64,000 nt of DNA from Falsiroseomonas stagni DSM 19981 (GTDB lineage: Bacteria > Pseudomonadota > Alphaproteobacteria > Acetobacterales > Acetobacteraceae): NCBI RefSeq assembly GCF_900114315.1, contig NZ_FOSQ01000002.1, forward strand, positions 558,001 to 622,000. Reading direction: 5' to 3'. Positions within the stretch are counted from its first letter, which is position 1. Each line of letters begins with the position of its first letter. Below the pieces are notes generated by a model. That model searched no databases. It worked only from the letters and a program-made list of their open reading frames with translations, and was not told the DNA's origin. Below, piece by piece: positions 1 to 64,000 of this stretch. Made by a program: the position numbers and the translations under genes.

Positions 1-93
1 CAAGGGCGGAACCCGTCCCTCGGCTGAAACAACGGCCGACATGGCCTTGACCATCGTGGAAAGCTGCGCCGGCGTCGGATGGATCAGCTTCAT
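1..93 (-). CDS. N-terminal fragment of an unidentified gene, cut by the window edge
   Basis: Read on the minus strand from an ATG at 93, this frame stays open to the window edge and gives 31 residues beginning MKLIHPTPAQ and ending SAEGRVPPL. A GGTGAGG ribosome-binding-like sequence sits just upstream of the ATG. The gene lies 111 bp downstream of the RND permease stop and points the same way, so it could be the next gene of that operon. The peptide is too short for me to assign a family. It is called because the start signal, direction and codon composition fit a real gene. Confidence 0.5.
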   Translation of the reverse strand, partial: MKLIHPTPAQLSTMVKAMSAVVSAEGRVPPL

Positions 94-204
94 GCCTCAC
101 CCTGGTTCAGTCGCGCCGTATGACGGCGTCACGTTCCGATTTGCGAACAGACTAGACGAAGGCCAGCACGCAGTGGAAGCGCAGACTGATGAGCCCCCAT
201 CCGA

Positions 205-3200
205 TCACCCATGCGTCCCGCCGCCGACCGGCGGCGGGGTCACCAGCGGCTTCCGCACCTTACGCGACATCACGACATAGCAGGCCGGCACGACGAAGAG
301 CGAAACCACCGTGCCGAACACCATGCCGCCCACGACGACGGCGCCGAGATCCTCCCGGGAGCGTGCCCCAGGCCCGACGGTGAGGAGAAGCGGCACCGCG
401 CCCAGGATGGTGGCCACCGTCGTCATTAGGATGGGACGCAGCCGCGTCGCCGCGGCCTCAACGATCGCCTCGTGCAGGTCACGTCCCTCGTCGCGCAGCT
501 GGTTCGCGAACTCCGTGATGAGGATGCCGCCCTTGGCGACAAGCCCTATCAGGGTGACCAATCCGATGAAGCTGTAGGCGTTGAGCGATCCGTTCACGGC
601 CAGAAGGCCCAGCGCGGCACCGACCATGGCCAGCGGGACCACCGACAGCACGATGAACGGGTCGCGGAAGCTCTCGAACTGCGCCGCGAGGGTCAGGAAG
701 ATGAACCCGAGCGCCAGCAGGAACACGATACCCACACTGGCATCGGCCTGCTTCAAGGCGCGCGACGGGCCATCATAATCCACCTGGTAGCCGGGCGGCA
801 GAATTCGGGCGGCCTCGCCTTCCAACGCCGCCAGCGCCTCCGACAGCGACCAGCCGGGCGCGAGGGTGGCGGTGATCCGGGCGGCCCGCAGCTGCTGGAA
901 GCGCGGCAGCGTCGATGCCCCAACCGTCTCACGCTGCGACACGACATAGGAGAGCGGGACGACATCGCCGGCGGCGCTGCGAAGATAGATATTGTTGACG
1001 ATGTCGGAGTCGCGGCGATCCTGCTCCTCGATCTGCAACAGAACCTTGTACTGCTGCCCTTCCCATCCGAAGTTGCCCGCCTGCTGGCCGCCCAGGAAGG
1101 TGTTGATCGTCTGCCCGATCCGCATGATGTCGATGCCGACGACAGCCGCGAGAGGCCGGTCGATGACCACGTCGATGCGGCGGGTGTTCAGGTCGAGGTC
1201 CAGCGCCGGCGATGAGAAGGCGGGGTGACGCCGGGCGAAGTCGTGCAGCCGCGTCATCACCTGCGACAGGTCCTCGTAGTTGCCGGTGGTGCGGACCACG
1301 AACTGCACCGGCGCGACGTTGCCGCCCGCGAGCGGGTTGGGATCGAGCAGGGTGAAGCGCGCACCCGCGATGCGGTTGAGGACGGGCATGATCCGCGCGC
1401 CGATTTCCACCGACGTCGCCTCGCGTTCCGACCAGGGCTTCAGCAGCAGCAGGCCGAGACCTGACGTCGGTGACGACATGCCATTCATGATCATGGTGCC
1501 GCGGCGCTCCGGCACCGTGGCGAAAGCCGCATCGACCCGCGCCGCCAGCTCGTCCATGTAGTAGGTGGTTGCGTCGGATGGCGCGGTGAACTCCACGATG
1601 ACGTAGCCAGGGTCGTCGGCCGGCGCGAATTCACCGGGCAGGCGCATCATCAAGGTGATGCCGCCAGCGAAGACCGCGACGCTTCCCAGCAACACGAACC
1701 ACCGGAACCGCAACGTGCCGCGCAGCAGATGGGCATACCCCCTCGACAGCCTTGCGAAGGCGTTGTCGATGCGGACCGCCACGCCCCCCGGGCGCTTGGC
1801 GCGCAGCATCCGTGAACACATGGCCGGCGACAGCGTCCGGGACACGAAGCCGGAGATCACGACACCCGCAGCGAGCGTGAAGGCGAATTCGGAGAACAGG
1901 CTTCCCAGCAAGCCGGGCATCAGGCCGATGGGCAGATAGACCGCCGCCAGGGTCAGCGTCGTCGCGACGATGGCAAAGCCGATCTCGCGGCTGCCGATGA
2001 AGGCCGCCGCCACGGGATCGGTGCCCATGTCGATATGGCGCTGGACGTTCTCGACATCGACGATGGCATCGTCCACCACCAGCCCGATCGCCAGAACCAT
2101 GGCCAGCAGCGTGAAAGTATTGATGCTGTAGCCCACGGCATACATGAAGCCGAGCATCCCGAGCAGCGACAGCGGGATGGTGACAAGCGTGATGATCGAG
2201 GAGCGGAAGGACCCGAGGAACAGAAGGATGACGACCGTGACGAGGCCGACCGCCACGATGATCGTCTCCGCCACCTCCTTCACCGCGATCTCGATCGCCT
2301 CCGAGCGGTCGAACACCACATCCAGCGTCATGCCCGCAGGCAGCAGGCCGCGCAGCCCGGGCACCAGCGCACGAACCGCGCGCGCGACCTCGAGCGGGTT
2401 TGCGGCGGATTGGGCCAGAACCCCCACCGCGACGCCATCCCGGCCGTTCAGGCGGATGGCGTTGGTGATGCTCTCCGGCCCCACTTCCACCCGCGCGACA
2501 TCGCCCAGCTTCACCAGACCATCGTCGCCAAGGCCGCGCCTGACCACCACCTCCGCGAACTGCTCCGGCCGCAGCAGGGCGGTGTCGGTATAGACCAGCG
2601 CCTTCCGGCCATCGCGCTCCAGCGTCCCGGACGGCACCGACAGGTTCTGGGAAATGATCGCGTCATGCACCTCGGGCGCGGTGACGTTATGCGCTGCCAG
2701 GGCCCAGGGATTGAGCCAGACCCTGATCGCGTAGCGGCGTTCCCCGAGCGTCTGCGACGCCGCCACGCCATCGACGGAGGCAAGCGCCGGCCTGACCACG
2801 CGAGAGACGATCTCCGTGATCTCCATCGAACTGCGGGACGGATCCGTCAGCGACAGGTAGATCACCGGCACGGCATCGAGGCTGAGCTGCGCGACGGTGG
2901 GCGCCAGGGAATCGGTCGGCAGCACATTCGCCAGCTGACCGACCTTGTCCCGGACCTGTGTCACCGCATTCAGCGGATTGGTCCCGGCGCGGAAGGCGAT
3001 CTGGATCTGGCTGCTGCCCTCGCTGCTCGTGGAGACGATCGTGTCGATCCCGCCGACGGCGGAGACCGCCTGCTCGATCGGCGCCGTCACGGTCCGCTCG
3101 ACAAGGTCGGGCGCGGCGCCGCTGTAGATCGTCGTGATCGACACGAAAGGCAGATCGAACTGCGGCAATTCACGGATCGCGAGCCGCGACAGGCCGAGAA

Positions 3201-3276
3201 TGCCGACGAGCGCGACGATGAGGTTGATGACGATCGCGAAGACCGGTCGCCGGATGAACAGGTCGGAGATCGACAT
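205..3276 (-). CDS. RND-family inner-membrane efflux permease
   Basis: This 1023-residue protein is a full-length AcrB/MexB-type RND pump that would use the proton gradient to export hydrophobic compounds across the envelope. It opens with the usual RND start (MSISDLFIRRPVFAIVINL), followed by the first membrane helix and a large periplasmic loop. Near residues 400-410 it carries the paired acidic residues of the proton relay in helix 4 (GLVVDDAIVDVENVQ). A second half-repeat follows, with another set of helices ending near residue 1005. The start overlaps the adaptor-gene stop by one base (TGATG), so the two are translationally coupled. No outer-membrane channel gene is in the window. Because it lies beside a large natural-product operon it may export that product, but such pumps are common chromosomal genes and the link is an inference. 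Confidence 0.95.
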   Translation of the reverse strand: MSISDLFIRRPVFAIVINLIVALVGILGLSRLAIRELPQFDLPFVSITTIYSGAAPDLVERTVTAPIEQAVSAVGGIDTIVSTSSEGSSQIQIAFRAGTNPLNAVTQVRDKVGQLANVLPTDSLAPTVAQLSLDAVPVIYLSLTDPSRSSMEITEIVSRVVRPALASVDGVAASQTLGERRYAIRVWLNPWALAAHNVTAPEVHDAIISQNLSVPSGTLERDGRKALVYTDTALLRPEQFAEVVVRRGLGDDGLVKLGDVARVEVGPESITNAIRLNGRDGVAVGVLAQSAANPLEVARAVRALVPGLRGLLPAGMTLDVVFDRSEAIEIAVKEVAETIIVAVGLVTVVILLFLGSFRSSIITLVTIPLSLLGMLGFMYAVGYSINTFTLLAMVLAIGLVVDDAIVDVENVQRHIDMGTDPVAAAFIGSREIGFAIVATTLTLAAVYLPIGLMPGLLGSLFSEFAFTLAAGVVISGFVSRTLSPAMCSRMLRAKRPGGVAVRIDNAFARLSRGYAHLLRGTLRFRWFVLLGSVAVFAGGITLMMRLPGEFAPADDPGYVIVEFTAPSDATTYYMDELAARVDAAFATVPERRGTMIMNGMSSPTSGLGLLLLKPWSEREATSVEIGARIMPVLNRIAGARFTLLDPNPLAGGNVAPVQFVVRTTGNYEDLSQVMTRLHDFARRHPAFSSPALDLDLNTRRIDVVIDRPLAAVVGIDIMRIGQTINTFLGGQQAGNFGWEGQQYKVLLQIEEQDRRDSDIVNNIYLRSAAGDVVPLSYVVSQRETVGASTLPRFQQLRAARITATLAPGWSLSEALAALEGEAARILPPGYQVDYDGPSRALKQADASVGIVFLLALGFIFLTLAAQFESFRDPFIVLSVVPLAMVGAALGLLAVNGSLNAYSFIGLVTLIGLVAKGGILITEFANQLRDEGRDLHEAIVEAAATRLRPILMTTVATILGAVPLLLTVGPGARSREDLGAVVVGGMVFGTVVSLFVVPACYVVMSRKVRKPLVTPPPVGGGTHG

Positions 3277-4376
3277 CAGCGCTGTCCCGGGGTCTGGGAC
3301 ACCGTGGTCACGCGCCTTCCGTCATCGAGGTTGAATTGTCCCGCGGTCACGACCTGGTCGCCAGGCGCCACCCCCTCCAGGATCTCCACGCGATCCGGAA
3401 GCTGCAATCCGACGCGCACCGGCGTGCGCCGCGCCCGACCGTCCACGACCTTGAACACATAGGCGCCGGTCAGCATGTAGGATACGGCGGAGGGCGGGAC
3501 GACGATGGCATCCGGCCGGCTTTCGATCACCAGCCGAACCCGCGCGAAAAGGCCCGATGGCAGCATGGGCGGGTCGTTCGGTATCTCCGCGCGCACCTGG
3601 ATGTCGCGGTCGTTGCTGCTCGGCCGCGGATCGAGCAGCGTGACCCGGCCGGTGAAGGTGCGGCCCGGCACCGCGTCCAGCGTCAACTCGACCGACTGGC
3701 CGATCGCCAGCTTCGGCAGGAAGCGTTCCGGCACGCGGAAACTCACGCGCAGGACCGACCGGTCCTCAAGGGTCACGAGGCGCTTGCCAGCCTCGATATA
3801 CTCGCCCACCCCGAAGTCGCGCTGCCCCAGCACGCCCGCAAAGGGCGCGCGGACGCTGAGTTGCGCCAGTTGCGTCTGGCGAACGGCCACCTCGGCGGCG
3901 GCCCGGTCGATCGCCGCGCGGTCGTCGTCCAGTTGCTGCCGGGACCGGAAGCCGGATCCGGAAAGCTGCTGGCTCCGCTCGAAGCGGATCTGGGCGGCGC
4001 GCAGTTCCGTCTCGGCCGACGCCAGATTCGCGCGCGCGATCCGCTGATCGAGGTCGACCAGCAGGGCGTTGGCTTCGACCCGGGTGCCCTCCTGGAAATG
4101 GATGGCGGTGACGACACCGGGATTGAGCGACGCCAGCGGCACGCTCTCTCGTGCCTGCAACGTGCCGAGTGAATTGAGGGCCTGGTCCACCCTGCCCTGC
4201 CTGGCCCGCGCAACCTCGACAGTGGCCGGCGCAGGCTCCGTCGTGGCGATGGGCGCCTGCACCGCGGGCGTGCCGCCGATGGCCGGCCACGCATACCGTG
4301 CCACAACGGCGCCGCCAACGAGCCCAGCCAAGGCGGAAACGCCTGCGATGATCAAGCGCGACGTCATACCGACCAA
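3276..4376 (-). CDS. RND efflux periplasmic adaptor (membrane fusion protein, HlyD/AcrA type)
   Basis: This 366-residue protein should bridge the RND permease to an outer-membrane channel. It has an N-terminal hydrophobic anchor (about residues 5-30, AGVSALAGLVGGAVVARYA), a first lipoyl half (around GVVTAIHFQEGTRVEANALL) and an alpha-helical hairpin rich in Gln, Arg and Ala (about 110-160). The second lipoyl half follows (VRAPFAGVLGQRDFGVGEYI), then a beta-barrel domain and a membrane-proximal domain. Length and order match the family. An in-frame ATG three codons later (MTSRLI) is an equally good start. The gene directly precedes and overlaps the permease gene. A 94-bp gap separates it from the kinase-like gene upstream, so it may have its own promoter or be read through. 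Confidence 0.93.
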   Translation of the reverse strand: MVGMTSRLIIAGVSALAGLVGGAVVARYAWPAIGGTPAVQAPIATTEPAPATVEVARARQGRVDQALNSLGTLQARESVPLASLNPGVVTAIHFQEGTRVEANALLVDLDQRIARANLASAETELRAAQIRFERSQQLSGSGFRSRQQLDDDRAAIDRAAAEVAVRQTQLAQLSVRAPFAGVLGQRDFGVGEYIEAGKRLVTLEDRSVLRVSFRVPERFLPKLAIGQSVELTLDAVPGRTFTGRVTLLDPRPSSNDRDIQVRAEIPNDPPMLPSGLFARVRLVIESRPDAIVVPPSAVSYMLTGAYVFKVVDGRARRTPVRVGLQLPDRVEILEGVAPGDQVVTAGQFNLDDGRRVTTVSQTPGQR

Positions 4377-4470
4377 CCCCCTGCGCGGCAGTCAGGCCCG
4401 CGCCTTGTCGATCACAGATAACAGCGGACTGGATCGTGTTGCACCCCCGCCAGTACCACGCGCAGGGCGA

Positions 4471-6429
4471 CTATTGGGTTGCAGACAGCGATTTCCTCGC
4501 GGTCCGTAATACATTGGAAATGAACAGCGCAACAGCGAGAAACAGCAGCCAGTAGATGCCGTCGAGGTCCGGCAGCGGCTCCAGCACGAATTGCAGCAGC
4601 CGGTGCGCCGATGGCTGCCAAGCCGGTGGCAGGTAGTCGGTGTAGCGATTGAGCAGCATGACGCCGAGCGTGCCCAGGATCAGCGTCCAGATGCCGCGGT
4701 TGAAGACACGCAGCACCGCCAGGCGGAACTGCTGCACGCGGTCCGCCATTCCCTGAAGCCGCAGGCCCTGGAAACGGACGGCGGAACCCAGCACCACATT
4801 CGCATCTGTCGCCAGCCCCATGACATCCTGAAGCGCGGACCGCAGGGGCCGCATCGCGCCCTTCAGCGTGCGCTGACGGCGCTGCCGGTCCTTGAAGTAG
4901 GCGCGCGTGAACTCGATGAAATTACCGTCCGGCACCAGCACCTGCAGCGAGGCATCGAGGGTGGACAGCGCCCGCCCCACGCGCATCAGGCCCCACCCGA
5001 CCGGCACATTGTGCCGCGCCATGACGCGCGTGATCTCGTCACCCATGGAACCGACCGACTTGTCCGCATAGGAGGTGTTAGGAAACTCGCTCCGCAGTTC
5101 CCACTTGCGCAGCGCGTCCGCCAGGTCGCTGCGCAGTCGCGCGTGATCCACCACCCCAAGTCCGGGTTGCTGCAACAGGGTGTAGTCAGCCGCGCGCTCG
5201 AAGTCCCGCGTCGCCAGCGCCACCATGGTGTAGCGGTAGAGTTGCCAGGTCCGTCGATCCAGCCGACCGACACTGCCGAGATCCAGCAGCGCGATCCGGT
5301 TGTCCGCCATGACCATGATGTTGCCGGGGTGGAGATCGGCGTGGAATTCATTGTCTTCCAGGATCTGCCGCAGCACCGTGACCATCAGGCCCTTGCCGAG
5401 CTTCAGCGGATCGACGTTGTTCTCATGCTCCCATCGCCGGACGGCGGCGACGTTCTCCGTGCGCATCTGGATGTAGTGCGACATCAGGACGCCCGGTATC
5501 TCATCCATCACCAGGATGCGGGGGCCGCAATAGCGGGACAGGACGCGGGGCACGGAAACCTTGTGGCGACGCAGGTTGCGCCGCATGCGCTTGAGGTTCA
5601 CAGCCTCGAACCGATAGTCGGTCTCTTCGCTGAGCACTGCACGGAGTTCGCGGAGCCCGTCAACCAGATGGAAGCGGCTGCCGATCCCCAGCACGCTGAA
5701 CACGGCCACCACCCCGCGCAGCAGGCCGAGATCGCGCGCGAAGCTGCGCGACACGTCCGGCCGCATGATCTTCACGACGACCGCGCGGTTGTTGGTCAGC
5801 AGGGTCGCGCGGTGCGCCTGGCAGATCGATGCCGCCGCGAAGGGCATGGGGTCGAACCAGGAGAAGACGCGCTCGATGGGGACGCCCAGATCCTCCTCCA
5901 CCACCCGCAGCGCGACCTCCGGCGGAAAGCCCGCGGCCTGGTGCTGAAGGCTGGCGAGTGCCTTGCACATCTCATCGGTCAGCAGGTCGGTGCGCAGCGA
6001 CAGCAACTGCCCGGCCTTGATCCACATGCCGCCCAGGCCCTCGAACAGCGCCCGGGCCAGGGCGGCATCGCGGGCTGCCGTCATCCGGCCGGTTGCCCGC
6101 AGCCAGAGGCGCATCCACACGAAACGCAGCAACGCCGAGAAGACCGCCAGACCGCGGAAGCGCGATGGCGGCGACAGCGGCTCGATCCTGATCGCACCGG
6201 AGGAACGGCCCGATGGCAGGGGCGTCGGGACGATGGAATCGAGGTCGGGCGGGAATTCGCGCTCCGGGCTCCGAGGCTCCAGCGCGACAAGCGTGGTCGC
6301 GGCATTCCGGCGGTGCCGGATGACATCCAACCGGAACCCAGCGATACGCTTGACCAGAATGGAGCGTCTCTCCCGGACGAAGACAGCCCGCCGCCGTGGC
6401 GGCAGGTCGCTTGGCCAGGCCCGGATCAC
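4471..6429 (-). CDS. ABC1/AarF/UbiB-family atypical kinase-like membrane protein
   Basis: This 652-residue protein belongs to the ABC1 (UbiB/ADCK) family of atypical protein-kinase-like ATPases, some of which are needed for ubiquinone synthesis. The diagnostic KxGQ motif is near residues 135-140 (WIKAGQLLSLRTDLL), the catalytic-loop HADLHPGN near 360 and the metal-binding LDLGS near 382. Two hydrophobic segments at the C-terminus (about 575-600 and 625-645) look like the usual membrane anchor. The roughly 100-residue N-terminal region before the first helices is poorly conserved in look and rich in Arg, so the real start could be a downstream codon. It sits 36 bp after a small acidic-protein gene and probably shares its transcript. 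Whether it serves quinone synthesis here or something else cannot be told from the sequence. Confidence 0.85.
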   Translation of the reverse strand: MIRAWPSDLPPRRRAVFVRERRSILVKRIAGFRLDVIRHRRNAATTLVALEPRSPEREFPPDLDSIVPTPLPSGRSSGAIRIEPLSPPSRFRGLAVFSALLRFVWMRLWLRATGRMTAARDAALARALFEGLGGMWIKAGQLLSLRTDLLTDEMCKALASLQHQAAGFPPEVALRVVEEDLGVPIERVFSWFDPMPFAAASICQAHRATLLTNNRAVVVKIMRPDVSRSFARDLGLLRGVVAVFSVLGIGSRFHLVDGLRELRAVLSEETDYRFEAVNLKRMRRNLRRHKVSVPRVLSRYCGPRILVMDEIPGVLMSHYIQMRTENVAAVRRWEHENNVDPLKLGKGLMVTVLRQILEDNEFHADLHPGNIMVMADNRIALLDLGSVGRLDRRTWQLYRYTMVALATRDFERAADYTLLQQPGLGVVDHARLRSDLADALRKWELRSEFPNTSYADKSVGSMGDEITRVMARHNVPVGWGLMRVGRALSTLDASLQVLVPDGNFIEFTRAYFKDRQRRQRTLKGAMRPLRSALQDVMGLATDANVVLGSAVRFQGLRLQGMADRVQQFRLAVLRVFNRGIWTLILGTLGVMLLNRYTDYLPPAWQPSAHRLLQFVLEPLPDLDGIYWLLFLAVALFISNVLRTARKSLSATQ

Positions 6430-6465
6430 CCGGGCCCGGCTGTTCTCACGAGGCCAGGTCAGCGA

Positions 6466-6726
6466 TCAATCGTCGTCGTCATCATCGTCGTCGTCGCGGA
6501 ACATGTCGCCGAGGCGCTGTTCCTGCCGGACCACGACGACGACGGTCTGCGCCGCACCGTCCAGGACACCTTCTTCGTGCAGGGCCGCGATCGCGTCCTC
6601 CACCTTGTCCATCAGCTTGCCTTCGCCGCGGCGAAGCCGCCGCACGCGCTTGCGGGAATGCTCCCCGAGATCGAGGACGCAGACGACACCCTTCGCGTCC
6701 TTCACGTCCGCACTGGCCTCACTCAT
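6466..6726 (-). CDS. small acidic-tailed protein, DUF6200-like
   Basis: This is an 86-residue protein with no signal peptide or membrane segment. The N-terminal half contains VVCVLDLGEHSRKRVRRLRRGE followed by GKLMDKVEDAIAAL, a pattern I recall from DUF6200-family proteins, whose function is unknown. It ends in a run of nine Asp after GDMFR. It is positioned between a small basic protein (69 bp upstream) and the kinase-like gene (36 bp downstream) on the same strand, so the three likely form one operon. The mix of a basic patch and an acidic tail suggests a binding role, for example with the neighbouring basic protein, but this is only a guess. Confidence 0.75.
   Translation of the reverse strand: MSEASADVKDAKGVVCVLDLGEHSRKRVRRLRRGEGKLMDKVEDAIAALHEEGVLDGAAQTVVVVVRQEQRLGDMFRDDDDDDDDD
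6469..6495 (-). repeat. run of nine Asp codons (GAC/GAT) at the 3' end of the small acidic gene
   Basis: Nine consecutive GAC or GAT codons precede the stop codon. The near-perfect trinucleotide run could vary in length between strains by slippage without changing the frame. Confidence 0.9.
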
Positions 6727-6795
6727 GCTCTTCCCTCGCGATTGGCGGATGGATGCGGAAGCCGGACCGCGCCGGGGCGATCCGGGCAGGCTGGG

Positions 6796-7158
6796 TCAGC
6801 CGCGCCGGATGACGCGCACCAGGTTGCGCCCGATGTCACGGGCCCAGCCGTTCCGGCGCTTGCGGTTCGACTGCTCGTGCAGCGCGAGATAGTGGCCGAG
6901 CGCCTTGTGCTCGCGCCGCGCCAGCTTCCTGATCTTCTTCTCGACCACCTTCAGGATGCCGGTCTGCTTCTTGCGTTCGCCCAGATCCAGGTGGACGTCG
7001 TCGCGCGTCACGCGCGTGCCCGCCACTGTCCAGACCTTCACACGCTCCGCACTTCCGGTCTCATCGTCAAGGGATGGCTTTGACAGGCGGATGGACGCGG
7101 CATGACCCGGCTTCAGAACCGTGATCCGCTTCACGCCCGAAATCATCCGTACGCGCAT
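6796..7158 (-). CDS. small basic protein of unknown function
   Basis: The 120-residue product begins MRVRMISGVKRITVLKPG and ends RNLVRVIRRG. It is strongly basic, has no membrane segment, and its C-terminal half carries a helical region with SNRKRRNGWARDIGRN. I recall short proteins of this shape (possibly DUF6312) near DUF6200 genes in related bacteria, but I cannot verify this. The ATG at 7158 was chosen because a GAGGGAG ribosome-binding-like sequence precedes it. The same frame is open further upstream to 7314 but would then run through a strong hairpin. The gene heads the probable minus-strand operon with the acidic protein and the ABC1-family gene. Confidence 0.65.
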   Translation of the reverse strand: MRVRMISGVKRITVLKPGHAASIRLSKPSLDDETGSAERVKVWTVAGTRVTRDDVHLDLGERKKQTGILKVVEKKIRKLARREHKALGHYLALHEQSNRKRRNGWARDIGRNLVRVIRRG

Positions 7159-7179
7159 GGCGACGTGCTCCCTCTGCCT

Positions 7180-7219
7180 GGCACTGAAACGATCACGCCA
7201 TCGGCGTCGTTTCAGTGCC
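7180..7219. promoter_or_regulatory. 13-bp perfect inverted repeat (operator or RNA hairpin) before the small basic gene
   Basis: Arms 7180-7192 (GGCACTGAAACGA) and 7207-7219 (TCGTTTCAGTGCC) are exact reverse complements around a 14-base centre, which itself can pair CGCC with GGCG. The element starts 21 bp upstream of the small basic gene's ATG, just before its ribosome-binding site. As DNA it could be an operator. As RNA it would be a stable leader hairpin. It is in the divergent region between the left-flank operon and the polyketide operon, so a DNA-binding protein there could affect both. It lacks a following T-run in either direction that would mark a simple terminator. Confidence 0.6.
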
Positions 7220-7367
7220 GTGTCCACCCTCGGACTTCGGCACACAATCCTATAGCGAAAAACACCGCGCCGGGGGAAGAGCCGTCTTCGCGCTCCCACG
7301 CCAGACTCTGGCAATCCGCGATCAAAATGATGTCTCGCAGGTCTCAGCCAGCGACACAGCTCTTGGG

Positions 7368-7397
7368 TTGACAGGACGCCGCCATTCTTGCGCCATT
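7368..7397 (+). promoter_or_regulatory. candidate sigma-70-like promoter for the polyketide operon
   Basis: A perfect TTGACA at 7368-7373 is followed 17-18 bases later by a poor -10 (around GCCATT, 7392-7397). It lies about 30-55 bp before the GTG chosen for the thioesterase gene, in the only sizeable non-coding gap ahead of the 52-kb operon. The weak -10 would fit an activator-dependent promoter. The rest of the 265-bp gap (7159-7423) holds the inverted repeat at 7180-7219 and nothing else I can recognise. Confidence 0.35.
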
Positions 7398-7423
7398 GGT
7401 GGCATCGCGAATGGGGTGGGACG

Positions 7424-8173
7424 GTGCGTTCTGACTGGTTAACGTTTCCTCAGCCGCGACCGCGCGCGGCGTTGCAGCTTATCTGCTTCCCGCATGCGGG
7501 CGGGGGTGCATCCATGTTCCATCCCCTTGCCTCCCTGCTCCCTCCCTCCGTCGCCATGGCCGCCGTCCAACTGCCTGGCCGCGAAGCCCGGATGGCGGAG
7601 GCCCCCTTCACCCGCATGAAGCCGCTCATTACCGCGATGGCGGATGCGCTGGCCCCCGCCCTGCAGCAGCCCACCGCCTTCTTCGGCCATTCGATGGGCG
7701 CGCTGCTCGCCTATGAGTTGGCGCGGGAACTGGTGCGGCGCGGACAGGCGCCGCCCGTGTCGCTGATCGTCTCCGGCCGGCGCGCGCCGACCTTCGAGGG
7801 CAATGAAGCGCCGCTGCACCCGCTGCCCGATGATGCCTTCGTCGCCGAGCTCGTCAGGCGCTACGATGCCATCCCCCAGGCGATCCTGGCGGAGCGCGAG
7901 TTGATGGCTCTCTTCCTGCCGATCCTGAAGGCGGACTTCGCGGTATTCGAGACACATCGCCACGCGCCCGGCGCGACCCTTGCCTGCCCGATCGCCATCT
8001 ATGGCGGCGACGCCGATCCCCAGACCGCTGAGATGGATGGCTGGGCGGCGCTCTGCGCCGGCCCCGCCACCCGCCGTGTCTTCCCGGGCGGCCACTTCTA
8101 CCTCGTACCCCAGCGCCAGGCGCTGGCCGCCGCGCTGTCAGACGATCTCGGGGTGCTGGTTGGCACGGGCTGA
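7424..8173 (+). CDS. type II (editing) thioesterase
   Basis: This stand-alone alpha/beta-hydrolase thioesterase (249 residues from GTG 7424) would remove misloaded or stalled acyl groups from carrier domains of the assembly line. Family marks are LICFPHAGGGASMF near the N-terminus, the nucleophile elbow GHSMG with Ser90, an Asp near residues 197-199 (GGDADPQT) and catalytic His224 in GGHFYL. A TTG at 7388 gives a longer form, but the GTG follows a GGGGTGGG ribosome-binding-like stretch and gives the usual family length. It is the first gene of the polyketide operon, and its end overlaps the start of PKS-A. It is not a chain-terminating domain fused to a module, and no such domain is visible elsewhere in the window. 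Confidence 0.92.
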   Translation: MRSDWLTFPQPRPRAALQLICFPHAGGGASMFHPLASLLPPSVAMAAVQLPGREARMAEAPFTRMKPLITAMADALAPALQQPTAFFGHSMGALLAYELARELVRRGQAPPVSLIVSGRRAPTFEGNEAPLHPLPDDAFVAELVRRYDAIPQAILAERELMALFLPILKADFAVFETHRHAPGATLACPIAIYGGDADPQTAEMDGWAALCAGPATRRVFPGGHFYLVPQRQALAAALSDDLGVLVGTG

Positions 8174-11100
8174 ACCCGGGCGCCCGGGCGGCGGAGAAGC
8201 CGCTGATCTCGTCGGGCGGTTGCGCGAACTGGCCGCGGCGCGGCTGGGCATCGCGGCTGCGGCGATCGACCCCGCCGAGCGTCTGCACCGCTACGGTCTG
8301 ACCTCGCTCCTCGCCGCCGGCCTCGTCGCCGACATCGCGGCGATGACGGGCCGCGCCCTGCCACCGACCCTGGTCTGGGATCATCCCACGCTGAACCGCC
8401 TGTCCGACTGGCTCGCCGGCGCGACGGAGGAGGCAGGACCGCCCGCGGCGCGCCCCCTGCCGGCCGATGACGCGATCGCCATCACCGGCCTCGCCTGCCG
8501 CCTGCCTGGTGCCGACTCCCCCGCCGCCTTCTGGTCGATGCTGCTGGGCGGCATCGATGCCGTCGGGGAGGTGCCGGCAGATCGCTGGGACGCGGCAGGG
8601 CTGACGGATGCGGACCCGGATGCGCCCGGCCGCATGCGGACCAGCCGCGGCGGCTTCCTGGCCGATGTCGCCGGCTTCGACGCCACCTTCTTCGGCCTGT
8701 CGCCGCGGGAAGCCGCGCAGGCCGATCCGCAGCAGCGCCTGGCGCTCGAACTCGCCTGGGAAGCGCTGGAGGATGCGGGACTCCGCGCCTCCCGACTCAA
8801 TGGCAGCCGCGCCGGCGTCTTCCTCGGCGCGATGTGGAGCGACTACGCCCGGCTGCTCGGCGACGCCACGGGCATCGCCGCGCATACCGCGACGGGACAG
8901 GACACCAGCATCATCAGCGCCCGCATCGCCCATGCGCTGGGGCTGATGGGGCCGGCCATCACGGTGAACACGGCCTGCTCCTCGGCCCTCGTCGCCGTCC
9001 ACCAGGCCTGCCGCAGCCTGCGCGCGGGCGAATCGACCGTTGCGCTGGCGGGCGGCGTCCACCTCGTGCTCTCGCCCGACAGTTCCATCGCCATGACGAA
9101 GTTTGGCGCCATGGCACCGGATGGGCGCTGCAAGGCCTTCGATGCCACCGCCGATGGCTATGTCCGTGGCGAAGGCGGCGCGCTCCTGGTCCTCGAGTCG
9201 CTCTCCGCCGCGCGCGCCGCCGGACGGCGCGTCTTCGCCATCATCCGCGGCGGCGCCATCAACAATGACGGCCCCAGCAACGGCCTGACCGCGCCCAACC
9301 CCGCCGCGCAACGCGCCATGCTGCGCGATGCCCTGGCCGATGCGGGCCTGCCGGCCCACGACGTGGACTATGTGGAAGCCCACGGCACCGGCACGGCGCT
9401 GGGCGACCCGATCGAGGCGAATGCGCTCGGCGCCGTGCTCGGCCGGGGGCGTGCCGCCGGCCGGCCGCTCCGCATCGGCTCCGTGAAGACGAATATCGGC
9501 CATCTGGAAGCCGCGGCCGGCGCCGCGGGGCTGGCGAAGCTGGCCCTGGCGCTCCGCCATCGCCACATCCCGCGCAGCCTGCACTTCAACCAGGCGAATC
9601 CCGCCATCGACATGACGGGCATCGCGATCCAGGCGGAGGCGACGCCCTGGCCCGCGCGGGCCGATGGCCGCGCCATCGGGGGCGTCAGCGCCTTCGGCTT
9701 CGGCGGCACCAACTGCCACCTGCTGCTGGAAGCCCCGCCACCGGAAGCGGCCGCCGCCATCGCGCCCGTCTTCGTCTTCGCCGGCAATGGCGCCGCCTGG
9801 CCGGGCATGGCCCAGGCGCTGATGGCCTCGCCCGCCTTCGCGGAGTCCCTCCGCGCCTCCGATGCGCTGCTCCGTGGCCTCGGCTTCCCGGCGTCGGTGA
9901 TCGATGTGCTGGGCGATGCGCGGGTCGAGGAAGTGGCCCTCGGCCAGCCCGCGCACACCGCCTTCCAACTCGCACTCGCCGACCTCCTCGCGAGCCGCGG
10001 CATCCGTCCCGCCGCCGTCATCGGGCACAGCCTCGGGGAGGTCGCCGCGGCCTGCGTCGCCGGCGCGCTGACGCGGGAGGAAGCGCTGCGCCTCGCCATG
10101 ACCCGCAGCGCCTTGCAGGCGGGCTGCGCGGGCCAGGGCGCCATGGCCGTCGCCGCCGCACCGGCCGAGGCGCTGCGCGCGCTGCTGCCCGTGGGCGTCG
10201 AGATCGCGGGGGAGAACGGCCCTGCCAACACCGTGCTGTCCGGTTCGCCCGCCGCCATCGAGGCGGCGATGGCCCTGCTTGACGCAAGGGGCATCACCGC
10301 GTTGCCGGTCCGCGTGCCGGTGGCCTATCACAGCGCCCAGATGGACACCCTGGTGCCGCGGCTGGTGGCATCCCTCGCGGGGCTGTCGCCGCAGCCCGGC
10401 ACGGTGCCCTTCATCTCCACGGTGACAGGCACGGTGGTCGAGGGCACGGCCCTCGATGCCGCCTACTGGGGCCGCAACCTGCGCCAGCCCGTGCTGTTCC
10501 GGCAGGGTATCGCCGCGCTGGCTGCCGCCGGCCATCGCCACTTCCTCGAACTGGGCCCGCACCCCCTGCTGGCCCTGCCCATCCGCCAGACCGTGCCCGA
10601 CGCCACCGTGGCAGCACCGCTGCGCCGCAGTGCGGCGGATGAAGCGGCGCTGCTATCGGCGGTGGGCACGCCAAGGCCGGACGCACAGGGGCGCCACCTG
10701 CTGGTCCTGTCCGCCCGCAGCGCGGCGGCGCTGGAGGCGCTGGCCCGGCGCTGGGCCGATCACCTGGACAGCGCCACGGCACCCGCTTTCCCGGATCTCT
10801 GCCACACGGCGCTGGTCGGCCGGGACCGCTTCGCCCATCGCCTCGCCCTCCATGCCGCCGATGCGACGGAGGCCGCGCGCCGGCTGAGAGCGGGACAGTT
10901 CCGGCACGGCATCGTCCCCGCCGGCGGAAGCCGTGCCTTCGACGCGAGGCGCGGCGCGGCGGAAAGCCGGGAAGATTTCCTCGATCGCTGCGCCATCGCC
11001 TTCGTGGCGGGCGCCGAGATCGAGGACGCACTCCTCGAATCGGGCACGGCCGGGCGCATCGCCGACGCCCCCACCTATCCCTTCGAGCGTGAGCCCCATT

Positions 11101-14100
11101 GGCTGCCCCGCTCCGGCAGCAGCCTGGCCTATGCCGTGGACTGGCAACCCCTGCCGGTCCCGGCGACGGCGCTGCCACAGCCTGTCATCACCGCCCCGCC
11201 GCCGGATGACGGGCTGGAGGCGGAGGCCACCGCCTTCGCACACAAGGCGCTGGCCGCCACCCCGGCCATCGTGCCGGCGCATCGGGACCTCGCCGCGCGG
11301 CTGGCATCCTGGTCGCCCATGCCGCCGCTGCGCGCCCAGGACAGCCCGGCGGCCGCGCTGCTGCGGCGGGTCGGCGCCGCGCTGCCGGATATCCTCGCCG
11401 GCCGGACCGGGGCGCTGGACGCGCTCTTCGCGGGCGGGGACATGGAAGCCGCCGCCGCCGTCTATGCCGCGCCCCCCTTTGCCGCGGCGCAGCACGCCGT
11501 GGCCGATGCGGTCGCGACCCATGCGGCCGGCCGCGCGGTGCGCGTACTGGAGGTCGGCGCCGGCACAGGCGCGCTGACAGCCGCGCTGCTGCCACGCCTG
11601 CCGGCCGGCGGCGACGTGACCGCCACCGACGTGACGCCCGCCTTCCTGGCCGCGCTGCGCCGCCGCTTCGGCGAAGGCCTCTCCACCGCCGTCTTCGACC
11701 TCGATGACCCGAAAGGCGTCGAGGGGCCCTTCGACATCATCGTGGCCGCCAATGCGGTGCATGCGGCGGCACGCCTGGGTCCGGCACTGTCGGCGCTGCG
11801 GGCGCGGCTGGCGCCGGGCGGGTTGCTCGCCCTGGCGGAACTGGCGCGGGCACCGCGATGGGTGGATCTGGTCTTCGGCGTCACGGAGGGCTGGTGGCGC
11901 TTCCGGGGCGACAGGCTGCGGCCCGACCATGCGCTGCTGGGCGCCGAAGCCTGGCAGGCCGCGCTGGCGGAGGCCGGCTTCGGCCCCGTCGCCACCGTCC
12001 CGGATGGCGACGCGCATCTGCTGGTGCTGGCCCAGGCGCCGCGTCCCACCGCGCGCTTCCAGGTGCAGGGCGACACGGCGCTGGCCGACACGCTCGGCAT
12101 CGCCCATGCGCCGGACGCCTCGGCCATCCTGTGGTGTCCCACGGAGGCACCACCGGCGCGGATCGTGGAGGATGCGCAGGCGCTGCTGGCGCGGGGCCTG
12201 CCGGTGACGCTGCTCGCCCGACCTGGCCTTCCCGGCGCGGCGGCGATCGGCGCCGCGCGGGCCATGGCTCTCGACCAGCCGGGCAGCGTCGCCGCCATCA
12301 TCCACCTCGACGATGTCACGCCAGAGAGCCTCGCCGTCCTGGCGCACTCGATCGGGACGGCACGCGGCGACCTCCGCGCCCGCGCCGGCAGGCTCGAAGC
12401 GATGCGCCTCCTGCGTGCGGAGGGTTCCGGTCGCGCCTTCCGGCCGGATCCGGACGCGCTGCACGTCATCGCGGGCGGCACCGGCCGCCTCGGCCTCGCC
12501 GTTGCGCAGGAACTGTCCCGCCAGGGTGCGCGCCACCTGTTGCTGATCGGTCGCCGCAGCCCCTGCCCTGCGAGGCTGCCGCCCGGGGCACGCCACCTCG
12601 CCCTCGACCTGACCGCGGCCGATGCCGTGGCCCGGCTCACTGCCGCGCTGGATCGCCGGCCTGGCCTCGTTGTCCATGCCGCCGGCATCGCCGATGGCCC
12701 GGCGGAGGCGGTGATGGCGGCGAAGGTCGGCATCGCCCAGGTCCTCGCCGACGCGATCCCCGATCCCGACGGCATGCTGCTGTTCTCCTCCGCCGCCGGC
12801 ATCTGGGGCGTGCGGGATCGCGTGGCCTATGCCGCGGCGAACCACGCGCTGGATGAATGGGCCGCCTTCGCCCGCGCGCGCGGCCTGCCGGCCACCAGCA
12901 TCGCCTTCGGCCGCTTCACGGAAAAGGGCCTGCTCTCCCCAACCGAGGATGCCGCCCTCGACGCCGCCGGGATGCTCGCCATGCCACCCGCGGACGCCTT
13001 CGCCGCCGCGCTCGAGGCCCTGGGCGCTGGCGAGGCCCTGCGCATCGTCGCCCGCATCGACTGGCCCCGCTTCGCCAGCACCTATGCCGCCCGGCGGGAG
13101 GCAGGGCTGTTCGAGCACCTGCTGCCACGATCCACCCCGCCCGCCTTGCGCCCGCCGCAGAGGACGCCGCCCAGGACGCGGCTGGACCGCGATGGCCTGG
13201 CGGCGCTGGTGGCCGACCTGCTCGGCCACCCGGACGCCACGCGGCTCGATCCCGAAGCCGGGCTTTTCGCCCAGGGGCTCGACAGCCTGCTCGCCGTGGC
13301 GCTGCGGCGGCGGATCGAGGAAGCGGCCGGCGTTCCGGTGCCGGCCGCGGTGCTCTTCGCCCAGCCCACCATCGCGAGGCTCGCCGATTGGCTCGCCGGC
13401 CAGGCCCGCTCCATCCCGAGCGCGCCGGTGGCGACGATGGCCGGTGGCGATGCGATTGCCGTCATCGGCCTCGCCGGGCGCTTCCCGGGTAGCGCGGAGG
13501 ATCCGGACACGCTGCTGTCCCAACTGCTCGCCGGCCAGGATGCGGTGCGCCCGCTGCCCGCCGGCCGTCCCGGCGCGGCGCATGTGGCGGGCTGGCTGGA
13601 CGGGATCGACCTGTTCGACGCCGCCTTCTTCGGCATCGCGCCCCGCGATGCCGCCGCCATGGACCCGCAGCAGCGCCTGCTGCTGGAAGCCGCCTGGCGC
13701 GCGCTGGAAGCGGCGGGCATCGCGCCGGATCGGGTCGCGGGCGGGCGCGTCGGCGTCTTCCTCGGCGCCACCGGCAGCGACTACGCCACGATCGCCCGGC
13801 GGCAGGCAGAGAAGCTGGATGCGCTGAGCCTGACCGGGCAGCCGAGCAACACCCTGGCCGGCCGCATCGCCTACCAGCTTGGCCTGCATGGGCCCGCGCT
13901 GGTGGTGGACACCGCCTGCTCCTCCTCCCTCGTCGCCCTTCACCTCGCGGTGCAGTCGCTGCGGCGGGGAGAGGCGGCGATGGCGCTGGCCGGGGGCGTC
14001 AACCTCATCCTGGCGCCAGAGGATTCCGCGATGCTGGCGCGGGCCGGCCTGCTCTCCCCCACCGGCCGCTGCGCCACCTTCGATGCGGCGGCCGATGGCT

Positions 14101-17100
14101 ATGTGCGGGCCGAGGGCGTGGGCATCGCCGTGCTGAAGCCGCTGGCGCAGGCCATGGAAGATGGCGACCGCGTGCTCGCCGTCATCCGCGGCAGCGCCGT
14201 CAACCATGATGGCCGCTCCTCCAGCTTCACCGCGCCGAACGGCACCGCGCAGGTCGCGGTGATCCGCGCGGCGCTGGCGGATGCCGGCCTCGATCCCGAC
14301 GCCATCGACTATGTCGAGGCCCATGGCACCGGCACCGCCCTCGGCGACCCGGTCGAGATGGATGCGCTGGCCGAGGTGTTCGGCAGCCGGGCGACGCCCC
14401 TGCCGATCGGCGCGCTGAAGGCCAGCATCGGCCACGCGGAAGCCGCGGCCGGCATCGCGGGCCTGGCCAAGGTCACGGCCATGCTGGGCAGCGGGACCAT
14501 CCCGCCGCAGCCGCATTTCCGGCAGGCCAACCCGCATGCCTCCGCCATGGACAGGCTGCTTGTCCCGACGGCGGCAAGGCGGTTCGCGGCACCCCGGCCG
14601 CGCGCGGGCCTCAGCGCCTTCGGCGCCAGCGGCACGAATGCCCATCTCGTGCTGGAAGCCCCGCCGCCACCGGCACCGCCCCGCGGGGAGGGTCCCCCGC
14701 GCCTGCTGCTGTCCGCCGCCACGCCGGAGGCGCTGGAGGCGTTGCGGGACCAGGTGCTGACACGCCTGCGGGACGGCATGCTCGACTTCGCGGATGCCTG
14801 CCACACGGCCTGGACCGGCCGCGCCCGCCTGCGCCACTGGCTGCTGGCGGACAGCGCCGCCGCCCTGGCCACCGCGCCCCTGCGGCAAGGGACGCCGCCA
14901 GCCCTCGCGCTGCCCCGCGGTCGCCGCGTGGCCCTGCCCGCGACGCCCTTCACACCGCGCCGGCACTGGCTGGATGACGCCCCCGCGCTGCCATCCTGGG
15001 TGCCGCCGCCCGCCATCCGCTCCGCCCGCAGCGGCGAAGCCGTCGCCGCCTTCCGCCTGGATGCCGCCGCGCCCTGGCTCGGGGATCATGGGGTGGATGG
15101 CGCCGTCCTGGCGCCGGCCACGGCCTTCCTGGCCTTCGCCTTCGCGGCCGGTGTGCCAGCGCTGGACGACGTCTCGCTGTTGCGCCCCCTGCCCGTGCCG
15201 CATGGGGGGCTGGAGGCGCAGTGGGTGCAGGACCGCGATGGCGGCGTCTCGCTGCATGCGGAACTCCCGGAAGGCTGGGCCATGACCGCCAGCGCCCGGC
15301 CCGGCACGCCGCAGGGCGAGCCGCCCCCGCCCCCCGCCCAGCCGGCGGCGTGGGAGGATGGCGACAGCATCGCGCGGGGCCTCGCGGCCCGCGGCTTCGC
15401 CTTCGGCCCGCTCTACCGCCGCATCACGGCGCTGCGCCGCGGCGCCAATGTCGCGGAGGCCACGCTGGCGCCGGCGGATGCGCTCGACCCCATGCTGCTG
15501 GATGCCGCGATCCAGACGCTGACCGCGCTGCTGCCCGATGATGACCAGCCCTGGCTGCCGCAGCGGATCGCCAGCGCCTGGCGTGGCGTGCCGCCCGACG
15601 GCGCGCTGGTCGCCCGCGCCCGGCTGACCGCGCTGGAGGATGGCGCCGCGACCGGCGATGCCGCGCTGCTGCGCGGCGATGGGGCGGTCGTGGCGATGCT
15701 GCATGGCATCACCCTGCGCCGCGCCGCCGCCACTCCCGGGGCCTGGCAGCATGACGTCGCCTGGCGCCCGGCAGCCGAACCCCCGCTGCCCCTGGCGGGC
15801 CTCTGGCATGCCATCGGCGCCGAGGCCGCGATGCTCGGCACCGCCAGCGTCGATCCTGTCGGCAGCGCGCCCCTGCCCCCCTGCGATGGCGTCATCGACC
15901 TGCGCCCGCTGGCCGCCACCGATCCCGCCGCCTGCATCGCCGCCATCGCCGCGCTGGTGCGCGATGCCGCGGCCCTCTCCCCGCCGCCACAGCTCATCAT
16001 CGTGAGCCGGGGCGCCGCCGCCGCGCCGCCGGTCGCGCCCGGCGCGGTGCCCGCTGCCGCCGTGCTCGGCGGCCTGCTCGGCAGCATCGCGGCGGAGCAT
16101 CCGGCGCTGCGCTGCCGGTGGATCGACCTCGATCCGGATGAGCCAGGGCTTCCGGCAACACTGGCAGGCCCGCCAGGCCGCTTCGCATGGCGCCACGGAT
16201 CGCTACTGACGCCCGGCATCACCCGGGCAGCGCCGATCCCCGCCACGGCGGAACGCCTGGCACCCGCGCCGGACCACGCGCTGGCCGCGCTGCGTCGCCT
16301 GCCGGTGGTGCCGCGACCGCCGGGCCCCGGGGAGGTCGCCATCGCCATCGACGCCGCCGGGCTGAACTTCAAGGACACGCTGGTCGCGCTGGGGCGGGCG
16401 GAGGGCGACGCGCTCGGCCTCGAAGCCGTGGGCCGTGTGCTGGCGGTAGGCACCGGTGTCCAGGGCTTCGCGGCGGGAGACCCCGTCATCGCCTTCGCGC
16501 CCGGGCTGCTGGCCGGGGAGGCGGTGGTGCCCGCGCACCGCATCCTGGCCCGCCCGGACTGGCTCGATCCCGACGCGGCCGCCAGCCTGCCCGTCGCCAC
16601 CCTCACCGCCTGGCGCGGGCTGCATGACCTGGCGGGCGTGGCGCCCGGCATGCGGGTGCTGGTCCATGCCGGCGCGGGCGGCGTCGGCGCCGCCGCCATC
16701 GCGATTGCCCGCCAGGCCGGGGCACGGGTCTTCGCCACCGCCAGCGCGGGCAAGCGGCACGCCGCGCTCGCCGCCGGGGCGGAGGCCGTCGCGGACAGCC
16801 GCTCCACCGACTTTGCGCTGGCAGCCCGGGAATGGGCCGGGGCACCGGGATTCGACATCGTCCTGCACGCCCTCTCCCCGGCCATGGCCGCGGCCTCCGC
16901 CGCCCTGCTGCGGCCCGGCGGTGTCTTCCTGGAGATCGGCAGCGCCCCGGCCCCCACGGCGCCGCACCCGATCCGCCACATCGCCTACGAACTGGAAGCG
17001 CCGCTGGCCGCCGATCCCGGCTGGTTCGCGGACCGCATGGGCCGCATCCTGGCGCTGCTGCGCGACGGCGCCATCGCCCTGCCGCGACGGACGGTGATGC

Positions 17101-18197
17101 CGATGGCGCTGGCCGAGGAGGCCTTCCAGGACCTCGCCCAGGGCCGCGTCATCGGCAGGATCGTGCTGCGGCCGCCCCAACCGCCCCGCATCGCCGGCAC
17201 CTGGCTCGTCACCGGCGCCGGCACCGTCGGCACCGCCATCGCGGATTGGCTGGCGGCACAGGGGGCGACGCGAATCGTCATCGCCTCCCGCGCCGCCCCC
17301 GGCACGCGGCACGAAGCCGCTGCGGTCGATGTCGCGGACCGGGCGGCGCTGGCATCGCTGCTGGCCGCCCTGCCCGATCTCCGCGGCATCGTGCATGCCG
17401 CCGGCGTGGTGCGGGATGGCATGATCGCGGGTCTGTCGCCGGCCGATATCGACGCCACCCTGGCCGCCAAGGTCGAAGGCGCGCGGCATCTGGACGCGCT
17501 GACGCGCCGGCGGGCGCTGGACCATTTCATCCTGGTCTCCTCCACCGCCGCCAGCCTGGAGGCGCCGGGCCAGGCCGCCTATGCCGGCGCCAATGCGTGG
17601 CTGGACCGGCTGGCGGCGGCGCGCCGCGCGGCCGGGCTGCCGGGCCTGTCCGTCGCCTTCGGTCCCTGGGACGGCGGCATGGTCGCGGCCCTGCCGCGCG
17701 CGCAGCGGGCCCGCCTGGAAGGCCAGGGCTTCCGTGCCATGCCCCCCCGCCGCGCCGCGGCCGCGTTCGGCCAGGCGCTGGGCTCCGGCGCCGTGCAGCG
17801 CATCGTGATGGACCGCGCGGTGGTCGTCGCGCCGCCGGAGCAGGGCGACCTGCGCGCCGCGTTGCAGGCCGCGCCGGCCGACAGCCGCGCCACGCTGCTG
17901 CAGGCCGCGCTGTCCCGCCGCATCCTCGGCACGCTCGGCCTGCCGCCGGAAACGCCGCTGGCCGCGGACCGCGCGCTGCGCGACCTCGGGCTGGATTCGC
18001 TGCTTTCCGTCAGCCTCAGGAACGAAGTCGGCGCCGCGCTCGGGCTCGACCTGCCCTCGACGCTGCTGTTCGACCATCCGACGCTGGCCGCGCTGGCGGA
18101 CCATCTGCTCGGCGCCCTTGGCTTCCACGATCTGGACGCGATGGACGAAGCCGAGCTATCCGCGCTGCTCGCGCAGGAACTGGCGGCGCCAGCATGA
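8160..18197 (+). CDS. PKS-A: bimodular type I PKS, ACP0 / KS-AT-cMT-KR-ACP / KS-DH-ER-KR-ACP (modules 1-2)
   Basis: This 3345-residue enzyme probably starts the chain. From TTG 8160 the order is as follows. An N-terminal ACP (Ser49 in GLTSL, with Thr where Asp is usual). Module 1: KS (about 106-527, Cys273, HGTGT, NIGH); AT (535-810, GHSLGE Ser624, VAYHS in place of HAFH); C-methyltransferase (motif VLEVGAGTG near 1130); KR (about 1440-1640, Tyr1557, Asn1561 intact); ACP. Module 2: KS (1764-2168) with no AT; DH (HGVDG....P and LLDAAIQ); ER (2711-3004, GAGGVG); KR (3013-3220, intact Tyr); ACP (GLDSL). A C-terminal acidic tail (DAMDEAELSALLAQEL) looks like a docking tail for PKS-B. The TTG overlaps the thioesterase stop. 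An in-frame ATG at 7980 would read through that gene and is unlikely. Module 1 should give an alpha-methyl-beta-hydroxy unit and module 2 a fully reduced unit. Confidence 0.95.
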   Translation: MARAEPGRPGGGEAADLVGRLRELAAARLGIAAAAIDPAERLHRYGLTSLLAAGLVADIAAMTGRALPPTLVWDHPTLNRLSDWLAGATEEAGPPAARPLPADDAIAITGLACRLPGADSPAAFWSMLLGGIDAVGEVPADRWDAAGLTDADPDAPGRMRTSRGGFLADVAGFDATFFGLSPREAAQADPQQRLALELAWEALEDAGLRASRLNGSRAGVFLGAMWSDYARLLGDATGIAAHTATGQDTSIISARIAHALGLMGPAITVNTACSSALVAVHQACRSLRAGESTVALAGGVHLVLSPDSSIAMTKFGAMAPDGRCKAFDATADGYVRGEGGALLVLESLSAARAAGRRVFAIIRGGAINNDGPSNGLTAPNPAAQRAMLRDALADAGLPAHDVDYVEAHGTGTALGDPIEANALGAVLGRGRAAGRPLRIGSVKTNIGHLEAAAGAAGLAKLALALRHRHIPRSLHFNQANPAIDMTGIAIQAEATPWPARADGRAIGGVSAFGFGGTNCHLLLEAPPPEAAAAIAPVFVFAGNGAAWPGMAQALMASPAFAESLRASDALLRGLGFPASVIDVLGDARVEEVALGQPAHTAFQLALADLLASRGIRPAAVIGHSLGEVAAACVAGALTREEALRLAMTRSALQAGCAGQGAMAVAAAPAEALRALLPVGVEIAGENGPANTVLSGSPAAIEAAMALLDARGITALPVRVPVAYHSAQMDTLVPRLVASLAGLSPQPGTVPFISTVTGTVVEGTALDAAYWGRNLRQPVLFRQGIAALAAAGHRHFLELGPHPLLALPIRQTVPDATVAAPLRRSAADEAALLSAVGTPRPDAQGRHLLVLSARSAAALEALARRWADHLDSATAPAFPDLCHTALVGRDRFAHRLALHAADATEAARRLRAGQFRHGIVPAGGSRAFDARRGAAESREDFLDRCAIAFVAGAEIEDALLESGTAGRIADAPTYPFEREPHWLPRSGSSLAYAVDWQPLPVPATALPQPVITAPPPDDGLEAEATAFAHKALAATPAIVPAHRDLAARLASWSPMPPLRAQDSPAAALLRRVGAALPDILAGRTGALDALFAGGDMEAAAAVYAAPPFAAAQHAVADAVATHAAGRAVRVLEVGAGTGALTAALLPRLPAGGDVTATDVTPAFLAALRRRFGEGLSTAVFDLDDPKGVEGPFDIIVAANAVHAAARLGPALSALRARLAPGGLLALAELARAPRWVDLVFGVTEGWWRFRGDRLRPDHALLGAEAWQAALAEAGFGPVATVPDGDAHLLVLAQAPRPTARFQVQGDTALADTLGIAHAPDASAILWCPTEAPPARIVEDAQALLARGLPVTLLARPGLPGAAAIGAARAMALDQPGSVAAIIHLDDVTPESLAVLAHSIGTARGDLRARAGRLEAMRLLRAEGSGRAFRPDPDALHVIAGGTGRLGLAVAQELSRQGARHLLLIGRRSPCPARLPPGARHLALDLTAADAVARLTAALDRRPGLVVHAAGIADGPAEAVMAAKVGIAQVLADAIPDPDGMLLFSSAAGIWGVRDRVAYAAANHALDEWAAFARARGLPATSIAFGRFTEKGLLSPTEDAALDAAGMLAMPPADAFAAALEALGAGEALRIVARIDWPRFASTYAARREAGLFEHLLPRSTPPALRPPQRTPPRTRLDRDGLAALVADLLGHPDATRLDPEAGLFAQGLDSLLAVALRRRIEEAAGVPVPAAVLFAQPTIARLADWLAGQARSIPSAPVATMAGGDAIAVIGLAGRFPGSAEDPDTLLSQLLAGQDAVRPLPAGRPGAAHVAGWLDGIDLFDAAFFGIAPRDAAAMDPQQRLLLEAAWRALEAAGIAPDRVAGGRVGVFLGATGSDYATIARRQAEKLDALSLTGQPSNTLAGRIAYQLGLHGPALVVDTACSSSLVALHLAVQSLRRGEAAMALAGGVNLILAPEDSAMLARAGLLSPTGRCATFDAAADGYVRAEGVGIAVLKPLAQAMEDGDRVLAVIRGSAVNHDGRSSSFTAPNGTAQVAVIRAALADAGLDPDAIDYVEAHGTGTALGDPVEMDALAEVFGSRATPLPIGALKASIGHAEAAAGIAGLAKVTAMLGSGTIPPQPHFRQANPHASAMDRLLVPTAARRFAAPRPRAGLSAFGASGTNAHLVLEAPPPPAPPRGEGPPRLLLSAATPEALEALRDQVLTRLRDGMLDFADACHTAWTGRARLRHWLLADSAAALATAPLRQGTPPALALPRGRRVALPATPFTPRRHWLDDAPALPSWVPPPAIRSARSGEAVAAFRLDAAAPWLGDHGVDGAVLAPATAFLAFAFAAGVPALDDVSLLRPLPVPHGGLEAQWVQDRDGGVSLHAELPEGWAMTASARPGTPQGEPPPPPAQPAAWEDGDSIARGLAARGFAFGPLYRRITALRRGANVAEATLAPADALDPMLLDAAIQTLTALLPDDDQPWLPQRIASAWRGVPPDGALVARARLTALEDGAATGDAALLRGDGAVVAMLHGITLRRAAATPGAWQHDVAWRPAAEPPLPLAGLWHAIGAEAAMLGTASVDPVGSAPLPPCDGVIDLRPLAATDPAACIAAIAALVRDAAALSPPPQLIIVSRGAAAAPPVAPGAVPAAAVLGGLLGSIAAEHPALRCRWIDLDPDEPGLPATLAGPPGRFAWRHGSLLTPGITRAAPIPATAERLAPAPDHALAALRRLPVVPRPPGPGEVAIAIDAAGLNFKDTLVALGRAEGDALGLEAVGRVLAVGTGVQGFAAGDPVIAFAPGLLAGEAVVPAHRILARPDWLDPDAAASLPVATLTAWRGLHDLAGVAPGMRVLVHAGAGGVGAAAIAIARQAGARVFATASAGKRHAALAAGAEAVADSRSTDFALAAREWAGAPGFDIVLHALSPAMAAASAALLRPGGVFLEIGSAPAPTAPHPIRHIAYELEAPLAADPGWFADRMGRILALLRDGAIALPRRTVMPMALAEEAFQDLAQGRVIGRIVLRPPQPPRIAGTWLVTGAGTVGTAIADWLAAQGATRIVIASRAAPGTRHEAAAVDVADRAALASLLAALPDLRGIVHAAGVVRDGMIAGLSPADIDATLAAKVEGARHLDALTRRRALDHFILVSSTAASLEAPGQAAYAGANAWLDRLAAARRAAGLPGLSVAFGPWDGGMVAALPRAQRARLEGQGFRAMPPRRAAAAFGQALGSGAVQRIVMDRAVVVAPPEQGDLRAALQAAPADSRATLLQAALSRRILGTLGLPPETPLAADRALRDLGLDSLLSVSLRNEVGAALGLDLPSTLLFDHPTLAALADHLLGALGFHDLDAMDEAELSALLAQELAAPA

Positions 18198-21100
18198 GCG
18201 GGACCGATCCCAAGGAGATTCTGCGCCGCGCGCTGCTGGAGATCCGCGCGCTGAAGGAACGCCTGGTGGCGGCGGAACGCGGGGGGACGGCATCGCCCGC
18301 CCCCATCGCCATCACCGGCATGGCCTGCCGCTTCCCCGGCGCGCCGGACCTCGCGGCCTATGCCCGCCTGCTGATGGAGGGACGGGACGCGATCGGCCCG
18401 CGCCCGCCCGGCCGGTGGCAGAGCGATGCCGATCCGCCCGGCGGCTTCCTGCCCGATGTCGAGGGTTTCGACCCCCGCTTCTTCGGCCTTTCGCACCGCG
18501 AAGCCGCCGCCATGGATCCGCAGCAGCGCCTGCTGCTGGAAGTCACCTGGGAAGCGCTGGCGGATGCGGCGACCACGCCGGAATCGCTGGCAGGCAGCCG
18601 CGCGGGCGTCTTCATCGGCCTCGCGACGCATGACTGGCTGCGCCGCGTGCCGGAAGCGGGCCTGGATCGCTTCTTCGGCAGCGGCAGCAGCCCCGCGGTC
18701 GCGGCGGGGCGCATTGCCTATCTTCTCGACCTGCGCGGACCGGCGATGACCATCGACACCGCCTGCTCCTCCTCCCTTGTCGCCATCCACCAGGCGATGC
18801 GGGCGCTGAGGGCCGGCGATTGCGATGCCGCCATCGTCGGTGGCACCGCGCTGATGCTGATGCCGTCGCTGACACGCAGCTTCCAGGAAGCCGGCATGCT
18901 GTCCCCCGACGGACGGTGCAAATCCTTCGCGGCCGGGGCGGATGGCTATGGCCGCGGGGAGGGCTGCGGCGTCGTGCTGCTGAAGCGCCTGGAGGATGCG
19001 CAGCGCGCGGCGGACCCGATCGTCGCCTTGCTGCGCGGATCCGCCATCAACCAGGATGGCCGCAGTGCCGGACTGACGGCGCCGAACGGCCCGGCCCAGA
19101 CGGCACTGATCCGCGACGCGCTGCGTGACGCCGGCATGGCGCCCGACGACATCGACTATGTCGAGGCGCATGGCACGGGCACGCCACTTGGCGATCCCAT
19201 CGAATGGCACGCGTTGGCCGCGGCCTTCGCGGGACGCAGCCGGCCGCTCGCACTCGGCTCCGTCAAGTCCAATATCGGGCACAGCGAAGCGGCGGCCGGC
19301 ATCGCCGGGCTCATCAAGGCCGCGCTGGCGGTGCGCGACGGCGTGGCGCCACCCAGCCTGCACCACGCGCGGCGCAACCCCGCGATCAGCGGGGGCGGGG
19401 CGCCGATCACCGTGGCGACGACGCCCGTGAGCGGCGTGCGCCGCGCCGGCGTCAGCGCCTTCGGCTTTTCCGGCACCAACGCCCATGTGGTGGTCGAAGC
19501 GCCACCAGCGCGGGAGGCACCCGCGCGCGCGTCACTGCCGCCGCCGGTCTTCCAGCGGGAACGACTGCCACTGCCGCCCCTCGGCGCCGCGGAGCTTTCC
19601 GACCGGCTCCTCGCCGCCGATGACCCGCTGCTCGCCGGCACCGGCGGCTTCGCGCATCTCGGCGTGCTGCTGGCCCTGCTGGGTCCGGTGGGGCCCCTGG
19701 CGGATGTGGTCTTTCCCGCCGGCCTCGCCGTCTCCACCCCGCGCCGCATCCGGCTGCGGCGGGAGGCCGGCGGCCTGGCCCTGGAAAGCACCGCGGAGGG
19801 CGAGGAGGGCTGGACGATCCATCTGGCGGCGCGGGAGGTCACGTCCCCCGCAACGCCCGGCCCGCCCCCCGTGCTGCCGCCCGCGACCACCGATGCCGCC
19901 GGGCTCTACCGGCGCATCGCCGCGGCGGGCTTCGACTATGGCGACGCAGCGCGATGCCTGCGGCGCATCGGCCAGGCCGGGGAGACCCTCCGCGGCGTCC
20001 TGGGGGGCACGGGGCCAGGGCTGGTCGAGGCCGCCGCCCAGCTTGCCTACGCGCTGCTACCGCCTGGTGCCCCACCGGTCATGCTCTCCGCCATCCCGCG
20101 CCTTCTGCCGGGGCCGGGCCGGCACCCCGTGGAGGCATGGCTGCGCCGGACCGGCAGCTTCCCGGATGGCGGCTTCATCGCCGATTTCGGCCTGGTCGAT
20201 GCCGCCGGCAGCCCCGTGCTGGTCGCGGAAAGCGCCCGCTTCGCCCCGCTGCCCGATCGCAGCGAGGCCTGGACGCGCAGCATCGCCTGGCGCCCGGTCC
20301 CCGATACGGCCACCACCGGCCTGGCGAGCGATGCCTGGATCGCGCCTTCCGGTCCTGCCGCCAGCCTGTGCGCGGCCCTTCTCGACCACCTCCGCCAGGC
20401 GGATGACCGGCCGCTGCGCATCATCACCCGGGGCGCCCAGGCCACGGGGCGGGAGACGGCGCCCCCCGATCCCGATCAGGCGGCGCTCTGGGGCCTCGCC
20501 ATGGCGATCATGGCGGAACGCCCGGGCCGCGCCTGCCGCCTGATCGACCTGGACCCTGACGTGCCGGAGGCCGCGCAGCAGGCCGCGCTGGCGTCGGAAC
20601 TGGCCCGCGACGACGAAACCGCGGTTGCGCTGCGCGGCGGGCAGCGCCTCGCCCGCCGGCTGGAAGCCCCGCCCCGGCCTGCCGGGCCGGCGCTGATGGC
20701 CAGGCTGCGCCATGGCCAGGTGGCCTGGGACCCGGCCCCGGCGCCGCCGCCCGGCCCCGGCGAGTTGCGGATCGCGATGGTCGCCGCGGGCCTGACCTTC
20801 CGGGACCGGCTGCTGGCCAGCGGCCTCGCCCCGGCCGGCAGCCCCCTCGGCGCCGATGGCGCGGGCATCGTGGAGGATGTCGGTCCCGGTGTGCAGGGTT
20901 TCGCGGTCGGCGACGCCGTCATCGTCCTGGCCCCCGGCGCGATCGCGGACCGGGTGACGGTGCCGGCGCTGCGCGCCGCCCGGGCGCCCTGCGCCGACCT
21001 GATCGATGCCGCGACCATGCCGGTGCCCTACCTCACCGCGCTGGCGGCGCTGCCGGCCGTCAGGCCCGGCGATCGCGTGCTGGTGCATCAGGCCACCAGC

Positions 21101-23668
21101 GCCACGGGGCTCGCTGCCATGGAGATCCTGCGCCGCGCCGGCGCGACCATCATCGCCACCGCCAGCCGGCCCCGCCATGCCTGGCTGGCCCGCCACGGCG
21201 TCGGGACGGTGATGGACAGCCGGGCGCTGGAGGGCTGGGACCTGCGCGGCGTCACGCTCGGCTTCGGCGCCTTCCCGCCGGACCTCGTCGCCCGGCTGGC
21301 GCCACTGCCCCTGGTCAACCTGGACAAGCGGGTCGCCGGACACTTCGACCTGGACGCGCTGCCGGCAGACCGCCTTCCCGCGCTGTTCGCCCGGCTCCAG
21401 GACATGCCACCCCTGCCGCGCCATCCGGTGGCGCGCGAGAGGCTGGAGGAGGCGCTGTCCACCGCCTCCCCGCCCGGCCGCGCCATCGTCCTTCTGGCCC
21501 CGCCTCCGTCCTTCGTCGTGGAGCCCGGCGGGACATGGATCGTCACCGGCGCGGCGAGCGGGCTTGGCCGGCTGGTGGCGGATTGGCTGGAGGATCGGGG
21601 CGCCGTCGCCTGCCGGACGGACCTGCATGCCTGCGAGGGCGCCTGCACCGCCCAGGGCGACATCGCCGATCCCGCCTTCGTCGATCCGCTGGTGGCAAGG
21701 CTGGCCTCCGGCGCCACGCCGCTGCGCGGCATCATCCACGCCGCCGCCATCACCGATGACGATGCGCTGGAGGCGTTGACGCAGGAACGCATCGCCGCCG
21801 TGCTGCATGCCAAGCTCGGCGGCGCAAGGGCGCTGGATGCCGCGACGCGGCGCCACGCGGTCCGGCTTTCCGCCTTCGTGCTGTTCTCCTCCGTCGTCGG
21901 CGTTCTGCCTTCGGCGCGCCAGGGGGCCTATGCCGCGGCCAATGCCGCCATCGACCAGGTCGCGGAAGCGCGGCGGCGGGATGGCCTGCCGGGCCTGGCC
22001 ATCGCCTGGGGCCCCTGGTCGGCCGGGATCGGCGCCCGCATGGGCGCGCGCGCGGCCGCCACCTGGAAGGCCTTCGGCGTCACGCCCATCCTGCCCGCGA
22101 TGGGGCTGCGCGCCCTTCCCGCCCTGCTGGCCGCGCCAGAGGCGCGCTGCCTGGTGGCCGACAGGGTTGACGCTGCCGCGCCCGCGGCGCCCGCCGCGCG
22201 CAGCGCGGTGGCGATCGACGTGCCGCTGCTGCAGGGCATCCTGGCGCCCCTTCTCGGCACGCCCGATCCGGCGATGCTGGATCCCCAGGCGCCGCTGACC
22301 GCGCTCGGCATGGATTCACTGGCGGCGGTGGAATTCGCGCGCGCCTTGTCCCGGCATCTCGGCCGCGCGATCCGGCCGGACTTCGCCTACAGCCACGCCA
22401 ATCTGGCGCAGGCGGCGGCGGCGCTCTCCGTGGCGCGGGCGCCGGCACCGCGCGCATCGGACGGCTTCGCCTTGCTGGCGCCGGCGTGGGAAACGGTGAC
22501 GGCGACGGCCGGGGTGGCCCGGGGCTGGACCGTCGCCGGCGATGGCCCCATCGCGACCGCCCTTCGCGACTCCCTTGGCACCGCCGACCCAACCGCGCTC
22601 CTCGATGTCACGGCACTCGCCATGACGCAGGCGGACCCCGCGGTGCTGCGGGAAGCGCTGATGCCGCCGCTGCTGGCGCGGCTTCAGCGCCTTGCCGGCC
22701 AGGCCGCGCGGATCGCCATCGCGCTGCCCGCGACCTCCCCCATCACGCCGCTCGTCGAAGCCTTCGCCATAGCGCTGGCGGCCGAGGAACCCGCCTGGGC
22801 GCTGCGCACCATCCGCCTCGACCCCGCCCTCCCCGACCCGGCGGAAGCGCTGCTGCGCGAATTGGCGGTGACGGACGGCGAGACGCAGCTGCGGCTCCTG
22901 CCCCGCCAGCGCCAGGCGATGCGGCTTCGCTCCATCCAGCAGGCCGGGGCCTGGCAGCCCGATCCCGACGGCACCTGGCTCATCACCGGCGCCAGCGGCG
23001 GCATCGGCCGGCTGGTCGCCGCGGATCTCGTCCGCCGCGGCATCCGGCGCATCATCCTCGCCAGCCGGCGCCCCGTGGCGCAGGACCTGCCCGGCACGCG
23101 CGTGGAGACACGCGCGATCGACGTGAGCGACCGCCGCGCGGTCGAGGCGCTGGTCGAGGAACTCGGCCGGGCCGCACCGCCCTTGCGCGGCATCATCCAC
23201 GCCGCCGGCGTGACGGCCGATGGACGCGCCGCGACCACAGCGTGGTCCCGCTTCGCGCCCGCCTTCCCGCCGAAGGCCGATGCGGCGCACTGGCTGGACC
23301 TTGCGACACGCGCCATGGGCGATGTCGAACTGGTCCTGTTCTCCTCGACCGCCGCCTGGTTCGGCCTGGCAGGCACGACAGGCTACGCCGCGGCCAACGG
23401 GGCCCTGGCGGCGGTTGCCGCCGCCCGGCACCAGGCAGGTCTGCCGGCGCGCTGCATCGCCTGGTGCGCCTGGCAGGGGATCGGCATGGCGGCGGAGGAA
23501 AGCCTCTGGAATGACGGGCGCGCGCCGTCACTGCCAGGATCCGTGGCCCTGCAGGCCTTCGATGCGGCGATGGCCAGCGCGGCAAGCAGCCTTGTGGTCG
23601 TGGGTTCGGGCTGGCAGCCGCCGCGCGGCTCCCGCATGATGGCAGCGAGGGGAGGGCATTCAACTTGA
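18194..23668 (+). CDS. PKS-B: module 3, KS-(DH)-(ER)-KR-ACP followed by an extra KR
   Basis: This 1824-residue AT-less PKS starts at an ATG overlapping the PKS-A stop (ATGA). Residues 1-35 form a coiled-coil docking segment. The KS (36-436) has TACSSS, HGTGT and NIGH. The following DH-like region (470-690) lacks HxxxGxxxxP. The ER-like region (833-1096) has SATG where the NADPH-binding GGVG should be. Both look inactive. A KR (1114-1335) has GAASGLG and an intact SSVVG...YAAAN set. The ACP serine is Ser1375 (GMDSL). After the ACP comes a second complete KR, structural half from about 1420 and catalytic half 1593-1783, with GASGGIG and YAAAN intact. No carrier domain or docking tail follows it. 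The module should deliver a beta-hydroxy unit. The job of the trailing KR is unclear and may concern the next module, whose own KR is altered. Confidence 0.93.
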
Positions 23669-26600
23669 ACGCTGGGCGTGAGCCGATCGCCATCATCGGC
23701 ACGGGCTGCCGCTTCGCCGGCGGCGCCGCCGATCCCGCTGCCCTCTGGTCCCTGATCGCCCGCGGCGGCAACGCGGTGCAACCGATCCGCCGCTGGGACC
23801 ACGCCGCGTGGCATTCCGCCGATCCCGATGCGGCCGGCCGCACGACGCAGGCGGAAGCCGCACTCATCGACGGCATCGAGCATTTCGACGCTGCCTTCTT
23901 CGGCATCGCGCCGCGGGAGGCGGAGGCGATGGACCCGCAGCAGCGCCTGCTCATGGAAGTCGCGTGGGAAGCGCTGGAGAATGCGGCGATCCCGCCCGAC
24001 CGCCTGGAGGGCGTCGCGTGCGGCGTCTATCTCGGCCTCTACAACAGCAATTACGGGCTGATCTGCCGCGGATCGCCGGACCCGTCGCTGATCGGTGCCT
24101 GGTCGGCTTCCGGCACGCATACCTCCATCGCGCCGGGCCGCATCGCCTTTCGCCTCGGGCTGACGGGGCCGGCAGTGGCGCTGGACACCGCCTGCTCCTC
24201 GTCCCTCGTCGCCGTGCACCTGGCCGTGCAGGCGTTGCGCGCAGGCGATTGCACGCTGGCCTTGGCCGGCGGCGTGCACCTGATCCTCTCCCCGCTGCCG
24301 CTGGTGGCCAGCGCGAAGCTGGGCGCTGCATCACCGACCAGCCGCTGCCGTGCCTTTGATGCCGCCGCCGATGGATTCGCGCATGGCGAAGGCTGCGGCG
24401 TGGTCGTCCTCAAGCGGCTGTCGGATGCGCTGGCCGCCGGCGATCGCGTGCTGGCGGTGATCCATGGCAGCGCGGTGAACCAGGATGGCCGCAGCGCCGG
24501 CCTCACCGCCCCTTCCGGCCCCGCGCAGGAAGCCGTGCTGCGCGCCGCCCTCGCCGATGCGTCGCTCTCCCCCGCCGACATCGACGCCATCGAGGCCCAT
24601 GGCACCGGCACCGCCCTCGGCGATCCCATCGAGATGCATGCGCTCCGCAGCGTCTTCGCCGGGGATCGCGCCCGGCCGCTCGCTGTCGGCTCGGCGAAGA
24701 CCAATATCGGCCATACCGAGGCCGCCGCCGGCATCGCCGGCCTCATCAAGGCCGTCCTCATGCTCCGCCACCAGCAGGTCGCCCCCAACCTCCACTTCAC
24801 CCGCCTCAACCCGCATATCGACCTGACCGGCGCCCGCATCGAAGTGCCGACGCGGCTCGAACCCGCGCCTCTTCGCCATGTCGGCGTCAGCTCCTTCGGC
24901 TTCTCCGGCACCAACGCCCATATCGTCCTCGGCGCCGCGCCCGAGACGGCGACAGCCGCCGACCCCCGCCCCGCCCATCTCCTGCCGATCAGCGCCCGCG
25001 ACCCCGCCGCGCTGACGGCGCTGGTCGCCCGCTGGCAGGATGCGCTCGCCGCGCCGGGCGCCGACCTCCCCGCCCTCGTCCGCACCGCCGCCACCGGCCG
25101 CGCCGCCCTGCCCCGCCGCATCGCCATCACCGCCCGCGACCCCGCCACCGCCGCCGACGCACTCCCCAAAGCCGAAGCCACCACCGCCGGCCGCCCCCGC
25201 ATCGCCTTCCTCGTCACCGGCCAGGGCTCCGCCTTCCCCGGCATGGCGCGCGGCCTCGCCGAGACCGCCCCCGTCTTCCGCCGCGTCCTCGATCGCTGCG
25301 ACGCCGTCATGGGCCTGCCCGCGCCGCTGTCCCGCCTGTTCGAGGACGGTGCCGCCCTCGCCCGCGCCGATATCGCCCAGCCCGCCCTCTTCGCGCTGTC
25401 CGCCGGCCTCGGCGCGCTCTGGCGCAGTTGGGGCGTGGAGCCGGTGGCGCTGCTCGGCCACAGCCTCGGCGAATACGCCGCCGCCCACCTCGCCGGTGTG
25501 CTGACCTTGGAGGACGCCGCCCGCCTCGTCGCGGCCCGCGGTCGCCTGACGCAGGCGCTGCCCGCCGGCGGCGCCATGGCCGCGGTGCTCGGCCCCGACC
25601 CGCACAGGGTGCTCGCCCGCCACCCCGCCCTCGAACTCGCCGGCGAGAACGGGCCGGAGGCCATCACCCTCGCCGGCCCGCAGGCCGCCATCGCCGCGCT
25701 GCTCGACGACACGATGCTCGCCGCCTCAGGCCTGGACGCAAGGCCGCTCGCCGTCTCCCACGCCTTCCATTCCCGCCTGCTCGACCCGATGCTCGACGCG
25801 CTGGAAGCCGAGGCGCGTGCCATCCCGCACAACCCGCCCGCCATCCCCGTCATCGGCAACCTCGCCGGCACCGTGGTGCCGCGCCACGACGCCGCCTATT
25901 GGCGCGCCCATGCCCGCCAGCCCGTGCGCTTCGCGCAGGGGTTGGCCACGCTGGCCGCCATGGGCGTCACGCATGCCGTCGAACTCGGCGCCATGCCGGT
26001 GCTGTCGGGCCTGGCGCGCAACGCCCTGCCCGCGCTGGTCACGCTGCCGTCCCTCGCCCGCGCAAGGCCCGGCCAGGACGGCGCGACACTCGGCTGGACC
26101 ACCGCCATGCAGGGCGTCGCGCGCCTCTGGCAGGATGGCGCGGAGATCGACTGGCCCGCCTTCCACCAGCCCTACAGGACGCCCACCACATCAGCGCCAA
26201 CCTATCCCTTCCAGCGGCAACGGTTCTGGCTGGCCGATCCGACGCTCGAACGCCCCGCCGCGCCCATCACGGCCGACCGCGCGGCGCCCGAGGTCGGTGA
26301 TGCGCGCGTCACCGGCTTCTACGACGAACTCACCACCATCGCGCAACACTACGCCGATCCCGGCGATGGCAGCGAAGGGCATCTCACCTTCGGCCTGATG
26401 CCCGCAGCGCGTCCCGGCTTCTCCTGGCTCCGCGCGCTCTTCGCCGGGCCGTCGGAGCCCGAGGGCTACGCCATTCTGCGCCGCGCGCAACACGCGCTGA
26501 AGCAGGCGATCTTCGCGCCCGTCGACTTCACCCGCGCACGCCGCGTGCTGGATTTCGGCTGCGGCCATGCCGCCGATCTCTGCGACATCGCGCTCCGCCA

Positions 26601-29600
26601 CCCGCATCTCCGCCTCGATGGCTGCACCATCTCCGCCGAACAGGTGCAGGTCGGCCGCGCCCGCGCCGCGCGCGCGGGTCTCGCCGATCGCCTGCGCATC
26701 CATCACCGCGACAGCGCCCGCGATCTCTTCCCGGGTCGCTACGACGTGATCTTCGGCGTGGAGGTCTCGGGCCTGATCGAGGACAAGGCCGGCCTCTTCG
26801 ACAACATCCGGGACCATCTGGAACCCGGCGGCGCCCTGGTCATTGCGGATTTCGTCGCGGCCGGCGACGGCATCGCGGCGCCCGACACGGCCTCCTTCAC
26901 CTCGACCGCCGAGGAATGGGCGCGGCTGCTCGCGGATCGTGGCCTGCGACTGACGGATTGCGTGGACACCAGCGCGGAGGTCGCGCATTTCCTCGACGAT
27001 CCCGGCTTCGGGGCGGAAGTCGATCGCCTGGTGGCGGCGCATGGCCTGTCGGACCTCACCCGGCGCCACCTGCTCTCCAACGACAATATCGGCCGGGCGC
27101 TCCGCCGCGGCGTGATGCGCTACGTCCTGCTGACCGCGCGCCAGGACACGACGGCGCCGGTCGCGCGGCTGCTGGCCGCCAACCGCGCGCGCCTGGCAGC
27201 ACCCGACCGCTGGGAACAGGCGGAGCCCTGGCGCGGCTGGTTCCACCACGTCACCTGGCAGCCCGATCCCGTCGCGCAGGCGGTGGAGGAGGGCGCGGCG
27301 CTGCTGGCGGATGCCGCCGATGCCGCTGCCGCGACGGACCGGCTGGCCCGCGCCTGGATCGGCGCCGCCCGGCTGGAGGATTGCGTGCCCGTGCCGGGCT
27401 TCGCGCGCCTTCACGCCCATCTCTCCCGCCTGACCGCCAGCACCGAGGATCCCGCCGCCCTCCCGGTGCCGGACCTGCCGGAAGCACGCCTCCTCGCCCG
27501 CAGCGGCCCGCATCTGCGCGCCGTGCTGGAAGGCCGGGCGGACCCGCTGGACCTGCTGTTCGGGGATGGCGGGGCGGCGGCAGAAGCGCTCTACGCCACA
27601 TCGCCCGCGGCCCGCGCCGTCAACGGCATCGCCGCCGCCGCCTTTGCAGCCCTGCTGGAAGGGCGCGGCCCCGCGCGGGTGATGGAGATCGGCTGCGGCA
27701 CCGGCGGCACCACCCAGGCGCTGCTGCCACGCCTGCGTGCGGGCGACAGCTACCGCGTCACCGACATCTCCCCGGGCTTCGTACAGGCCGCGCAGCGGCG
27801 CTTCGGGCTGGATGGCGCGGTGCTCGACATCAGCCTGCCGCCCGCCACCACCGGTGTCGCGGACATCCTCGTCGCCGCCAATGTGCTGCACGCCACGCCG
27901 GATTTGCGCCGCACCCTGAGTCACGCCGCCGCGCTGCTGGCGCCGGATGGCGCGCTCCTGCTGCTGGAGAATGCCGGCGAACTCGCCTGGGGCGACCTGA
28001 CCTTCGGCCTCACCCACGGCATGTGGGCCTTCGCCGATACCGACCTCCGCCCCGGCCATGCCCTGCTGCCACCGGCAGCCTGGACATCATTGCTCGCGGA
28101 GCTCGGCTTCGTGGCGGAGGTTCACGCGCCCGGCGATGCGCGCACCGCCATGCTCAGCGGCCAGTTCGTCCTGGTCGCCCGGCGCCGGGCCGCGGATCGA
28201 GGCGACATCCTCTGGCCTGCGCCACGCGGCGCAACGGCAGAGGCCGTGCTGGCGGAAGCACTGCCGATGCTGCAGCAGGCAGCCGCGAGGCCGGTACCCC
28301 CGCGCGTCTGGATCGGCACGCAGGGCGCCCGCGACGTCGCAGGCGGCGAAGCGCCCGATCCCGCCCAGGCCGCGCTCTGGGGCCTCGCCAACGCGCTGGC
28401 GATCGAGGCGCCGGAGCTTCGCGTGACCCTGGTCGATTCCGACGATCCCGCGGCGCTGGAGCGTGAGGCCGCGCTGGGCGGCGGCGAGACCCGCATCGCC
28501 TGGCGCAAGGGAAGGCGGCATGTCGCGCGGCTCGGCCGCCTCGCCGCGCCGGAGGCAGCGCCGACGCTGCGCGAACCCGGCACCTGGCTCGTCACCGGCG
28601 GGCTTGCCGGCGTCGGCCTGGCCGTGGCGCGCTGGCTGGCGGCCGAGGGCGCGACGCATCTGGTCCTGCTCGGCCGCACGCCGCGGGACATCGGCCCCTT
28701 CCCGCCCGGCGTCCACGTCACCACCGTCACCGGCGACGTGGCGGATGAAGCAACCCTGGCCGCGCTGCTGGCGCGTATCGCGCATGAAGGCCCGCCGCTG
28801 GTCGGAATCATGCATGCCGCCGGCGTGCTGGATGATGGCCTGCTGGCCCAGCAGACGCCCGCGACGATGGCCGCCGTGCTGCGCCCCAAGCTGCAAGGCG
28901 CGCATCTGCTGGACCGGCTGACGCGCCGCTTCCCGCTGCGCCACTTCGTCCTCTTCTCCTCCTCCGCCGCCCTGCTGGGCTCCGCCGCCCAGGCCAACCA
29001 CGCCGCGGCCAATGCGGCGATGGACGCCATCGCGGAAGCCCGGCGCGCGGAAGGCCTGCCGGCGCTCAGCATCGCCTGGGGGGCCTGGGACGAAGTGGGC
29101 GCCGCGGCGCGGGCCGGTGCCGGTGTCGCGCGGCGCGGGTTGCTGCCGATGGCGCCCGACCAGGCGCTCGCCGCGCTCGGCCTTGCCCTGTCGGCCAGCC
29201 AGGCGACGCTCGGCATCCTCGATGTCGATTGGGGGCGCTTCCTGGCGCGCTTCGCCCCGCATCCCGTGCCGCCGGTCTTCGGCGTCTTCCGCATCGCCCC
29301 CGCGATCAACCCCGTCGCGGACGCAGGAGGCCCGGCCGCCGCCGCGACGCTGCGCGACCGGATCGAAGCGGCCGCCCCGGCGGACCGCGCGGCGCTGCTG
29401 CTGGCCGCCACGCGCGACACCGTCGCCCGCATCCTCGGCCTCGCGCCGGGCGCACTGCCCCCGGCCGACGCGCCGCTTCGCGAACTCGGCCTTGATTCGC
29501 TGATGACGGTGGAACTCCGCAACGCGCTCGCCACCGCCTGCGAGACGAAGCTGCCCGCCACGCTGGTGTTCGAATACCCGAGTTGCGCGGCTCTCGCCCG

Positions 29601-29742
29601 GCACCTCTGCGGCACCGTCTTCGCGGACCTTCTCCCGGCCGCCGGCGGCGATGCGCTGGACGCGATGGAGGAGGACGAACTCGCCCGCCTGCTGGAAGCC
29701 GAACTCGGCGCCGCCGACGCGGCGCTCGGGGGCCGCGCATGA
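23665..29742 (+). CDS. PKS-C: module 4, KS-AT-MT-cMT-KR-ACP with two methyltransferase domains
   Basis: This 2025-residue module begins at TTG 23665 (TTGA overlap), preceded by a strong GAGGGGAGGG site. It starts straight with the KS, with no docking coil. KS 5-430 (Cys177). AT 512-786 has GHSLGE Ser600 and the malonyl-type HAFH motif. Next is an unusual methyltransferase (880-1158, LDFGCGHAADL, DGCTISAEQVQVG) of the SMART PKS_MT type (SM00828), then a conventional PKS C-methyltransferase (core near 1333-1510, MEIGCGTGGTTQ). The KR (1640-1846) keeps GGLAGVG and AAAN, but its catalytic Tyr is His1779, so it is probably inactive. ACP Ser1945 (GLDSL) is followed by an acidic tail. A methylated beta-keto or enol unit is expected. 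If the first MT is an O-methyltransferase, an alpha-methyl beta-methoxy enoate could form. The KS-AT block is almost identical to that of PKS-H. Confidence 0.93.
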   Translation: MNAGREPIAIIGTGCRFAGGAADPAALWSLIARGGNAVQPIRRWDHAAWHSADPDAAGRTTQAEAALIDGIEHFDAAFFGIAPREAEAMDPQQRLLMEVAWEALENAAIPPDRLEGVACGVYLGLYNSNYGLICRGSPDPSLIGAWSASGTHTSIAPGRIAFRLGLTGPAVALDTACSSSLVAVHLAVQALRAGDCTLALAGGVHLILSPLPLVASAKLGAASPTSRCRAFDAAADGFAHGEGCGVVVLKRLSDALAAGDRVLAVIHGSAVNQDGRSAGLTAPSGPAQEAVLRAALADASLSPADIDAIEAHGTGTALGDPIEMHALRSVFAGDRARPLAVGSAKTNIGHTEAAAGIAGLIKAVLMLRHQQVAPNLHFTRLNPHIDLTGARIEVPTRLEPAPLRHVGVSSFGFSGTNAHIVLGAAPETATAADPRPAHLLPISARDPAALTALVARWQDALAAPGADLPALVRTAATGRAALPRRIAITARDPATAADALPKAEATTAGRPRIAFLVTGQGSAFPGMARGLAETAPVFRRVLDRCDAVMGLPAPLSRLFEDGAALARADIAQPALFALSAGLGALWRSWGVEPVALLGHSLGEYAAAHLAGVLTLEDAARLVAARGRLTQALPAGGAMAAVLGPDPHRVLARHPALELAGENGPEAITLAGPQAAIAALLDDTMLAASGLDARPLAVSHAFHSRLLDPMLDALEAEARAIPHNPPAIPVIGNLAGTVVPRHDAAYWRAHARQPVRFAQGLATLAAMGVTHAVELGAMPVLSGLARNALPALVTLPSLARARPGQDGATLGWTTAMQGVARLWQDGAEIDWPAFHQPYRTPTTSAPTYPFQRQRFWLADPTLERPAAPITADRAAPEVGDARVTGFYDELTTIAQHYADPGDGSEGHLTFGLMPAARPGFSWLRALFAGPSEPEGYAILRRAQHALKQAIFAPVDFTRARRVLDFGCGHAADLCDIALRHPHLRLDGCTISAEQVQVGRARAARAGLADRLRIHHRDSARDLFPGRYDVIFGVEVSGLIEDKAGLFDNIRDHLEPGGALVIADFVAAGDGIAAPDTASFTSTAEEWARLLADRGLRLTDCVDTSAEVAHFLDDPGFGAEVDRLVAAHGLSDLTRRHLLSNDNIGRALRRGVMRYVLLTARQDTTAPVARLLAANRARLAAPDRWEQAEPWRGWFHHVTWQPDPVAQAVEEGAALLADAADAAAATDRLARAWIGAARLEDCVPVPGFARLHAHLSRLTASTEDPAALPVPDLPEARLLARSGPHLRAVLEGRADPLDLLFGDGGAAAEALYATSPAARAVNGIAAAAFAALLEGRGPARVMEIGCGTGGTTQALLPRLRAGDSYRVTDISPGFVQAAQRRFGLDGAVLDISLPPATTGVADILVAANVLHATPDLRRTLSHAAALLAPDGALLLLENAGELAWGDLTFGLTHGMWAFADTDLRPGHALLPPAAWTSLLAELGFVAEVHAPGDARTAMLSGQFVLVARRRAADRGDILWPAPRGATAEAVLAEALPMLQQAAARPVPPRVWIGTQGARDVAGGEAPDPAQAALWGLANALAIEAPELRVTLVDSDDPAALEREAALGGGETRIAWRKGRRHVARLGRLAAPEAAPTLREPGTWLVTGGLAGVGLAVARWLAAEGATHLVLLGRTPRDIGPFPPGVHVTTVTGDVADEATLAALLARIAHEGPPLVGIMHAAGVLDDGLLAQQTPATMAAVLRPKLQGAHLLDRLTRRFPLRHFVLFSSSAALLGSAAQANHAAANAAMDAIAEARRAEGLPALSIAWGAWDEVGAAARAGAGVARRGLLPMAPDQALAALGLALSASQATLGILDVDWGRFLARFAPHPVPPVFGVFRIAPAINPVADAGGPAAAATLRDRIEAAAPADRAALLLAATRDTVARILGLAPGALPPADAPLRELGLDSLMTVELRNALATACETKLPATLVFEYPSCAALARHLCGTVFADLLPAAGGDALDAMEEDELARLLEAELGAADAALGGRA
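24391..26220 (+). repeat. KS-AT duplication, copy 1 (partner at 52990-54819)
   Basis: This stretch of PKS-C, from the second half of KS4 through AT4 to the post-AT linker, aligns without gaps to 52990-54819 in PKS-H at a constant offset of 28599. Long tracts are identical or differ by isolated bases, especially over the KS-AT linker and AT. Identity falls off at both edges. Confidence 0.92.
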
Positions 29743-32700
29743 CACTTCCCCCCGAGGATCGGATGCGGGAGGCCGTGCGGACGATCCAGGCGCTGCGACG
29801 GCGCGTGGATGAACTGGCCGCTGCGCGCAACACGCCGGTCGCCGTCATCGGCATGGCCTGCCGCTTCCCGGGTGCGGGAACGCCTGACGCGCTGTGGCAC
29901 CTGCTGGCGGAAGGGCGCGACGCCATCGGCCCGATCCCGGCGGACCGCTGGGATTCCGATGCCTGGCACTCCCCCGATCCGGACCAGCCCGGCCGCATCG
30001 CCTTCCGCGAAGCCGGCTTCATCGGGGATGTCGACGCCTTCGATGCTGCCCGCTTCGGCATCGCGGCGCGGGAAGCCGCGGGGATGGACCCGCAGCACAG
30101 GCTGCTGCTGGAACTGGCCTGGCAGGCCCTGGAAGCCGCCGCGCTGCAACCCGATGCGCTCGGCGGCACGCGGGCCGGCATATTCCTCGGCCTGAATGCC
30201 GGCGATCACCTCCAGGCCGTGATGACGGACCCAGCGCGGCTCGGCACCCATGCGCTGGCCGGCGCCGTGGCCTCGCTGGCTGCCGGGCGCATCGCCTATG
30301 CGCTCGGGCTGAATGGACCGGCCCTGGTGGTGGATACCGCCTGCTCCTCCTCCCTCGTCGCCGCGCATCTGGCCGTCCAGTCGCTGCGGGCGCGGGAATG
30401 CGACATGGCGCTGGCGGGCGGCGCGCATCTGATGCTGGCGCCGCAGGTCTCCGTCGCGCTGAGCCGCGCGCGCATGATGGCGCCGGACGGGCGCTGCAAG
30501 ACCTTCGATGCCAGCGCCGACGGCTTCGGCCAGGGCGAGGGCGGCGGCATGGTCGTGCTGAAGCGCCTGGCGGATGCGGAGGCAGCCGGGGATCCGGTCC
30601 TCGCCGTCATTCGCGGCAGCGCGCTGAACCAGGATGGCCGCAGCGCCGGTATCACCGCGCCGAGCCTCGGCGCCCAGCAGGCGGTGATCCGCGCGGCGCT
30701 GGCCGATGCGGGCCTCGCCCCCGCCGATATCGACGCGATCGAGGCGCATGGCACCGGCACGGCGCTCGGCGATCCGGTCGAGTTGCACGCACTCGCCGCC
30801 GTCTTCGGCCAGGATCGTCGCCGGGCGCTGCGCGTCGGATCGCTCAAGACCAATATCGGCCACACCGCCGCGGCGGCCGGCGTCGCGGGCCTCATCAAGG
30901 CCGTGCTGATGCTGGACCGCGGCGCCGTCCCGCCCAGCCTGCATTTCCGCCGCATGAACCCGCATGTCGATCTCGGCAAGGCGCCGATCGAGGTGCCGAC
31001 GACCATGGTCGCGGAAGCGCCGCAGCGCGTCGGCGTCAGCGGTTTCGGCTTTTCCGGCACCAACGCGCATCTGGTGCTGGAAGCCGCGCCCACCCTGCCC
31101 GCGCGCCGCGCCGCGCTGCCCCCCACGCCGCTGAAGCGGCAGGTCTTCCCGAGGCTCCGCGCCGCGCTGCCTGAAACCGCGCTCTTCCCCGGCCGCGTCA
31201 TCGAAAGCCCCGCCGCCGCGCGGCAGGTGGAGGCGGTGCTCGACCTGGCCCTGCTGCCCTGGCTGGCGGATCACCGGGTCCAGGGCCGCGTGGTGGTGCC
31301 AGGCGCGGTGATGATCGCGCTGCTGCTGGCCGCCGCCCCGCCCGGCACCACGGCGCTGGCCGACATCGCCTTCGCCGAACCCGTGGTGCTGGAAGCGGCG
31401 CCCGTCCGGCTCGTGGCGCTCGGCCAGCCCGACGGCACGCTCGCCATCTCGTCCCGCGCCGGGACCGGCTGGCTGACCCATGCGACGGCGCGCCTTGCCG
31501 TCCCGGCAGCGCCGCTGGCGCTGTCCTGCGCCCCACCTGGCAATTGGGACGCCCGCCCCGCCTGGGTCGCGCATCTCGCCGCGCTCGGCATCGATATCGG
31601 CCCGGCCTTCCAGGGCATCGCCCGCATCGCCCGCGGCGAGACGACGACCGCGACCATCGACGCGCTGCCGGAAATCCCCGGCGCGCCCTTCCACCCCGCG
31701 CTGCTCGACGCCGTCCTCCAGGCCGCCGGCGGCACGCTGCCCGCCGATCCCGTCCTGCCCATCGGCATCGCCCGGCTCGACCTGCATGGCCCGCTGGCCG
31801 GCGCGCTTTCCGTCATCGCGCAGCGCCGGGGCGATGCGATCGACCTGCTGGCGAGTGCCGATACCCCGATCGCCTCCATCCATGGCCTCGCCATCCACCG
31901 CCTGGCCGAAGCCAGCGCGACGCCGACCCTCGCCGCCCTGTCCTGGCAGCCGGCGGCGGCGCCTGCGCCCGGCACGCCGGCCACGGCGCTCGACATCGCG
32001 GCCGGTGGCGCGAACCTGGCGGAGGCCCTCGCCCTCGCGCAGCGCCACCTGGCCACCGCCACGCCGATCGCCTTCGTCACGCGGGGGGCGACGCCGCCCG
32101 TGGCCGATCCGGGCCAGGCCCTGCTGCATGGCATGGCCACCGCGCTGGCGGCGGAGCGGCCGGAACTCCGCGCCCGCGCCATCGACCTCGCGCCGGATGC
32201 GCCGCCCGCGCTGCTCACGGCCGAACTGGCGGGCGATGGGGCGGAACCCTCCGTCGCGCTCCGTGCCGGCGGGCGCTTCGTGCCGCGGCTGACGCGCCTC
32301 GAACCCCGGCCGGGGCAGGTGCGCCTTTCAGGAACCGTCCTCATCACCGGCGGCTTCGGCGGCATCGGCCGCCCGATGGCGCGCTGGGCGCTGGAACGAG
32401 GGGCGGATGCCGTGCTGCTCATCGGCCGCCGGCCCGCCGAGGCCCCCTTCGCGCAGGCCCGCATCCTGGCCTGCGACATCGCCGCGCCCGACGCCACCGC
32501 GCGGATCGCCGCCGCGCTCCAGCCCCTGCCGCCGCTGCACATGATCATCCACGCCGCTGGCGTGCTGGATGATGCGATGATCGAGGACCAGGCGCCGTCC
32601 CGCCTGCAACGGGTGATCGCGCCGAAACTGCTGGGCGCGCAGGCCCTGCACGCGCTGCCGGCAAGGCCCGAGCATGTCCTGCTGTTCGGCTCCGTCGCCA

Positions 32701-33284
32701 GCCTCATCGGGGCGGCCGGCCAGACCGGCTACGCCGCCGCCAATGCCGCGCTCGATGCCTTCGTCGGCTGGCGTCGCGCCCAGGGCCTGCCGGCGCAATC
32801 CATCCTCTGGGGCCGCTGGGCTGAGGTCGGGATGGCCGCAGCACTCGACAGCGCCCGCTCCACCCGCATCTCCGCCCGCGGCCTGCTGCCGATGGCGCCC
32901 GAACGCGCCCTGGCGGCACTGGATTCCGCAATCCTGTCCGGCGAAGCCGCCGTGATGATCGCCGCCTTCGACTGGGCCCGCTTCGCGGAAACCGCCCCGC
33001 CCGCCTTCCTGCCGCTTCTGCCGGCCGTCGCCGCCGCCGATGGCCCGCTGCGCGACCAGGTGCAGGACATCCTCCGCCAGATCCTGGGCGAGGTGCCGCC
33101 CCCGGGCCGCGCGCTGGTCGCCTGCGGGCTCGACAGCCTGATGGCCATGGATCTCCGCAACCGCATCAATCGCCGCTTCGGCACGGCGCTCGGCCTCGCG
33201 GACCTGCTGGGCGGCACCGATGCGGAGGGCCTGGCCGCGCGGATCGAGGCCGAGGCGGAGGAGACGGAGGTGCTGACGCTGTGA
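29739..33284 (+). CDS. PKS-D: module 5, KS-DH-KR-ACP
   Basis: This 1181-residue AT-less module starts at an ATG overlapping the PKS-C stop (ATGA). Residues 1-28 (DRMREAVRTIQALRRRVDEL) form a coiled-coil docking segment. The KS (28-440) has Cys202, HGTGT and NIGH. After a short linker with little AT remnant comes a DH (470-728) with an intact HRVQGRVVVP motif (His512) and HPALLDA. The KR (865-1085) has GGFGGIG, LFGSVAS and YAAAN, so both Ser and Tyr are present. The ACP (Ser near 1132, GLDSL) ends the protein without a clear acidic tail. The unit it adds should be an alpha,beta-alkene. It feeds an NRPS that carries a TubC-type docking domain, and the malonyl unit must be supplied by an acyltransferase acting in trans. 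Confidence 0.93.
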   Translation: MTLPPEDRMREAVRTIQALRRRVDELAAARNTPVAVIGMACRFPGAGTPDALWHLLAEGRDAIGPIPADRWDSDAWHSPDPDQPGRIAFREAGFIGDVDAFDAARFGIAAREAAGMDPQHRLLLELAWQALEAAALQPDALGGTRAGIFLGLNAGDHLQAVMTDPARLGTHALAGAVASLAAGRIAYALGLNGPALVVDTACSSSLVAAHLAVQSLRARECDMALAGGAHLMLAPQVSVALSRARMMAPDGRCKTFDASADGFGQGEGGGMVVLKRLADAEAAGDPVLAVIRGSALNQDGRSAGITAPSLGAQQAVIRAALADAGLAPADIDAIEAHGTGTALGDPVELHALAAVFGQDRRRALRVGSLKTNIGHTAAAAGVAGLIKAVLMLDRGAVPPSLHFRRMNPHVDLGKAPIEVPTTMVAEAPQRVGVSGFGFSGTNAHLVLEAAPTLPARRAALPPTPLKRQVFPRLRAALPETALFPGRVIESPAAARQVEAVLDLALLPWLADHRVQGRVVVPGAVMIALLLAAAPPGTTALADIAFAEPVVLEAAPVRLVALGQPDGTLAISSRAGTGWLTHATARLAVPAAPLALSCAPPGNWDARPAWVAHLAALGIDIGPAFQGIARIARGETTTATIDALPEIPGAPFHPALLDAVLQAAGGTLPADPVLPIGIARLDLHGPLAGALSVIAQRRGDAIDLLASADTPIASIHGLAIHRLAEASATPTLAALSWQPAAAPAPGTPATALDIAAGGANLAEALALAQRHLATATPIAFVTRGATPPVADPGQALLHGMATALAAERPELRARAIDLAPDAPPALLTAELAGDGAEPSVALRAGGRFVPRLTRLEPRPGQVRLSGTVLITGGFGGIGRPMARWALERGADAVLLIGRRPAEAPFAQARILACDIAAPDATARIAAALQPLPPLHMIIHAAGVLDDAMIEDQAPSRLQRVIAPKLLGAQALHALPARPEHVLLFGSVASLIGAAGQTGYAAANAALDAFVGWRRAQGLPAQSILWGRWAEVGMAAALDSARSTRISARGLLPMAPERALAALDSAILSGEAAVMIAAFDWARFAETAPPAFLPLLPAVAAADGPLRDQVQDILRQILGEVPPPGRALVACGLDSLMAMDLRNRINRRFGTALGLADLLGGTDAEGLAARIEAEAEETEVLTL

Positions 33285-36200
33285 CCACCGCCGCCTTCCT
33301 CCAGGACCTGGAACGCCGGGGCGTCAGCCTCTCCGCCAGCGGCGACGAATTGTCGCTGCGCGCACCGCGCGGCGTGCTGACGGAGGCCGACCGCGACCGC
33401 CTCCGCGCCGAGAAACCCGCCATCCTCGCGCTGCTGCGCGGCGAAGACGCCACGCCGGATGCACCCTTCCCGCTGACGGAGATCCAGCAGGCCTACCTGG
33501 TCGGCCGCTCCGCCGAACTCGAACTCGGCCGTGTCGGCTGCCACGCCTATCGCGAATTCGAAGCGGCGGACCTCGACCTCGACCGCCTCGAAGCCGCCTG
33601 GAACCGCCTGGTGGCGCGCCACCCGATGCTGCGCGCGGTGGTGACGCCGGATGGCCTGCAGCGCGTCCTGCCCGATGTGCCGCCCTGCCGGATCGAACGC
33701 ATCGACCTCCGCCAGGCGCCGGATCCCGGCGCCGCCCTGGCGGCGGAGCGGGAGGCGCGGTCGCACCACGTCTTCGACCCCGCGCAATGGCCGCTATTCT
33801 CCCTGATGGCGGCGCTGCTGCCGGATGGCCGCGTGCGGCTCGGCGTCGGCATCGACCTGCTGGTGGCGGATGCGGCGGCGCTGGTGACGCTGTTCCGGGA
33901 CTGGGGCGCGCTCTACGCGGCGCCGGAGAGAGACCTGCCCCCCCTGCCGGCACGTTTCGCCGACCATGCGCGGCGCCTGCCACAGCCGACCGATCGCGAC
34001 CGCGCGTACTGGCAGGCGCGGCTGGCGGATTTCCCGCCCGGGCCCGACCTGCCGTTGCAGCCGCTGGCCGGCCCGCCGCGCTTCACCCGGCGCACGCACC
34101 GCATCCCCGCGCCCGACTGGCAGGCCCTGCGCGCCGCGGCGGCCGCGCGCGGCATCACCGCCTCGATCCTGCTCGCCACCGCCTTGGCCGATATCCTGGC
34201 GGGCTGGAGCCGTCGCGCACGCTTCGCCGTCACCCTCACGCAATTCGCCGCGCCGCCGGGGATGGAAGGCGTGGTCGGCGACTTCACCTCGACCATCCTG
34301 CTGGAAGCCGACGTCACCCCGCGCCGCTTCGAGGATCGCGCCCGCGCCTTGCAGGCCCGCCTGGCCGCCGATCTCGACCATGCCTCGATGAGCGGCGTGG
34401 CGGTGCTGCGGGAAATCCGCCGACTGCGGCCCGAAGCCGCCGCCGTCCCCGTGGTCTTCACCTCCACCATCGGCCATCCGTCGCTCGGCGGCGGCACCTC
34501 GCCCCTCGCCTGGCTGGGCGAGACGGTCTTCGCCGTGACGCAGACGCCGCAGGTGGTCCTGGACCATCATGTGTTCGAGGAAGCCGGCGCGCTCATCCTC
34601 GGCTGGGACGCGGTCGAAGCCGCCTTTCCGCCCGGCGTCCTCGACGCGATGGTCGGCGCCCATGCCGACCTGCTCTCCGCCCTGCTGACGGAGGCGGGCT
34701 GGGACCGGGATGCCAGCGCCTGCCGTCCGGCCCAGCCGCGTGCCGCCCTTCGCCCCGCCGCCACCCCACGCCTGCTGCACGCGGCGCTGGAGGAAGCGGC
34801 CCGCGCCATGCCCGACCGGCCCGCCGTGATCGATGGCGACGTCACGCTGGACCACGCCACGCTGCACGCCGCCGCCGGCCATCTCGCGGCCCGCCTCCAC
34901 GCGCGCCTCGGGGAGAAGACGCGGGACCGCCTGGTGGCGATCGTGCTGCCCAAGGGCTGGCGCCAGATCGTGGCCGTCCTGGCCGTGCTGAAGGCCGGCG
35001 CCGCCTACCTGCCCGTGGACCCGGCCCTGCCGGCCGAGCGCCGCCGCCACTTGATCGCGCAGGGGGAAGCCCTTCCCCTCGATGACGCGGCAGAGATCGA
35101 CACAGCCCTGGCCGCCGCGCGACAGGGGCCGCCGCCTGCGCTGCCGGCGGTGGAGGACCCGTCCCGCCTCGCCTATGTCATCTACACCTCCGGCTCCACC
35201 GGCCAGCCCAAGGGCGTGATGATCGAACACCAGGCCGCCATCGCGACGGTGGCGGAGATCAACCGCCGCTGGGCCATCGGAGCGGAGGATCGCGCCTTCG
35301 GTCTGTCCGCGCTGGGCTTCGATCTCTCGGTCTGGGACATCTTCGGCCCGCTGGCGGAGGGCGGCGCGCTGGTGCTGCCGCCGCCGGACGCCGCCCGCGA
35401 TCCGGCCGCCTGGTCGGCCCTGCTGGCCCGCCATCGCGTCACGGTCTGGAACAGCGTGCCGGCGCTGATGGCGATGCAGATGGAACACGGCCTGCCGCCG
35501 GGCCACGCGCTGCGCCTGGTGATGATGTCCGGCGACTGGGTGCCGATCGAACTCGTCCGCCGCCTGCGGGATGCGATGCCGGGCACCGCGCTGGTCGCTC
35601 TGGGCGGCGCCACGGAAGCGGCGATCTGGTCCAATGCGCATGAGGTCGCTTCACTCGATCCCGCCTGGCCCAGCATCCCCTACGGCCTGCCGCTCGCCGG
35701 CCAGGTGCTGCATGTCGTCGATGCCCGCGGCGCGCCATGCCCGGACTGGGTGACGGGCGAGATCGAGATCGCCGGCGCCGGCCTCGCCCGCGGCTATTGG
35801 CGCGATCCGGTCCGCACGGCGGAGCGCTTCGTCACCAACCCCTTCACCGGCGAACGCCGCTACCGCACCGGTGACCTCGGCCGTTTCCGCCGGCATGGCG
35901 ACGGCGCCGGCCCCACGCCCATCGAATTCCTCGGCCGCGAGGATTTCCAGGTGAAGATCCAGGGCTACCGGATCGAACTCGGGGAGATCGAGGCAGCCCT
36001 CGAAACCCATCCCGAAGTGGCCGCTGCCTGCGCGACGGTGGTGGATGGCCCCGGCGGCAAGGCGCTGCATGCCTTCGTGGCGCCGCGGCGCGAATCCTGG
36101 GAGCGTGCCCGCCGCGTGCTGTCCCGCCCCGGGCTCCGGCGCGGCGACGCGCCCCGCATCCCCCTGCCGCATCGCCCCGATGCCGCCAGCTACGACGCAC

Positions 36201-37015
36201 GCCGCAGCGTCCGCCGCTTCACCGACGCCGCCCTGCCCCGCGCGGCGGTCGATGCCCTGCTGGCCGCCGCCGGCATGCCCGTCACCCTCCTCCCGCGCCG
36301 CGTGGAGGGCACGCCCCCCGCCGCCTGGCCCCGCATCGAGATTCCCGATCCCGCCACCGCCCGCGTCGCCGAAGCGGCCGCGGCGCTGCTGCTGCTCGAA
36401 GCGCCGCATGGGCGAGGCGCATTGCTCGCCGCCGGCCAGGCCGGGCAGCGCATGATGGTGGCGGCGGAAGCCCTCGGCCTCGGCCTCTGCGCCATCGGCC
36501 TGCTGCGCCGGGATGGCGCGCCCGTGCTGCACGCCTTCGCCTGCGGGATCCCGGCGACGGAGGTCTCGGGCGTCGATCTCGCCGGCGCGCTGCGCGAACA
36601 CTGCGCCGCGGTCCTGCCCGCCTACATGGTGCCGCGGCACCTGCACATGCTGGAAGCGCTGCCGCTCAGCGGCAATGGCAAGGTGGACCGCAGCGCGCTC
36701 AAGCCGCCGGCCAGCGATGCCGCCGCCCCCGCCGGCGGGCTGGAAGCCGGCGTCGCGGCGCTGGTCGCCGAAGCGCTGGGCCAGCCCGTGCATCCGCAGC
36801 GAAACCTCTTCGATGCCGGCGCGACCTCCCTGCACATGGTGCGCCTGCAACGCCTGCTGGCGGACCGCATGGGCAGCCGCCTGACGGTGGTGGATCTGTT
36901 CCGCCTGCCGAGCATCAGCGCCCTTGCCGCCGCGCTGGCCGGCGACGCGGCCGAAGGCGCCGTGCAGGGCGGGCTGGACCGCGCCGCCCGACGTCGCGCG
37001 GCCCAGCGCCGATGA
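33281..37015 (+). CDS. NRPS-E: TubC docking-Cy-A(oxidase-like insert)-PCP, predicted cysteine heterocyclising module
   Basis: This 1244-residue NRPS begins at a GTG overlapping the PKS-D stop. Residues 1-58 match the TubC_N docking fold. The next domain (62-480) is a heterocyclisation domain: the condensation HHxxxDG is replaced by D192-LLVA-D197, and the family opening LTEIQQAYLVGR is present. The A domain (from about 490) has YTSGSTGQPKG. Its binding pocket, as I read it (D, L, W, N, M, S, then I, W), resembles the known cysteine code, so Cys is predicted. Between the late A-domain motifs, residues about 935-1105 form an insert like the flavin oxidases of thiazole-making NRPSs. It carries RRSVRRF (974-980) and GQAGQ...GLGLCAIG (1053-1075) but is too short. 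The PCP serine is Ser1183 (GATSL). It should add a thiazoline, oxidised to thiazole if the oxidase works. Confidence 0.93.
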   Translation: MTTAAFLQDLERRGVSLSASGDELSLRAPRGVLTEADRDRLRAEKPAILALLRGEDATPDAPFPLTEIQQAYLVGRSAELELGRVGCHAYREFEAADLDLDRLEAAWNRLVARHPMLRAVVTPDGLQRVLPDVPPCRIERIDLRQAPDPGAALAAEREARSHHVFDPAQWPLFSLMAALLPDGRVRLGVGIDLLVADAAALVTLFRDWGALYAAPERDLPPLPARFADHARRLPQPTDRDRAYWQARLADFPPGPDLPLQPLAGPPRFTRRTHRIPAPDWQALRAAAAARGITASILLATALADILAGWSRRARFAVTLTQFAAPPGMEGVVGDFTSTILLEADVTPRRFEDRARALQARLAADLDHASMSGVAVLREIRRLRPEAAAVPVVFTSTIGHPSLGGGTSPLAWLGETVFAVTQTPQVVLDHHVFEEAGALILGWDAVEAAFPPGVLDAMVGAHADLLSALLTEAGWDRDASACRPAQPRAALRPAATPRLLHAALEEAARAMPDRPAVIDGDVTLDHATLHAAAGHLAARLHARLGEKTRDRLVAIVLPKGWRQIVAVLAVLKAGAAYLPVDPALPAERRRHLIAQGEALPLDDAAEIDTALAAARQGPPPALPAVEDPSRLAYVIYTSGSTGQPKGVMIEHQAAIATVAEINRRWAIGAEDRAFGLSALGFDLSVWDIFGPLAEGGALVLPPPDAARDPAAWSALLARHRVTVWNSVPALMAMQMEHGLPPGHALRLVMMSGDWVPIELVRRLRDAMPGTALVALGGATEAAIWSNAHEVASLDPAWPSIPYGLPLAGQVLHVVDARGAPCPDWVTGEIEIAGAGLARGYWRDPVRTAERFVTNPFTGERRYRTGDLGRFRRHGDGAGPTPIEFLGREDFQVKIQGYRIELGEIEAALETHPEVAAACATVVDGPGGKALHAFVAPRRESWERARRVLSRPGLRRGDAPRIPLPHRPDAASYDARRSVRRFTDAALPRAAVDALLAAAGMPVTLLPRRVEGTPPAAWPRIEIPDPATARVAEAAAALLLLEAPHGRGALLAAGQAGQRMMVAAEALGLGLCAIGLLRRDGAPVLHAFACGIPATEVSGVDLAGALREHCAAVLPAYMVPRHLHMLEALPLSGNGKVDRSALKPPASDAAAPAGGLEAGVAALVAEALGQPVHPQRNLFDAGATSLHMVRLQRLLADRMGSRLTVVDLFRLPSISALAAALAGDAAEGAVQGGLDRAARRRAAQRR

Positions 37016-40000
37016 CCGGCATCGCCATCATCGGCATGGCCGGCCGCTTCCCCGGCGCGCCGGACATCGCCAGCCTCTGGTCGCTGCTCGAAAGCGGGCG
37101 GGAGGGCATCACGCGCCTCGACCGCGCCGCGCTGCTGGCGGAAGGCGTGCCCGCCGCGACGATCGACGACCCCCGCTACATCCCCGCCGCGGCGGCGCTG
37201 GAGGGGATCGACCGCTTCGACGCCGCCTTCTGGGGCATCGCGCCGCACGAAGCCGCGCTGATGGACCCGCAGCAGCGCATCCTGCTGGAGGTCGCCTGGC
37301 ACGCGCTGGAAGACGCGCATTGCGATCCCCGCCGGACCGACGCGCAGATCGGCGTCTTCATCGGCTCCGCCATCAGCACCTACCTGCTGTTCCGCCTCCG
37401 CGCGCAGATCGAGGGGCCGAGCCGCGCGGGCCAGCTCCTCGCCATGGCCGGCAACGACAAGGATTATGCCGCGACGCAACTCGCCTATCGGCTGGACCTG
37501 AAGGGCCCCGCCATCGCGGTGCAGACCGCCTGCTCCTCCTCCCTCGTCGCCATCCACCTGGCCTGCCAGAGCCTGCTGTCCGGCGAATGCGACATCGCCA
37601 TCGCGGGTGGCGTCAGCATCCGCGTGCCCCACCAGGTGGGCTACCGGCATGAGGAAGGCGGCATGCTGTCGCCCGATGGGCATTGCCGCAGCTTCGCCGA
37701 GGGCGCGGCCGGCACCGTCTTCGGCAGCGGTTGCGGGCTGGTGGTGCTGCGGCGGGCGGAGGATGCGGGGCAGGACCGCATCCGCGCCCTGATCCTCGGC
37801 ACCGCCGTCAACAATGACGGCAGCCACAAGGTGGGCTTCGCCGCGCCCAGCCAGGATCGCCAGGCCGCCGTGATCGCGGAAGCGATGGCCGTCGCCGGCG
37901 TCACCCCCGCCGATATCGGCCATGTCGAGGGCCACGGCACCGGCACCCCGATCGGCGATCCGATCGAGGTCGCGGCGCTCTCCGCCGCCTATCGCGGCGC
38001 GGCGCCGGGCAGCGTGGCGCTGGGCAGCCTGAAAAGCGCCATCGGCCACACGGAAACCGCCGCCGGCGTCGCGGGCCTCATCAAGACCGTGCTGATGCTG
38101 GAACGCGGCATGGTCGCGCCGACGCTGCATGCGGCCGAACCCTCCCGCCGCATCCCCTGGGCGGAGACCCCCTTCCGCCTGGCCACGGCCCTGCGGCCCT
38201 GGACGGAACGGCGGATCGGCGGCGTCAGCTCCTTCGGCATCGGCGGCACCAACGCCCATGCCGTGGTCGCGGCAGCGCCCGGGCGAGATGTCGCGGCAGC
38301 GCCCGGGCGAGATGTCGCGGCAGCGCCCGGGCGGGATGTCGCGGCCCCGCCCGCGCGCGGTGCCGTGGCCCGCCAGGCCAGCCCGCGCCTCATCCTCTCC
38401 GCACGGGACAATGCGGCGCTGGAGGCGCTGCGGGCCGCCTATGCCACGCGCCTCGCCGAGGCCGGCGCCGATTTCGCCGCCATCGCCACCGCCGCCGCCC
38501 GCCGCCCGCGCCTGCCGATCACCCTGGTGGCCGACAGCGCGGCGGCCTTGGCCGATGCGGTGCCGAGCCGCGACCCGCCGCCCGAACCCGCGCCCGCCAC
38601 GGGTGTGCCGGTGGACCTCCCGCCCTACCCCTTCCAGCGCCGCCGCCACTGGGCCGCGACGCCGCGCCTCGGCGCGCCGATCCCGTTGCCATCCGGGGAG
38701 ACGCTGCACATCGCCACGCCGGAGCCCTGGCTGCGGCAGCATGTGGTGGACGGCGTTCCCCTGCTGCCCGGCGCCTGGCACCTCGCCGTGCTGGCGGAAG
38801 CCGGCGCCACCGCCGTGACCGACCTGGCCTTCACCGCGCCCCTGCCGCTGGATACCGCGCAGGCCATCCAGCTGTGGCGGGATGCCGATGGCCGTTTCCG
38901 CGTGATGGCCGAGGTCGCGGGAAGCTGGCGCCAGATCGCCGAGGCACGCGCCGCGCCGGCCACCCCGTCCGGCGCCCCCTTCGCCGTGACACAAGCCGGG
39001 CAGGAGGACGGCGCCACCTGGGCGGCCGAGTTGGCGCAAGCCGGCCTGGACTTCGGCCCCGCCTTCCGCCGCATCGCCCGCCTCGGTCGCGCAACCGGCG
39101 CCGCGGTCGCGGACATCGACGACGGCGCGGAGGAGGTCGCGATCCTCGACGCCGGGTTGCAGACACTCGGCGCCGCCGTCCGCGACGCCGCGCTCGGCTT
39201 CCGGCCCGCCGCCATCGCCCGCTTCGCCCGCCATACGGCCCTCGATGGCTGCCGCCGCATCCTGGCCCGCCTGACGAATGAGACGGCTGAGGCCAAGACC
39301 GGCGACATCCTCTGGCTCGATGCCGCCGGCGCCGTGCTGGCGGAAGCGCGCGGGGTGGAGTGCCGCCGCGCCGCCGCCGGGGCCTCCGGCCTGGTCTTCA
39401 CCCTGGGCTGGCGTGCCGCCGCCGACCCGGCGCTGACCGCGCCGCATGAGGCGCTTGAACGCCTCGCGGCCCGCTTCATCCGCGATGGCCTGGCCGCCAT
39501 CCCGCAGCCCGTGCGCCCGGCGCTGGCGGCGCTGCTCGCCCCGCATGCAGCGGCAGCCGATCAGGCCGGGGACCCCGCCGCCGGCTGCGCCGCCCTCGCC
39601 CGCCAGTTTCCGGCGCAGGCGGCGGAAATCGCGCTGGTCGCGCGCTGCGGCGCGGCGCTGCCCGATGTGCTGGCCGGAAGGCAGGACCCGCTCGCCCTGC
39701 TGTTCGGAGACGGCGCCCCCGATGGCGCCTATCGCGAAAGCCCGCTGGCCCGACATCTCAACGCCGTGGCCGCCGCGGTGGCCGGCGGCGCGCGCCGTGT
39801 CATCGAGATCGGCGGCGGCACCGGCGCCACCACCGCCGCGCTGCGCGCGGCGCTGCCGCAGGCGGACTACCTCTTCACCGATATCGGCGCCGGCTTCCTC
39901 GACGCCGCCGCGCGCCGCTTCGGCGTCGGAACCGCGCGGCTCGACATCAGCGCCGACCCCGCCACCCAGGGCATCGCGCTGGCGGCGCATGACCTGGTCG

Positions 40001-42750
40001 TCGCCGCCAATGTCCTGCATGCCGCGCCGGATCTGCGTGCGGCCATCCGCCACGCCGTCACCCTGCTCGCCCCCGGCGGCCGGCTGCTGCTGGTGGAGGG
40101 CACCGGCCCGCTGGCGCGGCTCGACCTTACCTTCGGCCTGACGGAAGGCTGGACCCACCGCACCGACCACGACCTCCGCCCCGACCACCCGCTGCTGCCG
40201 GCCGCGCGCTGGTGCGAGCTGCTGCGGGAAGCCAGGCTGGAGAACCCGGTCGTCGTCGCCGAACTGGGCGGGCAGGCGGTCATCACCGCCACCAGCGCTG
40301 CCCGGCCCTGGATCAGCCTGGCGCCGGGCCAGGAACTGCCGCCGGCACCGATCGCCGGCGTGATCGCGCCCGCTTCCCTGTCGGCGGAAGCCCTCGTCGC
40401 CCTGGCCGATGCGCTCGCCGCGCGGCCGGAAGCGCCACGCCTGCTGCTGGCAACCCGCCTGGCGGAAGCGGTCGACAGCGGAGAGGTGCCGGACCAAGCC
40501 GCCGCCGGCCTCGGCGGCTTGCTTCGGACACTGGCCCGCGAATACCCCTCGCTCGCCGCTCGCACCGTCGACCTCGATGGCATCGGGGACGAGGCGGCGC
40601 TGGCGGTCGAATGTGCCCTGGCGGATGGCGAGGATCGGGTCGCCTGGCGTGGCGGCCAGCGCCATTTGGCGCGGCTGTTCCGCCCCCACCCCGCCGCCGC
40701 CACCGGACCGGCCGTGCTGACCGCGGCCCTCGACCTCGTGCCGCGCGATCCGCCGCGCCCCGCGCCCGGGCAGGTGCTGATCCGGGTCCGCGCCGCAGGG
40801 CTCAACTTCAAGGACGCGCTGGCGGCCGCTGGCCATGTGCCCGCCGTGGGCCCGGGCCTCGGCGGCGAGGCGGCAGGGGAGGTCCTGGCCCTGGGCGAGG
40901 GCGTGACGGGGCTGCGGGAGGGCGATGCCGTTCTGGCCGTCGCGCCGGGCGCGCTGGCCACCCACCTGCTGGCCGATGCGCGGCTGGTGCTGCCGCTGCC
41001 GCCCGCCCTGTCCTTCGCCCAGGCCGCCGCGCTGCCCATCGCGGGCGTGACCGCCTGGCACGCGCTGCGCCACCTGGCGCCGCTCCGGCCGGGCATGCGC
41101 GTGCTGATCCACGCCGCCACCGGCGGTGTCGGCAGCATCGCCCTGCGCCTCGCCCGCGCCTCCGGCGCCACCATCGTCGCCACCGCCGGCAGCGAGGCCC
41201 GCCGTGCCCTGCTGCGCGACGACGGCATTGCGGAGGTGCTGGATTCCCGCGCCGCCGAACTCGGCGACATCGCCCCGCTCGACGTGGTCCTCGGCGCCCT
41301 GCCGCCTGCGCTGCGCGATGCGGCGCTGGATCGCCTGCGCCCTGGCGGCACCTATGTCGAGATCGGGCGCCTCGGCATCGCGACCCCGGCCTCGGTCGCG
41401 GCGCGGCGGCCCGACCTCGCCTATCACGTCGTGGCGCTGGACCAGGTGGAGGCCCCGGTCTTCGCCGCGCTGCTGCGGGAATTGCTGGCGGCGGTGGAAG
41501 CCGACCCGTCGCTGCTGCCGCCCGTCACCGCGCTGCCGCTGTCCGCCGCGCCAGGGGCGCTGCAATCGATGCTCCGCGCCGAGCACCGCGGCAAGCTGGT
41601 CGCCATTCCCGGCCTGCCGCACCGCATCCGCGGCGACCGCAGCTACATCGTCACCGGCGCCAGCGGCGGCCTCGGCCCGGCCATCGTCGCCTGGCTCCGC
41701 CATCGCGGCGCCGGCGGCGTGCTGCGCCTGGCACGGCGTGGCGATGCGGCACCTGACCTGGTGCTGGGGGAGGTGACGGATCCCGCCGCCCTCGCCGCCG
41801 CCGATGACCGCGCCGCCACGCTCGGCCTGCCGCCCATCGGCGGCGTCATCCATGCCGCGGGGTTGCTGGAGGATGGTCTGGCGGCGCAACTCCGCCCCGG
41901 CGCCTTCGCCCGTGTCGCCGCGCCGAAATGCGGCGGCCTCTCGGCGATCCTGCGGGCATGGCCGCGGCTCGACCTGCTGGTCGGCTTCTCCTCCGCCGGC
42001 GCGCTGTTCGGCTCCTCCGGCCAGGCCGCCCATACCGCGGCCAGTGCCGCGCTGGATGCCGCGCTGCGCGCCGCCTGGGCGGGGGGCATCGGCGCCGTCG
42101 CCGTGGATTGGGGCGCCTGGCGCGGCATCGGCGCGGCGGCCGCCCGCGGCGTCGATCTCGCCGAAGCCGGCATGGGCGATTTCAGCCCGGCCGAGGCGTT
42201 CGAGGCCCTGGATCTCATCCTCGCCCAGGGCCTGCCCCAGGCCGCCGTGCTGCCGCTGCGGCCGGACGCGCTGCGCAAGGCGGGCGTGCCTCCGCTGCTG
42301 CGGGACCTGCTCGATGCGCCGCCCGCGGCGGAAGCGCCCCGCACCGCCCCCCCGGAACCCGTCCCGGTGGTCGCGCCCGAAGACCGCCGCGCCTGGCTGC
42401 GGGACCGGATCGCCGCGGAATGCGCCAGCCTGCTCTCCATCCCCGGCCCCATCGATCCGCGTCGGCCCTTGCAGGAATACGGGCTCGACAGCCTCGGCTC
42501 GCTCGAACTCCGCAACCGCCTGGGCCGCATCGCCGGCGCGGCGCTGCCGGCGACGCTGCTCTTCAACCACCCCAGCATCGCCGCCATCGCGGACCACCTG
42601 GCCGTGACGCATTTCGGCCTGCCCGCCGAAGCGGCACCCACCAGGGCGGAGGCAGCACCCACGCCGGACGACCTGACCACCGCATCGGAGGAAGACCTGG
42701 ACGCCGCCCTCGCCGGCTTCGCCGCCCTGCTGGGGGAGGAGACGCCATGA
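37012..42750 (+). CDS. PKS-F: module 6, KS-DH-cMT-ER-KR-ACP
   Basis: This 1912-residue AT-less module overlaps NRPS-E by ATGA and lacks an N-terminal coil, as expected downstream of a PCP. Its KS (1-420) has Cys174 (QTACSSS), EGHGTGT and SAIGH and diverges from the other KSs here, as KSs accepting aminoacyl chains often do. Three 8-residue repeats follow. AT flanking linkers remain (LILSARDNAALEAL, PYPFQRRRHW) without an AT. The DH (560-786) has HVVDG....P (His577). The C-methyltransferase core is near 930 (VIEIGGGTG). The ER (1237-1536) has TGGVG. The KR (1543-1757) keeps GASGGLG but has His1674 for Tyr and Ser1678 for Asn, so it is likely dead. ACP Ser1827. An acidic tail follows. DH and ER would have no beta-hydroxy substrate unless a KR acts in trans. 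Confidence 0.93.
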   Translation: MTGIAIIGMAGRFPGAPDIASLWSLLESGREGITRLDRAALLAEGVPAATIDDPRYIPAAAALEGIDRFDAAFWGIAPHEAALMDPQQRILLEVAWHALEDAHCDPRRTDAQIGVFIGSAISTYLLFRLRAQIEGPSRAGQLLAMAGNDKDYAATQLAYRLDLKGPAIAVQTACSSSLVAIHLACQSLLSGECDIAIAGGVSIRVPHQVGYRHEEGGMLSPDGHCRSFAEGAAGTVFGSGCGLVVLRRAEDAGQDRIRALILGTAVNNDGSHKVGFAAPSQDRQAAVIAEAMAVAGVTPADIGHVEGHGTGTPIGDPIEVAALSAAYRGAAPGSVALGSLKSAIGHTETAAGVAGLIKTVLMLERGMVAPTLHAAEPSRRIPWAETPFRLATALRPWTERRIGGVSSFGIGGTNAHAVVAAAPGRDVAAAPGRDVAAAPGRDVAAPPARGAVARQASPRLILSARDNAALEALRAAYATRLAEAGADFAAIATAAARRPRLPITLVADSAAALADAVPSRDPPPEPAPATGVPVDLPPYPFQRRRHWAATPRLGAPIPLPSGETLHIATPEPWLRQHVVDGVPLLPGAWHLAVLAEAGATAVTDLAFTAPLPLDTAQAIQLWRDADGRFRVMAEVAGSWRQIAEARAAPATPSGAPFAVTQAGQEDGATWAAELAQAGLDFGPAFRRIARLGRATGAAVADIDDGAEEVAILDAGLQTLGAAVRDAALGFRPAAIARFARHTALDGCRRILARLTNETAEAKTGDILWLDAAGAVLAEARGVECRRAAAGASGLVFTLGWRAAADPALTAPHEALERLAARFIRDGLAAIPQPVRPALAALLAPHAAAADQAGDPAAGCAALARQFPAQAAEIALVARCGAALPDVLAGRQDPLALLFGDGAPDGAYRESPLARHLNAVAAAVAGGARRVIEIGGGTGATTAALRAALPQADYLFTDIGAGFLDAAARRFGVGTARLDISADPATQGIALAAHDLVVAANVLHAAPDLRAAIRHAVTLLAPGGRLLLVEGTGPLARLDLTFGLTEGWTHRTDHDLRPDHPLLPAARWCELLREARLENPVVVAELGGQAVITATSAARPWISLAPGQELPPAPIAGVIAPASLSAEALVALADALAARPEAPRLLLATRLAEAVDSGEVPDQAAAGLGGLLRTLAREYPSLAARTVDLDGIGDEAALAVECALADGEDRVAWRGGQRHLARLFRPHPAAATGPAVLTAALDLVPRDPPRPAPGQVLIRVRAAGLNFKDALAAAGHVPAVGPGLGGEAAGEVLALGEGVTGLREGDAVLAVAPGALATHLLADARLVLPLPPALSFAQAAALPIAGVTAWHALRHLAPLRPGMRVLIHAATGGVGSIALRLARASGATIVATAGSEARRALLRDDGIAEVLDSRAAELGDIAPLDVVLGALPPALRDAALDRLRPGGTYVEIGRLGIATPASVAARRPDLAYHVVALDQVEAPVFAALLRELLAAVEADPSLLPPVTALPLSAAPGALQSMLRAEHRGKLVAIPGLPHRIRGDRSYIVTGASGGLGPAIVAWLRHRGAGGVLRLARRGDAAPDLVLGEVTDPAALAAADDRAATLGLPPIGGVIHAAGLLEDGLAAQLRPGAFARVAAPKCGGLSAILRAWPRLDLLVGFSSAGALFGSSGQAAHTAASAALDAALRAAWAGGIGAVAVDWGAWRGIGAAAARGVDLAEAGMGDFSPAEAFEALDLILAQGLPQAAVLPLRPDALRKAGVPPLLRDLLDAPPAAEAPRTAPPEPVPVVAPEDRRAWLRDRIAAECASLLSIPGPIDPRRPLQEYGLDSLGSLELRNRLGRIAGAALPATLLFNHPSIAAIADHLAVTHFGLPAEAAPTRAEAAPTPDDLTTASEEDLDAALAGFAALLGEETP
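38266..38344 (+). repeat. three tandem 24-bp units in the KS6 C-terminal linker
   Basis: The units 38266-38289, 38290-38313 and 38314-38337 are identical except for one base in the third (GCGAGAT becomes GCGGGAT), followed by seven bases of a fourth. They encode repeats of an eight-residue V-A-A-A-P-G-R-D unit between the KS and the following linker. The copies look recent and in-frame. Confidence 0.95.
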
Positions 42751-45700
42751 GCACCGACCGCCAGGTGAAGGAACAGGCCGTTCGCCTGCTGCAGCGAATG
42801 CAGGAGAGGCTGGACGCGTCGGAGGCCCGGTTCCGCGCGCCCATCGCCATCATCGGCCTGGGCTGCCGCTTCCCGGGCGCGGAGGGCCCCGACGCCTTCT
42901 GGTCCCTGCTGGCGGAGGGCCGGAACGCCGTGCGCCCGGTGCCGCCGGATCGCTGGGCCGCCCCGGCGACGGGTGGTACCGCGCAGGGCGGTTTCCTCGA
43001 TGGCATCGACCTGTTCGACGCCGCCTTCTTCGGCATCGCGCCGCGCGAGGCCGCGGCCATGGACCCGCAGCAGCGCCTCGTTCTGGAAGCCGCCTGGCGC
43101 GCCCTCGAACATTCCGGCATCGCGCCCGACCGGCTGGAGGGGACGCGCACCGGCGTCTATCTCGGCTGCTGCACGGCCGACTACGCCCGCATCGGCGACC
43201 CCGCCGCGATGTCGGAGGAAGGCTACGCCGCCACCGGCGGCGCACCCGGTGTCGCGGCCGGGCGGCTTGCCTATCTGCTCGGCCTGCAAGGCCCGGCGCT
43301 CGTCGTCGATACGGCCTGTTCCTCCTCCCTGGTCGCCACGCATCTGGCCGTGCAGGCGCTGCGGGCGGGCGAGTGTTCGCTGGCGCTTTCCGGCGGCGTG
43401 AACCTCACTCTGTTGCCTTGGGGCGCGGCGACGCTCGACCGGCTGCACATGCTCTCCCCCGACGGCCAGTGCCGCGCCTTCGACGAAGCCGCCAACGGCT
43501 TCGTCCGCGCGGAGGGCTGCGGCGTGCTGGTGCTGAAGCGCCTGGCCGATGCGCTGGCGGATAGTGACCGCGTGCTGGCCGTCATCCGCGGCAGCGCCGT
43601 CAACCAGGATGGCCGCAGCGCCGGGCTGACGGCCCCGAACGGCCCGGCGCAGGAAGCGGTCATCCGCGCGGCCCTCGACAATGCCGGGCTTGCACCCGCC
43701 GATGTCGATGCCATCGAGGCGCATGGCACCGGCACGACGCTGGGCGACCCGATCGAGATGCAGGCGCTGCGCGGCGTCTTCGGGGGGGCGCGGCCCGCGC
43801 CGCTCCGCGTCGGCTCGGTCAAGACGAATATCGGCCATGCGGAGGGCGCGGCGGGCGTCGCCGGGCTGGTCAAGGCGGCGCTGATGCTGCGCCACCAGGC
43901 GGTGGTGCCGAGCCTGCATTTCACGCGCCTCAACCCGCATATCGACCTCGGCGATGCCGCGATCGAGATCCCGGTCGCGACCGTGCCCACGCCGCTGAGG
44001 CGCGTCGGCGTCAGCAGCTTCGGCTTCTCCGGCACCAACGCGCATCTGATCCTGGAAGCCGCGCCGGAAGCGCCGCCACGCGCGTCCACCCCGGCCGAGG
44101 CGCCCCGCCTGCTGCTGAGCGCCCGCACGCCGGACGCGCTGCGCGCCATGGCGGCGGAGACACAGGCGAAACTGCGCGACGGCGCCTTCACCTTCGCCGA
44201 TGCCTGCCACACCGCCGCGGTGGCGCGCCCGCGCCTGCCCTGGTGGATCATCGCCGACAGCGCCGAGGATCTCGCCGCCGCCGAGCCCTCCGACGCCCTC
44301 ATGCCGGACCTGCCCGCACCACCAGGCCGGCGCGTTGACCTGCCCGGCCATCCCTTCGACCGCCAGCGCTTCTGGCTGGATGAGGCCGAGATGCTGCCCG
44401 GCCGCCGCCTGCCCCAGGCCGGCCCCGCCCCGGTGTTCGAGGCGCATCTGATGCCCGGCGCCCGCCTGCTGGCCGACCACCGCGTCCGCGGCACGGCCCT
44501 GCTGCCCGCGGCCGACATGCTGGAACGCCTTCGCACCGCGGCGGAGGCATCGGGCCAGGGCAATGCGCTGGCGGACATCACGCTGGACCGCGCGCTGCCC
44601 GTCGCCGTGCCGCGCCTGGTGCAGGTCGTGGCCGGGGACGAACTCGGCCTCTTCGCCCAGGCCGGCACGGCCTGGGACCGCCACGCAACGGCCCGCGCCA
44701 CCACCGCCGATGCCCTGCCCGACCAGAAGCTGCCAGCCCTCCACGCCACCTGCACGGAGTCCCTGGACCCCAACGCCTTCCATGCCTGGCTTGCCGAGGC
44801 CGGCATCGACTTCGGTCCGCACTACCGCTGCATCGCAGCGCTCTGGCGCGGCCAGGGCCAGGCACTGGCGCAACTATCCGCCGCGCCCTTCCCGGTGCTG
44901 CTGGACGCCGCGCTGCGGACCGCCGGGGCCATCGCCTTCGGCAGCAGCGGCGCGCCCCGCCTGCCCGCCGGCGCCGCCCGCTACGCCCGCGCCGCGCGCG
45001 CACCCGGCGCCGAAAGCTGGGCCCACGCCGTCATCACCGGCGATTCCGGCGGCGTCACCACCGCCGATATCCGCCTGCTGGACGCCGACGGCACCGTGCT
45101 GGCGCTGCTGGAGGGGCTGCGCCTGGCCGCCGCGCCCGACGCCTGGCGCGGCTGGTGCCACGCCATCGCCTGGACCCCCCGCCCCGACCCCCGCGCGCGG
45201 ATCGCCGCCCTGACCGCCGGACTGGAGGACCCCGCCCGCCGCCTGGCGCTGGAAGCCGCCGCCACGCGCCACGCCCGCGCCGCCATCGCCGCCGTGAAGG
45301 CAGAGGAGGTCGTGCCCCGCCACCGCCGCCTTTTCGACCACCTGGCCCGCCTCGCCGCCCGCCCACTGCCGGACGCCATCCCGCTGCCAGGGGCGGCGCC
45401 GGAGGCCGCGCTGCTGGACCGCTGCGGCGCCGCCCTGCCCGATGTGCTGCGCGGCCTGGCCGATCCGGTGAAACTGCTGTTCGAGGGCGACGGCGCCGAG
45501 CAGGTCTATCGCGACAGCCCCGCCTATGCCGCCGCCAACCAGGTCCTGGCTGTGCTGGCGGAGGCCGCCGCCCCGCCCACGGGCCGGCTGCGCGTGCTGG
45601 AGATCGGCGCCGGCACCGGCGCCACCGCCGCCGCCGTCCTCGCGGCGCTCGATCCCGATCGCGTCGAGTACTGGTTCACGGATATCGGCCGGTCCCTGGT

Positions 45701-48700
45701 GGAACGCGCCCGCGGGCGCATCCCGGCCCAGCGCTTCGCGGTGCTGGATATCGAGGATGATCCGCTGGCGCAGGGCCTGCCGGCAGCGGGCTTCGACCTG
45801 GTCATCGCCGCCAATGTCCTGCACGCCACGCGCGACCTGGAAGCCGCGCTCCGCCACGTCGCGCGGGTCCTCGCCCCCGATGGCCGTCTGCTGCTGCTGG
45901 AAACCGATCCAGAAGGCCTGCCCGGGGACCCCACGCCCGGCGGCTGGGTCGACCTCGTCTTCGGCCTGACGGAGGGCTGGTGGCGCTTCGCCGACCCCGC
46001 ACTCCGCCACGACCATCCCCTGCTGTCCCGCCCCGCCTGGCTGGCGCTGCTGGCCCGGCTCGGCCTGGAGGCGACCGCCATCCCGGACCTGCCCGGCAAC
46101 ACCCTGCTGGTCGCCCGTCCGGCGGCGGAGGCCGTCACCCTCGCCGACCCCGGCGGCCCCGCCGCGGATCGCTGCGCGACCCTGCTCGCCCGCCTCCAGG
46201 CGCTCGGCCCCGAACAGCGGCGCATCACGCTGCGGACGCGCGGCGCGCTGGGGGCCGATCCGGCGGGCGCCGCCCTGTGGGGCATGATGCGCACGCTGCG
46301 GCAGGAACGGCCGGAACTCGATATCCGCCTCCTGGACGGGGATGGCGATCCGCCGCCCGCCCTGCTGCTGGCCGAGCCGGAACTGGTCCTGCGGGACGGC
46401 GCCCTCCTCGTCCCGCGCCTTGGCCGGGCCGCGGATGGGCCGCCCGCCATCATCGATCCGGACGGCGCCATCCTCGTCACCGGCGCCTTTGGCGGCCTCG
46501 GCCGCTTCGCGTCCGAATGGCTGGTCCGGCGCGGCGCGCGCCGGCTGGTGCTGGCAGGGCGCCGCATTCCCGAAGACCTGGCGTGGATGCAGGCGCTGCG
46601 CGATGCCGGCGCCACGGTCACGCTGGAAGCCTGTGACCTGGCGGATGCCGGGGCCCGGGCGGCGCTGATCGCCCGCCTGCCAGCGCTGCGCGGCATCGTC
46701 CATGCCGCCGGGACGCTGGCCGATGCCACGCTCGCCCAGGCCAGCGCGGCCGATTTCGCCACCACGCTAGCGCCGAAATTCGACGCGGCGCGGGACCTGG
46801 ACGCCGCCTTCCCGGACCTCGATGTCTTCCTGCTCTTCTCCTCCGCCGTCGCGCTGTTCGGCCAGGCCGGGCAGGCCGCGCATGTCGCGGCAAGCTGCGC
46901 GATCGACGCCCTGGCGGCGACGCGGCGGGCGCGCGGTGGCCGCGCCACCAGCCTCGGCTTCGGCCTCTGGCGCGATATCGGCTCCCAGGCCGGCAACGCG
47001 GCGCTGATCGACCGCCTCGCCGCGCAGGGCCTCGGCACCATCCCCTCCGAGGCCGGGGAGGCGCTGCTCGACTGGGCCCTCTCCACGCCCGAAGCCGCCA
47101 GCGCGATCCTGCCCATCGACCGCCCCCGCTTCCTCGCGAGTTTCGAGGGGATGCGCCCGCCATCCTCCCTGCGCGGCTGGCAGGCGCCGAAGCCCGCCGC
47201 CCCGGCCCGGGCCGCCATGGCCGAAGCGCCCCCTGCCGCCGCCCTCGCGGACCTCATCGCCGGGGAAGCGGCCGCCGTGCTCGGCCTCTCGCCCGGCCAG
47301 GCGCTGGACCGTCGCGCCAACCTCTTCGAACTCGGCCTCGACAGCCTGATGGCGGTGGAACTCCGCAACCGCCTGCAATCGCGCCTCGGCCGGGGCGCCC
47401 TGAGCGCCACGCTGCTCTTCGACCACAGCAGCGTCGCCGCCCTCGCCGCCCATCTCGGCGATGCGCCGGCCGCAGCCCGCGCGACCACGCGCGCCACCGC
47501 CAGCGACGACCCCATCGCCATCATCGGCATGGGCTGTCGCTTCCCCGCGGGCGGCGAGGATCCGGACGCCTTCTGGCAGGCGCTGGCGGAAGGCCGGGAT
47601 GGCATCATCCCGCGCCCGGAAGGCCGCAGCCTCGGCCCGCAGGACATCGATGGCCCGCAAGCCGGCTACCTGCCCGATGTCGCGGGCTTCGATCCGCTGG
47701 CCTTCGGCATCGCGCCGCGCGAAGCCCCCTTCATGGACCCGCAGCACCGGCTGCTGCTGGAAGTGGCCTGGGAAGCGCTGGAGGATGCGCTGCTGCCGCC
47801 CGACACGCTGGCGGGCAGCAACACCGGCGTCTTCATGGGCCTGTGCAACTACGACTACGCCCAATTGGCCGCCCATGCGGAAGGGGGCGAGGCCTTTGCC
47901 GGCACGGGCGGCGCGCCGAGCATCGCCGCGGGCCGCATCGCCTATCTCCTCGGACTCAATGGCCCGGCGCTGGTGCTGGATACCGCCTGCTCCTCCTCCC
48001 TCGTCGCGCTGCACCTGGCGGTGCAGGCGATCCGGCGCGGCGAATGCGGCATGGCGCTGGCAGGCGGCGTGAATCTGGCGCTGGGCAGCGGCACGACCAG
48101 CGCCTTGCAGGGCCTGTCGATGCTGGCCCCCGATGCGCGCTGCAAGGCCTTCGATGCCCGCGCCGATGGCTTCGTCCGTGCCGATGGCTGCGGCGTGGTG
48201 GTGCTGAAGCGCCTGTCGGAGGCCACGGCCGCCGGGGACCGCATCCTCGCCATCATCCGCGGCACGGCCGTGAACCAGGATGGCCGCAGCAGCGGCCTCA
48301 CCGCCCCATCCGGCGCCGCGCAGGAAGCGGTGATCCGCGCGGCACTGGCCGATGCCGGCCTGCCGCCCGATGCCATCGACGCGATCGAGGCGCATGGCAC
48401 CGGCACCGCGCTGGGCGACCCGATTGAGATGCATGCGCTGCGGAACGTCTTCGGCCCCAGCCGCGACCGCCCGCTGATGGTCGGATCAGTCAAGACCAAT
48501 ATCGGCCATGCCGAGGCGGCAGCGGGTATCGCGGGCCTCATCAAGGCCGTGCAGATGCTGCGCCATGGCCAGGTGCCGCCCAGCCTGCATTTCGGGGCGC
48601 TGAACCCGCATATCGACCTCGGTGGCGCCGATCTCCGCGTGCCCACTTCCCTGGCGCCGGCGGCGCTGCGCCATGTCGGCGTCAGCTCCTTCGGCTTCTC

Positions 48701-51700
48701 CGGCACCAATGCCCATGCGGTGCTGGAAGCGCCCCCAGCGCCCGCGCCCGCGCCGCCTCCCCCGGCCAGGCCCCTGCTGCTGCTCACGGCCCGCAGCGAG
48801 GCCGGGCTGCGCCGCCTGGTCGCCGCCTGCCAGGCCCGGCTGGCGGCAGGCGCCGATTTCGCCGCCCTCTGCGCCAGCGCCGCCCATGGCCGCGCGCGCC
48901 ACCCCTGGTGGGTGCTGGTCGAGATGCCGGAGGCCCTGGCCACCGTCACGCCGAGCAACGCGCCCCTGCCCGACCTGCCCCCGCAATCCGGCGCCCGCAT
49001 CGCCCTGCCGCTGACGCCCTGGGACCGCCAGCGCCACTGGGCCACCCCCGCCCGCGCCGCCCTGCCCGCCAGCGTCCACCCCCTGCTCGGCCGCCGCCTG
49101 CGCTCCCAGCGCGGTGAACGGCTCTTCGAGACCGAACTCACCTCCACGCGCCCCGCCTGGCTGGCGGACCACGCCCTGGCCGGCCGCGTCGTCCTGCCCG
49201 CCGCCGCGATGGTGGAGATGCTGCTCTCCGCCCTGCCGCCCGATGCCCCCGCGGTGCTGGAGGATGTGACCTTCGACCGCCTCCTCGCCCCCGCCGAGAC
49301 ACCAGTGGTGCAGACGATGCATGACGGCGGCGCCCTCACCCTCGCCGCCGCCGCCGAGGATCCTGACGCGCCCTTCATCCCCATCGCGACGGCCCGTGCC
49401 GGCACCCTGGCCCCCGGACCGGCACCGTCCCTGGCGGAAGCCCGCGCCCGTTGCCCGCGCGGCATGGATGTCGGCGCGCTCTACGCCCGCTTCGCCGAAG
49501 CCGGCCTGGCCTACGGCCCTGCCTTCCAGGGCCTCCGCGCCCTCTGGGCCGGGGATGGGGAGGCCGTCGCCGAACTCGGGGACAGCCAGCCCGGCTACCG
49601 CCTCGATCCGCGGGTGCTGGATGCCGCCTGGCAGGCCCTGGCCGCGACACTGCCGGAAGGCAGCCGGGACGCGCTGGTGCCGAAGGGCCTTGCGCGCTTC
49701 ACCCTGTTGGGCGGCACGCCCCGCTTCGCCGTCCTCCGCCTCCCCGCGCCCGACCGTGCGGAGGTCGCGCTGCTGGACGCCAGCGGCGCCCCCGTCGCGC
49801 TGTGCGAGGGGCTGGCCCTCGCCGTCTCCCGCCAGGGCGCCGTGGTGCAGGAAATCGCCTGGCGGGCCCTGCCGGACGGCACGGAAACCCCCGCCTGGAT
49901 CGACCTGCGGGCGGAGGCCGATGCCGTCGCCGCGACCTGGCGCGTGCTGGAAGCCGCCCGCGCCGCACCCGCCCGCCTCGCGGTGCTGGCCACGCTGGAT
50001 GCCAGCCCGGCCCAGGCGGCGCTGGCCGGGTTGATGCCGACGCTGGCGCTGGAACACCCCGAACTCCGCCCCGTGCTGCTGGACCTGCCCGCCGGCGCCG
50101 TGCCGCCCCCGATCCCGGCCGAAGGCCCGGCCGTGCTGACCCTGCGCGATGGCGCCCTGCTGGCGCGGGAATTGGCGTCCCGCCCCACCCCACCCCCGCC
50201 ACCCGCGCCCTTCGTGCTGGCCCGCGGCGCCGATGCGTCGCTGGAGGCGCTGCGCTGGGACCGCATGGCGGCGCCGTCGGCCACCCCCGGCCAGGTGGTG
50301 ATCGAGGTCGCCGCCACCGGCATCAATTTCCGCGACGTGATGAACCTGCTCGGCGTGTATCCCGGCGATGGCGGGGCCCCGGGTGTCGAATGCGCGGGCC
50401 GCGTTGTCGCGGTCGGCGATGGTGTCGGCGGCTTCGCGCCCGGCGATGCCGTGCTGGCCATCGCGCCCGGCTGCTTCGCCAGCCATGTCAGCGCCGATGC
50501 GCGCCTCCTCCGCCCGCTGCCGGACGGCATGGGCTTCGCGGAGGCCGCCGCCCAGCCTGTCGCCTGGCTCACCGCGCGCCTCGCTCTGCTCGAAGTCGCG
50601 CGCCTCACCCGCGGCCAGCGGGTGCTGGTCCATGCCGCGACGGGCGGCGTCGGCCTCGCGGCAATCGCCGTCGCGCGGGCCGCCGGCGCCGTGGTGGTCG
50701 CCACCGCCGGCAGCGCGGAAAAGCGCGCCCGCCTCGCCGCCCTCGGCATCACGGAGGTGCATGACAGCCGCGCCCTCGGCTTCGCCGCCGCCGCGCCGGT
50801 CGATGTCGTGCTGAACAGCCTGACCGGCCCCGCCATCCCCGCGGGCCTCGGCCTGCTGAAGCCCGGCGGCGTCTTCCTTGAGATCGGCAAGGCGGAGATC
50901 TGGGACACCGACCGTGTCGACGCGATCCGCCCCGACATCCGCTACCGCCCCGTGGCGCTCGACAGCCTGATCCTTTCCAACCCCGCCCGTGTCGGCGACA
51001 TGCTGGCCAGCCTCTGCGACGATTTGTCGCAGGGCCTGGCGCCCCTGCCCGTGGAACGCTGGCCCTTCGCGGAGGTGACGCCCGCCCTCCGCCGCATCCA
51101 GGCCGCGCGCCATATCGGCAAGCTCGTGCTGGCGCGCAGCCTGTTCCGCGCCGATGCGACCTACCTCCTCACCGGCGGCACCGGCGCGCTGGGCCGGCAC
51201 CTGGCCCGCTGGCTGGTGGCGAACGGCGCCCGCCACCTGGTGCTGCTGGCCCGCAATCCCGCCGACGTCGCGATCGAGGGTGCCACCATCCGCAGCATCG
51301 CCGCCGACATCGCCGATCCCGCCGCGCTGCGCCGCGCACTCTCCGGCCTGCGGCACCCGCTGCGCGGCATCTTCCACCTGGCCGGCGCGCTGCATGACGG
51401 GACGGCGGCGCGGCTGGACCGCGAACGCCTGGCCGCCGCCTTCCCGGCCAAGCTGGCGGGGGCGGAGGCGCTGGACCGCATCGCCGCCGCCCATCCCGTC
51501 GAGCATTTCGTGATGTTCGGATCGCTCGCCGCCCTGCATGGCTCCGCCGGCCAGGCCAACTACGCCGCCGCCAATGCCGCCCTCGCCGCCATCGCGCAGC
51601 GCCGCCGCGCCCGGGGCGAACCGGCGCTGCTGGTGCATTGGGGGGCCTGGCAGGGGGACGGCATGGCACAAGGCCGTGCGGGCCTGTCGCCCGACACCGC

Positions 51701-52178
51701 CCTGGCCGCGCTGGATTCCGCGCTCTCCGCCGGGCTGGCGGAGGTCGCGATCTCCGCTGCCGCCGCGGGTGTCCCGCCGCCCCGCCTGGCGTTGCAGGAG
51801 AAGCTGGCCGCCGCCATCGGCAGCGCGAAGCGGGATGCGCTGGCGGATGCGGTGGCGGAGGCGATCAGCCGCATCCTCGGCCTCGGTGACACGCCGCTGG
51901 ACCGCGCGCGGCCCCTGGCCGAACTCGGCCTCGACAGCCTGATGGCCGTCGAACTCCGCAACACCCTCTCCGCCGCCATCGGCAAGCCGCTGCGCGCCTC
52001 GCTCGTCTTCGACCATCCGAGCGCGGAGGCGCTGGTCGCGCATCTCGCCGCCGAACTGGGCCTGGGCGTCACCCCTCCTCCCGCCGAAGCCCCACCGCCC
52101 GCCCCGCCCCCTGCCGACGACCCCGACGACGACGCCCTGCTGCTGCTGGAACGGAAGCTCGCCCATGCCGGGTACTGA
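42747..52178 (+). CDS. PKS-G: bimodular, KS-DH-cMT-KR-ACP / KS-DH-ER-KR-ACP (modules 7-8)
   Basis: This 3143-residue protein overlaps PKS-F by ATGA and has an N-terminal coil (QVKEQAVRLLQRMQERLDA). Module 7: KS (33-435, Cys191); AT-less linker ending in HPFDRQRFW; DH (557-798, HRVRG....P); C-methyltransferase (VLEIGAGTG near 950); KR (1240-1460) with His1379 for Tyr and Ser1383 for Asn, probably inactive; ACP (Ser1533). Module 8: KS (1587-1998, Cys1748); AT-less linker ending in TPWDRQRHW; DH (2110-2368, HALAG....P); ER (2489-2795, TGGVGLA); KR (2804-3015, GGTGALG, intact YAAAN); ACP (Ser3064). The C-terminal tail DDALLLLERKLAHAG is a likely docking tail. Module 7 should leave an alpha-methyl beta-keto unit unless reduced in trans. 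Module 8 should give a fully saturated unit. Neither module has its own AT. Confidence 0.94.
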   Translation: MSTDRQVKEQAVRLLQRMQERLDASEARFRAPIAIIGLGCRFPGAEGPDAFWSLLAEGRNAVRPVPPDRWAAPATGGTAQGGFLDGIDLFDAAFFGIAPREAAAMDPQQRLVLEAAWRALEHSGIAPDRLEGTRTGVYLGCCTADYARIGDPAAMSEEGYAATGGAPGVAAGRLAYLLGLQGPALVVDTACSSSLVATHLAVQALRAGECSLALSGGVNLTLLPWGAATLDRLHMLSPDGQCRAFDEAANGFVRAEGCGVLVLKRLADALADSDRVLAVIRGSAVNQDGRSAGLTAPNGPAQEAVIRAALDNAGLAPADVDAIEAHGTGTTLGDPIEMQALRGVFGGARPAPLRVGSVKTNIGHAEGAAGVAGLVKAALMLRHQAVVPSLHFTRLNPHIDLGDAAIEIPVATVPTPLRRVGVSSFGFSGTNAHLILEAAPEAPPRASTPAEAPRLLLSARTPDALRAMAAETQAKLRDGAFTFADACHTAAVARPRLPWWIIADSAEDLAAAEPSDALMPDLPAPPGRRVDLPGHPFDRQRFWLDEAEMLPGRRLPQAGPAPVFEAHLMPGARLLADHRVRGTALLPAADMLERLRTAAEASGQGNALADITLDRALPVAVPRLVQVVAGDELGLFAQAGTAWDRHATARATTADALPDQKLPALHATCTESLDPNAFHAWLAEAGIDFGPHYRCIAALWRGQGQALAQLSAAPFPVLLDAALRTAGAIAFGSSGAPRLPAGAARYARAARAPGAESWAHAVITGDSGGVTTADIRLLDADGTVLALLEGLRLAAAPDAWRGWCHAIAWTPRPDPRARIAALTAGLEDPARRLALEAAATRHARAAIAAVKAEEVVPRHRRLFDHLARLAARPLPDAIPLPGAAPEAALLDRCGAALPDVLRGLADPVKLLFEGDGAEQVYRDSPAYAAANQVLAVLAEAAAPPTGRLRVLEIGAGTGATAAAVLAALDPDRVEYWFTDIGRSLVERARGRIPAQRFAVLDIEDDPLAQGLPAAGFDLVIAANVLHATRDLEAALRHVARVLAPDGRLLLLETDPEGLPGDPTPGGWVDLVFGLTEGWWRFADPALRHDHPLLSRPAWLALLARLGLEATAIPDLPGNTLLVARPAAEAVTLADPGGPAADRCATLLARLQALGPEQRRITLRTRGALGADPAGAALWGMMRTLRQERPELDIRLLDGDGDPPPALLLAEPELVLRDGALLVPRLGRAADGPPAIIDPDGAILVTGAFGGLGRFASEWLVRRGARRLVLAGRRIPEDLAWMQALRDAGATVTLEACDLADAGARAALIARLPALRGIVHAAGTLADATLAQASAADFATTLAPKFDAARDLDAAFPDLDVFLLFSSAVALFGQAGQAAHVAASCAIDALAATRRARGGRATSLGFGLWRDIGSQAGNAALIDRLAAQGLGTIPSEAGEALLDWALSTPEAASAILPIDRPRFLASFEGMRPPSSLRGWQAPKPAAPARAAMAEAPPAAALADLIAGEAAAVLGLSPGQALDRRANLFELGLDSLMAVELRNRLQSRLGRGALSATLLFDHSSVAALAAHLGDAPAAARATTRATASDDPIAIIGMGCRFPAGGEDPDAFWQALAEGRDGIIPRPEGRSLGPQDIDGPQAGYLPDVAGFDPLAFGIAPREAPFMDPQHRLLLEVAWEALEDALLPPDTLAGSNTGVFMGLCNYDYAQLAAHAEGGEAFAGTGGAPSIAAGRIAYLLGLNGPALVLDTACSSSLVALHLAVQAIRRGECGMALAGGVNLALGSGTTSALQGLSMLAPDARCKAFDARADGFVRADGCGVVVLKRLSEATAAGDRILAIIRGTAVNQDGRSSGLTAPSGAAQEAVIRAALADAGLPPDAIDAIEAHGTGTALGDPIEMHALRNVFGPSRDRPLMVGSVKTNIGHAEAAAGIAGLIKAVQMLRHGQVPPSLHFGALNPHIDLGGADLRVPTSLAPAALRHVGVSSFGFSGTNAHAVLEAPPAPAPAPPPPARPLLLLTARSEAGLRRLVAACQARLAAGADFAALCASAAHGRARHPWWVLVEMPEALATVTPSNAPLPDLPPQSGARIALPLTPWDRQRHWATPARAALPASVHPLLGRRLRSQRGERLFETELTSTRPAWLADHALAGRVVLPAAAMVEMLLSALPPDAPAVLEDVTFDRLLAPAETPVVQTMHDGGALTLAAAAEDPDAPFIPIATARAGTLAPGPAPSLAEARARCPRGMDVGALYARFAEAGLAYGPAFQGLRALWAGDGEAVAELGDSQPGYRLDPRVLDAAWQALAATLPEGSRDALVPKGLARFTLLGGTPRFAVLRLPAPDRAEVALLDASGAPVALCEGLALAVSRQGAVVQEIAWRALPDGTETPAWIDLRAEADAVAATWRVLEAARAAPARLAVLATLDASPAQAALAGLMPTLALEHPELRPVLLDLPAGAVPPPIPAEGPAVLTLRDGALLARELASRPTPPPPPAPFVLARGADASLEALRWDRMAAPSATPGQVVIEVAATGINFRDVMNLLGVYPGDGGAPGVECAGRVVAVGDGVGGFAPGDAVLAIAPGCFASHVSADARLLRPLPDGMGFAEAAAQPVAWLTARLALLEVARLTRGQRVLVHAATGGVGLAAIAVARAAGAVVVATAGSAEKRARLAALGITEVHDSRALGFAAAAPVDVVLNSLTGPAIPAGLGLLKPGGVFLEIGKAEIWDTDRVDAIRPDIRYRPVALDSLILSNPARVGDMLASLCDDLSQGLAPLPVERWPFAEVTPALRRIQAARHIGKLVLARSLFRADATYLLTGGTGALGRHLARWLVANGARHLVLLARNPADVAIEGATIRSIAADIADPAALRRALSGLRHPLRGIFHLAGALHDGTAARLDRERLAAAFPAKLAGAEALDRIAAAHPVEHFVMFGSLAALHGSAGQANYAAANAALAAIAQRRRARGEPALLVHWGAWQGDGMAQGRAGLSPDTALAALDSALSAGLAEVAISAAAAGVPPPRLALQEKLAAAIGSAKRDALADAVAEAISRILGLGDTPLDRARPLAELGLDSLMAVELRNTLSAAIGKPLRASLVFDHPSAEALVAHLAAELGLGVTPPPAEAPPPAPPPADDPDDDALLLLERKLAHAGY

Positions 52179-55100
52179 CCCCACCGCGCGGGAGGCGAAT
52201 GCCGTCCGCCGCGCCCTCGCGATGATCCAGGACCTGGAAGCGAAGCTGGACGCCGCCGGCCGCGCCGCGCGCGAACCCGTCGCGGTGATCGGCATCGGCT
52301 GCCGCTTCCCCGGCGGCGGCGAAGGCCCGGATGCCTATTGGCGGCTGCTGTCCACCGCGCGCGACGCCGTGACGGAGGTGCCGGCGGATCGCTGGGACGC
52401 CACCGCCCTCTTCGATGCCGATCCGGACGCCCCCGGCCGCGCCAGCAGCCGCTGGGGCGCCTTCCTCGACGGCATCGATCGCTTCGACGCCGCCCTCTTC
52501 GGCATCTCCCGGCGAGAGGCGGAGGCCATGGACCCGCAGCATCGCCTGCTGCTGGAGAATGCCTGGGCGGCGCTGGAGGATGCCGGCATCGCGCCGGATC
52601 GCCTCTCGGGCCAGGCGCTGGGGGTCTTCGTTGGCCTCAGCACCGCGGATTACGGCACGCTGCTCGGCCGGCAGAGGGATCTCGGCTGGATCGACGCCTA
52701 TGCCAGCCTCGGCAACGCGCCCTCCATCGCCGCGGGGCGCATCGCCTATGCGCTCGGCACCCAGGGGCCGACGATGGTGGTGGACACGGCCTGTTCGTCG
52801 TCGCTGGTGGCCACGCATCTCGCGGTGCGCGCGCTGCGCAGCGGGGAATGCCGCGTGGCGCTGGCGGCGGGGGTGAATGCGACTTTGTCGCCCGAACTCA
52901 CCATCGGCTTCTCCAAGGCGCACATGCTGGCCGGCGATGGGCGCTGCAAGACCTTCGATGCGGCCGCCGACGGCTATGTTCGCGGCGAGGGCTGCGGCGT
53001 GGTCGTTCTCAAGCGGCTGTCGGATGCGCGGGCGGCCGGTGATCCTGTGCTGGCGGTGATCCATGGCAGCGCGGTGAACCAGGATGGTCGCAGCGCCGGC
53101 CTCACCGCCCCTTCCGGCCCCGCGCAGGAAGCCGTGCTCCGCGCCGCCCTCGCCGATGCGGCGCTGGCGCCATCGGACATCGACGCCATCGAGGCCCATG
53201 GCACCGGCACCGCCCTTGGCGATCCCATCGAGATGCATGCGCTCCGCAGCGTCTTCGCCGGGGATCGCGCCCGGCCGCTCTCCGTCGGCTCGGCGAAGAC
53301 CAATATCGGCCATACCGAGGCCGCCGCCGGCATCGCCGGCCTCATCAAGGCCGTCCTCATGCTCCGCCACCAGGCGGTCGCCCCCAGCCTCCACTTCACC
53401 CGCCTCAACCCGCATATCGACCTGACCGGCGCCCGCATCGAAGTGCCGACGCGGCTCGAACCCGCGCCGCTGCGCCACATCGGCGTCAGCTCCTTCGGCT
53501 TCTCCGGCACCAACGCCCATATCGTCCTCGGCGCCGCGCCCGAGACGGCGACAGCCGCCGACCCCCGCCCCGCCCATCTCCTGCCGATCAGCGCCCGCGA
53601 CCCCGCCGCGCTGACGGCGCTGGTCGCCCGCTGGCAGGACGCGCTCGCCGCGCCCGGCGCCGACCTGCCGGCGCTGGCCCGCACCGCCGCCACCGGCCGC
53701 GCCGCCCTGCCCCGCCGCATCGCCATCACCGCCCGCGACCCCGCCACCGCCGCCGACGCACTCCCCAAAGCCGAAGCCACCACCGCCGGCCGCCCCCGCA
53801 TCGCCTTCCTCGTCACCGGCCAGGGCTCCGCCTTCCCCGGCATGGCGCGCGGCCTCGCCGAGACCGCCCCCGTCTTCCGCCGCGTCCTCGATCGCTGCGA
53901 CGCCGTCATGGGCCTGCCCGCACCCCTGTCCCGCCTGTTCGAGGACGGTGCCGCCCTCGCCCGCGCCGATATCGCCCAGCCCGCCCTCTTCGCCCTCTCC
54001 GCCGGCCTCGGCGCGCTCTGGCGCAGCTGGGGCGTGGAGCCGGTGGCGCTGCTCGGCCACAGCCTCGGCGAATACGCCGCCGCCCACCTCGCCGGTGTGC
54101 TGACCTTGGAGGACGCCGCCCGCCTCGTCGCGGCCCGCGGTCGCCTGACGCAGGCGCTGCCCGCCGGCGGCGCCATGGCCGCGGTGCTCGGCCCCGACCC
54201 GCACAGGGTGCTCGCCCGCCACCCTGCCCTCGAACTCGCCGGCGAGAACGGGCCGGAGGCCATCACCCTCGCCGGCCCGCAGGCCGCCATCGCCGCGCTG
54301 CTCGACGACACGATGCTCGCCGCCTCAGGCCTGGACGCAAGGCCGCTCGCCGTCTCCCACGCCTTCCATTCCCGCCTGCTGGACCCGATGCTGGACGCGC
54401 TGGAAGCCGAGGCGCGGTCCATCCCGCACAACCCGCCCGCCATCCCCGTCATCGGCAACCTCGCCGGCACCGTGGTGCCGCGCCATGACGCCGCCTATTG
54501 GCGCGCCCATGCCCGCCAGCCCGTGCGCTTCGCGCAGGGGTTGGCCACGCTGGCGGCGATGGGCGTGACGCACGCCGTCGAACTCGGCGCCATGCCGGTG
54601 CTTGCGGGGCTCGCCCGCAATGCCCTGCCGGCGCTGGTCACGCTGCCCTCGCTCGCCCGCGCGCGCCCGGGGCAGGATGGCGCGACGCTCGGCTGGACCA
54701 CCGCGATGCAGGCCGGCGCCCGCCTCTGGCAGGATGGCGCGGAGATCGACTGGGCCGCCTTCCACCAGCCCTACCCCACCCGCACCACATCGGCGCCGAC
54801 CTACCCGTTCCAGCGCCAGCGCTACTGGTTCGCCCAGGCAGCCGAGGCCCTGCTCGGCGAGACCACTGACCTCGCCACCGGCACCCGCCTGGCCCGCGCC
54901 CGCTTCGACACGCAGCGGCTGCCCTTCCTCGCCGACCATGTCGTCATGGGGGATCTCATCGTCCCCGGCGCCAGCCATGTCGTCGCGATGCTCGCGGCCA
55001 GCGGCGGCACCGCGCTGCGCGACATCGTCTTCGCCGCCCCCTTCAAGCTGCCCGCCACAGGCTGCGCCGTGCAGGTGCTGGTGGAGGGCGACCAGGTCTC

Positions 55101-58100
55101 CCTCCACGCCGATGCCGGCGGCCATTGGACGCGCCACGCCGCCGCCACCCTCGCCCCGACCCCCTCCGCACCCGCGCCCCAGGATCCCGCCGCCCTCGCC
55201 GACCGCGGGAGGGAGGAGGAAGGCGGCGCCGCTGCGCTCCACGCCATGCTGGCGGAACGCGGCATCACCCTCGGCCCCACCTTCCGCGGCATCCATCGGG
55301 TGTTCCGCGGCCAGGGGGAGGCGATCGTCGATGTCGCCCTGCCCGAGGGCACGCCCGCCATCGCGCCGCTGCACCCCGCGCTGCTGGATGCCTGCTTCCA
55401 GGCGCTGGGCGCCACCTTCAGCGGCCAGGGCGAGTCCGGCGCCTTCCTGCCCCTCGCCATCGATGCCGTCGCGCTCCACAAGCCCCATGCCGGCCCCGTC
55501 CGCGCCTGGGTCCGCGCCCGTCCCGCCACGGGCGGCGGCGTCGCCACCGGCGATGTCGAGATCATGGACCCCGATGGCAACCCGGTGATGACCGTCACCG
55601 GCCTGACCATCCGCCGCATCGAAGCCGGCCCCGCCTCCGATCCCGCCGACCGCTGGACCTATGAGGTGGAGTGGGTCGCCCAGTCGCCGGAATGGCGCGT
55701 CCCGCCCCTCGGCGAGGCCGCCGCCCGCGCCGGCGCGGCCACCGCCCCGACCGAGGAAGCCGGCTTCGCGGAGGCGCTGGAATCCCTGGCCGCCGGCTAC
55801 GCCGCCAGGGCACACGCGCAGGTTCCCGCCGCCGCCGTCACCCCCGGCCTCGCCCGCCTGCACGAGCATCTGCCCCGGATGGCCGAGGGCGCCGCGCCCG
55901 ATCCCAACGCACTCGCCGCCGACCTCGCCGCGCGGCTTGGCGACCGCATGGAAATCGCCCTCGCCCGCCGCGCCGGCGCAGCACTGCCGGCGGTGCTGCG
56001 CGGGGAAGCGGATGCGCTGGCCGCGATCTTCGGCGATGGCGGCTCCATCTACGCCGACCCGCCCTTCGCGCGGATGCTGAACGCCATGCTCGTCGCCGCC
56101 GTGGCGCAAGCGGTCGCGGCGCTGCCGGAAGGCCGCAAGCTCCGCCTGCTGGAAATCGGCGCCGGCACCGGGGCGCTGGTCGCGGCGCTGCACCAGGCCG
56201 GGCTGGCGGATCGCCTGGCCATCACCTTCACCGACATTTCCGCCGGTTTCCTCGATGCAGCGGCGGCGCGGTTCGGTGCGGCCATCGCCGCCGCGCTGCC
56301 GCTCGACATCGAACGCGCGCCGGACTCGCAGGGCTTCGCGCCGGGCAGCTTCGACATGGTCGTGGCCAGCAACGTCCTGCACGCCACACGGGACATCCGC
56401 GACAGCCTGCGCCACGCCGCGTCCCTGCTGGCGCCGGGCGGCGCGCTGCTGCTGCTGGAAGCCTGCCGGCGCAGCAACTGGGCCGATCTGGTCTTCGGCT
56501 CCACACCCGGCTGGTGGCGCTTCGGGGATACGGGCCTGCGCCCCGATCACCCGCTGCTGCCCCCGGATGCATGGCAGACCGTCCTGGCCGGGTTCTTCGA
56601 AGCCGTCGACCTGGTTCCCGCCCCGGGCGGCGCGCAGGCCGTCGCCATCGCACGCAGGCCCCGGCCCACCCGCCCGATCCGCTCGATCGAGCCCAATGGC
56701 ACCGATGCGCTCACCTTCGCCACCCGGGCCCTCGCTGCCGCGCAGGATGCCGCCCGCGAAACACAGCCCCCCGCGCTGCACCTGGTGACGCGCGGGGCGC
56801 AGCCCGCCGCCGGTGCCGTCACGCAACCCGCCCAGGCCGCCCTCATCGGCCTCGGCCGCGTCATCGCGCTGGAGCATCCCGAACTCGACGCCCGCCTGCT
56901 GGACGTCCCCGCCGGCGACACGCCGCCGCCCCCGCCAGAGGGCGAACGCGAAGCCGCCTGGCGGGATGGCGCCTGGCATGTGCCACGGCTGAAGCGCGTC
57001 ACGCTGCCGCCCGGGCCGGGCTTCGTCACATCCGGCACGCACCTCGTCACCGGCGGCCTTGGCGGCCTCGGCCCGCTGCTGGCGGCCTGGCTGCTGGACC
57101 GCGGCGCCGAACGCGTGGTGCTGATGGCCCGCCGCGCGCATGAGGGCGAGCCCCTGCCGGCGGGATGCACCGTGATGCAAGGCGATGTCGCGGATGCAGC
57201 CGCCGTCCGGCGCATCATCGCCGCCATCGATGCGGAACTGCCCCCGCTTCGCGGCGTCTTCCACCTGGCCGGCAGCCTCAGCGACGGCGCCATCCTGCGA
57301 CTGTCGCGCGACGACCTCGCCAAGGTCTTCGCCGCCAAGGTCGATGGCGCCCTCAACCTGGAAGCCGCGACCATCGACCGGCCGCTTGATGCCTTCGTGC
57401 TGTTCGGCTCCTCCGCGGGTCTCCTCGGCAATGCGGGCCAGGGCGCGCATGCCGCGGCCAATGCCGTGCTCGGTGCCCTGGCCCATGCCCGCCAGGCGCG
57501 CGGCCTGCCCGGCCTCTGCATCGATTGGGGCGCCTGGGGGGAAGCCGGTGCCGTCGCCGCCACCCCGGCCGGCGCGCGCCTGACCGCCGCGGGCGCGGCG
57601 CTGATGGCCCCGAAGGACGCGCTGCAGGCACTCGGCCGGGCCATCGCCGCCGGCAAGCCGCGCCTGCTGGTGGCCGCCATCGACTGGCCGCGTTTCCTGG
57701 CGGGCTATGGCGCGGGCATCCCCGGCTTTTTCGCCGCTGTCGCGCCGCCACGCGCCGCACCACCCCGCCCCCGCCAGGCCACGACCGGCGCCGATCCCCG
57801 TGCCAGCCGCGCCGCACTTGGCGCCTTCATCGCCGCCGAAGCCGCCCGCGTGCTGCGCGTCGGCACCGGCGAGGCCCTGGCGCCCGATCTTCCCCTCAGC
57901 GATGCGGGGCTCGACAGCCTCATGGCCCTCGAACTCCGCAAGGGGCTCGGCGATGGCCTCGGCCTGACGCTGCCGGCCACCCTGCTGTTCAGCTACCCGA
58001 CGGTGGAGGCGCTGGAAGCGCATCTGGCCGGCCTGCTCGGCCTGGACGCGCCGGCGCCGGAATCCGCGCCCCGCCTGCCCCCGCCCCCCCCGGACGCGGA

Positions 58101-58197
58101 GATCGAGGCCAGCGTCATGCGCATGTCGGAGGATGAGATGATGGCGCTCATCGCGCAGGAATTCAGCCTGGCGATGGAGGAGGGCGGCCGTGGCTGA
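52165..58197 (+). CDS. PKS-H: module 9, KS-AT-DH-cMT-KR-ACP
   Basis: This 2010-residue last PKS overlaps PKS-G by 14 bases and has an N-terminal coil (about 10-36). KS (36-450, Cys210); AT (545-819, GHSLGE Ser633, malonyl-type HAFH); DH (892-1152, HVVMG....P and HPALLDA); C-methyltransferase (LLEIGAGTG near 1329); KR (1622-1845) with GGLGGLG and AAAN but His1762 in place of Tyr; ACP (Ser1918, GLDSL). No thioesterase or reductase domain follows. Instead the C-terminus is a proline-rich linker plus an acidic helix (MSEDEMMALIAQEF) like the tails that hand on to another PKS in this line. From the late KS to the post-AT linker it is nearly identical to PKS-C. It should add an alpha-methyl beta-keto unit. 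How the chain leaves is not evident. Confidence 0.94.
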   Translation: MPGTDPTAREANAVRRALAMIQDLEAKLDAAGRAAREPVAVIGIGCRFPGGGEGPDAYWRLLSTARDAVTEVPADRWDATALFDADPDAPGRASSRWGAFLDGIDRFDAALFGISRREAEAMDPQHRLLLENAWAALEDAGIAPDRLSGQALGVFVGLSTADYGTLLGRQRDLGWIDAYASLGNAPSIAAGRIAYALGTQGPTMVVDTACSSSLVATHLAVRALRSGECRVALAAGVNATLSPELTIGFSKAHMLAGDGRCKTFDAAADGYVRGEGCGVVVLKRLSDARAAGDPVLAVIHGSAVNQDGRSAGLTAPSGPAQEAVLRAALADAALAPSDIDAIEAHGTGTALGDPIEMHALRSVFAGDRARPLSVGSAKTNIGHTEAAAGIAGLIKAVLMLRHQAVAPSLHFTRLNPHIDLTGARIEVPTRLEPAPLRHIGVSSFGFSGTNAHIVLGAAPETATAADPRPAHLLPISARDPAALTALVARWQDALAAPGADLPALARTAATGRAALPRRIAITARDPATAADALPKAEATTAGRPRIAFLVTGQGSAFPGMARGLAETAPVFRRVLDRCDAVMGLPAPLSRLFEDGAALARADIAQPALFALSAGLGALWRSWGVEPVALLGHSLGEYAAAHLAGVLTLEDAARLVAARGRLTQALPAGGAMAAVLGPDPHRVLARHPALELAGENGPEAITLAGPQAAIAALLDDTMLAASGLDARPLAVSHAFHSRLLDPMLDALEAEARSIPHNPPAIPVIGNLAGTVVPRHDAAYWRAHARQPVRFAQGLATLAAMGVTHAVELGAMPVLAGLARNALPALVTLPSLARARPGQDGATLGWTTAMQAGARLWQDGAEIDWAAFHQPYPTRTTSAPTYPFQRQRYWFAQAAEALLGETTDLATGTRLARARFDTQRLPFLADHVVMGDLIVPGASHVVAMLAASGGTALRDIVFAAPFKLPATGCAVQVLVEGDQVSLHADAGGHWTRHAAATLAPTPSAPAPQDPAALADRGREEEGGAAALHAMLAERGITLGPTFRGIHRVFRGQGEAIVDVALPEGTPAIAPLHPALLDACFQALGATFSGQGESGAFLPLAIDAVALHKPHAGPVRAWVRARPATGGGVATGDVEIMDPDGNPVMTVTGLTIRRIEAGPASDPADRWTYEVEWVAQSPEWRVPPLGEAAARAGAATAPTEEAGFAEALESLAAGYAARAHAQVPAAAVTPGLARLHEHLPRMAEGAAPDPNALAADLAARLGDRMEIALARRAGAALPAVLRGEADALAAIFGDGGSIYADPPFARMLNAMLVAAVAQAVAALPEGRKLRLLEIGAGTGALVAALHQAGLADRLAITFTDISAGFLDAAAARFGAAIAAALPLDIERAPDSQGFAPGSFDMVVASNVLHATRDIRDSLRHAASLLAPGGALLLLEACRRSNWADLVFGSTPGWWRFGDTGLRPDHPLLPPDAWQTVLAGFFEAVDLVPAPGGAQAVAIARRPRPTRPIRSIEPNGTDALTFATRALAAAQDAARETQPPALHLVTRGAQPAAGAVTQPAQAALIGLGRVIALEHPELDARLLDVPAGDTPPPPPEGEREAAWRDGAWHVPRLKRVTLPPGPGFVTSGTHLVTGGLGGLGPLLAAWLLDRGAERVVLMARRAHEGEPLPAGCTVMQGDVADAAAVRRIIAAIDAELPPLRGVFHLAGSLSDGAILRLSRDDLAKVFAAKVDGALNLEAATIDRPLDAFVLFGSSAGLLGNAGQGAHAAANAVLGALAHARQARGLPGLCIDWGAWGEAGAVAATPAGARLTAAGAALMAPKDALQALGRAIAAGKPRLLVAAIDWPRFLAGYGAGIPGFFAAVAPPRAAPPRPRQATTGADPRASRAALGAFIAAEAARVLRVGTGEALAPDLPLSDAGLDSLMALELRKGLGDGLGLTLPATLLFSYPTVEALEAHLAGLLGLDAPAPESAPRLPPPPPDAEIEASVMRMSEDEMMALIAQEFSLAMEEGGRG
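52990..54819 (+). repeat. KS-AT duplication, copy 2 (partner at 24391-26220)
   Basis: This is the PKS-H copy of the ungapped, near-identical KS-AT block described for PKS-C. The active-site GHSLGE codons and HAFH motif coincide at the same offset. The flanking domains (methyltransferase after copy 1, DH after copy 2) are unrelated, which puts the exchange borders inside the KS and just after the AT. Confidence 0.92.
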
Positions 58198-58663
58198 CCT
58201 TTCCACCGACAGTCTCGGCCGACTGCTCGGCGCGCTGGCCAGCCGCCCGGGCGTGCTGCCGAAATACCGCTATGCCTCCGCCGGCACGCTCTACCCCGTG
58301 CAGGCCTATCTCTCCCTGCCCGCGCCGGGCGTGCCCGGCCTGCCGCCGGGCTGCCACTACCATGACCCGGAGGCCCACGCCCTCGCCCCCGTGTCGGACC
58401 ACCCCGCGGGTGACGTCCCCCTGCTGCTGCTCATCGCCCAGATGGCGGCGATCGAGCCCGTCTATGGCGCCCTTTCGGAGGATTTCTGCATGCTCGAGGC
58501 TGGCTACATGACGGCGGCGCTGGAAGACGCGGCCGCCGAGGCGGGCCTGGCGCTGGAGGATGCCGGCGATCCCGCCGGCTGGGACCGTCCCGGACTCACG
58601 ACCGCGCTGGCGCTCGATGCCACCCACGCCCCCCTCCTCGCGCTGCGGATCTCGGCGCGATGA
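58190..58663 (+). CDS. stand-alone azoline-oxidase fragment (nitroreductase-fold)
   Basis: This 157-residue protein starts at a GTG overlapping the PKS-H stop by 8 bases and overlaps the next gene by 4. It matches the middle of flavin-dependent thiazoline oxidase domains of NRPSs: LGRLLGAL, then LPKYRYASAGTLYPVQAY (with the Lys-Tyr pair important in McbC/SagB-type azoline dehydrogenases), then CHYHDPEAHAL, IEPVYG and DFCMLEAGYM. It lacks the N-terminal RRSxRxF flavin-phosphate motif and the late GLGLCxIG motif. Those two are exactly what the insert in the NRPS-E A domain keeps. My reading is that the two pieces form one FMN site together. Alternatives are a decayed oxidase or a protein that pairs with an oxidase elsewhere. 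Confidence 0.8.
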   Translation: MADLSTDSLGRLLGALASRPGVLPKYRYASAGTLYPVQAYLSLPAPGVPGLPPGCHYHDPEAHALAPVSDHPAGDVPLLLLIAQMAAIEPVYGALSEDFCMLEAGYMTAALEDAAAEAGLALEDAGDPAGWDRPGLTTALALDATHAPLLALRISAR

Positions 58664-59556
58664 CCGCCACCATCCCCGCCCGCGGCAAGCTGCGCGAAGC
58701 GCTCGACTACCTCCTCTGGTTCTACACCCCCTTCAAGCGCATGAGCGCGCGGGACATCTACGAACTCGTCTCCACCCATTCCTTCAGCAAGCGCGGCCTC
58801 TACCTCAACCTCGGCTACTGGCGTGATGCCTCGACGATCGACGAGGCCTGCGAGGCCATGGTGATGCTGGTGGCGGAAAGCGCCGGGATCGGCCCCGGCC
58901 AGGACATCGTCGATGTCGGCTTCGGCTTCGCGGACCAGGACATGCTGTGGATGCAGCGCCTGGCACCGCGGTCCATCACCGGGCTGAACGTCACGACCTC
59001 CCAGGTGCTGACAGGCCAGAAGCGCGTGGCGGAAGCGGGCATGGCAGACCGCATCACGCTCATGGAGGCCTCCGCCACCGCCATGCCGCTGCCCGATGCC
59101 AGCGCGGATGCGGTGCTGGGCGTCGAATGCGCCTTCCACTTCGACACGCGGGAACGTTTCTTCGGGGAGGCGATGCGCGTGCTGCGCCCCGGCGGCCGAA
59201 TCGCCCTCGCCGACGTCATCCGCAACGACCCGGAACCCGCCGGCTTCGGCCGCCGCATGCAGGACTTCAACTGGAAGTTCTTCATGCAGAAATACGCAGT
59301 GCCGGAAGCGAATGCGGATGACCGCGCCAGCTACGCCGCCAAGCTTCGCGCCGCCGGCTTCATCGATGTGGAGGTCCGCTCCATCCGGCACGAAGTCTAT
59401 CCCGGCCTGCACCGCTTCATGGCGACGGATCCGGACATGCTCAAGCGCTTCCACCCCATCGCGCGCATGCCCTACAAGCTGTCGCTGCGCTTCAGCCCTG
59501 ACAAGGTCTACAGCGCCTATGACTACATCCTGGCCACCGGGCGGAAGCCGGGCTGA
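58660..59556 (+). CDS. class I SAM-dependent methyltransferase (EryG/UbiE-like), probable tailoring enzyme
   Basis: This 298-residue protein has a SAM-binding Rossmann core: DVGFGFADQD (about 85-95), then GLNVTTSQV, an acidic residue near LMEASATAMPLPD, and VLRPGGRIALADV. The N-terminal part (FSKRGLYLNLGYWRDASTIDEAC) resembles natural-product O-methyltransferases such as EryG. It is the last gene of the operon, overlapping the oxidase fragment by ATGA. It would most likely methylate a hydroxyl or a carboxyl of the released product, or of a chain still on the line. The second Gly of the usual GxGxG is retained (GFGF). The substrate cannot be read from sequence. Confidence 0.88.
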   Translation: MTATIPARGKLREALDYLLWFYTPFKRMSARDIYELVSTHSFSKRGLYLNLGYWRDASTIDEACEAMVMLVAESAGIGPGQDIVDVGFGFADQDMLWMQRLAPRSITGLNVTTSQVLTGQKRVAEAGMADRITLMEASATAMPLPDASADAVLGVECAFHFDTRERFFGEAMRVLRPGGRIALADVIRNDPEPAGFGRRMQDFNWKFFMQKYAVPEANADDRASYAAKLRAAGFIDVEVRSIRHEVYPGLHRFMATDPDMLKRFHPIARMPYKLSLRFSPDKVYSAYDYILATGRKPG

Positions 59557-59581
59557 GCCACAGCGCGCAAGCCGGGCTGAG
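59545..59581 (+). repeat. 13-bp direct repeat spanning the methyltransferase stop
   Basis: AAGCCGGGCTGAG occurs at 59545-59557 and again at 59569-59581. The first copy holds the stop codon of the methyltransferase, and the second repeats its last codons and the TGA in the 26-bp gap before the convergent MBOAT gene. It looks like a small tandem duplication of the gene end. No clear terminator hairpin with a T-run is visible in the gap. Confidence 0.8.
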
Positions 59582-59582
59582 T

Positions 59583-60902
59583 TCAGAAGAACTGGTACAG
59601 CAGGGGCGGCGGCTGCAGCCCCAGCCACAGGGCGCCCAGCAGCGCCGCCAGTTGCACCAGGGCGAGCCAGCCTTGCCGGGCCGCCAGCGCCGGCCCGGCC
59701 CGATCTGCCAGCCACGCCCCCGCCGGCAGCACCACCGCCAGCACCGCGCAGACGATGATCGCCGCCAGCGGAACCGTGAGGAACAGCAGCGGCGTGACGG
59801 CCCCCGCCGGCAGCCACAGGAACATCAGCGCCAGCACGAAAGTGCCGACCGCGCCAACGGACGAGGCCAGCCCATAGCCACGCCCGCGCTTCAACGCCGC
59901 ATAGCCCGCCTTGCCGAGCCGCCGCGCCAGCAGCGTCTGCGCCACCTTGTTCACCCCCGCCGCCGCGCCCAGCAGCAGTCCATAGAGCGCGAAGCGAAGG
60001 CCGATCCCATGCCAGAGCCCCATCAGCAGGAAGGTGCCGCAATAGGCGAGCGCCCCCAGCCAATGCGCCTGCTTCGTCGCGCCCGTCGCGCCCAGCAGCC
60101 ATTTCAGCAGCGGGTTGAAGACATAGAGGCGAAACCAATCGGACAGGCTGATGTGCCAGCGCGACCAGACCGCCAGCATGTTCTCGGCCGCCCAGGGACA
60201 ATCGAAATTCCCGGGCAGGCGCATCCCCATCAGCCCGGCCAGCGACACCGCCAGGCGCGAATACCCCGCGAAACTCAGCCAGAGCCACAGCGCGAAGCCC
60301 AGCGCAGCCCCCGCAAGGGCCACCGCCCCCGCATCAACCCGCATCGTCGCCTGCTGGAAGACCCACCAGGGCGCCGCCGCCATCACCACCAGCCCGAACA
60401 ACCCGCCCGCCACGCCCACGCCGTGCCGCAACCAGGCGTCGCGCATGGGCCAGGCCGCGGGTGCCGCGAGGTCATCGAGGAAATCCTGCGCGCGCCCGAT
60501 CGGCCCGGCCAGGAAACTCGGCGGGAACAGCAGCCATGCCATCAGCGACAGCAGCGGCGCCTCCGCCGGGGCCTCACCCTCCGCGACATCGACCAGAAGC
60601 TGGATCAGGCGGAACAGGACGTAGGAAAGCCCGATGCTTCCGCCAAGCCCGATGGGAGGCAGAAGGCCGAGCGCTGGCAGGACCTCCCTGACCATCAGGA
60701 AGAATCCGACCAGCGCGGCAATCGCGGGCGCCAGCAGCCGCGGCCGCGCCGCCACCGGCCTCGCCATCGCGCATCCCGCCAGCGCCATCACCGGCACCGG
60801 CAGCATCGCCGCCGGTGTCGGCGCCAGCCACGCGACCATCGCCAGCCCGCCGGCGACGAAGGCGACGGCCCGCGCGCGCACGGCCAGCACCATCGCCGCC
60901 AT
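59583..60902 (-). CDS. MBOAT-family membrane-bound O-acyltransferase (DltB/AlgI-like)
   Basis: This 439-residue integral membrane protein has ten or so hydrophobic segments. It carries the MBOAT signature AVWSRWHISLSDWFRLYVF near residues 245-260 and the conserved His in LMGLWHGIGLRFALYG near 296-300. MBOAT enzymes move acyl groups onto hydroxyl or amine acceptors in or at the membrane. The frame is open upstream of the ATG at 60902 and reads DLPPAWDLISPFFLLV, a typical MBOAT start, so the true start may be an unusual CTG overlapping the radical SAM gene end. It is the third gene of the minus-strand set MaoC-radical SAM-MBOAT and converges on the polyketide operon. It could acylate the polyketide or take part in its release; both are inferences. 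Confidence 0.88.
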   Translation of the reverse strand: MAAMVLAVRARAVAFVAGGLAMVAWLAPTPAAMLPVPVMALAGCAMARPVAARPRLLAPAIAALVGFFLMVREVLPALGLLPPIGLGGSIGLSYVLFRLIQLLVDVAEGEAPAEAPLLSLMAWLLFPPSFLAGPIGRAQDFLDDLAAPAAWPMRDAWLRHGVGVAGGLFGLVVMAAAPWWVFQQATMRVDAGAVALAGAALGFALWLWLSFAGYSRLAVSLAGLMGMRLPGNFDCPWAAENMLAVWSRWHISLSDWFRLYVFNPLLKWLLGATGATKQAHWLGALAYCGTFLLMGLWHGIGLRFALYGLLLGAAAGVNKVAQTLLARRLGKAGYAALKRGRGYGLASSVGAVGTFVLALMFLWLPAGAVTPLLFLTVPLAAIIVCAVLAVVLPAGAWLADRAGPALAARQGWLALVQLAALLGALWLGLQPPPLLYQFF

Positions 60903-60948
60903 GACCAGCAGGAAAAACGGCGAGATCAGGTCCCAGGCGGGAGGCAGG

Positions 60949-62571
60949 TCACTCGGCAGCTTGCGGCAGTTCCGACGCTTCGGGCAGTTGCGCCAGGTTC
61001 CCGGCGGCCAGCTGGCGCTTCATCAGCGCGTTGATCTCCGCCTGCCATTGCCGGATCTGCGCGAAATCGTAGCCCTGGTCATACAGGTAGGCCATGTACC
61101 AGAGCGACGTATCGGGATCGATATGCGTGCTCTCGATTGCCTGGAACATCTCCAGCTTGATGCGCGATGCCTGCTCATGGCTCATCGTCGCATGGGACCA
61201 TTTGTTGCCCATGCCGGTCAGGCCGTATTCCGCCCGCTTCTCATGCACCAGCGTGTGGGGCATGTAGTAGAATTCCTTCAGGGAATAGAACCGCACGCCG
61301 TTGTCGCGGATGAAGTCGATATTCTCCTGGATCGTGCCGTCATCCTCCCCCGGGAAGCCCAGCACGAAGGCGGCGAGGTAGTCGATGTCGTGCTTGTTGA
61401 GCAGCTGGACGCCCTCGGCAAATTGCCGGGACGTCGCGCGCTTGTTCATGTTCCGCAGCACCTTGTCGCTGGCGGATTCGATGCCGAGGTAGACACCCTT
61501 GCAGCCGCTGTCCTTCATCATCCGGACGGTCTCGTCATCAACGTACTGGACGCGGAGGAAGGAGAACCATTCGAAGTCGTACTCCGCGAAGATCTTGATC
61601 AGCTCGCGGAAGCGGTGCGGCGGGACGTTGAAGGTATCGTCGATGAAGATGACGCGGTCGATGCCGCCGATGCGCATCAGGCTATCCAGATGGGCGCGTA
61701 CATGCTCCGCCTCCACCGTCTGCCAGGGCCCCGCGGTGGTGGGGTATGAACAGAAGGCACAGGCGAAGGGACAGCCGGAGGCCGTGCGGATCTGGATGGT
61801 GCGGTTCAGGAAAGGCAGGTGGTGCTGGTCCCAGGTGGGCGGGCAATCCTTCAGCGACAGCAGCGGCTCGTTCCAGACCTTCGGGCCGAGTTCGAAGCTC
61901 CCGCCCTCCATCCGCCCGTCGATGCGCGCCAGGTTCCGCACCGCATCCATCGTCGCCTGGCCGCGCCGCGCCGCCAGCAGGTCGCGCAGGTCGGTCTCTG
62001 AATTGAAGGCGTGCAGCACGTAGCGGATGCCGTAGCGCCGCATCCGCTGCGCGAAGGCGGCGGGATCGCCATTGATCGTCTCCGCATTCGCGAAGGCGCC
62101 GCCCAGCACGATGTCCATCTCCGGATCGAGCGCGCGCAGCCGCTTCGCCACCCCGCCCACTTCCTTCCAGGAAAGGTAGAAGGTGGAGGAGATGCCGACC
62201 AGCGGCGGCCGCCGGCAGTTCCGGTACGCCTCCTCGAACCAGTCCCACTCGCTGTCGAGGTTGTTGATGACCCGCACGCGATAGCCGAACTGGGCGAGGT
62301 AGTTGATGAGGTGGACACCCGCCATGGAGGGCAGGTTCCAGATGTTCAGCATCTCCCGCCGCTGCTGCCAGTCGCCCTGCTCGAAGTAGCGGCCATGCAC
62401 ACGGCGATTGATGTAGTCGAGGTGGGATCGGAAGCGCCCCTCATGCAGCACCATCCGGGGATAGACGAGGTGCTTGTAGAGGTCGCTGCGGTCCAGCGGC
62501 AGGTTGCCGAAGCCCTCATAGTCCACGACATTGGACTGCGTGACCAGGATGAGGTCGAGCTGGTCATCCAT
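60949..62571 (-). CDS. B12-binding-type radical SAM enzyme
   Basis: This 540-residue protein has an N-terminal alpha/beta region like cobalamin-binding domains (about 80-210, HLINYLAQFGYRVRVINN, PLVGISSTF, DIVLGGAFA), but without the base-off DxHxxG motif. The radical SAM cluster motif CxxxCxxC follows at Cys267, Cys271 and Cys274 (CPFACAFC). Later motifs include VIFIDDTFN, GVYLGIESASDKVL and AAFVLGFPGEDD. Members of this class methylate unactivated carbons or carry out other radical steps in natural-product and lipid pathways. The start overlaps the MaoC-like gene stop by 8 bases, so they are co-expressed. In this setting it could add a methyl or rearrange the polyketide. The reaction cannot be inferred further. 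Confidence 0.9.
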   Translation of the reverse strand: MDDQLDLILVTQSNVVDYEGFGNLPLDRSDLYKHLVYPRMVLHEGRFRSHLDYINRRVHGRYFEQGDWQQRREMLNIWNLPSMAGVHLINYLAQFGYRVRVINNLDSEWDWFEEAYRNCRRPPLVGISSTFYLSWKEVGGVAKRLRALDPEMDIVLGGAFANAETINGDPAAFAQRMRRYGIRYVLHAFNSETDLRDLLAARRGQATMDAVRNLARIDGRMEGGSFELGPKVWNEPLLSLKDCPPTWDQHHLPFLNRTIQIRTASGCPFACAFCSYPTTAGPWQTVEAEHVRAHLDSLMRIGGIDRVIFIDDTFNVPPHRFRELIKIFAEYDFEWFSFLRVQYVDDETVRMMKDSGCKGVYLGIESASDKVLRNMNKRATSRQFAEGVQLLNKHDIDYLAAFVLGFPGEDDGTIQENIDFIRDNGVRFYSLKEFYYMPHTLVHEKRAEYGLTGMGNKWSHATMSHEQASRIKLEMFQAIESTHIDPDTSLWYMAYLYDQGYDFAQIRQWQAEINALMKRQLAAGNLAQLPEASELPQAAE

Positions 62572-63010
62572 GCGCGCCGGCCTCCGTGGTGAAACCGACG
62601 GTCGCCTTGCCGCGCGCGACCACGGCGCCGGCTTCGTCCGTCGCCTCGATCCGCAGCACGAGGGAGCGCACGGCGTCCGACACCTGATCCACCGTTCCGG
62701 CGACCGTCACCCGCGTACCCACGATCACCGGCGCAACGAAGGACATGTTGACCCCCAGCAGCAAGGCGTTCCGCCCGGGCAGGACCATCCCGATCAGGCG
62801 GGAGACATAGCCCACCAGCAGCGCCCCATGCGCCACACGGCCAGCGAACCCACGGGATGTTGCGAAGCCGGCATCAACATGCAAGGGGCTGCGGTCCCCG
62901 GTCAGCGCCGCAAAGCCGTCCACGGCGTCCAAATCCATGAGACACGTGATCTCCGCCCGATGCCCGGGGACGACGTCCTCGAACTGCAGAGCCGACGCTT
63001 CGGAGGCCAC
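62564..63010 (-). CDS. MaoC-like hot-dog (R)-specific enoyl hydratase/dehydratase
   Basis: From GTG 63010 the product is 148 residues, the usual size of a single-domain MaoC-like hydratase. The catalytic pattern DGFAALTGDRSPLHVD is present, with Asp39 and His44 in the expected spacing, followed by GRVAHGALLVGY. Such enzymes add or remove water across (R)-3-hydroxyacyl or enoyl thioesters. A TTG at 63082 and a GTG at 63046 are possible longer starts, but the chosen GTG has a GGGGA site upstream and gives a family-length protein. It heads the minus-strand set and diverges from the FkbH-like gene. It might dehydrate a chain in trans or act on a precursor CoA ester. Confidence 0.85.
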   Translation of the reverse strand: MASEASALQFEDVVPGHRAEITCLMDLDAVDGFAALTGDRSPLHVDAGFATSRGFAGRVAHGALLVGYVSRLIGMVLPGRNALLLGVNMSFVAPVIVGTRVTVAGTVDQVSDAVRSLVLRIEATDEAGAVVARGKATVGFTTEAGAHG

Positions 63011-63076
63011 GCGATTCCAGTCCCCAGCTTGATTTCCTTGTGCCACGTTACGATCCCGCCGATCAAGCGCGACGCT

Positions 63077-63104
63077 TTGCAATGGAGTCCGGCGCAGATA
63101 TCCT
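63077..63104 (+). promoter_or_regulatory. candidate promoter for the FkbH-like gene
   Basis: TTGCAA (63077-63082), a 16-bp spacer and TATCCT (63099-63104) make a fair sigma-70-like promoter about 35 bp before the chosen ATG at 63139. It lies in the 128-bp divergent region 63011-63138 between the MaoC-like and FkbH-like genes. I see no clear matching promoter for the minus-strand direction. Confidence 0.35.
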
Positions 63105-63138
63105 GTACCGGAACATCGTGGAGGAAGGTCGGGTCAGG

Positions 63139-64000
63139 ATGCCCTTGGATACGATGGACCGCACCCGGGTGAAGGACGGCATCGCCCGTGCCCGCGCGGC
63201 CGTCGCCGAGGGCGATGTCCCGGCCGCCCTGGCCATCCTGCGCGCGACCATCGGGGCGGAGACGGATTTCCTCGACCAGCTTCGCGCAGCCCGGCTGACC
63301 AGCGGAATCGATGGCGCCGCCCACGGCCTCAGGCCGCTGCGCCTGGCCATCGCCGGCGCCACGACGCTCGATCACCTGATCCCGCCGCTGCAACTCTGGC
63401 TGACCCTGGCCGGCTTCGCGCCCGCCATCCACCTGGCCCCCTTCGACACCGCCACTGCCTCCATTCTCGATCCCGGCAGCGAACTCCACGCCTTCCGCCC
63501 CGATCTGGTCTGGCTCTTCACCACCCATCGCGACCACGACCTGGCTCTTGCCCCCGGCGCCACGCCGGATGCCGTCCGCGCCGCCGTCTCCCGCGCCGTC
63601 GCCGCCCGCGTCGCGCTGTGGGATGCGTTGCGGGCCCGGGGCTGCCTCGTGATGGAGAACAACGCGCCGGTGCCGGCGGATGACGCTGCCGGCAACCTGT
63701 CGGGCGCGGCCTCCTGGGGCGGTCGCACGGCGCTCCGCCTCCTCAATGCCGAACTCGCCTTCGCGGCACCATCCGGCGTCGTGCTGTTCGACCTGGATCA
63801 TGTCGCCGCACGGCATGGCCGCCGCGCCTGGCACGATCCGCGCTACTGGTTCCACTCCAAGCATGCGGTGGCGCCGGATGCGACCGGCGTGCTCGCCCAT
63901 GCCGCGGCCCGCCTCATCGCCGGCGCGCGGGGCCTCGCCCGCAAATGCCTGGTGCTCGACCTCGACAACACGCTCTGGGGCGGCGTCATCGGTGATGACG
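63139..64000 (+). CDS. FkbH-like HAD-superfamily protein, N-terminal part (runs off the window)
   Basis: About 287 residues are visible. The first part (LRLAIAGATTLDHLIPPLQL, APFDTATASILDPGSELHAF, RPDLVWLF) matches the extra N-terminal domain of FkbH-like proteins. At residues 272-280 the HAD motif LVLDLDNTLWGG begins, with Asp274 and Asp276. FkbH-like enzymes load a glyceryl group from 1,3-bisphosphoglycerate onto a carrier protein, giving starter units or, with partners, methoxymalonyl-ACP. ATG 63139 was chosen because GGAGGAAGG precedes it and a candidate promoter lies between it and an alternative in-frame ATG at 63082. With an N-terminal free ACP in PKS-A and no obvious loading AT, a role in making the starter is attractive but unproven. 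Confidence 0.9.
   Translation, partial: MPLDTMDRTRVKDGIARARAAVAEGDVPAALAILRATIGAETDFLDQLRAARLTSGIDGAAHGLRPLRLAIAGATTLDHLIPPLQLWLTLAGFAPAIHLAPFDTATASILDPGSELHAFRPDLVWLFTTHRDHDLALAPGATPDAVRAAVSRAVAARVALWDALRARGCLVMENNAPVPADDAAGNLSGAASWGGRTALRLLNAELAFAAPSGVVLFDLDHVAARHGRRAWHDPRYWFHSKHAVAPDATGVLAHAAARLIAGARGLARKCLVLDLDNTLWGGVIGDD

Follow-up and report, generated by a model that had tools for sequence, protein, structure and literature searches.

The window analysed here is a stretch of 64,000 nucleotides from Falsiroseomonas stagni DSM 19981 (contig NZ_FOSQ01000002.1, positions 558,001 to 622,000 of the forward strand). It contains genes of a hybrid PKS-NRPS assembly line, among them an NRPS whose A domain carries an insert between the A8 and A9 motifs, and a small gene placed between a PKS gene and a methyltransferase gene (Table 1). 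The DxxxxD motif of the condensation domain and the specificity code of the A domain were read by eye against known codes, and we take them to be Cy-type and Cys-like, respectively. The insert and the small gene are separated by about 21.6 kb and belong to one gene run, which agrees with the spacing of some 21 kb that an initial annotation of this DNA had given for two pieces of one oxidase. The motifs and coordinates proposed there for the small ORF were also right when re-read (58190..58663, length of 157 aa): the encoded protein has LPKYRYASAGTLYPVQ from residue 23 and DFCMLEAGYM from residue 98. The same annotation had stated that this protein is devoid of RRSxRxF and GLGLC, and both are indeed absent, with GLALEDAG standing at the position of GLGLC. 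Both motifs are found in the A-domain insert, from which the KYRYxSAGxLYPVQ segment and the Tyr tip are absent.

Table 1. Features of the NRPS with the A-domain insert and of the small gene with its neighbours (positions within the window).
Feature	Position	Strand	Remark
NRPS: TubC_N docking domain, condensation domain (Cy-type), A domain (Cys-like), PCP; putative lobe-2 insert in the A domain	33281..37015	+	domains from Pfam; Cy and Cys readings by eye
A-domain LHAFVAP, left flank of the insert	ends 36085	+	
A8-A9 insert, putative oxidase lobe 2	36086..36613	+	left edge approximate
RRSVRRF of lobe 2	36200-36220	+	
GLGLCAIG of lobe 2	36476-36499	+	
A9 motif LPAYMVP, right flank of the insert	starts 36614	+	
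PKS module KS-AT-DH-MT-KR-ACP	52165..58197	+	3' end shares 8 bp with the lobe-1 gene
Putative stand-alone lobe 1 of an azoline oxidase, 157 aa	58190..58663	+	start GTG at 58190, stop 58661-58663
SAG loop of lobe 1, KYRYASAGTLYPVQ	58262-58303	+	
Tyr of lobe 1, within PVYG	58457-58468	+	
DFCMLEAGYM of lobe 1	58481-58510	+	
SAM methyltransferase gene	58660..59556	+	ATG overlaps the lobe-1 stop codon (ATGA)

A Pfam search of the 157-aa protein returned no family at E up to 1. The NCBIfam SagB model TIGR03605 matched it with an E of 1.2e-8 and 34.7 bits, which is below the curated cut-off of 78.4, and the protein is not assigned to the SagB-type dehydrogenases. In a sequence search of the PDB, the bacillamide thiazoline oxidase BmdC (7ly4-7ly7; PMC8795117) was matched with an E of 6.5e-8, and of 4.4e-14 when a seven-row family profile was used. 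The ORF is real, and its likeness to oxidases is far above chance. An AF2 model of the protein built from the seven-row alignment (pLDDT 79.5, pTM 0.79) was alpha/beta and nitroreductase-like, with strands and a long central helix; its SAG loop (residues 19-33) was modelled with low confidence (pLDDT under 50). When this model was submitted to Foldseek, BmdC chains were the three best matches (TM by query 0.75-0.79). BmdC is the closest solved relative of the small protein in sequence and in predicted fold. The insert matched the Pfam Nitroreductase family weakly (30.2 bits, cut-off 23.5), best at model positions 95-146, and BmdC was only third in its list of PDB matches (E 2.1e-7). On the sequence matches of both pieces, and for the small protein on its modelled fold as well, the two are placed in the NRPS azoline oxidase homology group (BmdC/EpoB/McbC-like). 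The small protein is referred to below as lobe 1 and the insert as lobe 2.

The FMN of BmdC has been shown to lie between the protomers of a dimer (PMC8795117). In the available part of that description, one protomer holds the FMN by Arg145, Arg146, Ser147, Arg149, Asn236 and Gly294, the other provides the backbone of residues 182-186, and Tyr260 is a conserved active-site residue. Alignments indicate that the numbers of the PDB chains are those of the paper plus 2, so that residues 182-186 correspond to the ASAGG of the SAG loop. These positions were located in a MAFFT alignment of 26 rows: nine complete single-lobe Ox domains (five between A8 and A9, and four after A9, by eye behind a PCP), seven lobe-1 rows and ten lobe-2 rows. 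Outside the alignment are repeats (L001, L011-L013, L015, L033-L035, L063, L064, L067, L071, L082-L085 and L088), an Ox domain after a PCP from Streptomyces (L065), the NRPS-sized L074 and L075, and short or weak matches (L002-L004, L014, L019, L023-L031, L061, L068-L070, L076-L081, L086 and L087).

In the complete Ox domains, Arg149, the Ser of SAG, Asn236, Tyr260, the Cys of GLC and Gly294 were each present in nine of nine rows, and Arg145 and Arg146 were variable. All ten lobe-2 rows kept Arg145, Arg149, a Ser or Thr at position 147, the GLC Cys and Gly294. Tyr260 was missing from every one of them and the SAG Ser from nine (the exception is L010); MAFFT placed an Ala-rich stretch of lobe 2 beneath part of the SAG loop. 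The SAG Ser and Tyr260 were found in 7/7 lobe-1 rows, from which the RRS segment and the GLC Cys were missing without exception. Furthermore, none of the seven had an equivalent of Arg149, and the Asn of the FMN ring was missing from the window protein and its relatives as well. Gly294 was also kept in six of the seven lobe-1 rows, and this residue therefore does not discriminate between the lobes. When the 45 columns conserved in at least eight of the nine complete rows were considered, 23 were kept in lobe 1 only, six in lobe 2 only, seven in both and nine in neither. The FMN-ring residue Asn236 is replaced by Thr in six of the ten lobe-2 rows, including the insert of the window. The full set of FMN-binding and catalytic residues is thus in neither polypeptide alone, and the two combined have all of it except Asn236 (Thr).

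Each piece retains its own copy of the middle and the end of the fold, which indicates two lobes rather than one lobe halved. The complementarity proposed in the initial annotation is upheld for the motifs; the picture of a single lobe cut in two is replaced by one of two worn lobes. As far as the aligned residues tell, the pieces are complementarily degenerate lobes of a nitroreductase-fold (pseudo)dimer. Projected on the BmdC map (PMC8795117), the FMN-holding arginines and the Ser would be in the insert, and the loop of the partner protomer and Tyr260 would be in the small protein. That the partner protomer supplies Tyr260 is suggested by the division of the motifs between the lobes.

A scan of genome contigs with the 157-aa protein yielded six relatives (L005-L010). 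Lobe 1 is stand-alone and about 85% identical in three Acetobacteraceae (L005-L007, including Roseomonas ponticola and Falsiroseomonas algicola), and it is stand-alone with 56% identity in a Rhodopila MAG (L008) and 51% in a Proteobacteria MAG (L009). A SAM methyltransferase gene directly follows the lobe-1 gene in the window and in L005-L009, and the overlap of 8 bp between the PKS and lobe-1 genes is kept at all six of these loci. A search of 194 relatives, own genome included, gave five matches: a stand-alone gene in G000, G005, G012 and G013, and a frame of 507 aa in G029 that matched only weakly (E 6e-4). With the addition of G194 and G195, the genomes of L008 and L009, the stand-alone gene was found in six genomes. 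The orthologous NRPS has an insert with lobe 2 only in six of six, and these represent three lineages. In G194 and G195, the stand-alone gene and the NRPS are on different contigs, which are collinear with the cluster of the window; their NRPS is 64% identical to that of the window and the next PKS 58-59%. One contig of G195 ends and another begins inside matches to the PKS at 52165-58197, consistent with one broken gene.

Wider searches were carried out at several taxonomic levels. The 157-aa protein found only itself in its own genome (next match E 0.065), and of ten matching records in a plasmid collection none covered 80% of it. In 385 genomes of the class, the lobe-1 search gave seven matches and the lobe-2 profile six. 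The reading of these was confined to NRPS-sized matches, which apart from that in G000 are all complete single-lobe Ox domains (G215, G284, G331, G420 and G426); small frames in G316, G423 and G298 fall outside it. Ten of 398 genomes of the phylum matched the lobe-1 profile. The reading covered L072 and L073, which are complete Ox domains; L075 was assessed by motif hits only, and the matches beyond this reading are L074 and a set of short frames (L076-L081). In a draw of 150 genomes from the family, 26 matched, 25 of them only weakly to the lobe-2 profile (best E 2.7e-8, open frames of 193-439 aa). These 25 are presumed to be ordinary nitroreductase-type enzymes. The three sister genomes (G005, G012 and G013) are absent from the matches of this draw. 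The division into a cis and a trans part is conserved, in three lineages only.

The small gene and the insert are both open and under purifying selection when the window is compared with the three sisters, with dN/dS values (Nei-Gojobori) of 0.18-0.21 and 0.27, respectively. Between distant lineages, the small gene had a dN/dS of 0.30-0.42, and the insert of this first module one of 0.27-0.56. L010 was excluded from the calculation, and among the inserts of a second module found in the sisters (L020-L022, see below) only L020 was included, L021 and L022 being left out. Against the module-1 inserts, L020 gave 0.70-0.88, so that this divergence is not clearly constrained at such resolution. These values bear on the possibility that the insert is a vestigial Ox domain, the small protein a leftover or a protein with another role, and the product of the module a thiazoline and not a thiazole. 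The Thr at Asn236 in the window and the lack of a Pfam family for the small protein would be in keeping with decay, and the second A domain of the window species, which is without the insert of its sisters, makes gain or loss of an oxidase possible in this cluster. However, both parts have remained open under purifying selection, and complementary catalytic residues kept in three lineages are not expected of vestiges. Loss of function is therefore an unlikely explanation.

The genome of the window has seven matches to Pfam Nitroreductase at E up to 0.01, of which the contig of the window has just one, the insert. This family model is blind to the 157-aa protein, so other lobe-1-like genes could be missed by it. 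The six further matches above the cut-off raise the question of whether the small protein pairs with another cellular nitroreductase in place of the A-domain insert. All six lie on other contigs than the window, however, and the stand-alone gene accompanies a lobe-2 insert in all six genomes that have it, which leaves very little room for such a partner.

The two lobes have also been found joined. In L010, from a Gemmatimonadetes MAG, the lobe-1 sequence lies within an A8-A9 insert, and the lobe 2 that comes after it has RSSDRDF and GIGLC but no SAG motif. Judging from these motifs, L010 is a fused pseudodimer in one A domain, divided in the same way as the split pair. In a phylogenetic tree, the lobe-1 sequences including L010 formed one group (support 99/98), and the nine lobe-2 rows of split systems formed another (100/100). 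L010 and the split pair thus have a common lobe-1 clade and motif division, and differ in that the lobes of L010 are fused in one insert. The lobe 2 of L010 had a long branch and no certain position, and the tree did not recover all lobe-2 sequences as one group. Three alignments meant to match the other lobe-2 rows with lobe 2 of L010 placed them wholly or mostly on its lobe 1, and an AF2 model of the fused protein, based on an alignment of lobe-1 rows only, did not resolve lobe 2 (pLDDT 48.5, pTM 0.36). Among 200 genomes of the phylum of L010, the two-lobe query was matched at full length only in its own genome, and weakly and in part in three others. The L010 frame (1 to about 2000) encodes a Gemmatimonadetes NRPS, and its genome (G196) has 66 matches to the A-domain query.

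The initial annotation had proposed that the insert and its partner form one mixed FMN site. On comparative grounds, this agrees with the BmdC-like division of residues, the co-occurrence in 6/6 genomes and the fused arrangement of L010. Alternatively, each lobe could form a homodimer, lobe 2 within a dimeric assembly line and lobe 1 as a separate protein that has some other partner or acts as a scaffold. Proteins of the nitroreductase fold are typically found as dimers or pseudodimers, it is not unexpected that hybrid NRPS-PKS systems dimerise (PMC8795117), and lobe 1 by itself gave a folded model of moderate confidence. A homodimer of lobe 2 would nevertheless be without the Tyr and the KYRYxSAGxLYPVQ segment, one of lobe 1 would be without the FMN-holding arginines and Asn, and L010 fuses the two lobes in a single insert. 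Separate homodimers are thus regarded as quite improbable. With the two lobes taken as partners, the split probably originated from a homodimeric Ox domain by duplication and complementary loss, with a fused stage like L010, and by a move of lobe 1 to another place, not necessarily in this order.

The explanation that we prefer, and consider to have a high probability, is that the two lobes constitute a split, pseudodimeric and FMN-dependent thiazoline oxidase (Ox) of the hybrid PKS-NRPS line. In the Cys-like NRPS module, the side chains that bind FMN (RRSxR and those of the GLGLCxIG loop) would come from lobe 2, inserted between A8 and A9, and lobe 1 would lend the SAG-loop backbone and the conserved Tyr across the dimer interface. 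Most likely, the Cy domain would form a PCP-bound thiazoline. Docking of the small protein on the insert would give one composite FMN site, neither lobe alone having a full active site, and this site would dehydrogenate the thiazoline to a thiazole. As in the family, the FMN is probably reoxidised by oxygen. In a dimeric line, each module dimer would probably bind two copies of the small protein. The completion of a cis lobe by one in trans would, if true, be a further Ox architecture, in which a symmetric flavoenzyme with two sites has been reduced to a single composite site made of separately encoded halves. Such an arrangement would also be a small genetic switch between thiazole and thiazoline. 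For annotators, it would mean that a 157-aa gene without a Pfam family may encode an essential catalytic subunit.

The NRPS Ox domains described in the available part of PMC8795117 are single lobes presumed to form dimers (EpoB, BmdC) or a fused pseudodimer (IndC). BmdC resembles the proposed split pair in its FMN at the protomer interface and in acting on an NRPS-bound thiazoline (PMC8795117). It differs in being a trans homodimer whose protomers each have a complete Ox domain and, at the N terminus, an RRE-like domain (PMC8795117), whereas the lobes of the split pair are unequal and encoded apart, and one of them is embedded in an A domain. In the indigoidine synthetase IndC, the Ox domain is likewise between A8 and A9 and is a predicted pseudodimer, but the whole pseudodimer is in one insert (PMC8795117); IndC is set apart here by its description and not by sequence. 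Both lobes in one A8-A9 insert, as in the IndC type, are not found in the window, where the second lobe is an ORF 21.6 kb away. Ox domains of the EpoB type (rows L057, L059, L062, L066 and L073) share the A8-A9 site and have the combined motifs of both split lobes; they differ in being single complete lobes with all motifs in cis. The Ox of EpoB has been described as a shorter insert that is expected to contribute to dimerisation (PMC8795117).

Two other systems were considered and set aside. The cyclodipeptide oxidase AlbA/AlbB is an FMN oxidase of nitroreductase fold that needs a small second subunit and has FMN at the interface (PMC11055893). The analogy was dropped because AlbB is a helical bundle (PMC11055893) and the model of the small protein is alpha/beta; substrate and assembly also differ. 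In lyngbyapeptin, where a split and a thiazole also occur together, the split concerns a PKS module and the thiazole comes from a diiron enzyme (PMC10127204). The available parts of PMC10434194, PMC10634744 and PMC8309046 contain nothing on a divided Ox domain. As the initial annotation had also supposed, no NRPS oxidase split into a cis and a trans lobe was found among the literature matches listed, which is weak evidence of absence given that subscription journals were thinly covered.

A further cis lobe has been found in the three sisters. In G005, G012 and G013, a downstream NRPS also has a lobe-2 insert (L020-L022), which is 54-56% identical over the A8-insert region of the window and keeps Asn236 in all three, and one lobe-1 gene was found per genome. 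The presence of one lobe-1 gene with two lobe-2 inserts suggests that a single trans lobe may be able to serve two modules or more. The chances are about even that, in the sisters, a single diffusible lobe 1 is a shared subunit that completes two lobe-2 inserts in two NRPS modules. If so, one small gene would decide whether two rings are oxidised to thiazoles or stay thiazolines, and modules would gain or lose oxidation by gaining or losing an insert of roughly 150 aa. The orthologous second A domain in the genome of the window (83-87% identical to those of the three sisters) has no insert, and the orthologous A domain in G194 and G195 (70-72% identical) has a methyltransferase insert at that place.

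The A8-A9 site of this second NRPS has accordingly been seen in three states: with oxidase lobe 2 (three sisters), with a methyltransferase (L008 and L009) and with nothing (the species of the window). In the window's own genome, the second NRPS (L032:2278-12957) lies on contig C30 just after the window and has a PCP, a thioesterase (TE) and then a methyltransferase behind the TE, likewise in G005 (L035). In L008 and L009, by contrast, a methyltransferase of 60-61% identity is located at the A8-A9 site of the A domain. Judged by sequence identity, the methyltransferase domain appears to have moved between these two positions.

With regard to the wider cluster, KS domains occur without a Pfam AT match, at the thresholds used, in the frames at 16832-23668, 29583-33284, 37012-42750 and 42747-52178 of the window and in L032:2278-12957. 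The window frames with an AT are those at 7980-18197 (one AT, two KS), 23665-29742 and 52165-58197. The assembly line is a mixture of AT-containing and AT-less frames. Near the cluster, a gene for an RND transporter of the AcrB/AcrD type is located on the minus strand (205-3276).
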